39,026 nucleotides of DNA from a virus. Where the stretch lies: positions 1-39,026 of IMG/VR virus record IMGVR_UViG_3300034073_003716; one strand, 5' to 3'. The notes under the pieces were generated by a model, which was not told where the DNA came from, searched no databases, and saw nothing but the letters and a program-made list of their open reading frames with translations. This document shows positions 1 through 39,026 of this stretch, piece after piece. Both the position numbers and the translations under genes were made by a program. How positions within the stretch are numbered: position 1 is the stretch's first letter; each line of letters begins with the position of its first letter.

Positions 1-28
1 GTGCCCTTGTGCCAGTTGTTCAAGTGTC
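1..28 (-). promoter_or_regulatory. Truncated early-promoter/stem-loop element (20-bp box)
   Basis: Positions 9-28 match the 20-bp palindromic box found at eleven other boundaries. Bases 1-6 look like one arm of a GGGCAC-type hairpin whose other arm lies outside the window. The -35 and -10 would also be outside. The box overlaps the stop codon of the first gene. Confidence 0.7.
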
Positions 29-178
29 CTCTGCTTTTACCCATTCGGCAGTTTTCCATTCACTCCATTCTTCCCAGTCAGGAGGAGCAATACAACCTTT
101 AGACAACTGATTTTTATAACGATACTGGATTTCTGGTTTCACCCACATTTCGTGCTCCACAATTCGTATTTCAATCAT
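20..178 (-). CDS. Hypothetical protein, 52 aa
   Basis: A 52-residue ORF starting MIEIRIVEHE and ending AEDT-stop, rich in Trp and Glu. Its ATG overlaps the TGA of the upstream gene (ATGA), the usual coupling in this phage. The last codons lie inside the 20-bp promoter box. I do not recognise the family. Confidence 0.7.
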   Translation of the reverse strand: MIEIRIVEHEMWVKPEIQYRYKNQLSKGCIAPPDWEEWSEWKTAEWVKAEDT

Positions 179-387
179 AATGTCTTCCAATCATAATCAA
201 AATAAACTGATATTTCTTTTGTATCAGTAAAAGCAACGACCTTACCACAACTATAAGGATTTTTCTTACAATACTCCAAGTGTTCTATTGCTTCTTGTTT
301 GTTTGTGGTTCGTTTGTAAAACTTTGGATGTCCCATACCATCCACACTTTCACCATCATAAAGAATATACCAAGTTGGTTCAGTCAT
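175..387 (-). CDS. Hypothetical protein, 70 aa
   Basis: A small soluble protein rich in aromatic and charged residues (TEPTWYILYDGES near the start), with no membrane segment or known motif. It overlaps both neighbours by four bases (ATGA), so it is one link in a translationally coupled series. Function unknown. Confidence 0.75.
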   Translation of the reverse strand: MTEPTWYILYDGESVDGMGHPKFYKRTTNKQEAIEHLEYCKKNPYSCGKVVAFTDTKEISVYFDYDWKTL

Positions 388-635
388 TTCTCACCCCAAT
401 ACTCTTCGTAATCATCAAAATCTCTTGTTTCCTGAAATGGTTTATCACAACCAGTATAGGCATACATTTTGTTATTCATTTTGTAAAAGTTATAGTTTAA
501 GATATACCAAAAATCTGCTATATACCAATCATAAAACCCCAAGTTCTCTTTGCTTTTGAGTGCCCACATTAGGGTTCTATCTGGAAGGGTCATCCAGATT
601 TTCCATTTATCAAATATAATTCTTGTGAGTTTCAT
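384..635 (-). CDS. Hypothetical protein, 83 aa
   Basis: An aromatic-rich small protein with many Trp and Tyr residues and an acidic C-terminus (DFDDYEEYWGEK). Its TGA overlaps the next ATG and its own ATG is adjacent to the stop of the upstream 58-aa gene. No known domain is visible. Confidence 0.75.
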   Translation of the reverse strand: MKLTRIIFDKWKIWMTLPDRTLMWALKSKENLGFYDWYIADFWYILNYNFYKMNNKMYAYTGCDKPFQETRDFDDYEEYWGEK

Positions 636-812
636 TTAACTTTCCTCCAAAATTTGAGATAGATTTATATTCAACCCAATAAACAAATCAAGTGTAACAG
701 GTGCGTCAAACTCATCATTCTTTCCACTCACAACCCAACACCATTCATCAAAGTTATAATAAACTTGTTTCCAACCCCAATAGATTTTTTCAAAAAAGTT
801 ATATCGTTTCAT
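636..812 (-). CDS. Hypothetical protein, 58 aa
   Basis: A 58-residue ORF, MKRYNFFEKIYWGWKQ to SQILEES. It fills the gap between two coupled genes: its ATG overlaps the upstream TGA at 809-811 and its TAA is adjacent to the next ATG. The sequence is aromatic and protein-like. Family not recognised. Confidence 0.7.
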   Translation of the reverse strand: MKRYNFFEKIYWGWKQVYYNFDEWCWVVSGKNDEFDAPVTLDLFIGLNINLSQILEES

Positions 813-1048
813 TTCAATACCTCATCAACTTCTTCATAAAGTTCCCAGAGATTATCATACAATATTTTTTCATATTCTGGGTCAAGTCGTTTCAGTTCTT
901 TAATATAATCATCAAGTGAGATTTGTGGTTGTCCAAGATTACCAAAGAAAACAGCACGGTCAAAAACATCATAAGGATATTTGAGTATCATTTTCCAATA
1001 CCGATAATCGTGGAGTATTCTTTTCCAACCTTGTAGTATTTGGTTCAT
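809..1048 (-). CDS. Hypothetical protein, 79 aa
   Basis: A soluble, largely helical small protein with an acidic C-terminal half (DDYIKELKRLDPEYEKIL). It is coupled to both neighbours by ATGA overlaps. Its WKRILHDYRYWKM stretch recalls the neighbouring aromatic-rich genes, but I cannot assign a family. Confidence 0.75.
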   Translation of the reverse strand: MNQILQGWKRILHDYRYWKMILKYPYDVFDRAVFFGNLGQPQISLDDYIKELKRLDPEYEKILYDNLWELYEEVDEVLK

Positions 1049-1245
1049 TTCTGGTTCTCTTGAAGTTTTAGGTAATCATAAGCAATCTTACACTCTTTGG
1101 GTTTCTCTACACAATACACAATACCTTCATTCTTCCCTTCTACAACACCATCATCAAAACCAAACCGAGTGCCTAAAAGAAATGCAACACCAATAGTTGC
1201 GAGAATACCAAGACAAACTGTTCCAATAACAAAATCATCGTTCAT
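1045..1245 (-). CDS. Small membrane protein, 66 aa
   Basis: One hydrophobic segment at about residues 5-25 (VIGTVCLGILATIGVAFLLG) is followed by a soluble tail with two Cys (YCVEKPKEC). It is probably anchored by its N-terminus in the host inner or thylakoid membrane. It follows another small membrane gene. Function unknown. Confidence 0.75.
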   Translation of the reverse strand: MNDDFVIGTVCLGILATIGVAFLLGTRFGFDDGVVEGKNEGIVYCVEKPKECKIAYDYLKLQENQK

Positions 1246-1246
1246 T

Positions 1247-1465
1247 TCACTTTACCTCATTAAAAAATACAGGAACTTCACCACAAATAGAATTTGCTGA
1301 ATTAATCACGGTATAAGACTTCCTACATTCTATCACAATCTCATAAGATTTCAAGAACATCTCTCTGTCCTTTTGAGTGTTGTAGGTGTCTAGTAGTTCC
1401 ATAGAAAGGAAATATCCAGTAAAAATAACAAGTGGAATAATAAGAGTAAAGATAAAAACTTTCAT
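1247..1465 (-). CDS. Small membrane or exported protein, 72 aa
   Basis: The N-terminus MKVFIFTLIIPLVIFTGYFL is a signal anchor or uncleaved signal peptide. The rest is soluble with two Cys (near ECRKS and SICGEV) that could form a disulphide if exported. It overlaps the upstream gene by four bases. Confidence 0.75.
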   Translation of the reverse strand: MKVFIFTLIIPLVIFTGYFLSMELLDTYNTQKDREMFLKSYEIVIECRKSYTVINSANSICGEVPVFFNEVK

Positions 1466-1689
1466 AGTGCCTCCAGTTCATCAATAATAGCAGAAATTTC
1501 TTTCAGGCAGTCATCATAACCATTCACATAAGAAACCTGACATTCATCCCTCCAATCCACACCCTCATTAGTTCCTGATAGTTTCTCACGGAGTTTTTCA
1601 AGAACTTCTTTGAGTGCCCAAGCAGGATTATGTGATTGACTATTCATAAGAACTTCTAGGAGTTCTTGTGCGATTTGTTGGTTAGTCAT
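1462..1689 (-). CDS. Hypothetical protein, 75 aa
   Basis: A helical acidic small protein, MTNQQIAQELLEVLMNSQ to ISAIIDELEAL. There is no membrane segment. Its start overlaps the stop of the upstream 50-aa membrane gene. The style matches the other small helical genes of this region, but no family is recognised. Confidence 0.75.
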   Translation of the reverse strand: MTNQQIAQELLEVLMNSQSHNPAWALKEVLEKLREKLSGTNEGVDWRDECQVSYVNGYDDCLKEISAIIDELEAL

Positions 1690-1838
1690 TGTAGAACATC
1701 AATAAGTTTACTATACATCCAAGAGATTGTGAGTGCTTGTGCCCAAGTAAGAGGAAAGAAAGACACAAGTGCCCAACCCAATACTCCTACAATAATATAA
1801 AATCCAATTGTCGCACCGATTTCTTGTTTAGTCATCAT
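1686..1838 (-). CDS. Small membrane protein, 50 aa
   Basis: A short ORF with two adjacent ATGs (1838 and 1835). Residues about 7-35 are hydrophobic (IGATIGFYIIVGVLGWALVS), giving one or two membrane passes. Coupled to the gene on each side. Function unknown. Confidence 0.7.
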   Translation of the reverse strand: MMTKQEIGATIGFYIIVGVLGWALVSFFPLTWAQALTISWMYSKLIDVLQ

Positions 1839-2116
1839 CAAAACATCCAACTCTTTGTGAAAAATCCTTTGAAGTATTCCCAGAAGGAAGTATCTTCTTC
1901 CTCTTCTACAAACTCTTTTTGCTCAAAGTCCTTACCATCACGACCACAAGCATTTTCACTATCCCTCATAGCAAGAGCAAGACAATTATACTCACTCACT
2001 TTGCCGTTGAAGTAATCAACCTCCTCATATGTGTAGAGAGCACAAGTGCTGAAAATCTCATCAGGACTTTCTTGAAAGTGCTTACAATCTTTACAAGCAG
2101 GAATGGTGGAAGTCAT
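1838..2116 (-). CDS. Cys-rich small protein, possible metal binder, 92 aa
   Basis: The N-terminal half carries CKDCKHF at about residues 8-14, followed by further spaced Cys residues (STCALY, YNCLALA, NACGRD). This pattern suggests a zinc-binding or disulphide-stabilised fold. The C-terminal third is acidic, then aromatic. It is the first gene after the promoter at 2140-2195. Function unknown. Confidence 0.75.
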   Translation of the reverse strand: MTSTIPACKDCKHFQESPDEIFSTCALYTYEEVDYFNGKVSEYNCLALAMRDSENACGRDGKDFEQKEFVEEEEDTSFWEYFKGFFTKSWMF

Positions 2117-2139
2117 TTGGGTTCCTTGTGTATGAGAGT

Positions 2140-2195
2140 ATTATAAGGCATCTGATGCCCCTGTGGAGGGGTCAGGGGTCAGTTTGGGAAGTGTC
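2140..2195 (-). promoter_or_regulatory. Early-type promoter with palindromic box
   Basis: On the minus strand a 20-bp box (2176-2195) is followed by a -35 of TCCACA (2162-2167), 16 bp, and a TATAAT -10 (2140-2145). A short C4/G4 stem (2158-2171) encloses the -35. It would drive the genes from 2116 downward, while the C-terminus of the upstream 54-aa gene lies in the box. Confidence 0.7.
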
Positions 2196-2336
2196 CTCCA
2201 ATTCATCAAATAAAGCATCCCAATCAGGATGAGGCATACCAGCAACTACCATTTCACCACATTCAGGGCAGTGGAACATACCGATGGGAGCATCCTTATA
2301 AATGTCTGCTGTTGGGTCAAAAGAACATTTAGTCAT
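2172..2336 (-). CDS. Small zinc-finger-like protein, 54 aa
   Basis: A 54-residue ORF with MFHCPECGEMVVAGMPH, in which C-x2-C is followed by a Met/His pair and could bind a metal. The start overlaps the upstream stop. The last residues (EDTSQTDP) are encoded inside the 20-bp promoter box and stem, so coding and control DNA overlap here. Confidence 0.7.
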   Translation of the reverse strand: MTKCSFDPTADIYKDAPIGMFHCPECGEMVVAGMPHPDWDALFDELEDTSQTDP

Positions 2337-2608
2337 TTGTAATCTTCTATGTAAGTTTGATAATCAAAATCTTCCTTATCAAATGCTCGTTGTTCAAGAT
2401 AATCAAGTTGGTCTTTAATTTCTTTAAGTTCCCCATCCAAAGAAGCAATAAGTTTTACAATATGGTAGTATTGTTTATAATGTTCTGACTTATTAAATTC
2501 GTCTTCAGCATCTTCTATTGTAAGGTAAATGTGCTGATTGGTCTTGTGTAAATCAGCATAGACCTTACCATCCTGTCTTTTAAGCATTATGGTATAAAAT
2601 TCAGTCAT
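2333..2608 (-). CDS. Hypothetical protein, 91 aa
   Basis: A soluble protein with a probable coiled-coil half (LIASLDGELKEIKDQLDYLE) and an acidic end. Coupled to both neighbours. Family not recognised. Confidence 0.75.
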   Translation of the reverse strand: MTEFYTIMLKRQDGKVYADLHKTNQHIYLTIEDAEDEFNKSEHYKQYYHIVKLIASLDGELKEIKDQLDYLEQRAFDKEDFDYQTYIEDYK

Positions 2609-2808
2609 AGTTTCTCCAGCTCATCAGCAAGGTCGTATAAATCTCTTGCATCTACAATACAATCTTCAACTTCTTCAGCAAAACTATAATATTGAAACTC
2701 ATTCACAATCTCACGAATAGCAGTTGATAGTGCTTCTCTCATATCATCGGTGGGTTCTACAATCAATTCACCTTTGAATGCTTCCCAGATTTGTTGTGCT
2801 TTACTCAC
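2605..2808 (-). CDS. Hypothetical protein, 67 aa
   Basis: An acidic helical protein with the internal pattern L(S/R)TAIREIVNEFQYYSF. The next gene upstream (61 aa) has a similar plan (LAATLRELVKQYAYNNF), so the two may be old tandem duplicates. Function unknown. Confidence 0.75.
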   Translation of the reverse strand: MSKAQQIWEAFKGELIVEPTDDMREALSTAIREIVNEFQYYSFAEEVEDCIVDARDLYDLADELEKL

Positions 2809-2990
2809 GACTCAAGTTCCTCAATTACTTTCATAAGGTCTTTTACATTTATCACATCAATTCCGTGGTCTCCATCAATATGAAAGTTATTGTAGGCATA
2901 CTGTTTTACCAACTCACGAAGAGTAGCAGCAAGGACAACCTTATACTCTGCGGAGAGACCACTACAGATTTTTTGTGATTTTTCAGTCAT
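2805..2990 (-). CDS. Hypothetical protein, 61 aa
   Basis: Its plan resembles the adjacent 67-aa protein: a helix ending in R-E-(I/L)-V followed by a tyrosine-rich turn and an acidic LxDLxxxxEELE tail. Coupled to neighbours by ATGA. No function can be assigned. Confidence 0.75.
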   Translation of the reverse strand: MTEKSQKICSGLSAEYKVVLAATLRELVKQYAYNNFHIDGDHGIDVINVKDLMKVIEELES

Positions 2991-3145
2991 TTCTCCACCT
3001 TCTTTTCACACAAGGGACTATCAGGAAGAACCCCAAAGATATGTGAGGCAATAGTAATACCACCAAGCATCACGGTTGGAACAAAAAATAGCATTACCAT
3101 AATCGCAAAAGGAATAGCAAGGTATTCTTGGAAAAAATCTTTCAT
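2987..3145 (-). CDS. Small membrane protein, 52 aa
   Basis: Residues about 10-40 (AIPFAIMVMLFFVPTVMLGG) are strongly hydrophobic, followed by a short charged tail with one Cys. The TGA overlaps the next ATG and the start overlaps the stop of the 33-aa gene. Confidence 0.7.
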   Translation of the reverse strand: MKDFFQEYLAIPFAIMVMLFFVPTVMLGGITIASHIFGVLPDSPLCEKKVEK

Positions 3146-3243
3146 CTGTTTAGAGTAGTAATAATAGTATCAAGTTTTTGAGAAATCACCACACACTGAA
3201 TAGCAATCAAAGAAACCATTATGATGATGTAGGGTTTTATCAT
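3142..3243 (-). CDS. Very small membrane protein, 33 aa
   Basis: A 33-residue ORF that is almost wholly one membrane helix (IKPYIIIMVSLIAIQCVVIS) with a short polar tail. Its ATGA overlaps with both neighbours argue that it is translated despite its length. Confidence 0.6.
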   Translation of the reverse strand: MIKPYIIIMVSLIAIQCVVISQKLDTIITTLNR

Positions 3244-3440
3244 TTCAGTTCCTCAAGAACAGCAATAAAATGTTCAATACAATCTTTGGGAATGTAGAAA
3301 GGTTCTCCAGTTTTCCGTTCTTCAACTCCGTGAGTTGCGTAAGGTGTAATCTCTACAGAACCTTCACCATCATCAGTAAATTGGTAGAACCAATCATCAT
3401 CGTGGTGAATACGGATTTCTTTGGTGATTGAGTAAGTCAT
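3240..3440 (-). CDS. Hypothetical protein, 66 aa
   Basis: A soluble, beta-rich looking acidic protein (EIRIHHDDDWFYQFTDDGEG), with a C-terminal helix. No recognised domain. Coupled to both neighbours. Confidence 0.75.
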   Translation of the reverse strand: MTYSITKEIRIHHDDDWFYQFTDDGEGSVEITPYATHGVEERKTGEPFYIPKDCIEHFIAVLEELK

Positions 3441-3649
3441 CGGTTAGGATTGATGTAGTTGGGTAGTTGAAAGTTGATGTAAGGTCTTACCTGATTTCCA
3501 TTCTCATCATAGATACCATCAAAGTCAATCTCTGCCGTTGCATCAACATAATCATCACCAGGAATCAAATCAAACTGTGCATTATAACGACGCAGGAGTT
3601 CCTCAAAGTCCCTCATAAATGCGTCGGTGATTTGTTGTTGGTCAGTCAT
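3437..3649 (-). CDS. Hypothetical protein, 70 aa
   Basis: An acidic soluble protein (FDLIPGDDYVDATAEIDFDG) ending in NYINPNR. It is the first gene after the strong promoter at 3673-3729 and follows an AAGGA ribosome-binding site. Confidence 0.75.
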   Translation of the reverse strand: MTDQQQITDAFMRDFEELLRRYNAQFDLIPGDDYVDATAEIDFDGIYDENGNQVRPYINFQLPNYINPNR

Positions 3650-3672
3650 CAGTCCTTTGTGTGTATGAAGTC

Positions 3673-3729
3673 ATTATACAACGAAAAAGGGCACCTGTGA
3701 AGTGCCCTTGTGACGGTTTCTCAAGTGTC
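3673..3729 (-). promoter_or_regulatory. Early-type promoter with stem-loop and palindromic box
   Basis: Minus-strand order: 20-bp box (3710-3729), 8 bp, -35 TTCACA (3696-3701) in the loop of an AGGGCAC/GTGCCCT hairpin, 17 bp, -10 TATAAT (3673-3678). The hairpin is followed by a T run, so it could also terminate upstream transcripts. This matches the PeSL layout of T4-type phages. Confidence 0.85.
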
Positions 3730-3730
3730 C

Positions 3731-4081
3731 TCAAATCCAAGTTCTTACACTTGCCTTTGGATGTTCTTTACAAGCACTCAAAACCTCCTCTACAAAGGGA
3801 ACAAAGTGCTTGTACATACCCCAACCATTAGGTGAGTTGAACTTTTCATAATGCTCTGGATTTTCTTTAAGTTTTTTCAATCCTTCTTCCAGAGGAGCAA
3901 TCAGTTTATCCGCAGTTGGATTTTCCCAAAGTTCGTTGGGTCTCCACAGGAACATATAAATTCCTGCTTCTTCAGCCATCTTATTCAGGTTGTGAGTGAT
4001 ATTAGAAGAAAACAACTCAACTTTATGAGGTTCTTTCCCTCCAGTATCAACTTCAACTTCTAGATAAAAATCAAGAGACAT
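3731..4081 (-). CDS. Conserved-looking phage protein, 116 aa
   Basis: Begins MSLDFYLEVEVDTGGKEPHK and continues with NITHNLNKMAEEAGIYMFLW, then a charged helix and a GWGMYKHFVPFVEEVL segment. It looks like a compact globular domain. I believe similar proteins occur widely in phages, but I cannot name a function. It ends just before the promoter box at 3710-3729. Confidence 0.8.
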   Translation of the reverse strand: MSLDFYLEVEVDTGGKEPHKVELFSSNITHNLNKMAEEAGIYMFLWRPNELWENPTADKLIAPLEEGLKKLKENPEHYEKFNSPNGWGMYKHFVPFVEEVLSACKEHPKASVRTWI

Positions 4082-4123
4082 AATGTTTTTCTGTGTGTAT
4101 GAGTGTATTATTAAGTATAAATT

Positions 4124-4306
4124 TTAGAAGTCATTTTCAGGGTCAAAGGTGAAGTATTCGTAGATGGAAGACATTACTGCTCCCTCAATATATTCGATAA
4201 TAGCACCCTCACTTGGGTTCTCAATATGCTTATGTGCCTGTGAATATCCACGACGGACACCTTCTTCAATTGCCTGTTCTAGGATTACACGAACTTTAGG
4301 TCTCAT
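4124..4306 (-). CDS. Hypothetical protein, 60 aa
   Basis: A small helical protein (RVILEQAIEEGVRRGYSQAHKH) with an acidic C-terminus. It is the first gene downstream of the promoter at 4329-4385. Function unknown. Confidence 0.75.
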   Translation of the reverse strand: MRPKVRVILEQAIEEGVRRGYSQAHKHIENPSEGAIIEYIEGAVMSSIYEYFTFDPENDF

Positions 4307-4328
4307 AGTGCTTGAAATTCATAAGGTC

Positions 4329-4385
4329 ATTATAAAGCAAAAACTCCCCCTTGTGAAGGGAGAGTGTGCCGGTTCTTCAGGTGTC
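4329..4385 (-). promoter_or_regulatory. Early-type promoter with stem-loop and palindromic box
   Basis: The 20-bp box is at 4366-4385, followed after 8 bp by -35 TTCACA (4352-4357) in a CTCCC/GGGAG hairpin loop, 17 bp, and a perfect TATAAT (4329-4334). The T run after the stem suggests a terminator for cassette A as well. Confidence 0.85.
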
Positions 4386-4388
4386 ACA

Positions 4389-5000
4389 TCAAAACTCACA
4401 TTCTATATTAAACGAAATAGTAGTTCTACTTTTCAAGCAAGGATTTACGAAATGCATAAGTTCTGCCGGAAAGAAAATTACATTTCCTTCTTTTATATGT
4501 TTTGTTTGATAACTTTTTAATCCTGAATTGACATCATATAAGTGACAATTGTTATTATCTACAAATACCGTAGTATTTTCTTCTTGCACATCAAGTAAAT
4601 AAATTCCAGAATAGTGCATTGTAAGATTATTTTTTTCGTGAGTATGAATTTCTTGATGCATACCTTCAGTATAATGATTATACCAAAGGTTTCTTACATA
4701 TGATTTTATTGGTATAGGAACATTCAAAACTGATTTATTTAAATTTAAAAGCATTTCATCAAAAGTATTCCATATCACTTCATCAAAAAAATCCTTTTCA
4801 AAATTTACATTAGGACCTTCATCTTTCATAAAGAACGAAGTAATGCAATCACAATTCCAAGATTTATTTTTTGTTTTGCATTTTTCACTGTACTTATTTT
4901 TATGGTCTATTATTCTGGGATAATATTTACTTTTTATTTTATCGTGAGTTTTAACTTTATCCCAGTAAACAAATTTCGCAGGGAATGTAAATATATTCAT
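4389..5000 (-). CDS. Putative 2OG-Fe(II) oxygenase, 203 aa
   Basis: The C-terminal half looks like a jelly-roll 2-oxoglutarate/Fe(II) oxygenase: IHTHEKNN (candidate H-x-H/E metal site), NLTMHYSGIYLLDV, then GNVIFFPAELMHFVNP with the distal His, and a final Arg-Thr-Thr-Ile-Ser-Phe strand for the co-substrate. The layout fits the small phage 2OG-Fe(II) oxygenases often annotated in cyanophages. The substrate is unknown. It is the last gene of cassette A and has no counterpart at the end of cassette B, so it may be a later addition. Its DNA is more AT-rich than that of the neighbouring small genes. Confidence 0.7.
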   Translation of the reverse strand: MNIFTFPAKFVYWDKVKTHDKIKSKYYPRIIDHKNKYSEKCKTKNKSWNCDCITSFFMKDEGPNVNFEKDFFDEVIWNTFDEMLLNLNKSVLNVPIPIKSYVRNLWYNHYTEGMHQEIHTHEKNNLTMHYSGIYLLDVQEENTTVFVDNNNCHLYDVNSGLKSYQTKHIKEGNVIFFPAELMHFVNPCLKSRTTISFNIECEF

Positions 5001-5018
5001 TATAAAAATTTAATTAAT

Positions 5019-5345
5019 TCATCTTGCAATATTTGATATCCTTTTCTCTAAGATATTAATTTGAACATCTTCAGTAATTTTATTTGCAATATTTCCAGAT
5101 ATAATTTCCCAAGATATAGTATTATTAGAAACTTCTCTGCGATAAATGTAATTATTGTAATTAAAATATTCAACTTTTTCTGCCGAATATTCCAGTTTCA
5201 TTTGGGGAGTATCTTCTATTTCATTATGAGATCTAAAAGATATAATTGGTTTGGGTTCTTGTTCTACAATTATTTCTTCTGTAGGTTCGTTGTTTATTCT
5301 ATTATAATGTTCAAGTAAACTTTTAAGATTTTCAGTATTTGTCAT
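5019..5345 (-). CDS. Cassette A small protein with YNNYIYRREV motif, 108 aa
   Basis: I chose ATG 5345 because a longer reading needs a TTG. The C-terminal half holds EYFNYNNYIYRREVSNNTIS followed by a Trp-Glu-Ile strand. The paralogue at 29478-29909 has YNNYKYRREV and the same strand. The N-terminal halves differ: this one is acidic with many prolines, the other is His-rich. Always downstream of the tail-assembly chaperone. Function unknown, perhaps a fibre chaperone or adaptor. Confidence 0.75.
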   Translation of the reverse strand: MTNTENLKSLLEHYNRINNEPTEEIIVEQEPKPIISFRSHNEIEDTPQMKLEYSAEKVEYFNYNNYIYRREVSNNTISWEIISGNIANKITEDVQINILEKRISNIAR

Positions 5346-5347
5346 AA

Positions 5348-5857
5348 TCAACTAGGGGGTATAGGCCAACTTGGGTGATTTGGATCATCAACTAAAGGTT
5401 TGGGATCAGTAATACTTTCAGGAAGATCTCTAAGTTCCTGTCTATAATCAGACCATGCAATTTTTTGTGCTTCTGTTAGAGGAGCATCTGATAATTGAGT
5501 CCAGTCTGATTGTGTCAACAACCAATTTCTTGCTTCTCTAAGTTCTTGCCAGTAGTCTCTAGATGCTTCTATTGCGGCCAATTCATCTAGTCTTTGCTGT
5601 TCACGTCTTAAAGATTCTTCCTCAAATGTCGTAATTGCCTGAGCAAAAATTCCCAACTCAGTAACTCTTTCATTTGGTCTTTTAGGGTCAAATGGATGTG
5701 CTTTAAATTCTATTTCTCCCTCATTCCTATCTGAATACCAATGGAATACATGAACATCATTTGGTATCCAAGTTAAGTATTGAGGGTCTATTTTTAATAG
5801 AAAGTTTCCATCTATACCTATTGCACCATCAGATGGTACTACAGTTATATTACTCAT
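5348..5857 (-). CDS. Tail-fibre assembly chaperone-like protein, 169 aa
   Basis: The C-terminal part has the sequence style of the phage tail assembly chaperone family (Phage_tail_APC): RNWLLTQSDWTQLSDAPLT, then W-x-x-YRQELRDLP and a Pro-rich end (DPNHPSWPIPPS). The N-terminal 50 residues (VPSDGAIGIDGNFLLKID) form a beta-rich domain ending in VFHWY. Family members are thought to help fold or attach tail fibres, which fits its place below three fibre genes. The paralogue at 29914-30450 shares both ends. Confidence 0.8.
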   Translation of the reverse strand: MSNITVVPSDGAIGIDGNFLLKIDPQYLTWIPNDVHVFHWYSDRNEGEIEFKAHPFDPKRPNERVTELGIFAQAITTFEEESLRREQQRLDELAAIEASRDYWQELREARNWLLTQSDWTQLSDAPLTEAQKIAWSDYRQELRDLPESITDPKPLVDDPNHPSWPIPPS

Positions 5858-6225
5858 GAATCAGTTTCCTCCTCTGTGTCTGTTCCAGGTTCTATCATAT
5901 TTAGAGGACCATCAAGTGGAGTTACATTCGTAGGAAGAACATAACCTTCTTTAACTTGATCCATAAAGTTCAAATAGAGTTGTTGGTTTTCTGCATTGGT
6001 TCTTACAACTTCGTTTCGGAAAGATTCAACTGCTGCACCCGCTTGTCGCGCTTGCTGTGATGTTTCAATTTGCATCATTGGCAACCAAGCAATAGCACAG
6101 TTCCATTCATCAACCATTTCTCCGGTGTTTGGATTCATTCCACGAACTTGAATGAACCAAGAACACTTAAGTCCAACACAATCCTTCTTAATCAAAGGAC
6201 ACCACTTTCCAGGTTTAATTTTCAT
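5854..6225 (-). CDS. Cys-containing cassette protein, 123 aa
   Basis: The first 50 residues carry KWCPLIKKDCVGLKCSWF and later a WNCAIAW, giving four Cys that could hold zinc or an iron-sulphur centre. A helical QQARQAGAAVESFRNE segment follows. The paralogue at 30450-30809 keeps all four Cys and the GMNPNTGEM stretch. It always sits between the PKHD hydroxylase and the chaperone. An Fe-S or Zn accessory of the oxygenases is possible but unproven. Confidence 0.75.
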   Translation of the reverse strand: MKIKPGKWCPLIKKDCVGLKCSWFIQVRGMNPNTGEMVDEWNCAIAWLPMMQIETSQQARQAGAAVESFRNEVVRTNAENQQLYLNFMDQVKEGYVLPTNVTPLDGPLNMIEPGTDTEEETDS

Positions 6226-6228
6226 TTT

Positions 6229-6918
6229 TTATTCTCCGTAATGTCTAAGAATTTCATTTTTTATATTTCTTGCAATAAAAAGAGGATCTTTAAGAGTTAC
6301 TTTACAATCAGTATGATGAACTGGACTTGATTGCTTTTCTAAACCATCTATTAGTAGTTCTAATTGATAGTTCAAATTTCTCATAAAGTTGTCTTTAATT
6401 TTACTCTTTGTCCAAAAAACAGAAACATACCTTGTTCCTGATACAACTTTGTTTACTCTATGTATAGTTCCTGTAGGATAGGTTATTGCCCATCCAGCAT
6501 CAAGTTTAAACATTTTTTCATCATCATTCCCCATCAATAAACATAGTTCTCCACCATCATAAGTTTCTGGATCACTTAGAAACACAGTAGTACTATAGTC
6601 CCCATTGCACCAATTGTCAAAGTGTGGATTGTAATAATTTCCAGATTCAGTTTTTGAAATAATATTTAGATTTGTACTTGATGCTGCAGTATATGTCAAG
6701 AATTTTTTATCACAATCTAATGACTGCATAATACAATCATTAATTGTTTGAAGCATTTGAAGATCTGAAAGTTCTTTATTGGACTTAGTAGAAACATAAC
6801 CTCCACCACTAAGTAATCCATCATGCCAAAGATTATGTTCTTCAGCATGTTTAAGTAAATTTTGAATAAGTTCTATTTGTTCTTTTTCAAGAACTTTTCT
6901 AACATAATAGTTTATCAT
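6229..6918 (-). CDS. PKHD-type 2OG-Fe(II) hydroxylase, 229 aa
   Basis: Non-haem iron hydroxylase of the PKHD (YbiX/PiuC-like) type. The iron triad is visible as H99-F-D101 (NPHFDNW) and H153 (GTIHRVN), with R163 in GTRYVSVFW for 2-oxoglutarate. The length fits the family's usual 220-230 residues. ATG 6918 was chosen because it overlaps the upstream TGA (ATGA); the longer reading would need TTG 6927. The substrate is unknown. It is translationally coupled to the two-domain oxygenase and lies between fibre genes and a fibre chaperone, which suggests a role on fibre proteins. Paralogue at 30822-31514. Confidence 0.88.
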   Translation of the reverse strand: MINYYVRKVLEKEQIELIQNLLKHAEEHNLWHDGLLSGGGYVSTKSNKELSDLQMLQTINDCIMQSLDCDKKFLTYTAASSTNLNIISKTESGNYYNPHFDNWCNGDYSTTVFLSDPETYDGGELCLLMGNDDEKMFKLDAGWAITYPTGTIHRVNKVVSGTRYVSVFWTKSKIKDNFMRNLNYQLELLIDGLEKQSSPVHHTDCKVTLKDPLFIARNIKNEILRHYGE

Positions 6919-8129
6919 ACTAACCAAGTAATAATAGAGTAACGAGTTCCTTGAATAACAGGCATAATTTCATGAGGATACATGAAATTTGAAGGGAATA
7001 CAATTGCAGAACCTTTTGAACTTTTAATCATCATTTCCCTTCCAAAAAAAGCAAATTCTCCACCAACATAATCCTCATTTAATTGTAAAGAACAAGAAAG
7101 AGATCTTTGCTCTTCTTTAAATGAATCTGTATGTTCAATGTAATAGTTTCCTTCTTCATATTTTAATAGTCCATAACCAGTATCAACATTTATTCTAAAA
7201 TCTTTATGAATATCAGTATATTTAATTATAACATTGCGAATACTTTCATGAAGTCTTTCATCAATTGTTTTTCTTTTATGATAATTCTTTTGAATAACAC
7301 CAGGATCAGATATAAGAATTTGTTTACAATTTCTTATATCTTTGACTATCTCTCCCTGCCCAACCATTGTATGCTGCCAATTATTTTCACCATTGTTTTC
7401 ATCATATTCACTCAAAATTTCATCACATAATTCTTCAGGAACTATTCCCTCAAAAACATGAATATATTGCTCAAGAGTATTTGATGGTTTTGGAATTACA
7501 AGCATAGGAGATTGCTGAGATTCTATTATCAACTCATGTTCTGGTGAGAGTTTATTTTCTATTATATCTTTCTTTTCAGTCTTTTCAGAGTCATCTTTAC
7601 ATTTATCAAAATATGCATAGGCACAATCTCCACGACTTCTTACATAATGTAAGAATACTTGAGTATAGTAATCTCCATTATACTCATTTCTCCAATGATC
7701 TGCAACCTTACCAAGATACATCATTGCATCTCCAGGTTCTAAAATTACAGACTTTTCTCTTCCATCTGGAGTTTCAATGTATATTGGCCAAGACTTATCA
7801 CCGTCAAGATGAAGTGTGAGTGAAATTTCACAAGCGTCACGATCTCTATGTCTATTCAAGACACTTCCATTATAATAAACTCTTGAATATGCATAAGTTG
7901 GCAAAACAGTTTCTTCTAGAATTGAAGATACTTGTTGAGTTTTTTCACAAAGTAGTTCTAAGAATGAAATATAATTATACTCTGATTGTGAATTTGGTGC
8001 CTGAGAGTCTCCACCATTATTTTGTGATTCTGAGTATATTTTAAATTCTTTTCCTAATTCTTCTGCTCTATGAGAATTTATGAAGTTTGGAATAATAAGA
8101 TAGTTATTATTTAATAAATTTATATTCAT
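6915..8129 (-). CDS. Two-domain 2OG-Fe(II) oxygenase, 404 aa
   Basis: Two oxygenase domains lie in one chain. Domain 1 (about residues 1-165) has H94-R-D96 in LNRHRDRDACEIS and H145 in ADHWRNEY. A charged linker follows at about 175-215. Domain 2 (about 220-404) has H333-T-D335, a GGEFAFF strand, H386 in YPHEIMP and R396 in GTRYSIITW, a complete prolyl-hydroxylase-like site. Domain 1 is less canonical because I see no clear 2OG-binding Arg besides those in HYVRSRG. It is immediately downstream of three fibre-tip genes and coupled to the PKHD gene. Paralogue at 31514-32803 with a longer linker. Confidence 0.85.
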   Translation of the reverse strand: MNINLLNNNYLIIPNFINSHRAEELGKEFKIYSESQNNGGDSQAPNSQSEYNYISFLELLCEKTQQVSSILEETVLPTYAYSRVYYNGSVLNRHRDRDACEISLTLHLDGDKSWPIYIETPDGREKSVILEPGDAMMYLGKVADHWRNEYNGDYYTQVFLHYVRSRGDCAYAYFDKCKDDSEKTEKKDIIENKLSPEHELIIESQQSPMLVIPKPSNTLEQYIHVFEGIVPEELCDEILSEYDENNGENNWQHTMVGQGEIVKDIRNCKQILISDPGVIQKNYHKRKTIDERLHESIRNVIIKYTDIHKDFRINVDTGYGLLKYEEGNYYIEHTDSFKEEQRSLSCSLQLNEDYVGGEFAFFGREMMIKSSKGSAIVFPSNFMYPHEIMPVIQGTRYSIITWLV

Positions 8130-8183
8130 AACGATTTTTTGATTATCTTAGAATTATAATTGATTTCTACTTAAATGTCAAAA

Positions 8184-8834
8184 TTAAGGTTTAATAGATT
8201 TCTCAGCAATAATCACATCTCTATATAAAACTGAAAAATCCTCTTGAGATGCTGGTCCAGGAACAGTGTGATTGTGTTGGCCACTAATTGTGTGTGTATG
8301 AGGACTATTAACGGTATGTGAGTGTTGTCCAAAAGTAATTGAATGAGAGTGTCCTTGACTTGATCCTTCAGAAGTACTTACTCTAGAATCTGTATCTGAA
8401 CTTCTAGTAGGTACTGCAGCTGGTCCAGCATAAAGTTCAATATTGTGAAGTTCGTAAAGATGCGAATGTGAAGGAAGATCTGCAGCATTTGATGTGGTTG
8501 GTGTTGTTGCACTAGCAACTTGTTGCCCCGAACTTATATTTGCGGGTGAACTGCTAAAAGTTATTGCAGATGCATTTTGATCAATGGTCAATCCTAAACT
8601 TCTAGTCGTAAATGTTTGAGAAAATGCAAAATTTGTCCGTGAACTTGCATTTCCAGTAACAACCCTTAAAGCAATACCATTAGTACTATAAGTCGTATCT
8701 TTAACCCAACTAGTAGGTGCGGAGGCATTTTCAAAAATTGCTCTAAATCCTCTTAGATCGGTGGGATCAGTCCCTCCTAAAAAATTTTCAATATAGAGAC
8801 AACCTGTTAGAGTTGTTGAACCTAAAACTGCCAT
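8184..8834 (-). CDS. His-rich tail-fibre tip protein A3, 216 aa
   Basis: One of six paralogues in the window. The N-terminus GSTTLTGCLYIENF and the APTSWVKDTT...ALRVVTG block resemble the collar-type region of phage tail fibres. The C-terminal 90 residues carry about ten His-x-His motifs (HSHTV, HTHTISGQHNHT), and the chain ends DFSVLYRDVIIA. In T4 gp37, H-x-H motifs of a trimer bind iron ions along the receptor-binding needle, so a metal-threaded trimeric tip is likely. It lacks the usual IPDFI at residues 13-17 (IENFL). Receptor unknown. Confidence 0.8.
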   Translation of the reverse strand: MAVLGSTTLTGCLYIENFLGGTDPTDLRGFRAIFENASAPTSWVKDTTYSTNGIALRVVTGNASSRTNFAFSQTFTTRSLGLTIDQNASAITFSSSPANISSGQQVASATTPTTSNAADLPSHSHLYELHNIELYAGPAAVPTRSSDTDSRVSTSEGSSQGHSHSITFGQHSHTVNSPHTHTISGQHNHTVPGPASQEDFSVLYRDVIIAEKSIKP

Positions 8835-8854
8835 TTTTATACTTTTATATTACT

Positions 8855-9532
8855 TTATATAGAACATGAAACTGGATCAGAATCTTTTACAGCAACGATT
8901 ATGTCTGCATAAGAAACTGCAAAATTTTGAGCAGTTGCTGAGAATGTATGATTATGAGGTCCAAGTGATGTAATTTGATGTCCGTGTGCTGTAACGGTAA
9001 CTGGATGATTGTGTTGTGCGGTTGCAGAAAATCCATGAGGATGACCACCTCCAGATCCTGCTCCAATAAAAGTTGTTTGAGTTACTTGAGTTCTTATAAT
9101 ACTTCTAGCACCAGGAGAAGGTGTCATAGTTCTCGCCTGAGCATTTGGCATTCGGTCATAAGTATGAACGTGCCCTGGTAGTTGAGCCTCAGCAATAGTT
9201 GCATTCTGTATTCCAAGAGATGGAAATGAATCAAATTGCCCAATTGCAACGGGACTTACAGTTTCATCTGCAATCGTTATGTTAGAATTAACAGAATCTA
9301 TAGAACCTTGAATTGGTCTTGCAGTATCGGGAAAAACTGTAGTAAATGCATTAGTTCCTCCAGGAACTCTTGTACCTGTAACTAATCTCAGTGCCTTATT
9401 GTTATGAGAAGTAGTGTCTTTTGTCCAACTTGTTGGAGCAGAAGAATTATTAAATGTCATTCTAGTTGTTCCTGGAAGGAAGCATGGTATAGATGAACAT
9501 CCATCTAAACTATTTACTGTTAATACTGCCAT
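8855..9532 (-). CDS. His-rich tail-fibre tip protein A2, 225 aa
   Basis: Same plan as its neighbours: an N-terminal VNSLDGCSSIPCFLPGTTRM block, APTSWTKDTTSHNNKALRLV, a Gly/Ala-rich variable middle, then H-x-H repeats (HPHGFSATAQHNHPVTVTAH) and a final FAVSYADIIVAV strand. The ATG overlaps the upstream stop (TAATG). The variable middle and conserved ends fit a family of receptor-binding tips. It has an extra SDPVSCSI tail after the usual end. Confidence 0.8.
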   Translation of the reverse strand: MAVLTVNSLDGCSSIPCFLPGTTRMTFNNSSAPTSWTKDTTSHNNKALRLVTGTRVPGGTNAFTTVFPDTARPIQGSIDSVNSNITIADETVSPVAIGQFDSFPSLGIQNATIAEAQLPGHVHTYDRMPNAQARTMTPSPGARSIIRTQVTQTTFIGAGSGGGHPHGFSATAQHNHPVTVTAHGHQITSLGPHNHTFSATAQNFAVSYADIIVAVKDSDPVSCSI

Positions 9533-10182
9533 TAGTTTTTACTGCAAATGATTACATCCATGTATTGAACATTAAAGTCTCTTTGTGTCATTGTAAAAGT
9601 ATGAGCATGTCCAGAATCAGTTTGAACGTGACTATGTGCTCCTGTACTTACTGGATGTTGAGTATGTCCACTATCAGTTATACTATGAGTATGAGCACCG
9701 TTAGCACCAGTAGTTGAAGAAGAACCTGTTCTCAAAGTTTGCTCATAAATTCTTTGTGCAGGACCATTTCCAACCTGAACATCTGCACCACCCCTAAAAG
9801 TATATGGGTGGGTATGGGCAGTCATTTGTGCTACAGTTAAGGTTGCTGGTTGCATTGAAGCTGAAGATGGACTTGAATTAAGACTTATAAATCCTGTTGC
9901 TTGTGCTATAGTTAAACCTGATGGTCCGGAAAATGGAACATTTACACCTTTTGAACTTGAAAAAGCTGTAGTAAATCCTAAAGTCGGATTTCCTCCAGGA
10001 CTTAAAGCAGTTCCATTAGCACCTCCAATAACTCTTAGAGCAACATTATTAAATGCAGCATTCGTTTCTTTAGTCCAACTGGTAGGAGCATTATCTTGCT
10101 CAAATACCATCCTGGAACCAGTAGCAATAAAGTCAGGGATTGAATTGCATCCATTTAAAAAGTTACTTCCAAGAAGAGCCAT
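9532..10182 (-). CDS. His-rich tail-fibre tip protein A1, 216 aa
   Basis: First gene of cassette A. It has the standard start (GCNSIPDFIATGSRMVFEQ), APTSWTKET, a GG-rich ALRVIGG block, an AHTHPYTF motif in the middle and repeated H-x-H towards the end (HTHSI, HSHVQ, HAHTF). A probable late promoter (AATAAATA at about 10204-10214) lies about 25 bp upstream, as expected for a structural protein. The closest relative by gene position and by its AHTHPY or SHTHPY middle is 34120-34770. Confidence 0.8.
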   Translation of the reverse strand: MALLGSNFLNGCNSIPDFIATGSRMVFEQDNAPTSWTKETNAAFNNVALRVIGGANGTALSPGGNPTLGFTTAFSSSKGVNVPFSGPSGLTIAQATGFISLNSSPSSASMQPATLTVAQMTAHTHPYTFRGGADVQVGNGPAQRIYEQTLRTGSSSTTGANGAHTHSITDSGHTQHPVSTGAHSHVQTDSGHAHTFTMTQRDFNVQYMDVIICSKN

Positions 10183-10203
10183 TGTTAAAATTAAAGGTAT
10201 TTT

Positions 10204-10214
10204 TATTTATTTAT
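10204..10214 (-). promoter_or_regulatory. Probable late promoter of fibre cassette A
   Basis: The minus strand shows overlapping ATAAATA repeats 22-32 bases before the ATG at 10182. T4-type late promoters need only a TATAAATA-like -10. The same motif sits before the first fibre gene of cassette B. Confidence 0.6.
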
Positions 10215-10645
10215 TATTCTCCCCAATACTCATACATAAACCCTTTAGGTGTAGAGTAATGGACATGAACGATATTACTGCAACTACGAATGTATTCGGA
10301 GCAAATAGGGCAAGGACGTGAATCCCGCAATTCTTTTCCTCCATGTCCACCTACACGACAAACTACAATCGTATCTGAATCTTCCCGTGCTTTAATCAAA
10401 CTACGAATCTCAGCATGAAGATAAACCTTTTTTTCAAGATGAGGTTCATTAAAAATCATAGATGCATTCTTAGCAGCCCAATACTGAACTGGATGAGTTC
10501 TTGTATAGTCATTAACTGCAGAAGCAACAATGCGATTCTTTTTTAGAAGAATTGCACCAATTTTCTTTGGGGCATCAGAAGACATTGCAACTGCATATGC
10601 TTGCCTAAGCATACACTTTTTGAGTGGTGACTTAGTTGCCATCAT
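10214..10645 (-). CDS. Cytidine/deoxycytidylate deaminase-family protein, 143 aa
   Basis: Zinc-dependent deaminase fold: H77-A-E79 (YLHAEIRSLI) and P111-C-P-I-C115 (SRPCPICSEYI) are the zinc and proton-shuttle residues of the (deoxy)cytidine deaminase superfamily. The N-terminal ILLKKNRIVASAVNDY strand pair also fits. Phage relatives usually convert dCMP to dUMP for thymidylate synthesis, but this chain is shorter than T4 Cd and lacks an obvious allosteric insert, so another nucleoside or base could be the substrate. Start at 10645 or 10642 (two ATGs). Confidence 0.75.
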   Translation of the reverse strand: MMATKSPLKKCMLRQAYAVAMSSDAPKKIGAILLKKNRIVASAVNDYTRTHPVQYWAAKNASMIFNEPHLEKKVYLHAEIRSLIKAREDSDTIVVCRVGGHGGKELRDSRPCPICSEYIRSCSNIVHVHYSTPKGFMYEYWGE

Positions 10646-10875
10646 CAGTCAGAAACTTCCTCAAAATAATAAAATGCATCCCGAAAAACTTCATCATCGT
10701 TACCAAGATTCATCCAACCCGCACACATTGAATCAGAAAATGCTTCCCATGCACTCACTGCATCTTGATGGGAAATCTCATAACCACGATCTGCAAAGAT
10801 CTTTACAATCCGATCAATGTCGTTCTCATATGCATAATGATGATTATAAGGATCTCTAAATTTCAGTTTTTTCAT
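10645..10875 (-). CDS. Hypothetical protein, 76 aa
   Basis: Begins MKKLKFRDPYNHHYAYENDI, then IVKIFADRGYEISHQDAVSAWE. The end is acidic. I chose ATG 10875; a longer reading would use a TTG at 10911 inside the promoter hairpin. It is soluble and helical, coupled to the deaminase gene, and is the first gene after the promoter at 10900-10955. Confidence 0.75.
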   Translation of the reverse strand: MKKLKFRDPYNHHYAYENDIDRIVKIFADRGYEISHQDAVSAWEAFSDSMCAGWMNLGNDDEVFRDAFYYFEEVSD

Positions 10876-10882
10876 AAACAAA

Positions 10883-10955
10883 AACTTGATTACCCTCATA
10901 CTATAGGGCAATCAAGTTCTTTTAGCAAGAGCACTATGCCAGTTTCTTAAGTGTC
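10883..10955 (-). promoter_or_regulatory. Early-type promoter with stem-loop and palindromic box
   Basis: The 20-bp box (10936-10955) is followed by -35 TTGCTA (10923-10928), 17 bp and -10 TATAGT (10900-10905). Here the 9-bp stem (AACTTGATT/AATCAAGTT, 10883-10918) lies downstream of the -35 and encloses the -10, a variant of the usual arrangement. Confidence 0.7.
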
Positions 10956-11388
10956 ACAGATAACTTTTGAAGGTTATTCCGTTTAAATGGTCTACCTCAT
11001 GAAGTAAACAGCGAGCAACAAGACCCTCATGAGTTTCAGTTCTAGGATGACCAGAAAGATCTCTGTATTTTACAGTAACTTGTTTTGGTCTTGAGATATC
11101 ATAGAATTCACCAGAAAAAGAAAGACAACCTTCTTGTAAGGTTACTTTTTCTTCACTCTCAAAAATGATTTCGGGATTAATTAAAACTCTTGGATCATTG
11201 TCCACAAGAACTACAACAATCCTTTTAAGAATTCCTACTTGATTTGCCGCCAATCCCACTCCATTATTCGCTAACATTGTTTCTACCATATTGGCAGAAA
11301 TGTTGCGTACTTTATCGTCAACTTTATCAATTCTCTTTGCTTTTTGACGAAGTGGTTTTTCTCCGTCTTGTAGGATTTCTAGTATCAT
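10954..11388 (-). CDS. def: Peptide deformylase, phage type, 144 aa
   Basis: All three deformylase motifs are intact: GVGLAANQ (43-50), EGCLS (86-90, metal Cys) and HEVDH (130-134, two metal His and the catalytic Glu). The protein stops a few residues after motif III and so lacks the C-terminal helix of bacterial enzymes, as reported for cyanophage deformylases, whose preferred substrates resemble the photosystem II D1 N-terminus. It removes formyl groups from nascent chains and may help keep photosynthetic protein turnover going during infection. Coupled to the 91-aa gene by ATGA. Confidence 0.95.
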   Translation of the reverse strand: MILEILQDGEKPLRQKAKRIDKVDDKVRNISANMVETMLANNGVGLAANQVGILKRIVVVLVDNDPRVLINPEIIFESEEKVTLQEGCLSFSGEFYDISRPKQVTVKYRDLSGHPRTETHEGLVARCLLHEVDHLNGITFKSYL

Positions 11389-11660
11389 TGATTGAAGTTC
11401 TTTCTAAACTCTTCTAGTTTTTCTGGTTCATTAAGAACAGTACTCAAACCATATTGAGCAATAAATGAATCCAGTGCAGGATCTTCTACAGTTTCCTCTA
11501 GATAAAGACCACTGACTTTATCATAAAACTTCTCAACATCTTCATTGACATAGGAACCTACATCACTATCCAATCCAGATTTTGAGTAAGAATAAAGAGC
11601 ATCGGTGAGAATTTCTAGTTCTTGTTCAGACAGTTGAAAGGTTACTTTGTATTGGGACAT
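11385..11660 (-). CDS. Hypothetical protein, 91 aa
   Basis: A soluble acidic protein (FQLSEQELEILTDALYSYSK) of helical character. It is coupled to the deformylase gene downstream and preceded by a CTAAATA late-type motif 19 bp before its ATG, so deformylase may be expressed late through it. No family recognised. Confidence 0.75.
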   Translation of the reverse strand: MSQYKVTFQLSEQELEILTDALYSYSKSGLDSDVGSYVNEDVEKFYDKVSGLYLEETVEDPALDSFIAQYGLSTVLNEPEKLEEFRKNFNQ

Positions 11661-11678
11661 TTTACTTAATGTTTTCTT

Positions 11679-11685
11679 TATTTAG
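11679..11685 (-). promoter_or_regulatory. Probable late promoter
   Basis: CTAAATA on the minus strand, 19 bases before the ATG at 11660, matching the late motif seen before several other genes here. It would serve the 91-aa gene and the deformylase. Confidence 0.5.
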
Positions 11686-11687
11686 AA

Positions 11688-11918
11688 TTAATCAGTCTTT
11701 TTTGGTTTATTGCATTCATTGCAATAGTAACTAAACCCATATTTGAAAGACTTAACTTTTTGAAAGTAATCCAAATTCAGTGGTTTAGTTTCTTTACATC
11801 GTGAACATGTTCTTTCATCGGGGAGTGATGATAATGTCTTTTGCCCCTTGCTCTTTGACAACAGATTCCCAAAAAAATGCATCTTCAATTTTAAGGAATG
11901 TAGCAGATTGTTTAGCAT
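11688..11918 (-). CDS. Zn-ribbon ORF in +1 frame, start uncertain, up to 76 aa
   Basis: The last 38 residues are clearly conserved: RTCSRCKETKPLNLDYF, then FKYGFSYYCNECNKP, a C-x2-C...C-x2-C zinc ribbon. The region upstream of it in this frame overlaps the 48-aa gene and does not look conserved. Possible starts are ATG 11918, an internal ATG, or a TTG shortly before the ribbon. A +1 frameshift from the 48-aa gene is the alternative. The same ribbon occurs at 28099-28230, also in the +1 frame of an unrelated upstream gene. DNA- or RNA-binding is plausible; nothing more can be said. Confidence 0.6.
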   Translation of the reverse strand: MLNNLLHSLKLKMHFFGNLLSKSKGQKTLSSLPDERTCSRCKETKPLNLDYFQKVKSFKYGFSYYCNECNKPKKTD

Positions 11919-11961
11919 AACCTTTTTTCTTTGGTTTTAAGTAAGTAATTTCAAATTTCAT
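11815..11961 (-). CDS. Hypothetical protein, 48 aa
   Basis: MKFEITYLKPKKKGYAKQ to KDIIITPR, a protein-like beta-rich small domain. Its ATG overlaps the upstream TGA. Its 3' end runs into the zinc-ribbon ORF in the +1 frame. The residues look more natural than those of the overlapping frame, so I take this as the real gene. Confidence 0.7.
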   Translation of the reverse strand: MKFEITYLKPKKKGYAKQSATFLKIEDAFFWESVVKEQGAKDIIITPR

Positions 11962-12143
11962 TTTGAACTTTCTTTGAGTAATTTAAGTTTTTCAAAATTC
12001 TTTCTGTAGATTAGCATACAGACATCTCTGCGCTTTTCTCCTGGAAAGGAATTGACGCAAAGTGTAACATATGTGTTACACACGAATCTAATCTCTCCAA
12101 TGTAATTTTCATATTCAACTAATAAACCTTCAGTAAAGATCAT
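11958..12143 (-). CDS. Hypothetical protein, 61 aa
   Basis: A compact beta-rich domain: LLVEYENYIGEIRFVCNTYV, then a CVNSFPGEKRRDVC segment and a basic C-terminal helix. The plan resembles an SH3-like barrel, which is only an impression. It overlaps the phosphoesterase gene at its 5' end and the 48-aa gene at its 3' end. Confidence 0.75.
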   Translation of the reverse strand: MIFTEGLLVEYENYIGEIRFVCNTYVTLCVNSFPGEKRRDVCMLIYRKNFEKLKLLKESSK

Positions 12144-12834
12144 AAAATTTCTTAAGAACTTTATTATTTACATCATAAAGACCAAGAGCACCTCCAGAAG
12201 ATCCAGATTCCGGATCTAGAACAATAGAATTTTCATTAATGCAAACAGTATGATAATGACCAGAGACCATCACATAATCTTTTGTTTGATTGTTTTTCCA
12301 CCATTCAATTCTACTTCTGGTTTCTCTTTCAACCGGCCCATACAGCATAACAGACTTGGTGGATTTGTTCAACTTATCTTCATAAATTAAACAAAAGTCT
12401 TCATAATCTGAAACTTCAATCCTACTTGAGAAGTAAGCATGAGCAACACGATATTCTTTTTGATATTTGTCTTTGAATACGACTCCATACGGCATTTTAC
12501 TCAAAAACTCATAAATTTCTTCAAGAGAAATATTCTCTCTATGAAAATCATCTAAAGTCTTTTGAAGATCTTCTCCTATAAAGACATTATTACCTTTAAT
12601 GTGACGAAGTAATTTATTTTGATGATTAGACTGAATACAAATTGCCGAGTTATTTTTAATTTGTTCTTTGACTTGACGATAGACCGAAACAGAATTGGAG
12701 TTTTCTACCCGAGAATCAAATAAATCTCCTAGAAACAACGGAGTTAAATTATGATTATCACAGTACTCTAATGCAAGTTCCAGCAGATGTGCTTGAGAAT
12801 GCACATCACTGATCAGTGCAAAATTTTGAGTCAT
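12130..12834 (-). CDS. Metallophosphoesterase, resembles bacterial Pnkp phosphatase domain, 234 aa
   Basis: Calcineurin-like binuclear phosphoesterase with D10-x-H12 (SDVHS), LFLGDLFDSR (G-D-x-x-D, 36-40), SNHQNKLLRHIKGNNV (69-84) and SGHYHT (191-196). The stretch after the Asn-His, KLLR..KGN.V, is the form I know from the phosphatase domain of bacterial Pnkp, which removes 2',3' phosphates from RNA ends. The usual GNH has become SNH. It lies in one transcription unit direction with a P-loop kinase and an Rnl1-type ligase, so RNA end repair is likely. A PP2A/ApaH-like dinucleotide phosphatase is the alternative. Confidence 0.8.
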   Translation of the reverse strand: MTQNFALISDVHSQAHLLELALEYCDNHNLTPLFLGDLFDSRVENSNSVSVYRQVKEQIKNNSAICIQSNHQNKLLRHIKGNNVFIGEDLQKTLDDFHRENISLEEIYEFLSKMPYGVVFKDKYQKEYRVAHAYFSSRIEVSDYEDFCLIYEDKLNKSTKSVMLYGPVERETRSRIEWWKNNQTKDYVMVSGHYHTVCINENSIVLDPESGSSGGALGLYDVNNKVLKKFYDLY

Positions 12835-12857
12835 TGTGCTTCCTTGGTTATGGAAAC

Positions 12858-12913
12858 ATTATAGCATCATTAAACTACCCTGTAAATTGGTAGTGGACAA
12901 TTTTTCAACTGTC
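12858..12913 (-). promoter_or_regulatory. Early-type promoter with stem-loop and palindromic box
   Basis: Box at 12894-12913, 7 bp, -35 TTTACA (12881-12886) in the loop of a CTACC/GGTAG-like stem, 17 bp, -10 TATAAT (12858-12863). It drives the phosphoesterase gene, which has an AAGGAAG ribosome-binding site. Confidence 0.85.
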
Positions 12914-13057
12914 ACTCCGAATTGCTAATAAAGTTTCAAGTGGAATCCATGATGGATCCTCTTCTTTAAACTTTACAAGGACTTCAATGATTGACCTATC
13001 CTTTTCTTTTTTATAAACCGTCCTAGTATTTAAAACAAGACCAAGAGGATTATTCAT
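12905..13057 (-). CDS. Hypothetical protein, 50 aa
   Basis: MNNPLGLVLNTRTVYKKEKD, then a KFKEEDPSWIPLETLLAI stretch. Soluble and protein-like. Its last codons (RSDS) lie in the 20-bp box. It sits between the kinase and the phosphoesterase and could be an accessory of the repair set, without direct evidence. Confidence 0.7.
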   Translation of the reverse strand: MNNPLGLVLNTRTVYKKEKDRSIIEVLVKFKEEDPSWIPLETLLAIRSDS

Positions 13058-13061
13058 CTGA

Positions 13062-13526
13062 TTAACCTTTGATTACTTGATCAAATCCTTCTTCAAGTGT
13101 TGGTAGTTCATACTCTCCAATCATTCTTTCTAAAACCTCAGGAGGAATAACTTTCCCCGGTCTTTGAGTATTTCTTTTAAGTGCAGTTTCAAGAGGAATT
13201 ACAAAATATACTGCGGTCTTTTTATAATGTGCTGGAATGTGCTTAAGTTTTTCTTTTCTTTGCTTTTTTGTGAGATTTGTTTGATCCCAGATTAAACTTC
13301 TATTTTCTTCAACTGCTTTACGAAGAACTTTCATCATAGCAATTTGAGCAAATCGGATATTTGCCTGAAAAATAGTATTATAAGACTGCTGACGCTCTTT
13401 TGCAATCTCCTGAAGAATATCATCAGATGATACTCTCACATAATCTCGGTATTTTTGATTTGAAGAAAAGGTTGATTTTCCACTTGTAGGAATACCAACC
13501 AGAAAAATTGCTTCAGGAGTAGACAT
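13062..13526 (-). CDS. Polynucleotide-kinase-like P-loop kinase, 154 aa
   Basis: The Walker A motif GIPTSGKST (11-19) follows a hydrophobic strand. SSDD (33-36) fits the catalytic Asp of T4 Pnkp-type kinases, and WDQTNLTKKQR (80-90) fits the conserved D-x-T-N strand of the AAA_33 kinase group. An Arg-rich lid (KRNTQRPGK) follows. It is a kinase-only protein without the phosphatase domain of T4 Pnkp. Likely role: phosphorylation of 5'-OH ends of RNA or DNA before sealing by the ligase at 13995. Its start overlaps the HNH gene by 14 bases. Confidence 0.85.
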   Translation of the reverse strand: MSTPEAIFLVGIPTSGKSTFSSNQKYRDYVRVSSDDILQEIAKERQQSYNTIFQANIRFAQIAMMKVLRKAVEENRSLIWDQTNLTKKQRKEKLKHIPAHYKKTAVYFVIPLETALKRNTQRPGKVIPPEVLERMIGEYELPTLEEGFDQVIKG

Positions 13527-13989
13527 AAGTTTTCCAGTCTGAAATATTAGAAGAATTAATAGTTAAGTGAACTTTATTAAATGGTGCTTTTGGTTGCTTT
13601 AAAAGTTTCATTCCCGCTTCTTCTGGAGTTTTATTTCCTTTTTTTGTATTACAGGAAATACAAGCACAAGTTAGATTTTCCCAACTATCATCTCCACCAC
13701 GGGAAGAAGGAATCACATGATCTATAGTAAGATCTTCTTTTGCTCCGCAGTACTGACATGTATGATTATCTCGTTTATGAATCATATTCCTTGAGGGTCT
13801 ATGAGACATAATCTTTGTAAAAGGAATGCGAATATATTCAAAAAGGCGAATCACCTTATTGGATATAAGTTGTGCTTTACGTTTTAGTAGTAAAACAATT
13901 GCTCTCTTCCCATTACAAATGTTAATTGGATTATAATCACTATTTAAAACTAGAATAGAAGTACTTGCTTTAATTTTAAGATAATCCAT
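13513..13989 (-). CDS. HNH endonuclease, 158 aa
   Basis: An HNH nuclease with zinc Cys pairs: HTCQYC (77-81), LTIDHVIPSSRGGDDSWENL (88-106) with the catalytic D-H and the Asn, and CISCNTKKGNKTPEEAG. The N-terminal 60 residues (VLNSDYNPINICNGKRAIVLL) are those typical of phage and cyanobacterial HNH proteins. It lies between the ligase and the kinase, so it may be a free-standing homing endonuclease or a working part of the repair locus. DNA cutting specificity cannot be read from sequence. Confidence 0.9.
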   Translation of the reverse strand: MDYLKIKASTSILVLNSDYNPINICNGKRAIVLLLKRKAQLISNKVIRLFEYIRIPFTKIMSHRPSRNMIHKRDNHTCQYCGAKEDLTIDHVIPSSRGGDDSWENLTCACISCNTKKGNKTPEEAGMKLLKQPKAPFNKVHLTINSSNISDWKTYVYS

Positions 13990-13994
13990 CGCTC

Positions 13995-15176
13995 TTACTG
14001 TTCTTCTTTATCTATAAAGTTCCAGTTCAATCCACCAAACAACCAACGATTTTGATCAATCTTTGACTGAGTGCTGAGTGATTTACTAATCATATCCACA
14101 ATAGTATCCCTAGAACCTTTACCACCTTTCATGGCATACATGATAGGAGCATGAATTGGTAGGATTTTCTTTTGAACAAACTCAACAGCAAAATCTTTCT
14201 TATCTGGATACAGGGTAGATCCCACATTATAAAGGTCTGCCATCTCAGAAGCAAGGTCGTCCACCGATGCCCAGAAGGCATTCTGGAACGCTTTAAGGCG
14301 GGTGGCATCCTCAGGGGTCAGTAGGGGAACAAGGTCGTCTACAGAGTCGCTCAGGATGGTCTGGAGGACGTTCTTCTCCTGACTGATCTGGTCTTTGCTC
14401 TTGTGACGGAGCACGTAGTCGTCACATTTGATTTTCACCATATGCCCGCTGTCAAACCGAATCACCACACCTTCACCATCATCCCACTCACGAACCTGTT
14501 TCACAAACAGTTCAATGTTCTGAACAGAAAGACCATCCACTGCTTTGACTACAGGAATGTTATAGTTTTTACCAGTCTCAGCAAGCATTGAATAATGAAC
14601 ATAGGTTCCACTTAGATTGTCCCTAACAGCAGTAAGAATCAAATTATCTTCTGGATAATCAACTACAATACGATTTTTTCTGGAAACCCATTCAAAAATA
14701 GGAGTCAATCCACAAGCAATGGAAGAACGAATAAACTCAGTGTATTCAGGTTTATCAGCAATGAATTCCTCTGCCTGTTGAGCAATATCAGTAACTCCTG
14801 CTTTGGTTGCAAGACGGAATCCATCTTCAGTTGGAATCGGACGGATCATGCTACCATCCAATTTCTCCAGAACCACATGAGGTTCATAGAGATTGATTTT
14901 ATTCAGTTGAGTTTCATCCTTCTCACCAGCATTAAAGAACTTATGGTAAGGACGGGAAATAAGTTTTCCATCCTTGTTAAAGATTAGACCACGACATTCC
15001 CGACGAATTGAAGACGAGTAGGGATCTTCAGTATCCCATGCAAAAGTATCTTCAAATGCAACAGCATAATTGATAACGGTATAATCACCCTTATCCATCA
15101 CACGGATTTCATCGTATCCATTGATGTCATAAAGAACATCTTCAATGGTTTCAATTTTGGGAAAATCGTAGTTCAT
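13995..15176 (-). CDS. RNA ligase, T4 Rnl1-like, 393 aa
   Basis: ATP-dependent RNA ligase of the Rnl1 family. The adenylated lysine is K105 in EKLDGSM (motif I). RRECRGLIFNKDGKLISRP (58-76) precedes it as in T4 Rnl1. FEWVSRKNRIVVDY (161-174) is motif IIIa, EGVVIRF (235-241) motif IV and VKIK (247-250) motif V. The length is near that of T4 Rnl1 (374). It would reseal RNA, classically tRNA cut by a host anticodon nuclease. It is the first gene after the promoter at 15198-15253, with HNH, kinase and phosphoesterase downstream. A local GC-rich patch lies at about 14230-14400. Confidence 0.92.
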   Translation of the reverse strand: MNYDFPKIETIEDVLYDINGYDEIRVMDKGDYTVINYAVAFEDTFAWDTEDPYSSSIRRECRGLIFNKDGKLISRPYHKFFNAGEKDETQLNKINLYEPHVVLEKLDGSMIRPIPTEDGFRLATKAGVTDIAQQAEEFIADKPEYTEFIRSSIACGLTPIFEWVSRKNRIVVDYPEDNLILTAVRDNLSGTYVHYSMLAETGKNYNIPVVKAVDGLSVQNIELFVKQVREWDDGEGVVIRFDSGHMVKIKCDDYVLRHKSKDQISQEKNVLQTILSDSVDDLVPLLTPEDATRLKAFQNAFWASVDDLASEMADLYNVGSTLYPDKKDFAVEFVQKKILPIHAPIMYAMKGGKGSRDTIVDMISKSLSTQSKIDQNRWLFGGLNWNFIDKEEQ

Positions 15177-15197
15177 GATTCACTTACTTATAAGAAT

Positions 15198-15253
15198 AGT
15201 ATAGAATAAAAAAGAGGGTAGTAAACCCTCAGTGTGCCAGTTTGAGAATTGTC
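15198..15253 (-). promoter_or_regulatory. Early-type promoter with stem-loop and palindromic box
   Basis: Box at 15234-15253, 8 bp, -35 TTTACT (15220-15225) in the loop of a GAGGG/CCCTC hairpin followed by six T, 16 bp, -10 TATACT (15198-15203). It drives the RNA ligase group. Confidence 0.85.
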
Positions 15254-15254
15254 T

Positions 15255-15452
15255 CTACTTAGAACTTACAAAATTATTGATTTTTTCGGCAAATTGTTCA
15301 ACATCCTCATAAGAAGGAAATGGGGGCAAGTCCCACTTTTTTTCAGAAATTTCATTATGCGTTTCAACTAATTCACGGGAAGCAGCATACTTATCAACAG
15401 CAAAATTGTATGCTTGCTTAAAAATTTCAAACCGTAATTCGTAAGGTGTCAT
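15255..15452 (-). CDS. Hypothetical protein, 65 aa
   Basis: A helical soluble protein (YELRFEIFKQAYNFAVDKYA), then EISEKKWDLPPFPSYEDVEQ. I believe this pattern is common in T4-like cyanophages, but no function is known to me. It lies between two promoters and is preceded by an AAGGAG ribosome-binding site. Confidence 0.75.
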   Translation of the reverse strand: MTPYELRFEIFKQAYNFAVDKYAASRELVETHNEISEKKWDLPPFPSYEDVEQFAEKINNFVSSK

Positions 15453-15500
15453 AGTTTTCTCCTTGTGTGTTGTGTGTGAGTGTTAAACTCGTTATTATAT

Positions 15501-15529
15501 ATTACACTATTTTATATTTAAAAAGTCAA
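15501..15529 (-). promoter_or_regulatory. Sigma70-like promoter without palindrome
   Basis: -35 TTGACT (15524-15529), 17 bp, -10 TGTAAT (15501-15506), in a very AT-rich stretch. The -35 overlaps the stop codon of the 133-aa gene. It lacks the 20-bp box and stem-loop of the other promoters. It drives the 65-aa gene. Confidence 0.65.
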
Positions 15530-15927
15530 GGAGTTTGATTCTGAGAATTGTTTCTACTATTTTGAATTTTATTTTTTTTGCTTTTTACTACTTTTTTTCC
15601 AAGTTTGTAAGTTCCTTTTACTGCTTTAGTTACATTTCTAGAAGTCTGACTTACTTGTTGTCTTTGAGAATTCTTTTGAGATTTAAGTCTTTGAGATTTG
15701 TTTTGATAATCTTTTAATCTTTCTTTTGCTTCTTCCTCTTTACCAATTGCTTTTTGACGACTTCTTTGAGTGAATTGCTTTGAAAGTTGACTTCTCCTCT
15801 TTGCTTGTTGTTTTGCTTTTTTAGATGCAATTTTTCTCGCTTCTGCCCTACCTTCAGGAGATAATTCGTATTTTCTTTGCAAATCACTTAAAGATGCATC
15901 TTCGCAAAATTGCCTAAAAGATTTCAT
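15526..15927 (-). CDS. Basic protein with capsid-targeting-like N-terminus, 133 aa
   Basis: Begins MKSFRQFCEDA, similar in pattern to the capsid-targeting sequence of T4 internal proteins (MKTYQEFIAEA), which the head protease removes. The rest is extremely basic and polar: Lys, Arg, Gln, Ser and Asn dominate (AKQQAKRRSQLSKQFTQRSR), with no hydrophobic core. A CTAAATA late motif sits about 24 bp upstream. I infer a DNA-packed head protein, perhaps injected. A ribosome- or nucleic-acid-binding protein is the alternative. Confidence 0.7.
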   Translation of the reverse strand: MKSFRQFCEDASLSDLQRKYELSPEGRAEARKIASKKAKQQAKRRSQLSKQFTQRSRQKAIGKEEEAKERLKDYQNKSQRLKSQKNSQRQQVSQTSRNVTKAVKGTYKLGKKVVKSKKNKIQNSRNNSQNQTP

Positions 15928-15950
15928 TGATTAAGAAGAAATTCTCATAA

Positions 15951-15957
15951 TATTTAG
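15951..15957 (-). promoter_or_regulatory. Probable late promoter
   Basis: CTAAATA about 24 bases before the ATG of the basic 133-aa protein. It overlaps the end of the 60-aa gene upstream. Confidence 0.5.
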
Positions 15958-16136
15958 GAAATATTCTCGTGATAAGGAATAAAGACATACTCTTCAGGTT
16001 CTTCACCACCTATCACAAATTCTTCAAAAATAGAGTGTGCTTCCGCAAAGTTTTCTTGTTCCACAAGATACTCCATTCTGTTGCAATAAAATTCTTCAAT
16101 CTGGTAAATATTCCAGTTTCTTTCTTCCTGTGTCAT
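15954..16136 (-). CDS. Hypothetical protein, 60 aa
   Basis: Starts MTQEERNWNIYQIEEFYCNR. ATG 16136 gives an ATGA overlap with the upstream stop; a longer form (MFFMTQ) is possible. Acidic and helical. Function unknown. Confidence 0.7.
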   Translation of the reverse strand: MTQEERNWNIYQIEEFYCNRMEYLVEQENFAEAHSIFEEFVIGGEEPEEYVFIPYHENIS

Positions 16137-16426
16137 AAAAAACATTTCTCCAGTGGGGTGAGACTTACCTGCATAGAAGTATAAGGCGTAGTGGATTGAA
16201 TGTCAACTAAGTTACCTTTCTTTGCAGAATTAATGGGAGCATAATACTCTTTTCTTTTTGAATGATAAAATCCCCAAATCGTTGAAACTGGTTTTCCTAG
16301 GTTATAATCATAGACTTGATGATGATTTAACCAGATAGCAATGATTGTCTTATTAAACCATTCAAAAGAATAAGAATATCCGTCTGGGGGATCATGAGGA
16401 AACTCAGAGATCGTCAATTCTGTCAT
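16133..16426 (-). CDS. Hypothetical protein, 97 aa
   Basis: A soluble beta-rich protein with many aromatic residues (DPPDGYSYSFEWFNKTIIAI). It overlaps the coiled-coil gene upstream by 23 bases. No recognised domain. Confidence 0.7.
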   Translation of the reverse strand: MTELTISEFPHDPPDGYSYSFEWFNKTIIAIWLNHHQVYDYNLGKPVSTIWGFYHSKRKEYYAPINSAKKGNLVDIQSTTPYTSMQVSLTPLEKCFL

Positions 16427-16550
16427 AAAATTGTTCCATCAATCTAATTTCCTCTTGAAGTTTTTCGGATTGTTCTTCAAGTTGTGAAATGCGTTGCTTT
16501 AATTCAGCAAGCATTTCATTTGTATGTGGGATATTTTGTGATGCACTCAT
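16404..16550 (-). CDS. Small coiled-coil protein, 48 aa
   Basis: MSASQNIPHTNEMLAELKQR, then a heptad stretch ISQLEEQSEKLQEEIRLMEQ. Probably a short parallel coiled coil. Its 3' end overlaps the next gene by 23 bases. Confidence 0.65.
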   Translation of the reverse strand: MSASQNIPHTNEMLAELKQRISQLEEQSEKLQEEIRLMEQFYDRIDDL

Positions 16551-16555
16551 AAGTA

Positions 16556-16798
16556 TCAGGTTGTAAAGGAATCAACAACACGGGATTCTTCAGTAGAGTA
16601 AGAATCTGAAAGTTGGAATCGCAGTGCCTTGGTTACATATTCCATAATGCGTCCATCATGAGAAGAATCTAGTTCGTCCCTCCAGTTCATAAGAACCTCA
16701 TGACAATCTTCGTTGGATTCAGCAATTACATTAATTACTCCACCATATTCAGAAGATGGAAATGGAACCCAATAATCAACAATGTAAAGGTACTTCAT
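16556..16798 (-). CDS. Hypothetical protein, 80 aa
   Basis: MKYLYIVDYWVPFPSSEYGG, then VINVIAESNEDCHEVLMNWR. It looks like a small alpha/beta domain. The perfect TTGACA promoter inside the upstream gene would drive it. Function unknown. Confidence 0.75.
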   Translation of the reverse strand: MKYLYIVDYWVPFPSSEYGGVINVIAESNEDCHEVLMNWRDELDSSHDGRIMEYVTKALRFQLSDSYSTEESRVVDSFTT

Positions 16799-16811
16799 CG
16801 TGCGTTTTAAA

Positions 16812-16982
16812 CTACTCCTTGATTTTAGAATGGTGTTGAAGATTTGTCAACTGTCGCTTTAGTTCTATGCGAATAGTAAGAAGATGTGAGTACAAATAAT
16901 CTTGATACACATTATCTTTCAGTAAACTTGTAAGTTCATCAATTTTTAAGATAGAACTTTCAAGTTTTTCTATCTCAGTCAT
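16812..16982 (-). CDS. Hypothetical helical protein, 56 aa
   Basis: MTEIEKLESSILKIDELTSL to HSKIKE, mostly helical. Its ATG overlaps the upstream TGA. Its 3' third contains a consensus promoter. Function unknown. Confidence 0.7.
   Translation of the reverse strand: MTEIEKLESSILKIDELTSLLKDNVYQDYLYSHLLTIRIELKRQLTNLQHHSKIKE
16822..16850 (-). promoter_or_regulatory. Sigma70 consensus promoter inside a gene
   Basis: A perfect -35 TTGACA (16845-16850), 17 bp, -10 TAAAAT (16822-16827). It lies within the end of the 56-aa coding sequence and points at the 80-aa gene. There is no stem-loop, but GACAGTTGACA recalls the start of the 20-bp box. Confidence 0.65.
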
Positions 16983-17137
16983 TTATTACAATCTGGGTGA
17001 AATGTATATTCAGAACAGACAGGATGAGAAGAAGAATATGCTTTAAAGAGTTTATCATCCCGTTGTGCCAACCAGATGTTGTATCCAATAATGACACCCA
17101 GACCAATAGCACCAAAAACTAAATAACGATTAAACAT
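16979..17137 (-). CDS. Small membrane-anchored protein, 52 aa
   Basis: A membrane helix at about residues 5-25 (YLVFGAIGLGVIIGYNIWLA), then a short soluble tail with two Cys (HPVCSEYTFHPDC) that may pair outside the cytoplasm. It overlaps the next gene by four bases. Confidence 0.7.
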   Translation of the reverse strand: MFNRYLVFGAIGLGVIIGYNIWLAQRDDKLFKAYSSSHPVCSEYTFHPDCNK

Positions 17138-17291
17138 TGTGCTCAATTAGAAAGTACTCAATGCGTTTTTGAATGTCAACAAGTTCATTCCAGTAAGGAT
17201 GCTTGTTTTCATACTTTTCTTTATCTTGTGTGATATTAGAAACTGCAGTAAGCAGTGCAATATAATCGTGAGAATTAAATTGTAGGTTCAT
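17130..17291 (-). CDS. Hypothetical protein, 53 aa
   Basis: MNLQFNSHDYIALLTAVSNI, then a charged helix and YWNELVDIQKRIEYFL. Coupled to the SPFH-like gene by ATGA. Soluble and helical, unknown function. Confidence 0.7.
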   Translation of the reverse strand: MNLQFNSHDYIALLTAVSNITQDKEKYENKHPYWNELVDIQKRIEYFLIEHNV

Positions 17292-17707
17292 TTTTTAGCT
17301 GCTGGTGCTTGTTGAATATCAAAGGTAGGAACAGGAGCACCACCATTACTGGGAACCATATAAACAGTTCGTTCAGTATTTCCTTCACCTTGAGTAATCC
17401 ACAGGTATTGAAGATAGGCAGGATTACCTTTCAAACTATCACCGATAATAGAGTTTGCTTTCGCAACACCTTGAGCACGGATGATTTCTGCTTCGGCAAG
17501 TTGTTGGGCACTATCTTTCTTTGCTTGTGCTTCCAGAACTGCTACCTGTCGGGTATATTCTGCCTTTTGGAGTTCTGCCTTACCAGCAAGGGATTGTTGC
17601 CATACATTATACTGCGGGCCACCAATGAAGATAAGACCGGCAGCAGCAACGACACCTACAACCACAAGGGCAACACCAGTGTCAATAAATCCGTTTTGTT
17701 GTTTCAT
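17288..17707 (-). CDS. SPFH/prohibitin-like membrane protein fragment, 139 aa
   Basis: An N-terminal membrane anchor (about 9-29, VALVVVGVVAAAGLIFIGG) is followed by a long Ala/Gln/Glu helix (QVAVLEAQAKKDSAQQLAEA, then AEIIRAQGVAKANSII) typical of the C-terminal half of band-7/HflC proteins, then YLWITQGEGN and a loose tail. Full SPFH proteins have about 300 residues with a globular domain before this helix; that domain is missing here. It could join or poison host SPFH or FtsH complexes at the membrane, which is inference. Confidence 0.75.
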   Translation of the reverse strand: MKQQNGFIDTGVALVVVGVVAAAGLIFIGGPQYNVWQQSLAGKAELQKAEYTRQVAVLEAQAKKDSAQQLAEAEIIRAQGVAKANSIIGDSLKGNPAYLQYLWITQGEGNTERTVYMVPSNGGAPVPTFDIQQAPAAKK

Positions 17708-17716
17708 AATTTTACC

Positions 17717-17983
17717 TTAAAGAGATTCTACTTTTTCAAGAAGTTGTTCAATTTCTTCTGGGGTTTGGTATCCCAGAACATCATCAGTGATAGGAGTATC
17801 ATAGCAGATTTGATAATCTTCATCAACCCCCTTGAGAACTGCTAGTTCATATAGTCCTTGCTCATATCCATAAGAACCATAAAATTTAACTACACTTACT
17901 CCATATCCATTATCAAAGAATTGTATTGCTTGAACACCAGTTCCAATGGAATGTGGTTGAAAGTCAAGGTCAGAGAATTTCAT
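17717..17983 (-). CDS. Conserved-looking phage protein, 88 aa
   Basis: MKFSDLDFQPHSIGTGVQAI, then FFDNGYGVSVVKFYGSYGYE and YDTPITDDVLGYQTPEEIEQ. The start at 17983 was preferred over longer readings with non-coding style. I recall very similar sequences in many T4-like cyanophages, of unknown function. Confidence 0.8.
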   Translation of the reverse strand: MKFSDLDFQPHSIGTGVQAIQFFDNGYGVSVVKFYGSYGYEQGLYELAVLKGVDEDYQICYDTPITDDVLGYQTPEEIEQLLEKVESL

Positions 17984-18242
17984 TTTGATTTTCATTAAAA
18001 GGAACAAAGCGATCAGACCAAAGAGTGTTAAATCGCTCTCGGAGATTGTCAATCATAGTGTATCGTTGAACAATCTCACTATCCATGGGAAGGTCAAAAA
18101 TACCATAGGGACAAGCAAAATCACACATATCTTGTGCTTTATTGAGAAGTTCACAAATCAGTTCATGTTCGGCACAAGTAATAGTAACTTGAATGTCCCC
18201 TTGAACAATATGGGAATCTTCGTTAGTATCAAGAGCAATCAT
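17970..18242 (-). CDS. Hypothetical protein, 90 aa
   Basis: A soluble protein with a QGDIQVTITCAEHELICELL strand-helix start and four Cys spread over the first half. It overlaps the next gene by 14 bases and is the first gene after the promoter at 18279-18334. Confidence 0.75.
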   Translation of the reverse strand: MIALDTNEDSHIVQGDIQVTITCAEHELICELLNKAQDMCDFACPYGIFDLPMDSEIVQRYTMIDNLRERFNTLWSDRFVPFNENQNEIL

Positions 18243-18278
18243 AGTGAAAAAACAAATCTCCTTTGTTTGAACAGTAAT

Positions 18279-18334
18279 AGTATAGGGTGTTTTGGGGAAC
18301 CTGGAAGAGGTAGTGTGCCAGTTTAAAAATCGTC
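18279..18334 (-). promoter_or_regulatory. Early-type promoter with palindromic box
   Basis: Box at 18315-18334, 8 bp, weak -35 TTCCAG (18301-18306), 16 bp, -10 TATACT (18279-18284). The stem (ACCT/AGGT) is short. The box overlaps the stop of the 58-aa gene. Confidence 0.7.
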
Positions 18335-18499
18335 TGTGTGATTCAGTGCTGCTGACACATCATGAATTTCATTTGCCTTACGAAGAAGTTCTTTTAGATG
18401 CAGTTGGAGTGACTCCAAATCATCTTCAGTTTTCCCCATGAGAGAATCATAAATTCTCTCAAATGCTGCTGCAGTTTGAAGCGTAAGATTATTGGGCAT
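18323..18499 (-). CDS. Hypothetical helical protein, 58 aa
   Basis: MPNNLTLQTAAAFERIYDSL, then a leucine-rich heptad helix (EDDLESLQLHLKELLRKANE). It overlaps the upstream 173-aa gene by 11 bases. Its end (TDDF) lies in the promoter box. Function unknown. Confidence 0.7.
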   Translation of the reverse strand: MPNNLTLQTAAAFERIYDSLMGKTEDDLESLQLHLKELLRKANEIHDVSAALNHTDDF

Positions 18500-19010
18500 T
18501 AGATTGAGGGCGAACTTCTTCTACTTTAGTTTGATTTCCGTCAAGATTGTATTCTTTGTTAAGATCCTTATTCCAAGCAGTCCCTTGAACAAATCCAAGT
18601 CCACCAAAGAACAGTGCAGCTGCAATGGTAATCATTGCTTTTTTATGCTGACTATCATCGGTATCTTGATCTGATGCATCTGCATAATCACTAACACTTT
18701 GCCCTGTAACCTTTTCTGCAACCCAGGTAGCACCAGCACCGTAAACGGTCATGAGAACCCATGGAGTGAAGTAAAGAAGAAGGGCACCCGCACCAAGAAG
18801 TGCAATAAATGCTGTGCTACCTCCAGGAGTAGAAATACCACCACCCCCAGAAGAATTGTTACTTACTTCACGGAGATTGATAATTTGCTGTGCTCCGTAG
18901 ATATTTTGAAGTTGTTCTTTGGCACCATTAATAGTGCTGGCGGAAACTTCAATATCAACATAACCAGATGAACTACCCATCCAGCATTTTGCAGTCCAGC
19001 GGCGAGACAT
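18489..19010 (-). CDS. WTAKCW-domain membrane protein, 173 aa
   Basis: The N-terminal 50 residues form a small domain (RRWTAKCWMGSSSGYVDIEV, then GAKEQLQNIYGAQQIINLRE). A Gly/Ser linker follows. Then come a membrane segment (TAFIALLGAGALLLYFTPWV) and a second one near residues 130-145 (MITIAAALFFGGLGFVQG). The domain recurs at 38291-38581 with one membrane region and, more distantly, alone at 38593-38745. It probably displays the small domain at the membrane. Function unknown. It is the first gene after the promoter at 19034-19088. Confidence 0.8.
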   Translation of the reverse strand: MSRRWTAKCWMGSSSGYVDIEVSASTINGAKEQLQNIYGAQQIINLREVSNNSSGGGGISTPGGSTAFIALLGAGALLLYFTPWVLMTVYGAGATWVAEKVTGQSVSDYADASDQDTDDSQHKKAMITIAAALFFGGLGFVQGTAWNKDLNKEYNLDGNQTKVEEVRPQSNAQ

Positions 19011-19033
19011 GATGTGTGTTTCAAACTGTAGTA

Positions 19034-19088
19034 ATCATACAGCAAAGGGGTCGGTTTGACGACCCCTGTGGACAGTTTGATAATTGTC
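19034..19088 (-). promoter_or_regulatory. Early-type promoter with stem-loop and palindromic box
   Basis: Box at 19069-19088, then a GGGGTCG/CGACCCC hairpin whose loop carries a weak -35 (TCGTCA, 19057-19062), 17 bp, -10 TATGAT (19034-19039). Confidence 0.75.
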
Positions 19089-19251
19089 ACCCTCCCCTTT
19101 CTTGAAGAGACCTTACCATAAGTTCTGCAAATTTTTCCATTTTATCATAATGTACAGATGCCGGATTAGTATTAATTGCATTTTTAAGAGCAACCAACTC
19201 ATTCCATTCTTCTTGAGTTAGTTCTTGCATAGATTTTTTTGTAAGTGTCAT
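19087..19251 (-). CDS. Array I small protein (LTQEE family), 54 aa
   Basis: Pattern LTQEEWNELVALKNAINTNP, then ASV and a KFAELMVRSLQE helix. It is a clear paralogue of the 55-aa gene at 26517-26684. The sequence is soluble and helical. It ends array I, just before a promoter box. Confidence 0.75.
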   Translation of the reverse strand: MTLTKKSMQELTQEEWNELVALKNAINTNPASVHYDKMEKFAELMVRSLQERGG

Positions 19252-19272
19252 AGTGTTTCTTTACCAGAAACT

Positions 19273-19300
19273 ATTCTATCAATATGTAGTCAAATGTCAG
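19273..19300 (-). promoter_or_regulatory. Possible sigma70-like promoter
   Basis: -35 CTGACA (19295-19300), 16 bp, -10 TAGAAT (19273-19278), 22 bases before the ATG of the 54-aa gene. No stem-loop or box. The 96-base gap between genes holds nothing else that I can see. Confidence 0.5.
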
Positions 19301-19346
19301 CGTTTCCTAACATTTATTTTAGGTTTGCCTTTATAAAACTTAACGA

Positions 19347-19574
19347 TCAGAGATCATTAAAAAATGCTCCGAAAGAACCAGAATCTCCAAACTTCCTGTC
19401 TTCAATTTTATCCATAAGCGTTTCAGTCTTTTCAATAGTGTCAATCGCATTAATAAGATCTGCAATTTGTTTACAGATGTATGCTTTCTCATTTACAGCA
19501 GCATTCTTAAGTGCATTGCGAAGATGACTTTGTGCCTCCAGAAGGTTTTCTTTTACATTTTTAGAAAGTGTCAT
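19347..19574 (-). CDS. Array I helical protein, 75 aa
   Basis: EAQSHLRNALKNAAVNEKAY, then IADLINAIDTIEKTETLMDK and a FGDSGSFGAFF end. The paralogue at 27110-27343 keeps E-A-x2-x-LRNAL, IADLI-x2-ID and GDSG. Probably a helical hairpin. Function unknown. Confidence 0.8.
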   Translation of the reverse strand: MTLSKNVKENLLEAQSHLRNALKNAAVNEKAYICKQIADLINAIDTIEKTETLMDKIEDRKFGDSGSFGAFFNDL

Positions 19575-19596
19575 TTAAATTTCTCTCAATATCAAA

Positions 19597-19791
19597 TTAA
19601 TTTAGTTCAGATTGTGGTTCAATTAGAGTTTGGTAATCTTCCTCAGGAAGCATACACAATGCACAAGATGCTATCTGATAAATGTCTTCTTTTGTAAGAC
19701 CTTCAAGACTCATCAAACGATTATCATCAAAACAAATTGAAAAACTATAACCATCATCAGGATGAAATAATCCACAAGTTTGAATTGTCAT
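19597..19791 (-). CDS. Array I protein (IQTCG family), 64 aa
   Basis: TIQTCGLFHPDDGYSFSICF, then LEGLTKEDIYQIASCALCML. The paralogue at 27321-27500 keeps IQTCG, GLxKEDxxxxxSCxxCML. Conserved Cys (CxxC within a helix) may bind a metal. Coupled to the 111-aa gene. Confidence 0.8.
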   Translation of the reverse strand: MTIQTCGLFHPDDGYSFSICFDDNRLMSLEGLTKEDIYQIASCALCMLPEEDYQTLIEPQSELN

Positions 19792-20123
19792 TCTTTAATC
19801 CAAAATCCATCTGCTGTCATTGTATATCCTGCCTCAATCATTTGAGTGTAATTGAGAGGTTGTTCTTCAGGATCAACAACAGGTTGATTTTTAAATTCTA
19901 CAACAGTTTCTTTCCAAGCAACCTTAAACTTCTCATCAAATTCTTGAAGGAAATATTCAAGAAACTCACTGGTTGCATACATCAGTGCTTCTGCCTTATC
20001 AAGTTTATGATTCTCAAGGGCATTGATTGCACTATCTAAAATTTCCCGAGCACTAGAGATCTTTGTGGCGGTCATTTCAAGGGAGTTCATGCTGTCCCAT
20101 ACTTTCTTATACTCAACTGTCAT
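19788..20123 (-). CDS. Array I protein (YKKVWDSMNSLE family), 111 aa
   Basis: An N-terminal helical domain (KKVWDSMNSLEMTATKISSA, then REILDSAINALENHKLDKAE) and a C-terminal motif AGYTMTADGFWI. The paralogue at 27497-27952 has the same ends with a 40-residue insertion between them. Function unknown; the strong conservation over the helical part suggests a working protein-protein surface. Confidence 0.8.
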   Translation of the reverse strand: MTVEYKKVWDSMNSLEMTATKISSAREILDSAINALENHKLDKAEALMYATSEFLEYFLQEFDEKFKVAWKETVVEFKNQPVVDPEEQPLNYTQMIEAGYTMTADGFWIKE

Positions 20124-20368
20124 TGATTTTCTCCAAATAAAATGTCAATACGATGGTCTACTGCTTCAATGCTATTCTGCAACTCATAATTGCAGTTTGT
20201 CAACTCAATGTTTTCTTCTTCCAATCGTTTAATGTCAACCAAAGCATCCCTATATTTTTCTTCAAGAACTTCTACTCTTTTTTGAAGTTCTTCAATCATC
20301 ATATAAAGATTTGGTTCATAGTTTTCTTTCCCATACCGAGAAATCAAATAATCATAAACATTTTTCAT
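20120..20368 (-). CDS. Array I coiled-coil protein, 82 aa
   Basis: A long coiled coil from about residue 22 (MMIEELQKRVEVLEEKYRDA onward), ending RIDILFGENQ. The paralogue at 28416-28631 ends ARIDILAEH. The N-terminal 20 residues differ. Confidence 0.75.
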   Translation of the reverse strand: MKNVYDYLISRYGKENYEPNLYMMIEELQKRVEVLEEKYRDALVDIKRLEEENIELTNCNYELQNSIEAVDHRIDILFGENQ

Positions 20369-20658
20369 TTTGGGACTTTGATTTGTTGAAATGGAATATT
20401 CAGGGTATCCGCATAAGATACAGGACAGTTTTCAGATGACCCGTGAGTGGCAACCCAGCAATTCAAGAGCATTATAGCACAGTTCCTGCGGAAGGCAAAT
20501 GCTTCTTTTCTTTTATCAAAGGATTCCCAAGATTTTGGAGGGAGTGCGTGAGCGTCCTCAAGAAGAGAATACTCTTGCTGATTTACAAATTGAAAATAAT
20601 GTTCTTTATTTTCTTCTGTTGGATAATTTACAAGATTTTCAATTAGTTCTTGAATCAT
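20365..20658 (-). CDS. Hypothetical protein, 97 aa
   Basis: MIQELIENLVNYPTEENKEH, then SWESFDKRKEAFAFRRNCAI, MLLNCWVATHGSSENCP and a Pro-rich end. The start at 20658 was chosen for its ATGA overlap with the upstream gene. I see no paralogue of it in array II. Confidence 0.75.
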   Translation of the reverse strand: MIQELIENLVNYPTEENKEHYFQFVNQQEYSLLEDAHALPPKSWESFDKRKEAFAFRRNCAIMLLNCWVATHGSSENCPVSYADTLNIPFQQIKVPK

Positions 20659-20873
20659 TTTAGATTTACACACTCCACTTTTTGAACATAATCACGAGGA
20701 ACAATATGAGTTCTGATTGCATTAAACACAATAAAACAATTCGTAATCAAAATTGAAAGAAACATCAGGAGACGAATGGCAGCAATTTTATCTGCTTCCT
20801 TATCGTCTTTTCCCGATTTCTCTCCAAGGGACTTTGCGATCAATCTCCAAAGAGTATTATGCTTCTTCTTCAT
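20655..20873 (-). CDS. Small membrane protein (RxIAKSLGEKSGK family), 72 aa
   Basis: A basic amphipathic N-terminus (WRLIAKSLGEKSGKDDKEAD) is followed by a membrane helix (IRLLMFLSILITNCFIVFNA) and a short tail with VEC. The start at 20873 follows from alignment with the paralogue at 35736-35960 (MKKYKTTAWRIIAKSLGEKS). Confidence 0.78.
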   Translation of the reverse strand: MKKKHNTLWRLIAKSLGEKSGKDDKEADKIAAIRLLMFLSILITNCFIVFNAIRTHIVPRDYVQKVECVNLK

Positions 20874-21129
20874 TTCTTGGTTGTGTTTGACTGATCTTAT
20901 ATGTTCCTTTTTTGAGTTTGTATCGTTTGAGATAACTATCGCAGTGCTCCTGACAAACAAAGTAACACTTTTTGCTTTCCTTGTTATCCTTATGTTCTAG
21001 AGTAACAGGAAATGCTTCGTGAAATGGAGGTGTTGAAATTGAAAGATCTTCTTTTACAACTTTAGGTGGACTTACTGTTTTTTTCTTGACAGTTCGTTTC
21101 TTGACTGGTGCAGAAGATTTACGTTTCAT
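20857..21129 (-). CDS. Basic protein with CYFVCQEHCDSY motif, 90 aa
   Basis: The first 25 residues are basic (KRKSSAPVKKRTVKKKTVSP) and likely disordered. The C-terminal part has CYFVCQEHCDSYLKRYKLKK, a Cys/His cluster that might bind zinc. The paralogue at 29085-29366 has CFFQCANHMEKHIARHKLN in the same place. Confidence 0.75.
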   Translation of the reverse strand: MKRKSSAPVKKRTVKKKTVSPPKVVKEDLSISTPPFHEAFPVTLEHKDNKESKKCYFVCQEHCDSYLKRYKLKKGTYKISQTQPRNEEEA

Positions 21130-21329
21130 TGTTCGGCAAAGAGTTCCTTGTAGTAAGCATTATACCTCACAAAGGAGGTCACTGACGGTTTTCTGTCCAA
21201 AGAGTTACAGGACTCAACATACAAGTTGAAATTATACCACGGGGTCGTTTGATCCAGTGCTGGGAACTGACTGTTGCTGATGTAGTTGTTTAAGTGCTTC
21301 CAGAACTTCAGGTGTTTCATCCCACTCAT
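21126..21329 (-). CDS. Array I protein (FPxLDxTTPWY family), start uncertain, 67 aa
   Basis: Conserved from about residue 19: NSQFPALDQTTPWYNF, then CNSLDRKPSVTSFVRYNAYY. The paralogue at 28628-28783 starts at the corresponding point. The upstream 18 residues overlap the 45-aa gene in another frame and look unconserved, so either an internal start or a +1 shift from the 45-aa frame is possible. Confidence 0.7.
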   Translation of the reverse strand: MSGMKHLKFWKHLNNYISNSQFPALDQTTPWYNFNLYVESCNSLDRKPSVTSFVRYNAYYKELFAEQ

Positions 21330-21369
21330 AGGTATCTCCGGATTTTGAAATGTAAGTGCGTTTTGTCAT
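21232..21369 (-). CDS. Array I protein (RTYxxKxGxxxEWxET family), 45 aa
   Basis: MTKRTYISKSGDTYEWDETP matches MATRTYTQKDGTIWEWEETV of the 41-aa gene at 28957-29082. After about residue 32 this frame overlaps the conserved part of the 67-aa gene and looks like out-of-frame reading. The ATG overlaps the stop of the 69-aa gene. Confidence 0.65.
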   Translation of the reverse strand: MTKRTYISKSGDTYEWDETPEVLEALKQLHQQQSVPSTGSNDPVV

Positions 21370-21575
21370 AGTTTACCCCCTACTACTGATTTATAAGTGT
21401 GTGCGTCATCAAATCCTTCTTGCTTCATTTTTAAGTAAGCACGAGTTGCATTGATACATTCTTGTTCGGTTAAGGAAGTAATAATACCTTTTCCTTCCTT
21501 ATCAAAGGAATCCCAAGTTCCCCATTTTTTCTGCTCTACACGAAAGCAATCATCAATCCATTCAATGTCACTCAT
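21366..21575 (-). CDS. Array I protein (IDDCFxVxQxxWGTW family), 69 aa
   Basis: IDDCFRVEQKKWGTWDSFDK, then GIITSLTEQECINATRAYLK and a VVGGKL end. The paralogue at 28770-28976 keeps the whole plan. A small alpha/beta domain with two Cys. Function unknown. Confidence 0.8.
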   Translation of the reverse strand: MSDIEWIDDCFRVEQKKWGTWDSFDKEGKGIITSLTEQECINATRAYLKMKQEGFDDAHTYKSVVGGKL

Positions 21576-21730
21576 ACTGGTAATGTCCTTTTTTGTTGAA
21601 ATTCCTCTACTACTTCAAGAATTTTATGAGCAACTTTTGTTGCTTCTTCTTCGTTCCAAGAATCAGTAGTTGAATATAACTGATACATTTCGTTTGTGAT
21701 TGTATCAATCAGAATTTGATAGTTTGTCAT
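21572..21730 (-). CDS. Hypothetical helical protein, 52 aa
   Basis: MTNYQILIDTITNEMYQLYS, then a Glu-rich helix ending QQKRTLPV. Start 21730 chosen; the longer frame upstream overlaps the membrane-protein gene. No paralogue seen. Confidence 0.7.
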   Translation of the reverse strand: MTNYQILIDTITNEMYQLYSTTDSWNEEEATKVAHKILEVVEEFQQKRTLPV

Positions 21731-21956
21731 TGAACTCCTTTTCAAGTTCTCTAGCAATTTTAGCATACTCCCATCTCTTAATCAAGTTTGTGATGGGGTT
21801 TTTTGGATGAAACCTTATGATCCAATAAAATCTCTCAACATTAATCTGTATCATCTTAAAGACTAATGTTAGATATTCTGATACATTTGAATCTAATATC
21901 ATCATATATGCTATGACTCCAAATACCAGGAGTATTATAGAATTAAAAGGAGTCAT
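21705..21956 (-). CDS. Small membrane protein, copy 1, 83 aa
   Basis: A membrane helix at about residues 4-20 (FNSIILLVFGVIAYMMIL), a second less hydrophobic region, then IIRFHPKNPITNLIKRWEYA and an acidic end. The paralogue at 37015-37257 is roughly 80% identical by eye. It is preceded by an ATAAATA late motif and overlaps the next gene by 26 bases. Confidence 0.78.
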   Translation of the reverse strand: MTPFNSIILLVFGVIAYMMILDSNVSEYLTLVFKMIQINVERFYWIIRFHPKNPITNLIKRWEYAKIARELEKEFNDKLSNSD

Positions 21957-21979
21957 AGTTTTATCCTATTGTATGAGGG

Positions 21980-21986
21980 TATTTAT
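21980..21986 (-). promoter_or_regulatory. Probable late promoter
   Basis: ATAAATA, 24 bases before the ATG at 21956. It overlaps the stop codon of the 121-aa gene. The same site occurs in the duplicate at 37281-37287. Confidence 0.5.
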
Positions 21987-22348
21987 TCCTCATCTTCTTC
22001 AAGGTCTATGAGGTCAGACAATCTTTTCATCGTGTCCCAATGCATAGGGACAGTTTCAACTTTTCCGGTCGCAACATCGTGAGACATTTGTAACAAACTA
22101 TCAAGAAAATCTTTTGAATAGATTTCATCTCCTAAACTATCCCAGAAGTATAGAATGCACTGCTCTAATGGGTCATCATTCTTTAGAAGAGCATAACTCT
22201 CATAGTTGTTTCCCATTAGGTCTGCCCAGTTCTTAAAGGCATACCAACAATTGTACCACCCCTGAATAAGACAGGAGTGCCAGATATACTCAAACCAAGT
22301 CATTTTAACTTTATCGGTTTCTGTTCCTAAAAGAGGTTTTGAAAACAT
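21983..22348 (-). CDS. Duplicated protein, copy 1, 121 aa
   Basis: FSKPLLGTETDKVKMTWFEY, a Trp-rich middle (CWYAFKNWADLMGNNYESYA) and an acidic end (SDLIDLEEDEE). Only four residues differ from the copy at 37284-37649, so this is the most recent duplication in the window. No known domain. The conserved aromatic core suggests a globular role. Confidence 0.85.
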   Translation of the reverse strand: MFSKPLLGTETDKVKMTWFEYIWHSCLIQGWYNCWYAFKNWADLMGNNYESYALLKNDDPLEQCILYFWDSLGDEIYSKDFLDSLLQMSHDVATGKVETVPMHWDTMKRLSDLIDLEEDEE

Positions 22349-22361
22349 TTTACTTAAGTAG

Positions 22362-22976
22362 TTAATTAGATATTGTATCTAGATTTCCAGAAATAGAAAT
22401 GCGATAGTTATCACTGGTATAAAATGGATAAACTCCATGATTCAAAGATGACGGAAACATTAAAATTGTCCCCTCCCAAGATTTATCCACATAAACTGGA
22501 GAAATAGTAGTTTTACCTAAAAAGTTAGTATAAACAAAATAAAACAAAGAATTCATGGGATTATTAGAATTTTTTGAATTCGGAAGTTCTAATTCACTTT
22601 TTAATTCATATGGTATTTGAATCCATATAACAAATGATAAGTTTCCAGTGTGATTGTGTATAGGATTATATTCATATTTTTTTTGAAAGTTTATCCATAT
22701 ATCTTTAATATTCCAATTAGGATAATCTTCATTTTTTTCTGAATATCTATAATATTCGTTTGCAAGGTTATATAATGTTTCTTTTAAAATTTCTTCACTT
22801 TCATAAACAGAATATTCCTTTTCAAGATTTCCTCCCAAAGTATGATTATATTTTTCAAATTTATCTTGATTATTTAAAATATACTTTGCTTCTTCCTTTA
22901 AGAGTTTTAGAATATCAAATGATACTTTAGATTTAATAACCGTGAACTGGTTAAAATAAATTGGATCTATGATCAT
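22362..22976 (-). CDS. Putative 2OG-Fe(II) oxygenase, 204 aa
   Basis: The C-terminal half fits a jelly-roll oxygenase of the type common in cyanophages: YNPIHNHTGNLSFVIWIQIP (candidate iron His), then WEGTILMFPSSLNHGVYPFY with the distal His and NYRISISGNL with the co-substrate Arg. The usual H-x-D/E appears as HNHTG, so the metal ligand set is not certain. The N-terminal 90 residues are helical. It lies next to the duplicated 121-aa gene and away from fibre genes. Substrate unknown. Confidence 0.7.
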   Translation of the reverse strand: MIIDPIYFNQFTVIKSKVSFDILKLLKEEAKYILNNQDKFEKYNHTLGGNLEKEYSVYESEEILKETLYNLANEYYRYSEKNEDYPNWNIKDIWINFQKKYEYNPIHNHTGNLSFVIWIQIPYELKSELELPNSKNSNNPMNSLFYFVYTNFLGKTTISPVYVDKSWEGTILMFPSSLNHGVYPFYTSDNYRISISGNLDTISN

Positions 22977-22988
22977 GTTGTATTTTTT

Positions 22989-23183
22989 TCAATTAAAAAA
23001 AGATTGTAGAACTTTACCTTTTTCAGCACGACTTGAATAGTCGTCAATCCAACTTTCAATGACATCACGAATATCTTCACATACTTCTTCTGGAGAAGTT
23101 TCTGGATCTTGAAGATAATCATATATCGCATCTTCCAATGCTCTATATCTTGTCCATTCAGGAGTATAAGGTTTGTATTTCAT
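22989..23183 (-). CDS. Hypothetical protein (YxPYxxEW family), 64 aa
   Basis: KYKPYTPEWTRYRALEDAIY, then an acidic helical part. The paralogue at 35397-35597 begins NYRPYSTEWHRKRYLKEALD. In the second locus, as here, the 106/107-aa family gene lies nearby, so the pair travels together. Confidence 0.75.
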   Translation of the reverse strand: MKYKPYTPEWTRYRALEDAIYDYLQDPETSPEEVCEDIRDVIESWIDDYSSRAEKGKVLQSFFN

Positions 23184-23192
23184 TGCTATAGG

Positions 23193-23360
23193 TTAAGGAT
23201 TGTCTTCAAGGTCTTTCAAGTATTCTAACCACCACTGAGGGTTTTTGTCAACCCACCAATTAGGTTCAATAATACCTTTTTCCAAGTACCAATCACGAAT
23301 GGCACTTTTAATAGTATCACCAATCTCTATCTGCTTCTTCCTTTGCATCAATGTCTTCAT
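23193..23360 (-). CDS. Hypothetical protein, 55 aa
   Basis: MKTLMQRKKQIEIGDTIKSA, then a Trp-rich end (EPNWWVDKNPQWWLEYLKDL). Several in-frame ATGs exist; 23360 has a GGGAG six bases upstream. It overlaps the membrane-protein gene by 44 bases. Confidence 0.65.
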   Translation of the reverse strand: MKTLMQRKKQIEIGDTIKSAIRDWYLEKGIIEPNWWVDKNPQWWLEYLKDLEDNP

Positions 23361-23517
23361 ATGCATCTCCCAAATAGGGTCCATGTGGTCGTTTTGCATC
23401 TTCTTTTACATACTTGACTTCAGAAGCACTTGAGGACAACCATAATGACATTTTAGTTATAATGAAAATGATTGCAAGGGGAAGGAAACATAAAGAAACT
23501 AATATTGGGTATTTCAT
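23317..23517 (-). CDS. Small membrane protein, 66 aa
   Basis: An N-terminal membrane helix (YPILVSLCFLPLAIIFIITK) and a charged tail (VKYVKEDAKRPHGPYLGDAY). It overlaps its neighbours at both ends. Function unknown. Confidence 0.7.
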   Translation of the reverse strand: MKYPILVSLCFLPLAIIFIITKMSLWLSSSASEVKYVKEDAKRPHGPYLGDAYEDIDAKEEADRDW

Positions 23518-23837
23518 TAGTCTCTTTGTCTCCAGTCTTCTGGTTTATCATCAGAAAAGAAATCTACAATATCGTCAACAGTCTCAAATCTACGAATACC
23601 TTTTCCTTCGTGACCAAATCCACCAATATCAAGGGCATTCAAAAACCCATCCAAACTATCCTCAGTCATATCAGGATTTTCTGCTTTTCTTCGTGCCTGA
23701 CGGAGCATCGTAGCAGCAGAACGATTTGCTTTCGCAAGTTTTTCTGCCCATATCATTTCTTCAAGTTCAACAGTTTCTCTGTTGATAATTTTTTGACAAA
23801 TACCTTCAAGTTTGAGACGATATTGTGTAGAAAGCAT
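23517..23837 (-). CDS. Conserved-looking cyanophage protein, copy 1, 106 aa
   Basis: MLSTQYRLKLEGICQKIINR, then MIWAEKLAKANRSAATMLRQ, a DSLDGFLNALDIG segment and an acidic FF-containing end. Helical and soluble. The paralogue at 35053-35376 keeps the whole plan. Both copies have a CTAAATA or ATAAATA late motif about 22 bases upstream, so expression late in infection is likely. Confidence 0.82.
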   Translation of the reverse strand: MLSTQYRLKLEGICQKIINRETVELEEMIWAEKLAKANRSAATMLRQARRKAENPDMTEDSLDGFLNALDIGGFGHEGKGIRRFETVDDIVDFFSDDKPEDWRQRD

Positions 23838-23859
23838 GTGATACTCCTCAGATTAGTAA

Positions 23860-23866
23860 TATTTAG
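23860..23866 (-). promoter_or_regulatory. Probable late promoter
   Basis: CTAAATA 23 bases before the ATG at 23837. It overlaps the end of the phosphoesterase gene (stop at 23863). Confidence 0.5.
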
Positions 23867-24663
23867 ATTTCAATTTCAAAGTTTGGGTTGAATTCAATGT
23901 TCAGGTCTGCGTTATTATATCCATTATAATACCCTCTGGGATTACAGACAACCCTACACTCACCGATTTGGTAATCAAACGATGTGTGAGTGTGTCCGTG
24001 CGACCAGTATTTGATTTGAGGATGATTGAGGATAAAGTCATCAAGGTCACTTACATAGGCACCATTCGCAATACCACTTGTGCGATACTTTGGATGGACT
24101 GATTGATACGATGGTGCGTGGTGTGTAAGAACCCAAACCTTATCGTTCTGGAACAACTCAAGGTTCTCCTGTAGATACTTCTTGGTATTCTGGTGAAAGG
24201 CATAAGTATCATCAGGGTTCATCTTGCGATACTTTGGAGTGATACGAATGGTCTTATAATCATTAAGACACTGTGCTGCCTCCATCATTTCCAAAGCATT
24301 TCCATTACGAAAGTCAGTCCAGAGTGTTCCCCCTATGAAAATCCAATCGTCAATTCTAACGAAATCGTTTTCAAATAGGTGAATACCTTTGGGCAGGTTC
24401 TCTTTAAGAACATCCCAAGTTCCTTCGTAATTATATCCGTATGCTTCGTGATTTCCCGTAACATACAATACTTGGTCAAAGTTGTTGGCACACTTCGTTA
24501 GAAAGTCCTGATAGACCTTGCGGAGGGCACCATCTTTCTTGAAATGACGAGCACAGAGAATATCCCCACCCAGAATGAGAACATCACCTTCTCCCAAGTC
24601 AGGAACTCCGTGCCCCTGTTCGCAACATTCAAGATGTAGGTCTGATACTACTTTGACTTTCAT
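23863..24663 (-). CDS. Calcineurin-like metallophosphoesterase, 266 aa
   Basis: A complete binuclear phosphoesterase: D8-x-H10 (SDLHLE), LILGGDIL, YVTGNHEAYG, VLTHHAPS and WSHGHTHTSFDYQIG near the C-terminus. The layout is that of the general bacterial and phage phosphohydrolases acting on nucleotides or nucleic acid ends, unlike the Pnkp-like enzyme at 12130. Composition is less AT-rich than its neighbours. Substrate unknown. Confidence 0.9.
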   Translation of the reverse strand: MKVKVVSDLHLECCEQGHGVPDLGEGDVLILGGDILCARHFKKDGALRKVYQDFLTKCANNFDQVLYVTGNHEAYGYNYEGTWDVLKENLPKGIHLFENDFVRIDDWIFIGGTLWTDFRNGNALEMMEAAQCLNDYKTIRITPKYRKMNPDDTYAFHQNTKKYLQENLELFQNDKVWVLTHHAPSYQSVHPKYRTSGIANGAYVSDLDDFILNHPQIKYWSHGHTHTSFDYQIGECRVVCNPRGYYNGYNNADLNIEFNPNFEIEI

Positions 24664-24690
24664 TAGAAATCACCTTAAAATTCATTAAAT

Positions 24691-24972
24691 CTAAAATTGT
24701 TTTTTTAAATATTCCCAACGGGAAATGTTTGAATTGTAGTATGCATTAATGGCATTAGTTGCTGCAATGTCTCCCTCAGAATCAGAGAATCCATACATTT
24801 TGTATGTTTCAAGAAAGTCGTAAATTCTTTCCTGGGCAATCACTGGATGATGAGTTGTCATTAAAATCTCAGTAATTCCAATATTTACATCAGAAATAAT
24901 AGAATCTGGTGTGAATGAGAAGCATTCCCATTCTTCACGGGTCACTTCAACTTTTGATGCTTGAATAATCAT
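24691..24972 (-). CDS. Hypothetical protein, 93 aa
   Basis: MIIQASKVEVTREEWECFSF, then IGITEILMTTHHPVIAQERI and an aromatic end. Soluble alpha/beta. No family recognised. Confidence 0.75.
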   Translation of the reverse strand: MIIQASKVEVTREEWECFSFTPDSIISDVNIGITEILMTTHHPVIAQERIYDFLETYKMYGFSDSEGDIAATNAINAYYNSNISRWEYLKKQF

Positions 24973-25001
24973 TAGTTTTCTCCACTTTATGATAAGTTTT
25001 T

Positions 25002-25166
25002 TTATTGATCATCTTGCATTGATAAAATTACTTTTTCAAGATGAAAAATCCTTTCTTCAAGTTTACCTAAGGCCCATACTAGGTGATTTAAATCAACACC
25101 ATCATTTCCCCTAACAAACTGAAACATCTTTTTACACTTTTCTTCATCAGGATTAATATCGTACAT
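25002..25166 (-). CDS. Hypothetical protein, 54 aa
   Basis: MYDINPDEEKCKKMFQFVRG, then DLNHLVWALGKLEERIFHLE, a short coiled coil. It follows the Dam gene after 7 bases. Unknown function. Confidence 0.7.
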   Translation of the reverse strand: MYDINPDEEKCKKMFQFVRGNDGVDLNHLVWALGKLEERIFHLEKVILSMQDDQ

Positions 25167-25173
25167 GATCAAT

Positions 25174-26031
25174 CTACTCAATTTTATTTGAAACTAGAGA
25201 CTCTACATCATAATTTGTGATAAGAAGTTCTTTTTTCACATTATCTTTTGTACCTTTGTCTCCACGGTGAACCATAGAATAACGGAGATCCCACTCTCTT
25301 TGATTATATTCTTTATACCTTTCAACAATCCAATCATTGATGTTGTATGTAATCATAAACCTATGTTGACAGTTATCTACATCATTTGCAAATCTTTCAT
25401 GAGAGAAAGTTGAATGCAATTTTCTTCCTGTACCATAGAGAAAATCTTTAATATCATAAGGGGGATCAAGAAAGACAAACACATCTTCCCCTGGAGCATT
25501 CATTACTTCTTCATAATCCAGATTTGTAATTTTCCAAGAAGAAATGATATGAGAATATCGAATTAATTTTTCGATACCAACTAAAGAAAAATTAGATCTT
25601 GATGCTTGAACTGAGAATGTTGAATTCTCTGTAAGTCCAGAATAAGAACATTTATTCATCACAAAGAATGCAACTGCTTGCTCTAGTGGTTCCAAATCAC
25701 CAATTGTTTGAGCATAAGTATTAAACAGTTCTTTATGGGCATTGTCATCTTTATCTATGGACATTTTAATGCCATACAACCTTTCCGCAAGGTCTTGCCC
25801 ATTATCACGAAGTTGAATCCAAAAATTATAAAGATAGAAATACTTATCATTTACCCACACTGGAATTTGCGGGTAATTTTGGGAGAACATGAGGGCAATA
25901 CTCCCACCACCAATAAATGGTTCTCTGTACTCTTTTACGTCTGAAGGGAACCATGGAGCAAGAGTTTTAAGTGCTTTACTCTTTCCTCCAGGATAACGCA
26001 AACAAGTTTTCAGTGGATACTGTTTCATCAT
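25174..26031 (-). CDS. dam: DNA adenine methyltransferase (Dam family), 285 aa
   Basis: N6-adenine methylase of the Dam/D12 class. RYPGGKSK (12-19) and FIGGGSIAL (38-46) form the SAM site (motifs X and I), and DPPY (188-191) is the catalytic motif IV. Length fits the family's 260-290 residues. The likely target is GATC, by family, which I cannot confirm from sequence. It may protect phage DNA from restriction or mark it. Two ATGs (26031, 26028) are possible. First gene after the promoter at 26051-26107. Confidence 0.92.
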   Translation of the reverse strand: MMKQYPLKTCLRYPGGKSKALKTLAPWFPSDVKEYREPFIGGGSIALMFSQNYPQIPVWVNDKYFYLYNFWIQLRDNGQDLAERLYGIKMSIDKDDNAHKELFNTYAQTIGDLEPLEQAVAFFVMNKCSYSGLTENSTFSVQASRSNFSLVGIEKLIRYSHIISSWKITNLDYEEVMNAPGEDVFVFLDPPYDIKDFLYGTGRKLHSTFSHERFANDVDNCQHRFMITYNINDWIVERYKEYNQREWDLRYSMVHRGDKGTKDNVKKELLITNYDVESLVSNKIE

Positions 26032-26050
26032 TACCTTTGTTTACTCAATA

Positions 26051-26107
26051 ATTATAACATAAAAAAGGTGCCCTGTGGGGCACCTGTGTGACACTTTTTA
26101 ATGCGTC
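26051..26107 (-). promoter_or_regulatory. Early-type promoter with stem-loop and palindromic box
   Basis: Box at 26088-26107, 8 bp, -35 CCCACA (26074-26079), GGTGCCC/GGGCACC stem (26067-26084) followed by six T, and a perfect TATAAT (26051-26056) at 17 bp. It drives dam. Confidence 0.82.
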
Positions 26108-26110
26108 ACA

Positions 26111-26254
26111 CTAGTTGTTTTCTTTTTTGCTTTTTATTCTACCAAGAATAGATGTTACTTTTGTTTCTTTAACTTCTACTTTTTCTTCAACAATTGGTTC
26201 TACTGGTGTTGCTACTGCTTTTGGTTCTTGAAATAAATCTGTGAATCTTGACAT
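26111..26254 (-). CDS. Small Val/Glu/Lys-rich protein, 47 aa
   Basis: MSRFTDLFQEPKAVATPVEP, then a V-E-E-K-V-E-V-K-E repeat-like stretch and a basic end. Probably disordered. A CTAAATA motif lies 23 bases upstream. Unknown function. Confidence 0.65.
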   Translation of the reverse strand: MSRFTDLFQEPKAVATPVEPIVEEKVEVKETKVTSILGRIKSKKENN

Positions 26255-26276
26255 AGTTCTTTCTTTGTTTTTTAGA

Positions 26277-26283
26277 TATTTAG
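26277..26283 (-). promoter_or_regulatory. Probable late promoter
   Basis: CTAAATA, 23 bases before the ATG at 26254. It touches the end of cp12. Confidence 0.5.
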
Positions 26284-26496
26284 TCAATCTTCATAAATTC
26301 TACACTCTAAAGCATCTGGATTGGAATCACAATAAAGTTCAAGTGGAGTTGGATCATGTGAATCTTCAGGATGTCTTTCTTTATATTTTTCAAGAGAGTC
26401 AAGCTCTTCCTCAACGTGTCGTCTTGCTTGAGGTGAAGTTGTTGGATCTTCAAGGATACTTTTATCCTTTTGAATGTGTTGGTCGATGCTATCCAT
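26284..26496 (-). CDS. cp12: CP12-like Calvin-cycle inhibitor, 70 aa
   Basis: The C-terminus PTPLELYCDSNPDALECRIY (C56 and C65) is the GAPDH-binding redox motif of CP12. In cyanobacteria CP12 ties GAPDH and phosphoribulokinase into an inactive complex. The N-terminal Cys pair of host CP12 is absent here and replaced by a charged helical region. By family, phage CP12 is an auxiliary metabolic gene that slows carbon fixation and diverts NADPH and carbon to nucleotide synthesis. A CTAAATA late motif lies 22 bases upstream, where an early promoter would be the simpler expectation for a host-takeover gene. Confidence 0.88.
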   Translation of the reverse strand: MDSIDQHIQKDKSILEDPTTSPQARRHVEEELDSLEKYKERHPEDSHDPTPLELYCDSNPDALECRIYED

Positions 26497-26516
26497 CTTT
26501 GTATCAATATTATATA

Positions 26517-26684
26517 CTATTTAGAATTTAAGTCACTTTTTGAGTGTAGTTCCAGTAAAGAACGTACAAATAATTCTGTAAATCGTTCTTGTTTTTCTGG
26601 TATAACTGAAGCTGGGTATTCATTTATTGCAGACTTGAGTGCCTGCATTTCTTCACGTTCTTCTTGTGTGAGATCCATTTCCAT
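26517..26684 (-). CDS. Array II small protein (LTQEE family), 55 aa
   Basis: MDLTQEEREEMQALKSAINE, then PASV and a RFTELFVRSLLE helix, a paralogue of 19087-19251. Start at 26684 or 26678 (two ATGs). Confidence 0.75.
   Translation of the reverse strand: MEMDLTQEEREEMQALKSAINEYPASVIPEKQERFTELFVRSLLELHSKSDLNSK
26518..26524 (-). promoter_or_regulatory. Probable late promoter of cp12
   Basis: CTAAATA on the minus strand 22 bases before the cp12 ATG; it overlaps the stop of the 55-aa gene. Confidence 0.55.
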
Positions 26685-26766
26685 TTGCGTATGTCAGCAA
26701 ATCCTAACATTATGTATGCTAAAAGTGTTGTTTTTTAATATTCTCTTTAGGGTTCAGTAATAGTTC

Positions 26767-26904
26767 TTAATGAGATTGTTTTTTTACAGATTTGTCAGTT
26801 TGTTCTGAATCAACTCCCGTTAAAACGTGCATATACTCCCAAGAAAAAATACTGACAAAAGAAGAAATTGTGGCAATTAAAACATAACTAATAACTTTTT
26901 TCAT
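26767..26904 (-). CDS. Small membrane or exported protein, 45 aa
   Basis: MKKVISYVLIATISSFVSIF is a signal-anchor-like start, followed by a short polar tail (DSEQTDKSVKKQSH). It lies 4 bases below the HCHENVCHKH protein gene, so the two may act together at the membrane. Confidence 0.65.
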   Translation of the reverse strand: MKKVISYVLIATISSFVSIFSWEYMHVLTGVDSEQTDKSVKKQSH

Positions 26905-26908
26905 ATTA

Positions 26909-27076
26909 TCAATGTTTATGACAAACGTTTTCGTGACAATGGACAGTATTAGAACTTATATGAAACTTCCCATGATAAATTCCAAATCCAATCATGGAAA
27001 GAAAAGCTGGGACAAAAATAGCAGCTGCTAATTGTGCCATTCTATCATTTGATAAAAAAGATTTGATGCTGTTCAT
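26909..27076 (-). CDS. Membrane protein with Cys/His-rich tail, 55 aa
   Basis: A membrane helix at about residues 12-32 (AQLAAAIFVPAFLSMIGFGI) followed by a C-terminal VHCHENVCHKH, two Cys and four or more His in eleven residues. The tail looks able to bind a metal such as zinc, copper or nickel. A CTAAATA motif lies about 31 bases upstream. I know no family with this sequence. Confidence 0.68.
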   Translation of the reverse strand: MNSIKSFLSNDRMAQLAAAIFVPAFLSMIGFGIYHGKFHISSNTVHCHENVCHKH

Positions 27077-27106
27077 AATTTATGTGTTACTTATATTAAC
27101 AATTTT

Positions 27107-27113
27107 TATTTAG
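27107..27113 (-). promoter_or_regulatory. Possible late promoter
   Basis: CTAAATA, 31 bases before the ATG at 27076; overlaps the stop of the 77-aa gene. Confidence 0.4.
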
Positions 27114-27343
27114 TCTTCATCAGAAATAAAAAAGTTTTCCCACGTACCTGAATCACCTTTTTTGCGATTCTCAAGTTTATCTAGCAAATCATCAGTGCTA
27201 ATAACAGCATCAATTTTATGAATTAAATCTGCGATGCACGAAACAACAACAGATCTTTCCCCTCTTGCAGCAAATGCCAAAGCATTTCTTAGATTTGCTT
27301 CTGCTTCTCTTAAACTATCTTCAACTTGTTGTCCCAGTGCCAT
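27110..27343 (-). CDS. Array II helical protein, 77 aa
   Basis: EAEANLRNALAFAARGERSV, then IADLIHKIDAVISTDDLLDK and KGDSGTWENFF. A paralogue of 19347-19574. ATG 27343 chosen by this alignment. It overlaps the IQTCG-family gene by 23 bases. Confidence 0.78.
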   Translation of the reverse strand: MALGQQVEDSLREAEANLRNALAFAARGERSVVVSCIADLIHKIDAVISTDDLLDKLENRKKGDSGTWENFFISDED

Positions 27344-27500
27344 CGGGTTCCTCCTCAAATAACATACAACCAATACAACTTTGTAATTCTACCATATCTT
27401 CCTTAGAAAGTCCATCTAAGGTAATGGCATGTTTTTCAAAGGCAATGGTGAGAGAATACTCACCATCACCCATACTACCACAGGTTTGGATAGTTCTCAT
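27321..27500 (-). CDS. Array II protein (IQTCG family), 59 aa
   Basis: MRTIQTCGSMGDGEYSLTIA, then LDGLSKEDMVELQSCIGCML. A paralogue of 19597-19791 with the same C-x2-C helix. The start overlaps the upstream TGA. Confidence 0.78.
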   Translation of the reverse strand: MRTIQTCGSMGDGEYSLTIAFEKHAITLDGLSKEDMVELQSCIGCMLFEEEPDGTGTTS

Positions 27501-27952
27501 TTTCCTTCTCCGTATACATAAAGGTCCTCTTCCTTTTCTGGTGGAACCCAAAAACCATCATCGGTCATACTATATCCAGCATCCACAGCTTCCTGATAGG
27601 TTAAAAGTTTATGACTTGCCTTATGATAGAACTTCTCTGCTTTATCAAGCAATTCATCAAAGTTATCTTCAACCACTTGATTTGAAGTGCTTTCAGTTAC
27701 TTTGGGAGTTTCATCCCTTTTAATTGCCACAACAGTATTAGTCCAGGCATCCTTGAACTTAGTATCAAAATCTTGAAGATAAAACTCCAAGTATTCATTT
27801 GCGGCATACATTAATGCTTCTGCCTTATCCAGTTTATGACTTTCAAGTGCTTCAATTGCACTGTCAAGTATTTCACGGGCACTTGAAACTTTACAGGTAG
27901 TCATTTCAAGTTCATTCATCGTGTCCCATACTTTCTGATAATTAATTGCCAT
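27497..27952 (-). CDS. Array II protein (YQKVWDTMNELE family), 151 aa
   Basis: The first 75 residues (YQKVWDTMNELEMTTCKVSS, then REILDSAIEALESHKLDKAE) and the AGYSMTDDGFWV motif match 19788-20123. About 40 extra residues with a KAEKFYHKASHKLL helix lie between. ATG 27952 chosen by alignment; a longer reading needs TTG. Confidence 0.8.
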   Translation of the reverse strand: MAINYQKVWDTMNELEMTTCKVSSAREILDSAIEALESHKLDKAEALMYAANEYLEFYLQDFDTKFKDAWTNTVVAIKRDETPKVTESTSNQVVEDNFDELLDKAEKFYHKASHKLLTYQEAVDAGYSMTDDGFWVPPEKEEDLYVYGEGK

Positions 27953-28130
27953 ATTCCTCATCGTATGATTTACAAGCTTGTTCAATAATAATCTGAATTT
28001 CCTTAGAAGTCAAGTTATTTAACCAAGACCAATTAGGGTCATTCCTATCCCATTCTGCGGAATAAGAACCATCAGGATTTTGAATAATTCTAAGACTATC
28101 ATTCTCTTGGTTTTGGTTTGTTACACTCAT
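27942..28130 (-). CDS. Conserved-looking cyanophage protein, 62 aa
   Basis: LRIIQNPDGSYSAEWDRNDP, then WSWLNNLTSKEIQIIIEQAC. I recall similar EWDxNDPxWSWLN proteins in other cyanophages, of unknown function. It overlaps both neighbours. Confidence 0.78.
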   Translation of the reverse strand: MSVTNQNQENDSLRIIQNPDGSYSAEWDRNDPNWSWLNNLTSKEIQIIIEQACKSYDEEYGN

Positions 28131-28419
28131 TACAGTAATAGCTAAATCCGTGTTTGAACGATTTTATCACCTGATAGTGGTTTTTGTCTAGGGGTTTCTC
28201 CTCCCCACAACGGGAGCAAATCCTACTTGTTGTCGTAATTGAGTTGCTCCCAATCTTTTCGTTCTTGTTTGCGAAGGGATTTAAGTTCCTTATAAAGTTC
28301 CTTGATTTGCTGGTAAGCATCTTCGGGGCTGATTTTATCTGCGATTTCAAGTCCCGCAATAAGACCAACTTTGTCCCCAAATCTTGCCAGTGCTCTTTCA
28401 AATTCAGTGAGACTTTCAT
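28099..28419 (-). CDS. Zn-ribbon ORF in +1 frame, start uncertain, up to 106 aa
   Basis: The last 43 residues contain RICSRCGEEKPLDKNHYQ and FKHGFSYYCNECNKPKPRE, nearly the same zinc ribbon as at 11688. The first 60 residues overlap the 66-aa gene and look unconserved. No ATG, GTG or TTG lies near the ribbon in this frame. Either translation begins at ATG 28419, which overlaps the upstream TGA as ATGA, or the ribbon is reached by a +1 shift at the end of the 66-aa gene. Confidence 0.55.
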   Translation of the reverse strand: MKVSLNLKEHWQDLGTKLVLLRDLKSQIKSAPKMLTSKSRNFIRNLNPFANKNEKIGSNSITTTSRICSRCGEEKPLDKNHYQVIKSFKHGFSYYCNECNKPKPRE

Positions 28420-28423
28420 ACAT
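28223..28423 (-). CDS. Helical phage protein, 66 aa
   Basis: MYESLTEFERALARFGDKVG, then KISPEDAYQQIKELYKELKS and a basic end. The helical pattern is convincing. Its ATG at 28423 lies only four bases from the ATG of the zinc-ribbon frame, so two overlapping starts sit in the same ribosome-binding region. Confidence 0.75.
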   Translation of the reverse strand: MYESLTEFERALARFGDKVGLIAGLEIADKISPEDAYQQIKELYKELKSLRKQERKDWEQLNYDNK

Positions 28424-28631
28424 TTTTAGTAATCCTACAGTGTTCTGCAAGTATATCTATGCGAGCATCTAATGAATTCTCAAGACGGTAGAGTTCATTT
28501 GTAGTAGAAATGTTTTCATCTTCTAACTTAAGAATTCTCTGCTCCAGTTCTTCAATTTTCTTGAACAATACATCAGTTGGAACCTCTTGAGTTCCCCACT
28601 TCTTTTGAAACCAGTTAGGGTCTTGGGTCAT
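28416..28631 (-). CDS. Array II coiled-coil protein, 71 aa
   Basis: MTQDPNWFQKKWGTQEVPTD, then a heptad region (FKKIEELEQRILKLEDENIS) ending ARIDILAEH. A paralogue of 20120-20368 in the coiled coil only. Confidence 0.75.
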   Translation of the reverse strand: MTQDPNWFQKKWGTQEVPTDVLFKKIEELEQRILKLEDENISTTNELYRLENSLDARIDILAEHCRITKNV

Positions 28632-28783
28632 TTGATTACTCCAATTTCTCTCAGATAGGCATTATAACGCATAAAACCACCAACTCTCACGGGTCGTTCA
28701 AGACTATGGCAACACTCCTGATATGAGAGAAACTCATACCAAGGAGTTGTGGGGTCAAGTGTAGGAAACTCAGAGTTTTCCAT
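28628..28783 (-). CDS. Array II protein (FPxLDxTTPWY family), 51 aa
   Basis: MENSEFPTLDPTTPWYEF, then CCHSLERPVRVGGFMRYNAY. It starts exactly where similarity to 21126-21329 begins. A longer form from 28810 is possible. Confidence 0.75.
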   Translation of the reverse strand: MENSEFPTLDPTTPWYEFLSYQECCHSLERPVRVGGFMRYNAYLREIGVIK

Positions 28784-28976
28784 CCACTGTTCCTTGATAC
28801 GAAACATCATCTTTAAATCCCTCTTGAAGACCTTTCAGATAGAAACGGGTAGATTGAATGCAAGTTTCTTTATTCAGAGAAGTGATTAGTTTCTTACCCA
28901 CTGTATCTTCAGAAACCCAAGTTCCCCATCGTTGCTGTTGGACATAGAAGCAGTCGTCAATTAGTTCCTTTTGCAT
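28770..28976 (-). CDS. Array II protein (IDDCFxVxQxxWGTW family), 68 aa
   Basis: IDDCFYVQQQRWGTWVSEDT, then LITSLNKETCIQSTRFYLKG and a TVDGKL end. A paralogue of 21366-21575. The gene order around it differs from array I: here it follows the 41-aa gene, there it precedes the 45-aa gene. Confidence 0.8.
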   Translation of the reverse strand: MQKELIDDCFYVQQQRWGTWVSEDTVGKKLITSLNKETCIQSTRFYLKGLQEGFKDDVSYQGTVDGKL

Positions 28977-29082
28977 TCTGATTTACAAGATTATAATAAG
29001 TTTCAAGTGCATTGGCAGATTCTACTGTTTCTTCCCATTCCCAGATAGTACCATCTTTCTGAGTATAAGTGCGTGTTGCCAT
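28957..29082 (-). CDS. Array II protein (RTYxxKxGxxxEWxET family), 41 aa
   Basis: MATRTYTQKDGTIWEWEETV, then ANALETYYNLVNQN. A paralogue of the first 32 residues of 21232-21369. It overlaps the 68-aa gene by 20 bases. Confidence 0.7.
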   Translation of the reverse strand: MATRTYTQKDGTIWEWEETVESANALETYYNLVNQNAKGTN

Positions 29083-29084
29083 AA

Positions 29085-29366
29085 TTAATCCTCCTTTACT
29101 GATATTTTACAATTTTTTCTATTGAGTTTGTGTCTTGCAATATGTTTTTCCATATGATTAGCACATTGGAAGAAACATATTTTTTTATCTTTACCATCCA
29201 TATACTCAAGACGATGTGAAAATCCAACATGAGGAAAAATTTCCTTTGTACTTAAGGATTTTGAATCATCGGCAGACTTAGTTGTTGGTTTTGTTGTCTT
29301 TGCTTTGGCCTTAGTTGTCTTGGGTTTTTCTGGTTTTGAAGAATCTGTTTTTTTAGGTCTAGGCAT
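29085..29366 (-). CDS. Basic protein with CFFQCANH motif, 93 aa
   Basis: The start at 29366 follows a strong AAGGAG site. Residues 1-40 are Lys/Thr/Pro-rich (KPEKPKTTKAKAKTTKPTTK), resembling histone-tail-like linkers. The C-terminal half has CFFQCANHMEKHIARHKLN, matching the Cys/His cluster of 20857-21129. Perhaps a nucleic-acid-binding protein with a zinc site. Confidence 0.75.
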   Translation of the reverse strand: MPRPKKTDSSKPEKPKTTKAKAKTTKPTTKSADDSKSLSTKEIFPHVGFSHRLEYMDGKDKKICFFQCANHMEKHIARHKLNRKNCKISVKED

Positions 29367-29412
29367 AAGACTCCTTGTATTTTTGGAAATCATAATTCCC
29401 AGCTACCAACAC

Positions 29413-29468
29413 ATCATACCTAAAAAAACACCACCCGTCAAGGGTGGTGTGCCAGTCTTTAAACTGTC
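29413..29468 (-). promoter_or_regulatory. Early-type promoter with stem-loop and palindromic box
   Basis: Box at 29449-29468, 7 bp, -35 TTGACG (29436-29441) as the loop of a CACCACCC/GGGTGGTG hairpin followed by seven T, 17 bp, -10 TATGAT (29413-29418). It ends cassette B and starts array II. This is the clearest case of a -35 placed in a terminator loop. Confidence 0.88.
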
Positions 29469-29477
29469 ATTTTTGTT

Positions 29478-29909
29478 TTATGATGCATTTAGTTCATTAT
29501 ACTTCCTTTCAAGTACTTCAATTTGTTTTGAATGAAATATGCGATAAAATACAGAAACATTGTATGAACTATTACTACTTGTAAAAGCAATTCTTTCAAT
29601 TTCCCAAGTAATATTACCATCACTTAAGACTTCTCTCCTATATTTGTAATTATTATAGATCAAATATTCACATTTTTCAATTTTAACATCTGATCGTTCC
29701 ATGTTTTTTATTGGAACTATATCTTTTTCAATAATAAGATTTTTTACACCATTATCATTATTTGATACTATATTCTCCTCATGATGTTCATGATATCTAT
29801 GATGTTCATGATGTTCATGGTCATGATGTTCATGATTATTTTCACTATTTTCATTATGATTTTGATATGAATTTAACAATTCAATGAGTTCTCTAGATTT
29901 ATCTATCAT
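29478..29909 (-). CDS. Cassette B protein with His-rich tract and YRREV motif, 143 aa
   Basis: Residues about 20-45 are almost all His, Glu and Asp (HEHHDHEHHEHHRYHEHHEE), an obvious metal-binding tract. The later YNNYKYRREV block with a Trp-Glu-Ile strand matches 5019-5345, which has no His tract. The DNA of the tract is a CATGATGTT-like tandem repeat, so it may have grown by slippage. It is the last gene of cassette B. It may store or deliver iron for the oxygenases or His-rich fibres; that is inference only. Confidence 0.75.
   Translation of the reverse strand: MIDKSRELIELLNSYQNHNENSENNHEHHDHEHHEHHRYHEHHEENIVSNNDNGVKNLIIEKDIVPIKNMERSDVKIEKCEYLIYNNYKYRREVLSDGNITWEIERIAFTSSNSSYNVSVFYRIFHSKQIEVLERKYNELNAS
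29780..29838. repeat. Short tandem repeat encoding the His tract
   Basis: Imperfect copies of CATGATGTT or TCATGATGT over about 60 bases (plus strand). They encode the HEH/HHD tract of the 143-aa gene. The repeat is a likely site of length variation. Confidence 0.75.
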
Positions 29910-29913
29910 AGTC

Positions 29914-30450
29914 TTAAATATCCGATGGTGGAATTGGCCAATCTGGGTGATTTGGATCTATAGTCAAAGCAATGGGATCTTCAACAGTTTCTGGAAGGTC
30001 TCTAAGTTTTTGCCTATATTCTGCCCACTGCATTTTTTCTTCTTCAGTAAATGGTGAATCTGGAAGCATTATCCAATCAGTTATTTCTAACCGACCAGAC
30101 CTTTCTCCTCTTAATTTTTCTTCTGGGGAAAGATTTTCAAATGTATTTAATTGAGACTGGATAACTGCTTCTTCAGCAATTCTCCTACTCATTTCCTGTT
30201 CAAAGACTTCAATAGCTTGAGCAAATTCACCAACACTATCAACTCTTGAATTCCAACTTACGTCTTCAGGATCATCCCATGGATTTCTATGGTATTCAAT
30301 ATCTCCCCATTGAACTTCGGGATACCAATGAAATGCCCTAACATTTTGTGGAATCCAATTCAATAGTTTTTTATCAATATCTGTCAGTACAGTCCCATCA
30401 ACTATTATTGTACCATCTGATGGAACGATAATAAGTGAAGTAGTAAACAT
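29914..30450 (-). CDS. Tail-fibre assembly chaperone-like protein, 178 aa
   Basis: A paralogue of 5348-5857: N-terminal IVPSDGTIIVDGTVLTDID and AFHWYPEVQWGDIEY, C-terminal W-x-x-YRQKLRDLP and DPNHPDWPIPP. The middle contains a Glu-rich helix. Both copies sit in the same cassette position, supporting a role tied to the fibre genes of their own cassette. Confidence 0.8.
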   Translation of the reverse strand: MFTTSLIIVPSDGTIIVDGTVLTDIDKKLLNWIPQNVRAFHWYPEVQWGDIEYHRNPWDDPEDVSWNSRVDSVGEFAQAIEVFEQEMSRRIAEEAVIQSQLNTFENLSPEEKLRGERSGRLEITDWIMLPDSPFTEEEKMQWAEYRQKLRDLPETVEDPIALTIDPNHPDWPIPPSDI

Positions 30451-30809
30451 TATTCATCTCCTCCTTCATTTTCTCCAAGCATATTTAGAGGATTGTCTAA
30501 AGGTGTTATTTGAGACTCTAAAATTTTATTTTGATTAGATTGTTCCATAAAAGACAAATACAATTGTCTATTTTCAGAATTTGCTCTGACCATTTCGTTT
30601 CTAAAAGATTCAACAGCAGCACCAGCTTGCCTTGCTTGCTGCGAAGTTTCAATTTGCATGACTGGTATCCAAGAAATTGCACAATTCCAATCATCCATCA
30701 TTTCACCAGTGTTTGGGTTCATTCCACGTACTTGAATAAACCAAGCACATTTATTACCTACACACTTTTTCTTAATAAGTGGACACCAAGTTCCAGGTTC
30801 AATTTTCAT
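30450..30809 (-). CDS. Cys-containing cassette protein, 119 aa
   Basis: A paralogue of 5854-6225: TWCPLIKKKCVGNKCAWF and DWNCAISW keep all four Cys, and GMNPNTGEMMDD and QQARQAGAAVESFRNE are nearly unchanged. It is one of the best conserved members of the two cassettes, which suggests a general rather than fibre-specific role. Confidence 0.78.
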   Translation of the reverse strand: MKIEPGTWCPLIKKKCVGNKCAWFIQVRGMNPNTGEMMDDWNCAISWIPVMQIETSQQARQAGAAVESFRNEMVRANSENRQLYLSFMEQSNQNKILESQITPLDNPLNMLGENEGGDE

Positions 30810-30821
30810 TTTTTTCTCCTA

Positions 30822-31514
30822 TCAATTATTATAATTAGAAATTCTAAGCAATTCATTTTGAATGTTCTTCACAACAAAGCTTGGATCTCTCATGGATGAA
30901 TTGCAGTCTGTAAATTGTATTGGTACAGGATTTTCTTGAAAATACTTATCAATTAATTGTAGTTGATTGTATATTTTTCTGAAAGTAAGATCTTTAATTA
31001 AACTAATAGTCCAAAATACAGATGCATATCTTGTACCATGTAATACTGTATTAACTCTATGTATAGTTCCAGTGGGATATGTTATTGCCCATCCTGCCTC
31101 TGGTTTAAACATTTGCTCCTCATTTCCAAGTAACAAACAAAGTTCACCTCCAGAGTATGTTGATGGATCACTTAAAAATAAAGTTGTACTGTAATCACCA
31201 TTATTAAAATTATCCATATGTGGTTTGTAATAATCCCCAGATTCATATTTGGAAATGATATTCAAACCAGAACATTTTGCTACAGTGTATGAAATAAAAT
31301 CTTTGTCACTATCCAATGATTCCATTATAAAATCATTAATTTTTTGCGACATATTATGATCGATTAATTCTCTATTTCTTTTTATAGAAGAATTTCCACC
31401 ACCACTCATTAACCCATTTTCCCAAAGGTTATTCTCATCAGCATGTTTTAGTAAGTTTTGAATAATACTTACATGCTCATCATCTAAAACTTTTCTTAAG
31501 TAAAAATTTTCCAT
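30822..31514 (-). CDS. PKHD-type 2OG-Fe(II) hydroxylase, 230 aa
   Basis: A paralogue of 6229-6918 with the full site: KPHMDNFNNGDYSTTLF (H-x-D), YPTGTIHRVN (distal His) and HGTRYASVFW (Arg). GGELCLLLG is also kept. ATG 31514 overlaps the upstream TAA (TAATG); the longer reading would start with TTG 31526. The C-terminal 60 residues are the most divergent part between the two copies. Confidence 0.88.
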   Translation of the reverse strand: MENFYLRKVLDDEHVSIIQNLLKHADENNLWENGLMSGGGNSSIKRNRELIDHNMSQKINDFIMESLDSDKDFISYTVAKCSGLNIISKYESGDYYKPHMDNFNNGDYSTTLFLSDPSTYSGGELCLLLGNEEQMFKPEAGWAITYPTGTIHRVNTVLHGTRYASVFWTISLIKDLTFRKIYNQLQLIDKYFQENPVPIQFTDCNSSMRDPSFVVKNIQNELLRISNYNN

Positions 31515-32803
31515 TAAACTAACCAAGTAATTATTGAGTATCTAGTGCCTTCAGTAACAGGCATAACTTCATGTGGGAACATAAAGTTTGATGGGAACAT
31601 TATAACAGATCCTTTTCTTGATTTAATCATAACTTGTCGATTAAAGAATGCAAATTCTCCACCTTCATAGTCATCATTTAATATCATAGCACATGAAACT
31701 GATCTTTGCTCTTTTCTGAATGAATCTACGTGCTCAACATAGAATCCACCTGTTTCATACTTAAGCAATTGATATCCAGTATCAATTTCTATACCAAAAT
31801 CATTATGCATATCATGATATTTTATCATTGCATTTTTAACTGATTCATAAATTCTCATATCAAGATTTTTTCTATATTCTTGATTTCTACCGATAACTTC
31901 CAAATCACTCATAAGAATATTCTTGCAATTTCTTGCACTTTTGTTTACAGGATTATTTAAATCTGCAACTTCAGCATCTTGCCACTCTGAAGAATTTGCA
32001 AATTCATTTATAATTTCATCACATAATTCATCTGGAATGATGTTATTAAAAACGTGTATGTACTGTTCAAGTGTATTTGATGGGCTTGGCATAAGTGGTT
32101 CTTTGTTTTTTAATATACTATTTTTTGATTTTTCTAGGTTACCATTATCTTCATCAGATACAACAACCTCATCATTAGTCTTTATATCTTTTTGAATATT
32201 TTCTTCAAAAGGTTCTGAAGGATTTAAGAAGAAAGATTTATTAACCCTTACATTTTCATCTTTTGTTGTTATATCCATATCGAAATAACTAGTTCCGTAT
32301 GGACCTCTACTTCTCACATAATGTAAGAATACTTGAGTATAATATTGTCCATCATATTGATGCCTCCAGTGATCAGCATCACACCCAAGATACATCATTG
32401 CATCTCCAGGATTTAAATTGACTTTTTTTTCATTACCTTTTGGATCAACAATGTAAATTGGCCAAGATTTATCTGAATCAAGATGAAGTGTTAGTGATAT
32501 TTCGCATTCCTTTCTATCAGAATGCCTCTCTAAGATATCACCATTTGAATATACTCTTGAATAGCAATATGTTGGTAAAACAGTTTCTTCTAAAATATGT
32601 GAAATTTCTGGGGTTTTTTCACATAAAAGTTCTAAAAAAGAAATGTAATTATATAATGCCCTGGAATTTGGTGCTGCTACATCACCAGGGACATTTTCGT
32701 TTTCTGAAAATATTTTAAATTCTCTACCAAGTTCTTTTGCTCTAAATTTATTAATAAAATTTGGCAATATCAGGTAATTGTTTTTCTTTAATTTTATATT
32801 CAT
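31514..32803 (-). CDS. Two-domain 2OG-Fe(II) oxygenase, 429 aa
   Basis: A paralogue of 6915-8129. Domain 1 has H94-S-D96 (LERHSDRKECEIS) and H145 (DADHWRHQY). The linker is about 25 residues longer and very acidic. Domain 2 has H358-V-D360, GGEFAFFNRQ, H411 (FPHEVMP) and R421 (GTRYSIITW). Both metal sites are kept in both copies, so both domains are probably active and selected. Position directly below three fibre-tip genes is also kept. Confidence 0.85.
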   Translation of the reverse strand: MNIKLKKNNYLILPNFINKFRAKELGREFKIFSENENVPGDVAAPNSRALYNYISFLELLCEKTPEISHILEETVLPTYCYSRVYSNGDILERHSDRKECEISLTLHLDSDKSWPIYIVDPKGNEKKVNLNPGDAMMYLGCDADHWRHQYDGQYYTQVFLHYVRSRGPYGTSYFDMDITTKDENVRVNKSFFLNPSEPFEENIQKDIKTNDEVVVSDEDNGNLEKSKNSILKNKEPLMPSPSNTLEQYIHVFNNIIPDELCDEIINEFANSSEWQDAEVADLNNPVNKSARNCKNILMSDLEVIGRNQEYRKNLDMRIYESVKNAMIKYHDMHNDFGIEIDTGYQLLKYETGGFYVEHVDSFRKEQRSVSCAMILNDDYEGGEFAFFNRQVMIKSRKGSVIMFPSNFMFPHEVMPVTEGTRYSIITWLV

Positions 32804-32825
32804 AATAATACCTTTTTATTATATA

Positions 32826-33449
32826 TTAGTCTTTGACACAAATAATCATGTCACGATAGAAAACAGAAAAGTTTTCTGAAGGTACAGGAGATTGTGAATG
32901 ACCATGAGCAACACCACCTACAGTATGGCTATGTTGACTATTAATTGCATGTCCATGAGCAGTAACATTTACAGTATGGGAGTGTTGAGCACTTCCTCCA
33001 GATGCATTACTAAGAATATTTGCAACATCTTGATTAACTGCTTGAGGGCCTGGACTATTTCTACATGCTGTAATTGCATTACATTGATAAAGACCATGAG
33101 AGTGTGCATGAATTGAATTAAGATTTGCAGAAGTATTAAATGCTCCTCTTACTTGTTGTGGATTTATTCCAGACCCCGCAGTGTTTATGCTAGTATTGAC
33201 AGTAATCGTTGCTGGAGTAACAGTTGCAACTTGTTGTTTTGCGGTTAAAACTTGTGCATATGGAGTTGCAGTTCTTGGAGTGACTGTCCCCGTTACTACT
33301 CTAAGTGCAATTCCAGTAGTGCTGGGAACGGTATCCTTTGTCCAACTGACAGGAGCTGATGCATTTTCAAAAATCATCCTAGTTCCTGCAGAAATAAAGT
33401 CAGGAATATAAAGACAATCATCTAAAGTATTTGAACTTAAAACAGCCAT
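32826..33449 (-). CDS. His-rich tail-fibre tip protein B3, 207 aa
   Basis: Starts SSNTLDDCLYIPDFISAGTR, then APVSWTKDTVPSTTGIALRV. The last 60 residues carry many H-x-H motifs (HSHTVNVTAHGHAINSQHSH), ending FSVFYRDMIICVKD. By start and end it is the counterpart of A3 (8184-8834), which shares CLYI and the FSVxYRDxII end. Confidence 0.8.
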   Translation of the reverse strand: MAVLSSNTLDDCLYIPDFISAGTRMIFENASAPVSWTKDTVPSTTGIALRVVTGTVTPRTATPYAQVLTAKQQVATVTPATITVNTSINTAGSGINPQQVRGAFNTSANLNSIHAHSHGLYQCNAITACRNSPGPQAVNQDVANILSNASGGSAQHSHTVNVTAHGHAINSQHSHTVGGVAHGHSQSPVPSENFSVFYRDMIICVKD

Positions 33450-33463
33450 ATTATTTCCCTCCT

Positions 33464-34120
33464 TTAGTTCTTAGATGCTATTATAACATCATAATATGAA
33501 ACTGCAAAATCTTGAGATGCTACTGTAACTGTATGGACGTGAGCTGATGAGGCTATTACTGGATGTGTATGTGCAGCATTGTTTGTTGTGTGACTATGCT
33601 GTGATGTTGCACCTGGGAATGAATGGTTATGCTGAGCATTTACTGGAGAAGCACCATTGTTATTAACTGAAAGATCAGATAATCCCCTTGCAACAACTGG
33701 TTTATTAGTTGGTGGACCTACTGGACCTGGCTGAGCATCTCCAGGAAATCTTACTCCAGAGTGACCATGAGTTGCCAAAGTATTTCCATCTGATGTGCGA
33801 GCAATACTATTCACATTAACTGTAGTTTGTGTAAGACTGAGAGAAATTGTTGCTGGCTGAACTGTTTGTGCATCACCACCAGAACCAGCCTGCACTTGAA
33901 CTGCTTTTTGAGTATCTGGAAAAACAGCAATAAATGGGTTTGTTCCACCAGAGCTAACTGTTCCAGTAACTATACGCAATGCTTTGTTATTATGACTTGT
34001 GGTGTCCTTTGTCCAACTCGTTGGTGCAGATGTTCCATTAAAAATCATTCTCGTTCCAGAAGCAATAAAGTCTGGAATTGAATTACAACCTGTTAAACTA
34101 TCTAATCCTAATATTGCCAT
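33464..34120 (-). CDS. His-rich tail-fibre tip protein B2, 218 aa
   Basis: Starts GLDSLTGCNSIPDFIASGTR, then APTSWTKDTTSHNNKALRIV, identical over most of that block to A2. The end has HNHSFPGATSQHSHTTNNAA, further H-x-H and FAVSYYDVIIASKN. The middle is unrelated to A2 by eye, as expected for a receptor-contacting part. TGATG overlap with the gene upstream. Confidence 0.8.
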   Translation of the reverse strand: MAILGLDSLTGCNSIPDFIASGTRMIFNGTSAPTSWTKDTTSHNNKALRIVTGTVSSGGTNPFIAVFPDTQKAVQVQAGSGGDAQTVQPATISLSLTQTTVNVNSIARTSDGNTLATHGHSGVRFPGDAQPGPVGPPTNKPVVARGLSDLSVNNNGASPVNAQHNHSFPGATSQHSHTTNNAAHTHPVIASSAHVHTVTVASQDFAVSYYDVIIASKN

Positions 34121-34770
34121 CAGTTTTTAGTACAAACTACAACATCTACATATAATATATCAAAATTTCTTCCAGTCATTGTTATTAAATGATCATGACC
34201 CGCACCAGATAATGCGTGACTATGTGCCTCTCCACCATATGGATGACTGTGTTGTGAATTATTTACATTATGATTATGCCCTTGTTGATTACCTCTTTGG
34301 TTGAATCCAACACCAATGTTTCTACCTGTATTTGGAAGTCTTGTTGTTGGAGAACCAGTAACTGAAGTAACATTAACCCTAGTTTGATATGGGTGTGTAT
34401 GAGATACCATAGCACCATCAGGAAGGGCATTAGTTGTTGTTGCAAAGTTACTATTTCCTTGCCCAATAGTTACATATCCAGATGCAGGTCCTGTAGTATT
34501 TGTTCCTGGATGTATAGTTGAATCATTTAAACTAAAAGGACTTGCTTTACCTGAAACAAAAACCGTACTAAATGCTAATTGACCACCTGGAGTTAGACCA
34601 GTTGCATTGGGACCTCCAATAATTCTTATAGATCTATCATCAATTCCAGTTGCAACTTTTGTCCAATTCAATGGAGCATTAGTTTGCTGAAATATCATTC
34701 TACTCCCAGGACCAATAAAATCTGGGATAAATCCACATCCAGTTAAAGTAGTACTTCCAAGTACAGCCAT
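34120..34770 (-). CDS. His-rich tail-fibre tip protein B1, 216 aa
   Basis: First gene of cassette B. Standard start (TLTGCGFIPDFIGPGSRMIF), APLNWTKVATG, an IGGPNATGLTPGG block shared with A1 (IGGANGTALSPGG), a VSHTHPYQTR middle and an H-x-H-rich end (HNHNVNNSQHSHPYGGEAHS). It ends FDILYVDVVVCTKN. An ATAAATA late motif lies 20 bases upstream. Confidence 0.8.
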   Translation of the reverse strand: MAVLGSTTLTGCGFIPDFIGPGSRMIFQQTNAPLNWTKVATGIDDRSIRIIGGPNATGLTPGGQLAFSTVFVSGKASPFSLNDSTIHPGTNTTGPASGYVTIGQGNSNFATTTNALPDGAMVSHTHPYQTRVNVTSVTGSPTTRLPNTGRNIGVGFNQRGNQQGHNHNVNNSQHSHPYGGEAHSHALSGAGHDHLITMTGRNFDILYVDVVVCTKN

Positions 34771-34789
34771 ATAATAAAAATATTTTAGT

Positions 34790-34796
34790 TATTTAT
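34790..34796 (-). promoter_or_regulatory. Probable late promoter of fibre cassette B
   Basis: TAATAAATA on the minus strand, 20 bases before the ATG at 34770, in the same place as the motif before cassette A. Confidence 0.6.
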
Positions 34797-34811
34797 TAGT
34801 AGTATATTTAA

Positions 34812-35060
34812 TCAATTAATAACTCCAGTTTCTTTAAAATACTGCAGAGTTTCCTTCAATCCTCCAATATGTTTATGATTAATTGTGATTTGTGGATATT
34901 GTGCGTCCTTGCCAAATTCCATACGGAATTGTCTATCACTGAAATCTGCACCAAGAATATATTCAAGGTACTCTCCACCAAGACTTTTCAATAGCATACG
35001 AATTCTTTCACACTCTTGATTTCCATCAGTGTAAAGAACTGCAGTAAGTTTTTCAGTCAC
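34812..35060 (-). CDS. Glutaredoxin-like protein without CPxC, 82 aa
   Basis: A thioredoxin-fold protein of glutaredoxin size: AVLYTDGNQECERIRMLLKS (strand, active-site loop, helix), then AQYPQITINHKHIGGLKETL with the cis-Pro and the GG substrate motif. The usual C-P-x-C is replaced by NQEC, leaving one Cys one place off the standard position. It may bind glutathione or a partner rather than reduce disulphides. Start is GTG 35060, overlapping the upstream gene by 8 bases. Confidence 0.75.
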   Translation of the reverse strand: MTEKLTAVLYTDGNQECERIRMLLKSLGGEYLEYILGADFSDRQFRMEFGKDAQYPQITINHKHIGGLKETLQYFKETGVIN

Positions 35061-35376
35061 GTCTCCTCCATTCGTCAGTGTCAGTGTCATCTCTTGTAAA
35101 CCAATCAACAATTTCATCAACACTATTAAATCCAGTGCGATGATTAGTTGGATCTGGATCACCCAAATCAAGAGCATTTAGAAATCCATCCAAACTATCT
35201 TGATCCATATTTGGATTTTGTGCTTTCCTTCTTGCTTGACTTAACATGGTACGAGCATGTCCATTTGCTTTTGCAAGTTTTTCCGCCCAAATCATTTCAT
35301 GAAGTTGAACTGATTCACCCAATTCAATTGCTTCACAAATTCTCTGTAATCTAATACGATATTGTGTGGAAAGCAT
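35053..35376 (-). CDS. Conserved-looking cyanophage protein, copy 2, 107 aa
   Basis: MLSTQYRIRLQRICEAIELG, then MIWAEKLAKANGHARTMLSQ and DSLDGFLNALDLG, a paralogue of 23517-23837. The start at 35376 follows from that alignment. An ATAAATA late motif lies 22 bases upstream. Confidence 0.82.
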   Translation of the reverse strand: MLSTQYRIRLQRICEAIELGESVQLHEMIWAEKLAKANGHARTMLSQARRKAQNPNMDQDSLDGFLNALDLGDPDPTNHRTGFNSVDEIVDWFTRDDTDTDEWRRRD

Positions 35377-35396
35377 TCGTTTCTCCAATTATGGTA

Positions 35397-35597
35397 CTAT
35401 TTATTTGTATAAATGCGTCTTTCAAGGTCTAAAGTGCGACTAAAATCATTAAAAGAACACTCTGATCTTTCAGAAAGAATATCTAAAATATCATTAAGAA
35501 TAACATCATTATCAACATAATCATTGAGATAATTATCCAATGCTTCTTTTAAATATCTTTTGCGATGCCATTCAGTTGAATATGGTCGGTAGTTCAT
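35397..35597 (-). CDS. Hypothetical protein (YxPYxxEW family), 66 aa
   Basis: NYRPYSTEWHRKRYLKEALD, then an acidic helical stretch and a FSRTLDLERRIYTNK end. A paralogue of 22989-23183. ATGA overlap with the upstream gene. Confidence 0.75.
   Translation of the reverse strand: MNYRPYSTEWHRKRYLKEALDNYLNDYVDNDVILNDILDILSERSECSFNDFSRTLDLERRIYTNK
35398..35404 (-). promoter_or_regulatory. Probable late promoter
   Basis: ATAAATA, 22 bases before the ATG at 35376. It overlaps the end of the 66-aa gene. Confidence 0.55.
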
Positions 35598-35779
35598 TCA
35601 TTTTTAGGTAAAGAAAAATAATAATCGTAATATTTAGAGAGAAGATCTCTAATGGTATTATAGTCCTTTTCATCCAAACAGTCAAGTAAATATGAAGCAC
35701 CTTCCAATTCAGCAATGAGTCTTGCAATAAGTGCTCTATTTAATTTTTGAACATTCCACTTTTGTTTGAGTAGTTGCAT
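35594..35779 (-). CDS. Hypothetical helical protein, 61 aa
   Basis: MQLLKQKWNVQKLNRALIAR, then LIAELEGASYLLDCLDEKDY and an aromatic end. It overlaps the membrane-protein gene upstream by 44 bases, unusually long for this window, so the true start may be later. Confidence 0.65.
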   Translation of the reverse strand: MQLLKQKWNVQKLNRALIARLIAELEGASYLLDCLDEKDYNTIRDLLSKYYDYYFSLPKNE

Positions 35780-35960
35780 AGTCAATATCATTCCAGTGTC
35801 TTATTGCATTTGCAATAATAAATCCATTTGTTACAATTAACTGTATCATAATCAATAGTCTAATAAATGCAATTTTATCAGACTCACTATCAGTTTTTCC
35901 AGATTTTTCACCAAGAGATTTAGCAATGATTCTCCAAGCAGTAGTCTTATATTTTTTCAT
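35736..35960 (-). CDS. Small membrane protein (RxIAKSLGEKSGK family), 74 aa
   Basis: WRIIAKSLGEKSGKTDSESD, then a membrane helix (IRLLIMIQLIVTNGFIIANA) and a KVEC tail. A paralogue of 20655-20873. Its ATGA overlap with the glycosyltransferase gene links them. Confidence 0.78.
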   Translation of the reverse strand: MKKYKTTAWRIIAKSLGEKSGKTDSESDKIAFIRLLIMIQLIVTNGFIIANAIRHWNDIDYATTQTKVECSKIK

Positions 35961-37018
35961 CTATTTTTTATTATCTCTAATGTATTATAGAAAGCTCCAG
36001 TTACAGTAAAATAATTTTCCCATATTTTTCTGTTTTGTTTTTGTATGTCCAATAACTCTTGCTCAGAGTGAGAATTATGAAATTCCCTAATAACTTTATC
36101 AATTTGATTAAAGTTATCTGAATTTTCTTTTGTTACATAAACCGTATTTTTTTGATATGGAATAATATGATCAAATGGTAGAAGACAATCAGTGTCAATA
36201 AGAACGGGTATTCTTCCCATCATAAAAGTTTCTGAGAGTCTAAATGAAAAATTTCCACCACCTCTTATGCATAATGTATATAAATTATTTTCAATATTTG
36301 CAAAATATTCTTCTTGGGATTTTTTAGGAGAACTTTTTTCCCAACTAAGATACTCTGAATGAAGTTCACCTCCCTTTATGTGGAGATTTTTACTTATATC
36401 TCCCCACATGGATCTAATGATGAAATTATAACCAGATTTTTCACACAAGGAATTTAAAATTTTTTCCCTGTAATTATTACTCATACCACAAAACCCAACT
36501 CCAAACTGTTTTTCAGAATATTTCCCCGAAAAACAGTCTCTATTTAATGTTGGACAAGAAAAAATATTATTAAAACTTTTAGACTTTAACCAACTACTTC
36601 TAAAAATTATAATATTTTGATTATTTTTTATGTCTGGAGAATTTAAAAAATCAAATTCATAATCATAATCGTCCCCATAAAATAAAATTAACCCCTTATT
36701 ATGTGATTTGCAAAGATCTATCAAATACTTTGTATATGTGATATCACATTCAAAGTTTTGTGGGGAACATGTTGCAATATATCCAACAACGTAATCACAT
36801 TCATCTATAGTCTTACAAAATTCAAAAGATACTTTTACTATATCTTTGAAAATTTCATATGATTCACTATTTAACTGCGATAAAAATTTATACTTAAGTG
36901 TTTTGGGAAGTAAACAGAAATAAAAATAATTATGAAATTGATCGTAAAAGTTAGAGGGACATTTTAACCTATAACGATTATCAATTAACTCTTCAGTGTA
37001 ATTTGTATAAAACTTCAT
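35957..37018 (-). CDS. Exostosin-like glycosyltransferase, 353 aa
   Basis: The C-terminal part has the exostosin (GT47-like) signature: NNLYTLCIRGGGNFSFRLSE, then FMMGRIPVLIDTDCLLPFDH and IPYQKNTVYV. The N-terminal half is a Rossmann-like region (GLILFYGDDYDYEF, NIIIFRSSWL). It would transfer a sugar from a nucleotide sugar, to phage DNA, protein or a host glycan. The DNA is markedly more AT-rich than its surroundings and the gene is inserted between two array-type genes, suggesting transfer. Confidence 0.8.
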   Translation of the reverse strand: MKFYTNYTEELIDNRYRLKCPSNFYDQFHNYFYFCLLPKTLKYKFLSQLNSESYEIFKDIVKVSFEFCKTIDECDYVVGYIATCSPQNFECDITYTKYLIDLCKSHNKGLILFYGDDYDYEFDFLNSPDIKNNQNIIIFRSSWLKSKSFNNIFSCPTLNRDCFSGKYSEKQFGVGFCGMSNNYREKILNSLCEKSGYNFIIRSMWGDISKNLHIKGGELHSEYLSWEKSSPKKSQEEYFANIENNLYTLCIRGGGNFSFRLSETFMMGRIPVLIDTDCLLPFDHIIPYQKNTVYVTKENSDNFNQIDKVIREFHNSHSEQELLDIQKQNRKIWENYFTVTGAFYNTLEIIKNR

Positions 37019-37257
37019 TCATTATTTTTTAAAAATTCTTTTTCAAGTTCTCTAGCAATTTTATCATACTTCCAACGCATTATCAAGTTTGTAATGGGAT
37101 TTTTAGGATGAAATCGAATCATCCAATAAACCCTCTCAGAATTAATTTTTATAATCTTAAAGACCAACGTAAGATATTCTGCCACGTTTGGGTCTATAAT
37201 CATCATATATGCTATGACTCCAAATAGTAGGAGTATTATAGAATTAAATGGAGTCAT
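37015..37257 (-). CDS. Small membrane protein, copy 2, 80 aa
   Basis: TPFNSIILLLFGVIAYMMII, then IKINSERVYWMIRFHPKNPI and an acidic end. A paralogue of 21705-21956. Its ATAAATA motif upstream is kept. The C-terminal ends differ because the flanking genes differ. Confidence 0.78.
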   Translation of the reverse strand: MTPFNSIILLLFGVIAYMMIIDPNVAEYLTLVFKIIKINSERVYWMIRFHPKNPITNLIMRWKYDKIARELEKEFLKNNE

Positions 37258-37280
37258 AGTCTTATCCTATGGTATGGGTA

Positions 37281-37287
37281 TATTTAT
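37281..37287 (-). promoter_or_regulatory. Probable late promoter
   Basis: ATAAATA, 24 bases before the ATG at 37257, the duplicate of the site at 21980-21986. Confidence 0.5.
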
Positions 37288-37649
37288 TCCTCATCTTCTT
37301 CAAGGTCTATGAGGTCAGACAATCTTTTCATTGTGTCCCAATGCAAAGGGACAGTTTCAACTTTTCCAGTCGCAACATCGTGAGACATTTGTAGCAAACT
37401 ATCAAGGAAATCTTTTGAGTATATTTCATCCTCTAAACTATCCCAGAAGTATAGAATACACTGCTCTAATGGGTCGTCTTCTTTTAAGAGAGCATAACTC
37501 TCATAGTTGTTTCCCATTAGGTCTGCCCAGTTCTTAAAGGCATACCAACAATTATGCCACCCCTGAATAAGACAGGAGTGCCAGATATACTCAAACCAAG
37601 TCATTTTAACTTTATCGGTTTCTGTTCCTAAAAGAGGTTTTGAAAACAT
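37284..37649 (-). CDS. Duplicated protein, copy 2, 121 aa
   Basis: The same protein as 21983-22348 with four differences (Y/H, N/E, G/E and M/L). All lie outside the Trp-rich core, which is unchanged. The high identity points to recent duplication or gene conversion. Function unknown. Confidence 0.85.
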   Translation of the reverse strand: MFSKPLLGTETDKVKMTWFEYIWHSCLIQGWHNCWYAFKNWADLMGNNYESYALLKEDDPLEQCILYFWDSLEDEIYSKDFLDSLLQMSHDVATGKVETVPLHWDTMKRLSDLIDLEEDEE

Positions 37650-37650
37650 T

Positions 37651-37821
37651 TTACTTCTTGGGTTCTGATTTAATGATAACGGGACAAGTAGGAACTACTT
37701 TCCTCAATTCTAGCACAATTTCCGCTTTTTGTTGAGGAGTGAGGTGTAGCACCGTCTCCATTCTGTTAAGGATTGAATATAATTGCCCGCAGTTCAGGAA
37801 GGTAACTAAAAGTATATCCAT
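37651..37821 (-). CDS. Hypothetical protein, 56 aa
   Basis: MDILLVTFLNCGQLYSILNR, then HLTPQQKAEIVLELRKVVPT and a short polar end. It has a clear GGGAGG ribosome-binding site and a late-type motif 34 bases upstream. Confidence 0.7.
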   Translation of the reverse strand: MDILLVTFLNCGQLYSILNRMETVLHLTPQQKAEIVLELRKVVPTCPVIIKSEPKK

Positions 37822-37854
37822 AGTGAATTACCTCCCTTATTTGATTGTTGTTCC

Positions 37855-37861
37855 TATTTAT
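37855..37861 (-). promoter_or_regulatory. Possible late promoter
   Basis: ATAAATA on the minus strand, 34 bases before the ATG at 37821, touching the stop of the exported 66-aa gene. Confidence 0.45.
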
Positions 37862-38061
37862 TACTCAATCCCATCAAATTGACGCATATACTCTACGCAG
37901 TCTTTGAATTGCTGCCATTCCTCATCTGAGAAGTTATCAGAGGCATAAGGAATTTCCACAATTGCCGCACAAACCCGATTGACATTTACTCGTATCATCA
38001 TATCATTTGCCATCGCAGGAGTGGCAAAAGGAATAACCAAAAGTGGGATTAGACTTTTCAT
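37861..38061 (-). CDS. Small exported protein with signal peptide, 66 aa
   Basis: MKSLIPLLVIPFATPAMA is a classical Sec signal peptide with an A-M-A cleavage site before ND. The mature part (about 48 residues) has two Cys (RVCAAIV, FKDCVEY) that could form a disulphide in the periplasm or thylakoid lumen. Coupled to the 78-aa gene by ATGA. Confidence 0.78.
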   Translation of the reverse strand: MKSLIPLLVIPFATPAMANDMMIRVNVNRVCAAIVEIPYASDNFSDEEWQQFKDCVEYMRQFDGIE

Positions 38062-38294
38062 AGGTGTTGCTCTAGTGATGCTTTGCTGTTTGCTTTTTTA
38101 AGTGCTTTGATTTGGGAGTTAATGTGTTTCTTAGCAGTCTCTAATGTGTTGGAGACTTGAACCTGCTGACCATTATGAATAATCATAAAACGGTTCCCAA
38201 AAGGAACCGCTGCCCACATTCCATCTTTGGTTACATAACCTGAAGGTTCTGTTGGTACTGGTTCTAGGATACCATAATTTTGAATTTCAATCAT
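38058..38294 (-). CDS. Hypothetical protein, 78 aa
   Basis: A beta-rich start (GYVTKDGMWAAVPFGNRFMI, then IHNGQQVQVS), then a basic helix. Perhaps a small nucleic-acid-binding domain, without a recognised motif. Coupled to both neighbours. Confidence 0.75.
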   Translation of the reverse strand: MIEIQNYGILEPVPTEPSGYVTKDGMWAAVPFGNRFMIIHNGQQVQVSNTLETAKKHINSQIKALKKANSKASLEQHL

Positions 38295-38581
38295 ACAAAT
38301 ATTTTATAGAGAATGAATAGTGCTGCAATAGCAAGTGTAATTGGCCAATATGTAATGGCAAGAGCAATCACAATCAAAATAGCAACAAATGTTCCACTAA
38401 AACTAGAGTCTCCACCAGATGAAGAACTCCTCTCATTAACCTGCCTTAGGTTAATGACTTGTTCGGCACCATAGATTCTCTCAAGTTGTTCTCTTGCACC
38501 ATGAGCAGTATTTGAGTGTACCTCAAGGTTCTGATAACCATTAGCAGAACCAAGCCAGCATTTAGCAGTCCAACGTGCCAT
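38291..38581 (-). CDS. WTAKCW-domain membrane protein, short form, 96 aa
   Basis: ARWTAKCWLGSANGYQNLEV, then GAREQLERIYGAEQVINLRQ, the same domain as 18489-19010. A Ser/Gly linker and a single long membrane region (TFVAILIVIALAITYWPITL) follow. It lacks the second membrane segment and tail of the longer paralogue. Confidence 0.8.
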   Translation of the reverse strand: MARWTAKCWLGSANGYQNLEVHSNTAHGAREQLERIYGAEQVINLRQVNERSSSSGGDSSFSGTFVAILIVIALAITYWPITLAIAALFILYKIFV

Positions 38582-38592
38582 AATTTATAGAT

Positions 38593-38745
38593 TCAAAGAC
38601 GGTTTGGTTTGCAGCTCCAGACCTTGCAACCAGGATACTGTTGCTTAGCAATCTGCTCTACTTGTCGATAAGAAGTTCCAGGAATTTGAACTTCGTAGGT
38701 TGCACCACTAATTCCAATGGTAACAGTCCAGGTGGGAGAAGCCAT
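38593..38745 (-). CDS. Soluble WT-domain protein, 50 aa
   Basis: SPTWTVTIGISGATYEVQIP, then YRQVEQIAKQQYPGCKVWSC. The strand-helix-strand plan matches the WTAKCW domain of the neighbour, without linker or membrane part. It is the first gene after the promoter at 38769-38824. Confidence 0.72.
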   Translation of the reverse strand: MASPTWTVTIGISGATYEVQIPGTSYRQVEQIAKQQYPGCKVWSCKPNRL

Positions 38746-38768
38746 AATCTTTTTGTGTTTACTGTAGT

Positions 38769-38824
38769 AGTTTAATAGTAAAAGTGAGAAGTGTCAAGTG
38801 ATGTGTGACAGTTTTCAAACTGAC
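38769..38824 (-). promoter_or_regulatory. Early-type promoter with palindromic box, no stem
   Basis: Box at 38805-38824, 7 bp, a perfect -35 TTGACA (38792-38797), 17 bp, -10 TAAACT (38769-38774). No clear stem-loop. It shows that the box can occur without the hairpin. Confidence 0.78.
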
Positions 38825-38977
38825 CTAGCACAAGACTATCAAGAAAATACCAATCTTGATGATTAAATCGGTCAAAGTGATAAAAACCGATTTTTCCGTG
38901 ATCTTGCTGCAGGTAATGGGCAACAGGACCTTCTGCGTAGAATTCGCAGAAAATCCCGTTTTTGCTCTAGTGGCCAT
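38772..38977 (-). pseudogene. Small phage gene with a one-base frameshift
   Basis: From ATG 38977 the frame reads MATRAK and then departs from a good protein sequence (NGIFCEFYAEGPVAHYLQQD, HGKIGFYHFDRFNHQDWYFL) that continues one frame away to a TAA at 38772. One extra base in the five-A run at 38959-38963 (minus strand) would restore one 68-aa ORF. The cause may be a sequencing error, a real deletion, or -1 slippage on A-AAA-AAC-like sequence. The remaining 49 bases to the right edge hold no gene I can define. Confidence 0.6.
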
Positions 38978-39026
38978 CTGGGTTCTCAGTGAGTCCAAAC
39001 CCGTCTCAACGACGGATGGTGCTCAC

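Follow-up and report, generated by a model that had tools for sequence, protein, structure and literature searches.

Two Operon Copies in a (Cyano)phage Fragment Pair Fibre Tips with a Prolyl-Hydroxylase-Type Enzyme

The closest described relatives of the enzyme considered here, which we call OxNC, are the prolyl hydroxylases (P4Hs) of B. anthracis (3itq and 5hv0), Chlamydomonas (3gze), PBCV-1 (vCPH, 5c5t), and P. putida (P4H-EF-Tu, 4iw3). They share with OxNC the DSBH fold, an HxD...H motif with a distal arginine, and a gene neighbourhood that links them to a proline-rich surface protein. OxNC differs from them in that the identity is only about 20% over one domain, that it carries a second oxygenase domain, likewise complete, and that a phage fibre tip, rather than collagen or EF-Tu, is its putative substrate. 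The uS12 prolyl hydroxylases Tpa1 and OGFOD1 resemble OxNC in their tandem double DSBH and were first-rank Foldseek matches across both of its domains. However, only one of the two domains of Tpa1/OGFOD1 is catalytic, whereas both OxNC domains keep the metal triad (72/72 relatives), and the strongest similarity to P4Hs lies in the C-domain. Pathways in which hydroxylation precedes glycosylation act on Skp1 in Dictyostelium, on plant hydroxyproline-rich glycoproteins, and on collagen (GT25), and include mimivirus L230; GT25 contains the collagen hydroxylysine glycosyltransferases.

The fibre tips at this locus match solved tail fibres by profile and share with the tip of T4 gp37 and related HxH tips the architecture of a collar plus an HxH needle, which in T4 gp37 binds iron (reviewed in PMC11705849). 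Unlike T4 gp37, they are stand-alone proteins of 160 to 230 aa, occur in sets of one to three beside OxNC, and have a proline-rich apex. The many 2OG-Fe(II) oxygenases of cyanophages are usually classed among auxiliary metabolic or DNA-repair genes. Published proposals include DNA repair or 2-oxoglutarate/nitrogen signalling (Sullivan 2010, PMC3037559; PMC9146016) and, for a cyano-jumbophage cluster with 2OG enzymes, synthesis of a capsular decoration or metabolite (Iyer et al., PMC7824862). Our search of the open-licence literature found no relevant report of fibre hydroxylation in phages.

Two collinear cassettes

The window, that is, the whole stretch of 39,026 nucleotides analysed, is a fragment of a marine or freshwater (cyano)phage containing two operon copies that pair fibre tips with a prolyl-hydroxylase-type enzyme (Table 1). 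Cassettes A (10182→5019) and B (34770→29478) are collinear, lie on the minus strand, and consist of eight genes each: three HxH fibre tips, OxNC, a PKHD-type oxygenase, a four-Cys protein, a tail-fibre chaperone, and a small protein. Packing is tight, with intergenic gaps of -1, 20, 54, -13, 3, -4, -4, and 18 bp in A and of -1, 14, 22, -13, 12, -1, and 4 bp in B. Identity between the cassettes is 41, 44, and 46% for tips 1 to 3, 64% for OxNC, 61% for the PKHD-type enzyme, 71% for the four-Cys protein, 47% for the chaperone, and 33% for the small protein. Since tips 1 to 3 match in order between A and B, the cassette appears to have been duplicated, or acquired twice, as a block.

The original prediction, made from the sequence alone, had every gene in its proper place and was right about the coupling and about the eight-gene order recurring at 29478-34770. 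Its interval for cassette A (4389-10182) does contain the eight-gene cassette but holds nine genes, the last of which (4389-5000, PF13759) has no counterpart in B. The small protein is His-rich in cassette B only.

Table 1. Features of the two cassettes and their surroundings
Feature	Coordinates	Strand	Properties
Fibre tip 1, cassette A	9532..10182	(-)	216 aa, 4 HxH; HxHP at Pro126 (codon 9805-9807); profile matches solved phage tail-fibre structures
Fibre tip 2, cassette A	8855..9532	(-)	225 aa, 5 HxH; HxHP at Pro177 (codon 9002-9004)
Fibre tip 3, cassette A	8184..8834	(-)	216 aa, 5 HxH, no HxHP
OxNC two-domain 2OG-Fe(II) oxygenase, cassette A	6915..8129	(-)	404 aa; C-domain prolyl-hydroxylase-like, N-domain of the family mis-called 'ferrochelatase'
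PKHD-type 2OG oxygenase, cassette A	6229..6927	(-)	232 aa; H102xD104, H156, R166
Four-Cys protein (CYS4), cassette A	5854..6225	(-)	123 aa; accompanies this class of fibre tips in general
Tail-fibre assembly chaperone, cassette A	5348..5857	(-)	169 aa; Phage_tail_APC
Small protein, cassette A	5019..5351	(-)	110 aa; counterpart of 29478-29909
Third oxygenase, ninth gene, A only	4389..5000	(-)	203 aa; 2OG-FeII_Oxy_5 (PF13759)
Fibre tip 1, cassette B	34120..34770	(-)	216 aa, 5 HxH; HxHP at Pro127 and Pro177
Fibre tip 2, cassette B	33464..34120	(-)	218 aa, 5 HxH; HxHP at Pro187; apex 11.2% Pro
Fibre tip 3, cassette B	32826..33449	(-)	207 aa, 6 HxH, no HxHP
OxNC, cassette B	31514..32803	(-)	429 aa; N-domain H94xD96...H145; C-domain H358xD360...H411, R421
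PKHD-type oxygenase, cassette B	30822..31526	(-)	234 aa; H103xD105, H156, R166
Four-Cys protein, cassette B	30450..30809	(-)	119 aa; C9, C16, C21, C43
Tail-fibre chaperone, cassette B	29914..30450	(-)	178 aa
Small protein, cassette B	29478..29909	(-)	143 aa; His-rich N-terminal stretch
Exostosin GT47-like glycosyltransferase, upstream of cassette B	35957..37018	(-)	PF03016, E 9.9e-9

The tips belong to the T4 gp37-like HxH class by their collar, repeated HxH, and profile matches to solved tail fibres; one matches the tail fibre family phrog_2097. No isolate phage matching tip 1 of cassette B was found by tblastn. The chaperone scored 59.9 bits against PF16778 (Phage_tail_APC; curated cutoff, 26.6). 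The AlphaFold model of the four-Cys protein had no match in PDB and matched only uncharacterised phage proteins in BFVD. The two PKHD-type enzymes, with their triads intact, fall by profile in the same group as PiuC (9ghl and 3dkq), here coupled to fibre genes.

OxNC is a two-domain oxygenase

Pfam and PHROG searches found 2OG-FeII_Oxy_3 in OxNC as well as in the PKHD-type enzyme. Membership of OxNC in the 2OG-Fe(II) oxygenase superfamily is further evident from the DSBH strands of its AlphaFold model (mean pLDDT, 86.6) and from Foldseek matches. The triads of the N-domain (H94xD96/H145) and the C-domain (H358xD360/H411) were invariant in 72/72 relatives, as was R421, which occupies the basic 2OG-binding position about 10 residues past the distal histidine of the C-domain (72/72). 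The N-domain has no arginine at +10 after its distal histidine; R147 and R83 are invariant. The metal ligands are present in both OxNC domains and both PKHD-type genes, bearing out the claim that the iron sites are intact.

The best PDB sequence matches of the OxNC profile were prolyl hydroxylases, namely Bacillus P4H (E 4e-10), PHD2, and P. putida P4H; the lysyl hydroxylase LH3 was a far weaker match (0.006). The Foldseek list was led by OGFOD1/Tpa1, P. putida P4H, PHD2, algal P4H, Dictyostelium PHD, and the PBCV-1 collagen prolyl hydroxylase. In profile and fold, the C-domain is most similar to the P4H/PHD group. The N-domain belongs to the phage family phrog_2954/3531 (T4-GC 615), annotated 'ferrochelatase'. 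We reject this function on account of its HxD...H motif, its eight-strand DSBH, and the lack of a ferrochelatase match in Pfam or PDB. A search of solved structures by sequence found no characterised relative of the N-domain family.

Linkage of OxNC to fibre tips and glycosyltransferases

A survey of how often the fibre-tip family and the two-domain oxygenase occur together, suggested in the original prediction, placed a tip gene within 6 kb of OxNC in 50 of 55 non-redundant loci with at least 3 kb of sequence on both sides. The four-Cys gene was equally close in 50/55. In all 18 long contigs or genomes containing both genes (records of 26 to 246 kb, in which the four-Cys gene is single-copy), it lay no more than 1.4 kb from OxNC. 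Such order and coupling lie far outside what chance would produce, and the arrangement of OxNC with tips is not private to this window. Viral-contig scans with single proteins, the PKHD-type enzyme and the oxygenase at 22362-22976, returned too few loci to serve as controls.

Exceptions run both ways. Tips without OxNC were found in at least 24 non-redundant loci and in S-B05, P-SSM2, and CRP-361, and S-T4 and ACG-2014f have OxNC without this tip family; both situations had been named in advance as speaking against a fibre-modification system. In S-SCSM2R, 38 kb separate the tips from OxNC. Because tips without an oxygenase have no proline-rich apex of the kind described below, the exceptions separate in the direction that the hypothesis predicts. 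The four-Cys protein accompanies these OxNC-free tips too, so it is a partner of the tip class and is not specific to hydroxylation. Betaproteobacterial homologues of both OxNC domains adjoin a giant surface protein, which is repetitive and not rich in proline.

The published view of such enzymes (PMC3037559; PMC9146016) would give OxNC a general auxiliary role in the host, in DNA repair or in lowering 2-oxoglutarate/nitrogen signalling, with its clustering with fibres incidental. Cyanophages do carry many 2OG oxygenases, some of them far from fibres. However, no DNA-repair gene recurs near OxNC, whereas tips, the four-Cys gene, and the chaperone do, and neither the sequence nor the fold results for OxNC included an AlkB-type match. 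We regard this role as very improbable.

GT25-like glycosyltransferase genes lie downstream of OxNC in 22 of 55 loci, compared with 0/43 four-Cys loci without OxNC. They matched phrog_2835 ('glucosyltransferase') with E values of 1e-34 to 1e-40 and Pfam GT25 at a borderline level (3.5e-5 and 1.9e-4). Glycosylation of hydroxyproline is therefore plausible at those loci, where hydroxylase and glycosyltransferase genes adjoin as would suit a hydroxylate-then-glycosylate pathway. Cassettes of the window type have no GT25-like gene; the PKHD-type oxygenase gene follows OxNC instead. The exostosin GT47-like gene upstream of cassette B is possibly linked to fibre modification.

Alternatively, the product of OxNC could be a hydroxylated sugar or small molecule (a virion glycan, an antibiotic-like metabolite, or a change to a host glycan), its nearness to tips stemming from a shared variable region of tip and glycan genes. 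Many loci are indeed flanked by GT25-like, DegT aminotransferase, epimerase, NolO-type carbamoyltransferase, and radical SAM genes, and Iyer et al. made a proposal of this kind for the cyano-jumbophage 2OG cluster (PMC7824862). Yet the linkage of OxNC to tips is kept where recognised glycan genes are absent (33/55 have none downstream), and no glycan gene of this kind turned up near four-Cys loci that lack OxNC. OxNC also folds like a protein prolyl hydroxylase, and the composition of the tips follows the presence of the enzyme. We judge this explanation quite unlikely; the matching host glycan originally offered as a substrate gained no direct support.

Proline in the tip apex and its proposed modification

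Among 158 non-redundant tips with OxNC or an N-domain gene next to them, 132 had the motif HxHP, compared with only 1 of 24 without an adjacent oxygenase (Fisher p 1.4e-14). A scan started from a motif-less tip gave 8/8 versus 1/15. Proline makes up 9.6% of the apex in OxNC tips and 1.4% in oxygenase-free tips, an approximately six-fold difference; with the HxHP prolines excluded, the values are 7.6% and 1.2%. Host GC bias does not account for this enrichment, as OxNC loci are GC-poorer and the effect persists within GC bins. The four-Cys and chaperone proteins of OxNC loci show no proline enrichment. Among isolates, HxHP occurs in the tips of S-SCSM1 and S-SCSM2R and is absent from those of P-SSM2, S-B05, and CRP-361. 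S-SCSM1, a phage of Synechococcus WH7803, has its tip, four-Cys, chaperone-like, and OxNC genes consecutively, and its apex motifs are HTHP and HNHP. In the window, tip 3 has no HxHP in either cassette, and the tips, with 2.8 to 11.2% proline in the apex, are less rich in proline than the OxNC average. The tip tree has poor resolution, and the phylogenetically independent contrasts we attempted yielded a single supported one. With so few supported branches, the proline-rich tips could reflect common descent.

Of all residues, proline differed most by a wide margin, at 7.0% in OxNC tips and 2.6% in oxygenase-free tips. Lysine, aspartate, and histidine were lower in OxNC tips, and asparagine, serine, and threonine were nearly constant. 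These shifts bear on whether the oxygenase might modify another fibre residue (Lys, Asp, Asn, Ser/Thr, or a metal-binding His), with proline-rich apices incidental to a single lineage of tips. Such a reading is compatible with the tip phylogeny, with an N-domain family whose sequence finds no characterised relative among solved structures, with the weak LH3 match, and with the hydroxylysine glycosyltransferases of GT25. The residue shifts and the prolyl hydroxylases among the top matches argue against it, and we consider it unlikely. Lysine as the marked residue is disfavoured by its lower frequency, and the GXY repeat of a collagen-like substrate was absent from the tips inspected. Of the original proposal that the oxygenases act on Pro, Lys, or Asp of the fibre, the functional coupling stands, narrowed to apex proline; hydroxylation itself is what we infer from it.

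We also considered a role in iron coupling: instead of hydroxylating the HxH needle, the oxygenase and the four-Cys and His-rich small proteins would load its iron or protect it. Iron binding by the HxH needles of T4 gp37 (PMC11705849), the His-rich small protein of cassette B, and the Fe(II) requirement of the enzymes would fit. But the number of HxH motifs does not follow the presence of OxNC: tips linked to OxNC mostly have just two, and fibres with six to nine often lack OxNC. Histidine is, moreover, lower in OxNC tips, and the small protein of cassette A lacks the His-rich stretch. Iron coupling as the reason for the oxygenase is thus extremely improbable.

Gene order, co-occurrence, metal sites, fold, and the proline signature lead us to regard OxNC as probably the dedicated prolyl hydroxylase of the tip apex; the reaction, its timing, and its effect are proposed as follows. 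Each cassette would encode short, interchangeable receptor-binding tips of the collar-plus-HxH-needle type found at the end of T4 gp37, their assembly factors (the chaperone and the four-Cys protein), and a protein prolyl hydroxylase of their own. With Fe(II), O2, and 2-oxoglutarate, the C-domain of OxNC most likely hydroxylates prolines of the tip apex, the predicted targets being the residue directly after HxH and those in the variable loop. This would take place during or just before trimer assembly and would change how stable the contact surface is or the chemistry by which it binds. The N-domain has a complete iron site of its own and probably works on the tip too, as a second oxygenase. 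In about 40% of relatives, the genes that come next encode GT25-like enzymes, which probably glycosylate the hydroxyl groups. The full two-step pathway, in which OxNC hydroxylates apex prolines and many lineages then add phage-specified sugars, we put forward only tentatively.

The analysis corrects the widely copied 'ferrochelatase' annotation and provides one family of cyanophage 2OG-Fe(II) oxygenases with a specific, testable substrate, the prolines of the fibre-tip apex. HxHP may serve as a sequence marker for modified fibres. If the two-step reading is true, these phages would diversify their host-contact surface beyond the 20 amino acids, with hydroxyproline or a hydroxyproline-linked glycan; we know of no earlier report of such chemical variation in host recognition by a phage. 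If the apex prolines are indeed modified, phage adsorption and host range would depend in part on post-translational chemistry at the contact surface, and predictions of receptor binding that leave it out would be wrong for these phages.

Two tip/oxygenase cassettes in the viral record

The window is a linear viral record of 39,026 bases that, at the DNA level, most closely matches phages of Synechococcus and Prochlorococcus. Each of its two cassettes contains genes for three fibre tips (short receptor-binding proteins with HxH motifs), a two-domain 2OG-Fe(II) oxygenase (OxNC), a PKHD-type oxygenase, a CYS4 (four-Cys) protein, a Phage_tail_APC chaperone and a small protein, which overlap or lie at most 54 bp apart. 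Gene order on the minus strand confirmed the original observation of two collinear cassettes with a recurring eight-gene order; the interval proposed for cassette A (4389-10182) also takes in 4389-5000, which encodes a further oxygenase absent from B. Identity between A and B was 41-46% for the tips, 64% for OxNC, 61% for PKHD, 71% for four-Cys, 47% for the chaperone and 33% for the small protein. As judged from these values, the enzymes are conserved and the tips diverged, the pattern expected of receptor-binding parts.

Coordinates of the cassettes and other features of the window
Feature	Position	Strand	Remarks
Cassette A	10182 to 5019	minus	collinear with B
Cassette B	34770 to 29478	minus	collinear with A
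Further oxygenase (PF13759)	4389-5000		no counterpart in B
2OG-FeII_Oxy_5 oxygenase	22362-22976		204 aa; outside A and B; very few IMG/VR relatives in a single-protein scan
T4 RNA ligase 1/gp63-type protein	13995-15176		between cassettes; tail-fibre attachment catalyst in PHROGs
HNH endonuclease	13513-13989		after the ligase-type gene
AAA_33 kinase-like gene	13062-13526		after the ligase-type gene
Glutaredoxin-like domain	34812-35177		directly upstream of cassette B tips; sub-threshold Pfam match
GT47 exostosin-like gene	35957-37018		about 1.2 kb upstream of B

Gene linkage among viruses

IMG/VR scans that used OxNC, the four-Cys protein and tips as queries yielded about 280 loci, usually ordered tip (one to three genes), four-Cys, chaperone, OxNC. 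The order of the window (tips, OxNC, PKHD, four-Cys, chaperone) was found again in loci L014, L016, L018-L020, L033, L066, L145-L147, L149-L153, L158 and L159; some of these loci share a contig and overlap, or are cut off by a contig end. The expected co-occurrence of tips with the two-domain oxygenase was borne out: among OxNC clusters flanked by 3 kb or more in both directions, a tip lay within 6 kb in 50 of 55, as did a four-Cys gene (50/55), and four-Cys clusters held a tip in 52 of 57 cases and OxNC in 41 of 57; because the loci were drawn by similarity to OxNC or the four-Cys protein and not randomly, these proportions describe this family, not all cyanophage oxygenases. OxNC and the four-Cys gene were no more than 1.4 kb apart in all 18 long records holding both. 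The presence of psbA/psbD-type genes in many long records points to cyanophages as the main carriers.

This tip class is generally partnered by the four-Cys protein, whose model had no match in the PDB and matched only uncharacterised phage proteins in BFVD. Phages S-T4 and ACG-2014f carry OxNC without this tip family or a four-Cys gene, and P-SSM2, S-B05 and Roseobacter podophage CRP-361 carry fibre and four-Cys genes without OxNC. In S-SCSM2R, the tips are 38 kb from OxNC and adjoin other 2OG oxygenases, sugar epimerases and glycosyltransferases. An S-SCSM2R gene annotated as "baseplate protein" (190189-190689; L298:2726-3229), which directly follows the two tips with proline immediately after HxH (HxHP), has an HxD...H pattern and looks like a small 2OG oxygenase. 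Two contigs binned as Euryarchaeota and Rhodobacteraceae MAGs (L328 and L329) carry an operon of HxHP tip, four-Cys and OxNC genes and look viral despite their binning.

GT25-like glycosyltransferase genes (a strong assignment by PHROG, borderline by Pfam), usually at least two, lay 3' of OxNC in 22 of 55 clusters. A DegT aminotransferase fragment often accompanied them, as did a NolO-type carbamoyltransferase or epimerases at some loci. All of these genes were missing from 43 four-Cys loci without OxNC, and no GT25-like gene was found near window-type cassettes. The GT47 exostosin-like gene might conceivably be linked to cassette B. Hydroxylation followed by glycosylation is known for Skp1, plant hydroxyproline-rich proteins and collagen; by analogy, this route is a reasonable model for glycosyltransferase-bearing OxNC lineages. 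Beside such neighbours, a sugar or metabolite could also be considered as the oxygenase substrate, a decidedly unlikely reading.

The enzyme and the prolines of the tips

The C-domain of OxNC belongs to the 2OG-FeII_Oxy_3 family, and PHROGs names the N-domain "ferrochelatase". This name is unsupported, as Pfam and PDB searches gave no ferrochelatase match and the domain instead has an HxD...H motif within an eight-strand barrel. Iron handling by the cassette is barely credible. The label has propagated through GenBank, and on many cyanophage proteins (PHROG 2954/3531, T4-GC 615, GenBank records such as NC_006820 and NC_026927) it seems to have been wrongly given to a 2OG-oxygenase domain. Since H94, D96 and H145 of the N-domain and H358, D360, H411 and R421 of the C-domain are invariant among 72 non-redundant relatives, both domains seem to be active; the C-domain has the clearer 2OG ligand.

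Among solved structures, a profile of 62 OxNC proteins best matched prolyl hydroxylases (Bacillus P4H at 4e-10, PHD2 and P. putida P4H), versus only 0.006 for lysyl hydroxylase LH3. The AlphaFold model had a mean pLDDT of 86.6, with values mostly over 90 within the two domains, disorder in the linker (about 179-241), and a pTM of 0.50 that makes relative domain placement uncertain. Its leading Foldseek matches included OGFOD1/Tpa1, P. putida P4H, PHD2, Dictyostelium PHD, algal P4H with a (Ser-Pro)5 peptide and PBCV-1 collagen prolyl hydroxylase. Sullivan et al. (PMC3037559) assigned cyanophage 2OG oxygenases to 2OG/nitrogen modulation or DNA repair; a host auxiliary function as in the published view (PMC3037559, PMC9146016) is very improbable. 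The Phold paper (PMC12774648) describes phage 2OG oxygenases as structurally similar to human EGLN3, in passages that name no substrate. No proposal of fibre hydroxylation was found in the open-licence papers searched.

Tips with and without OxNC share a collar and two invariant HxH motifs, and their profile matches solved phage tail fibres. After redundancy was removed at 70% identity, HxHP was present in 132 of 158 tips beside an OxNC or N-domain gene versus 1 of 24 without any oxygenase (Fisher p = 1.4e-14; this and the following p value assume independent sequences). A separate scan from motif-less tips, not de-duplicated, gave 8/8 versus 1/15. Proline in the putative apex (first to last HxH) was 9.6% with OxNC versus 1.4% without, or 7.6% versus 1.2% after subtraction of HxHP prolines (Mann-Whitney p = 1.4e-13), and was intermediate (4.6%) in loci with only a single-domain oxygenase. 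The window tips were less extreme, with 2.8-11.2% apex proline and HxHP in four of six. Among isolates, HxHP was found in S-SCSM1 and S-SCSM2R tips and in none from P-SSM2, S-B05 or CRP-361.

GC content was rejected as the cause: OxNC loci are lower in GC (0.36 versus 0.435), the difference persisted when loci were binned by GC, and no proline enrichment is seen in the four-Cys and chaperone proteins encoded at OxNC loci. Common descent might account for the signature, the tip tree having few supported branches and a single supported contrast; the small number of apex prolines at conserved positions of the alignment speaks against it. Proline was the most shifted of all twenty residues between OxNC tips and oxygenase-free tips, and action on another fibre residue is possible, if unlikely.

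Proposed mechanism and wider relatives

Linkage to the tips and the proline signature partly support the earlier view that the oxygenases modify fibres, and narrow it to proline. Gene order, linkage, intact sites, fold and the proline signature were observed, whereas the reaction, its timing and its effect we infer. The tips would be produced together with the chaperone and the four-Cys protein, and OxNC would most likely hydroxylate apex prolines while the apex is still accessible, before trimerisation. The effect of hydroxyproline could be a stiffer loop, extra hydrogen bonds to the host receptor or an attachment site for sugars. The tips are probably substrates of the PKHD enzyme as well.

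Genes for OxN and/or OxC domains were also seen in Betaproteobacteria (L332:3-17099 from Polaromonas sp. CG9_12, L330, L331 and L333); three of these four loci encode them in a pair of overlapping reading frames. They adjoin a giant repetitive surface-type protein and an APH-like kinase, and in L332 also an Lcl_C-domain lipoprotein, a SecA-like protein, an M50-like peptidase and HlyD proteins. The bacterial oxygenase may serve the surface protein.

The viral system would be one of protein prolyl hydroxylases, a known kind, here tied to phage receptor-binding tips, and S-SCSM1 offers a good laboratory system.

Follow-up and report, generated by a model that had tools for sequence, protein, structure and literature searches.

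The virus analysed here, which probably infects aquatic cyanobacteria, carries two complete eight-gene fibre-tip kits, cassettes A and B. On balance, we slightly favour the explanation that they are intact versions of a portable kit of T4-like viruses, long diverged from each other and joined by recombination between related phages.

Two paired cassettes in one window

The window, i.e. the whole 39,026-nt stretch of viral DNA analysed, contains cassette A at 5019-10182 and cassette B at 29478-34770, with the loci 24 kb apart. A preliminary description had proposed that all eight genes of A have a counterpart in the same order in B. This was borne out, as each cassette holds eight minus-strand ORFs (g1 to g8, Table 1), the counterparts lie on the same strand, and all eight pairs were reciprocal best partners in BLASTP with the order preserved. 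A complete adhesin unit with its service genes is thus present twice: three fibre-tip proteins with HxH motifs, two 2OG-Fe(II) oxygenases (one of two domains, the other of one), a protein with four Cys, a chaperone for fibre assembly and a small protein. Identity between A and B in BLASTP was 44% for g2, 75% for g3, 61% for g4, 59% for g5, 42% for g6, 41% for g7 and 39% for g8. The best match of every fibre was its positional partner in the other cassette, whereas its own-cassette neighbours reached just 31-37%.

The same description had pointed to strong retention of the oxygenase active sites and the Cys protein and to divergence of the fibre middles and the small terminal protein, and the alignments agreed on each point. 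The HxD...H residues and the four Cys are intact in both cassettes. The fibres are 70/70/54% identical over the N-terminal 60 residues, against 28/23/33% in the middles and 42/44/38% in the C-termini, and the resemblance of the g1 proteins is confined to a 27-residue core (67%, E ~5e-7). When the suggested gene-by-gene comparison was run, all eight pairs aligned and NG86 dN/dS was 0.20 for g3, 0.22 for g4, 0.29 for g5, 0.31 for g2, 0.34 for g6, 0.53 for g1, 0.61 for g7 and 0.89 for g8, with dS of ~0.7-1.7, i.e. largely saturated.

Table 1. Positions of the cassette genes and neighbouring features in the window.
Feature	Position	Strand	Remark
B g8, HxH fibre-tip protein, 216 aa	34120..34770	-	first gene of cassette B
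B g7, HxH fibre-tip protein, 218 aa	33464..34120	-	
B g6, HxH fibre-tip protein, 207 aa	32826..33449	-	
B g5, two-domain 2OG-Fe(II) oxygenase, 429 aa	31514..32803	-	HxD...H in both halves
B g4, single-domain 2OG-Fe(II) oxygenase, 234 aa	30822..31526	-	
B g3, four-Cys protein, 119 aa	30450..30809	-	partner of HxH fibres
B g2, tail-fibre assembly chaperone, 178 aa	29914..30450	-	
B g1, small His-rich protein, 143 aa	29478..29909	-	
A g8, HxH fibre-tip protein, 216 aa	9532..10182	-	
A g7, HxH fibre-tip protein, 225 aa	8855..9532	-	
A g6, HxH fibre-tip protein, 216 aa	8184..8834	-	
A g5, two-domain 2OG-Fe(II) oxygenase, 404 aa	6915..8129	-	
A g4, 2OG-Fe(II) oxygenase, 232 aa	6229..6927	-	
A g3, four-Cys protein, 123 aa	5854..6225	-	
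A g2, Phage_tail_APC chaperone, 169 aa	5348..5857	-	PF16778
A g1, small protein, 110 aa	5019..5351	-	
ATAAATA core	34790..34796	-	19 nt before B g8 start
Two overlapping ATAAATA cores	10204..10214	-	21 nt before A g8 start
Intrinsic-terminator-like hairpin and T run	29428..29450	-	directly past B g1
Direct repeat R copy 1	37020..37656	-	genes 37015-37257 and 37284-37649; upstream edge of B-bearing segment
Direct repeat R copy 2	21720..22355	-	genes 21705-21956 and 21983-22348
Small-gene array copy I	26517..29393	-	portion after cassette B
Small-gene array copy I	35053..38581	-	portion before cassette B
Small-gene array copy II	18489..23837	-	paralogous to copy I, no cassette within

The kit in other viruses

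The kit is a portable host-recognition module, the same gene set occurring in different genomic contexts and moving together. Seven further viral contigs, five of them distinct, each carry the run g8-g2 once, the order FFF-g5-g4-g3-g2 was found on other contigs, and rearranged versions occur on many more. Among 38 other records searched g3 was present in 33, exactly once each; the window has two, and it alone showed two kits. Searching IMG/VR by g4 for other cassettes gave one full relative, contig 3300020220_000285 (c220), whose g1 occupies the same slot and is 43% identical to A g1 and 30% to B g1.

Trees were made from non-redundant sets, which left out c272 because it duplicates c402. Each of the seven genes that could be tested (g2-g8) gave a tree in which A, B and c220 formed one clade apart from the other cassettes, with support against wide outgroups of 98/95 for g3, 93/86 for g2, 100/100 for g4 and 96/91 for g5. 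Piecemeal assembly, in which each gene pair would group with different phages, was not seen in any of the seven, and since the three cassettes are one clade in every tree the kit moved as a unit. Within this clade every one of the eight genes has A nearer to c220 than to B. The concatenated tree, from which c703 (a contig without g3/g2) was left out, joined A with c220 (96/97) and rejected both A+B (p=0.027) and B+c220 (p=0.006). The topology (B,(A,c220)) was further found at each fibre position (95/89, 95/87 and 100/98), and a one-residue insertion in one g8 HxH motif is common to A and c220 and absent from B and five outgroup cassettes; the single-gene trees of g2, g3 and g5 do not separate A+c220 from A+B. 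With this moderate support the A/B split most likely preceded the A/c220 split, and B would therefore not be a fresh duplication. Against the recombination reading, the searches gave no cassette of another phage that is sister to B.

The phage closest by RNA ligase (62%), B23, had no g3 among the matches listed, and against g5 it gave only a single-domain oxygenase match (29%), so it gave no date for the kits. The branch of cassette B is long, which could pull B outward in trees.

Possible origins of the two kits in one genome

Cassette B interrupts one copy of a small-gene array that is present twice, and the 15.3-kb segment that carries it is flanked by near-identical direct repeats R. The R copies are 78-100% identical in 50-nt steps, lower in the edge steps, and match exactly over 100 nt at the sharp upstream edge. 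The equivalent place is without a kit in array copy II and in three relatives (c220, c402 and c107), the array gene pairs vary widely in age (dS 0.23 to saturated), and no tRNA or structured RNA was found at the borders. In the recombination that we favour, related co-infecting phages would recombine homologously at shared small genes such as R, and the outcome would be a partial diploid for the kit rather than a recent in-place duplication. Each kit would be transcribed as one unit, late in infection. Two different host-binding tip sets may be producible, and two receptor specificities, as first suggested, are plausible; the virus could display both tip sets or keep one kit as recombination stock.

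Less probable, although still a serious contender, is an ancient duplication of the whole kit within the genome before the A/c220 split, with the second copy lost or unsampled in relatives. As the genes of A, B and c220 fall into a single clade, one common event would suffice; the region itself shows duplication, the small-gene array being doubled too, and since contigs are fragments the virus of c220 may have a second kit outside the known sequence. However, the place of B is kit-free in array copy II and the three relatives, g3 is single-copy in every one of its 33 other carriers, and the array pairs are of such different age that no single block event explains them all.

It is improbable that two related phage genomes were joined at the near-identical R during assembly. 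The window is a metagenomic contig known from assembly alone and R does hold a 100-nt exact repeat, but both R copies are present, separated by 15.3 kb and differing along their length. The likely genes all share one strand, GC is steady at 0.29-0.39, and between the cassettes DNA identity does not exceed ~72% for any gene, the longest exact match being no more than 26 nt.

We also find it very improbable that B is a decaying spare copy. Its g2, g3 and g5 have changed faster than those of A (18 vs 2, 13 vs 0 and 30 vs 12 unique changes), but its fibres have not (8 vs 7, 6 vs 5 and 8 vs 5), all eight ORFs are open with active sites and Cys intact, and dN/dS is 0.2-0.3 in g2-g5. B further has its own terminator and its own ATAAATA, which we take to be a T4-type late-promoter-like core. 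Least probable is that A was recently duplicated in tandem to give B in the lineage of this phage: the identical gene order and the g2, g3 and g5 trees would allow it, but the largely saturated synonymous sites, the closeness of A to c220 in all eight genes, the rejection of A+B, the g8 insertion and the kit-free site speak against B as a simple duplicate of A.

Putative functions and known systems

The fibre-tip proteins repeat the HxH motif near the C-end, with 4-6 HxH per fibre in 24 fibres from eight cassettes, and their profile matched the solved tail-fibre proteins 9qgo (2.5e-11) and 9nxk (5e-6); the AlphaFold models were both weak (pLDDT ~62; fibre monomer 62.6). The tip of the T4 long-fibre protein gp37 has a row of HxH near its C-end, a feature that the kit fibres share, although they are whole short proteins in threes, and no gp37-family match was detected for them. 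In gp37 these sites bind Fe (PMC10579305). We infer that the fibre tips are putative trimers with iron held on the axis by HxH, as in gp37. HxH spacings differ within cassettes (in c113 7-12-8, 11-9-10 and 9-12-9), so the three proteins of a cassette would more likely fold as three separate homotrimers than as one heterotrimer. When position-specific fibre clades were sought across all cassettes, g6 had weak support, and g7 and g8 did not form single clades, yet such clades were not rejected (p 0.21 and 0.27).

A g2 is a Phage_tail_APC protein (PF16778, 59.9 bits vs cut-off 26.6) and B g2 matched the PHROG tail fibre assembly family (6e-14), and g2 would act as a trimerising chaperone for the fibres. 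The four-Cys protein g3 immediately follows a fibre with at least two HxH in 63 of 78 cases, vs 21 of 883 for other non-fibre genes. This gives a widespread family with four invariant Cys (at least 596 relatives, counted among the 600 pattern-matched stretches listed) a concrete functional lead as partner of HxH fibres, where it would assist the HxH part by metal loading or by keeping the fold.

Both oxygenases matched PF13640 (cut-off 27 bits; A g4 36.2, A g5 58.8, B g4 47.2, B g5 72.2). In g5 the HxD...H residues of both halves (H94/D96/H145 and H358/D360/H411) and R421 were invariant in 33 sequences, and g4 has the triad H103/D105/H156 in A and B. Remote similarity of g5 was to prolyl 4-hydroxylases (2e-8) and weakly to LH3 lysyl hydroxylase (0.003). 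Of 42 non-redundant loci, 41 have a fibre gene within 4 kb of the two-domain g5, and the same range holds g2 in 41 and g3 in 38, counts that partly depend on the search since some loci were fetched with g3 or fibre queries. A neighbour Pfam scan covered 115 of 146 listed proteins, and relatives have GT25, sugar-nucleotide and aminotransferase genes in the vicinity of g5. We take g4 and g5 as putative hydroxylases of fibre residues, and some relatives may then glycosylate that handle. Collagen-like fibres as the general substrate were rejected (present in only 4 of 42 g5 loci), as was a ferrochelatase identity, which comes from PHROG labels only; no ferrochelatase model was among the 12 Pfam families matched by 33 g5 proteins.

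That g4 and g5 merely adjoin the fibres and help host metabolism (2-oxoglutarate or nitrogen balance) seems unlikely to us. It is the published guess for cyanophage 2OG oxygenases, in a paper reporting 24 of them in S-SCSM1 and treating its double-domain ORF248 as an auxiliary metabolic gene (PMC9602691). However, the fibre and g2 neighbours at 41 of 42 loci and the doubling of g5 along with the fibres speak against it. ORF248 is a g5 homologue (44%) lying beside g3 and fibre genes, although S-SCSM1 has one g3 and a different gene order. Phages were already known to swap fibres together with chaperones; here the oxygenases and the Cys protein travel and double too, which argues that at least some of the many unexplained cyanophage 2OG oxygenases serve virion maturation and not host metabolism. 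We regard it as a doubtful further step that the two kits are mutually orthogonal, with each chaperone, iron-loading or guarding four-Cys protein and pair of hydroxylases matched to its own three fibres, and the repeat-bounded kit losable or swappable by homologous recombination. Host binding would then be switched by a whole kit rather than by a fibre gene.

Several described systems resemble the kit in part. The Alteromonas phage A5/V22 module is a fibre and chaperone unit common to distantly related phages, and the V22 fibre has HxH metal sites, but one unit per genome is described and the word "oxygenase" is absent from the main text (PMC10579305). Pam3 gp24/gp25 likewise joins a short fibre of a cyanophage to a dedicated trimeric chaperone, but is described as a single pair, and "HxH" and "iron" are absent from the main text (PMC9608196). 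The host recognition cluster of pelagi- and cyanomyophages is a variable island of T4-like phages with fibres, glycosyltransferases and radical SAM genes; the passages on it describe one island and no doubled kit (PMC7029224). Ackermannviridae with their branched tail-spike set also have several receptor-binding proteins per phage, for which a duplication origin was proposed earlier and whole spike genes can be acquired (PMC11414711). Those spikes lie in one locus, whereas the window has fibres at two places, each set accompanied by its own chaperone, Cys protein and hydroxylases.

Two cassettes in a T4-like virus fragment

The window is the complete IMG/VR record, a 39,026-base virus fragment, and the sequences are identical. 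Judged by its marker genes (RNA ligase 1/fibre attachment protein, a polynucleotide kinase-like protein and dCMP deaminase) the source virus is T4-like, the closest named relative by RNA ligase being Synechococcus phage B23 (62%). Cassettes A and B each hold eight genes in identical order, transcribed from high to low coordinates, and as the preliminary description had stated, all eight have partners; the pairing is both reciprocal and positional. ATAAATA, which resembles the consensus core of T4-type late promoters, lies 19-21 nt ahead of g8 in both cassettes; it occurs seven times in the window (16.4 expected), always on the coding strand. A terminator-like hairpin follows cassette B.

Positions of features, with amino acid identity (%) of A to contig c220 and of A to B
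Feature	Position	Strand	Description	A-c220/A-B
Cassette A	5019-10182	minus	g8-g1	
Cassette B	29478-34770	minus	g8-g1	
g8	both cassettes	minus	fibre-tip protein	55/41
g7	both cassettes	minus	fibre-tip protein	49/42
g6	both cassettes	minus	fibre-tip protein	43/42
g5	both cassettes	minus	two-domain 2OG-Fe(II) oxygenase	71/63
g4	both cassettes	minus	one-domain 2OG-Fe(II) oxygenase	79/61
g3	5854-6225 (A), 30450-30809 (B)	minus	four-Cys protein	79/71
g2	both cassettes	minus	tail-fibre assembly chaperone	67/48
g1	both cassettes	minus	small protein	43/34
Further oxygenase	4389-5000		2OG-Fe(II), PF13759, phrog_81; directly after cassette A	
Further oxygenase	22362-22976		2OG-Fe(II), PF13759, phrog_81; adjoins R	
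Glycosyltransferase	35957-37018		exostosin-type GT47, upstream of cassette B (9.9e-9, over cut-off)	
Array I	26517-29393 and 35053-38581		16 small genes, all with paralogues	
Array II	18489-23837		paralogues of all array I genes but one	
R	21720-22355 and 37020-37656		direct repeat, ~640 bp, copies 15.3 kb apart	
Small protein after g2	L174:12451-12867 (c402)		not g1; pentapeptide-repeat protein	
Small protein after g2	L181:6073-6489 (c107)		not g1	
Small protein after g2	L177:4990-5421 (c113)		not g1	
Sugar cluster	L182:900-16400 (3300021091_002702)		sugar-nucleotide/glycosyltransferase 25/radical SAM/amidinotransferase-like genes which, along with g5 and g4, separate g2 from g3 in a related unit	

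Relationship of A and B to contig 3300020220_000285

In all eight genes A is closer to this contig (c220) than to B. A single branch splits off A, B and c220 in each of the seven gene trees (g2-g8), so the piecemeal assembly that had been named as a possible objection is not borne out. Since the trio also holds against wide outgroups (supports: g5 96/91, g3 98/95, g2 93/86, g4 100/100), the unit was passed on in one piece, by descent or by transfer. B had been described as a duplicate of A; the unit is indeed kept whole in both, but the concatenated tree rejects A and B as sisters (p=0.027) and B with c220 (p=0.006), and joins A to c220 (96/97). The fibre trees give (B,(A,c220)) in each of three positions, and one inserted residue in an HxH motif of g8 is common to A and c220 and missing from B and from five other contigs (c402, c113, c691, c703, c107); single-gene trees of g2, g3 and g5 lean weakly to A with B or are undecided within the trio. 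Unique changes show faster evolution of B's service genes than of A's (g2 18 v 2, p=0.0004; g3 13 v 0; g5 30 v 12), and B's fibres did not evolve faster than A's. The dN/dS of A-B pairs is only rough because synonymous sites are near saturation.

The unit on other viral contigs and its genes

Relatives were sought in IMG/VR by g3, g5, g4 and fibre profiles, and the fetched loci were surveyed with HMMs. The unit is portable: three fibre genes followed by g5-g4-g3-g2 were found, in single copy each, on seven other contigs, five of them distinct (c220, which also has g1; c402 and c272, with identical proteins; c113 and its near copy 3300008262_000854; c691; c107), and contig c703 ends within g4. 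Many further loci have two or three fibre genes and then g3-g2-g5; Roseophage CRP-361 and P-SSM2 have a fibre gene, g3 and a g2-type gene, without full g5. In c220, c402/c272 and c703 the genes immediately ahead of the unit encode long fibres or structural proteins, and in c691 it sits inside a small-gene array, like B. After g2 in c402, c107 and c113, a different small protein (138-143 aa) replaces g1.

The fibre profile matches the solved tail-fibre proteins 9qgo and 9nxk. Fibre middles are variable, as had been noted between the cassettes, and the N-termini and HxH region are kept, a pattern that would be expected of receptor-binding tips. Four cysteines of g3 (C9, C16, C21, C43) are invariant in 52 sequences, and in 63 of 78 non-redundant cases the gene immediately ahead of g3 encodes a fibre with two or more HxH motifs; of the other genes outside the fibre family, 21 of 883 contain motifs of this kind. 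Several of the 15 misses, both window copies among them, are cassettes with three fibre genes and the oxygenases between; in others a chaperone-like gene intervenes. The g3 family has at least 596 relatives in IMG/VR, and no clear match in Pfam (best weak match, E 0.0014).

A fibre gene lies within 4 kb of g5 in 41 of 42 loci. Both halves of g5 retain the HxD...H set and the C-half resembles prolyl 4-hydroxylases; among 115 proteins scanned near g5 in relatives were glycosyltransferase 25 (7), DegT aminotransferases (7), epimerases (6), radical SAM (5) and Asp/Asn hydroxylase (5). The likeliest role of g4 and g5 would be to hydroxylate residues of the fibres, with glycosylation as an occasional next step. 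Predicted structure models were too weak to serve as further evidence. The ferrochelatase label that g5 homologues bear in PHROGs and several phage records had no Pfam support in 33 members.

Fibre-plus-chaperone modules common to different phages, host recognition islands and several receptor-binding proteins in one phage are already known (PMC10579305, PMC7029224 and PMC11414711, respectively); no description of a doubled fibre/chaperone/Cys/hydroxylase unit was found in the open-licence papers searched.

Small-gene arrays and repeat R around cassette B

Cassette B is enclosed by array I; a wider second duplication surrounds it. Divergence between arrays I and II is very uneven (34-97% at the amino acid level), and in array II the paralogues of B's two flanks adjoin each other with no cassette between. 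Similarly, the homologue of gene 37015 lies shortly before that of 29085 in c402 and c107 (with an HNH gene between in c107), and c220 has glutaredoxin and the homologues of 37284 and 28770 in consecutive order. The segment bearing B (22.36-37.66 kb, 15.3 kb) has R at its start and end. Edges aside, the R copies are 78-100% identical by 50-nt step, with 100 nt exact, and the upstream edge is sharp, at 22355/37656. The 37284/21983 gene pair in R has a dS of 0.23, and the remaining array pairs range from 0.77 (the second pair in R) up to saturation. Such a layout would be expected if shared small genes had recombined with each other; if the R copies recombined, the 15.3-kb segment with B is predicted to be lost. 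ATAAATA cores lie at 21980 and 37281, one within each R copy.
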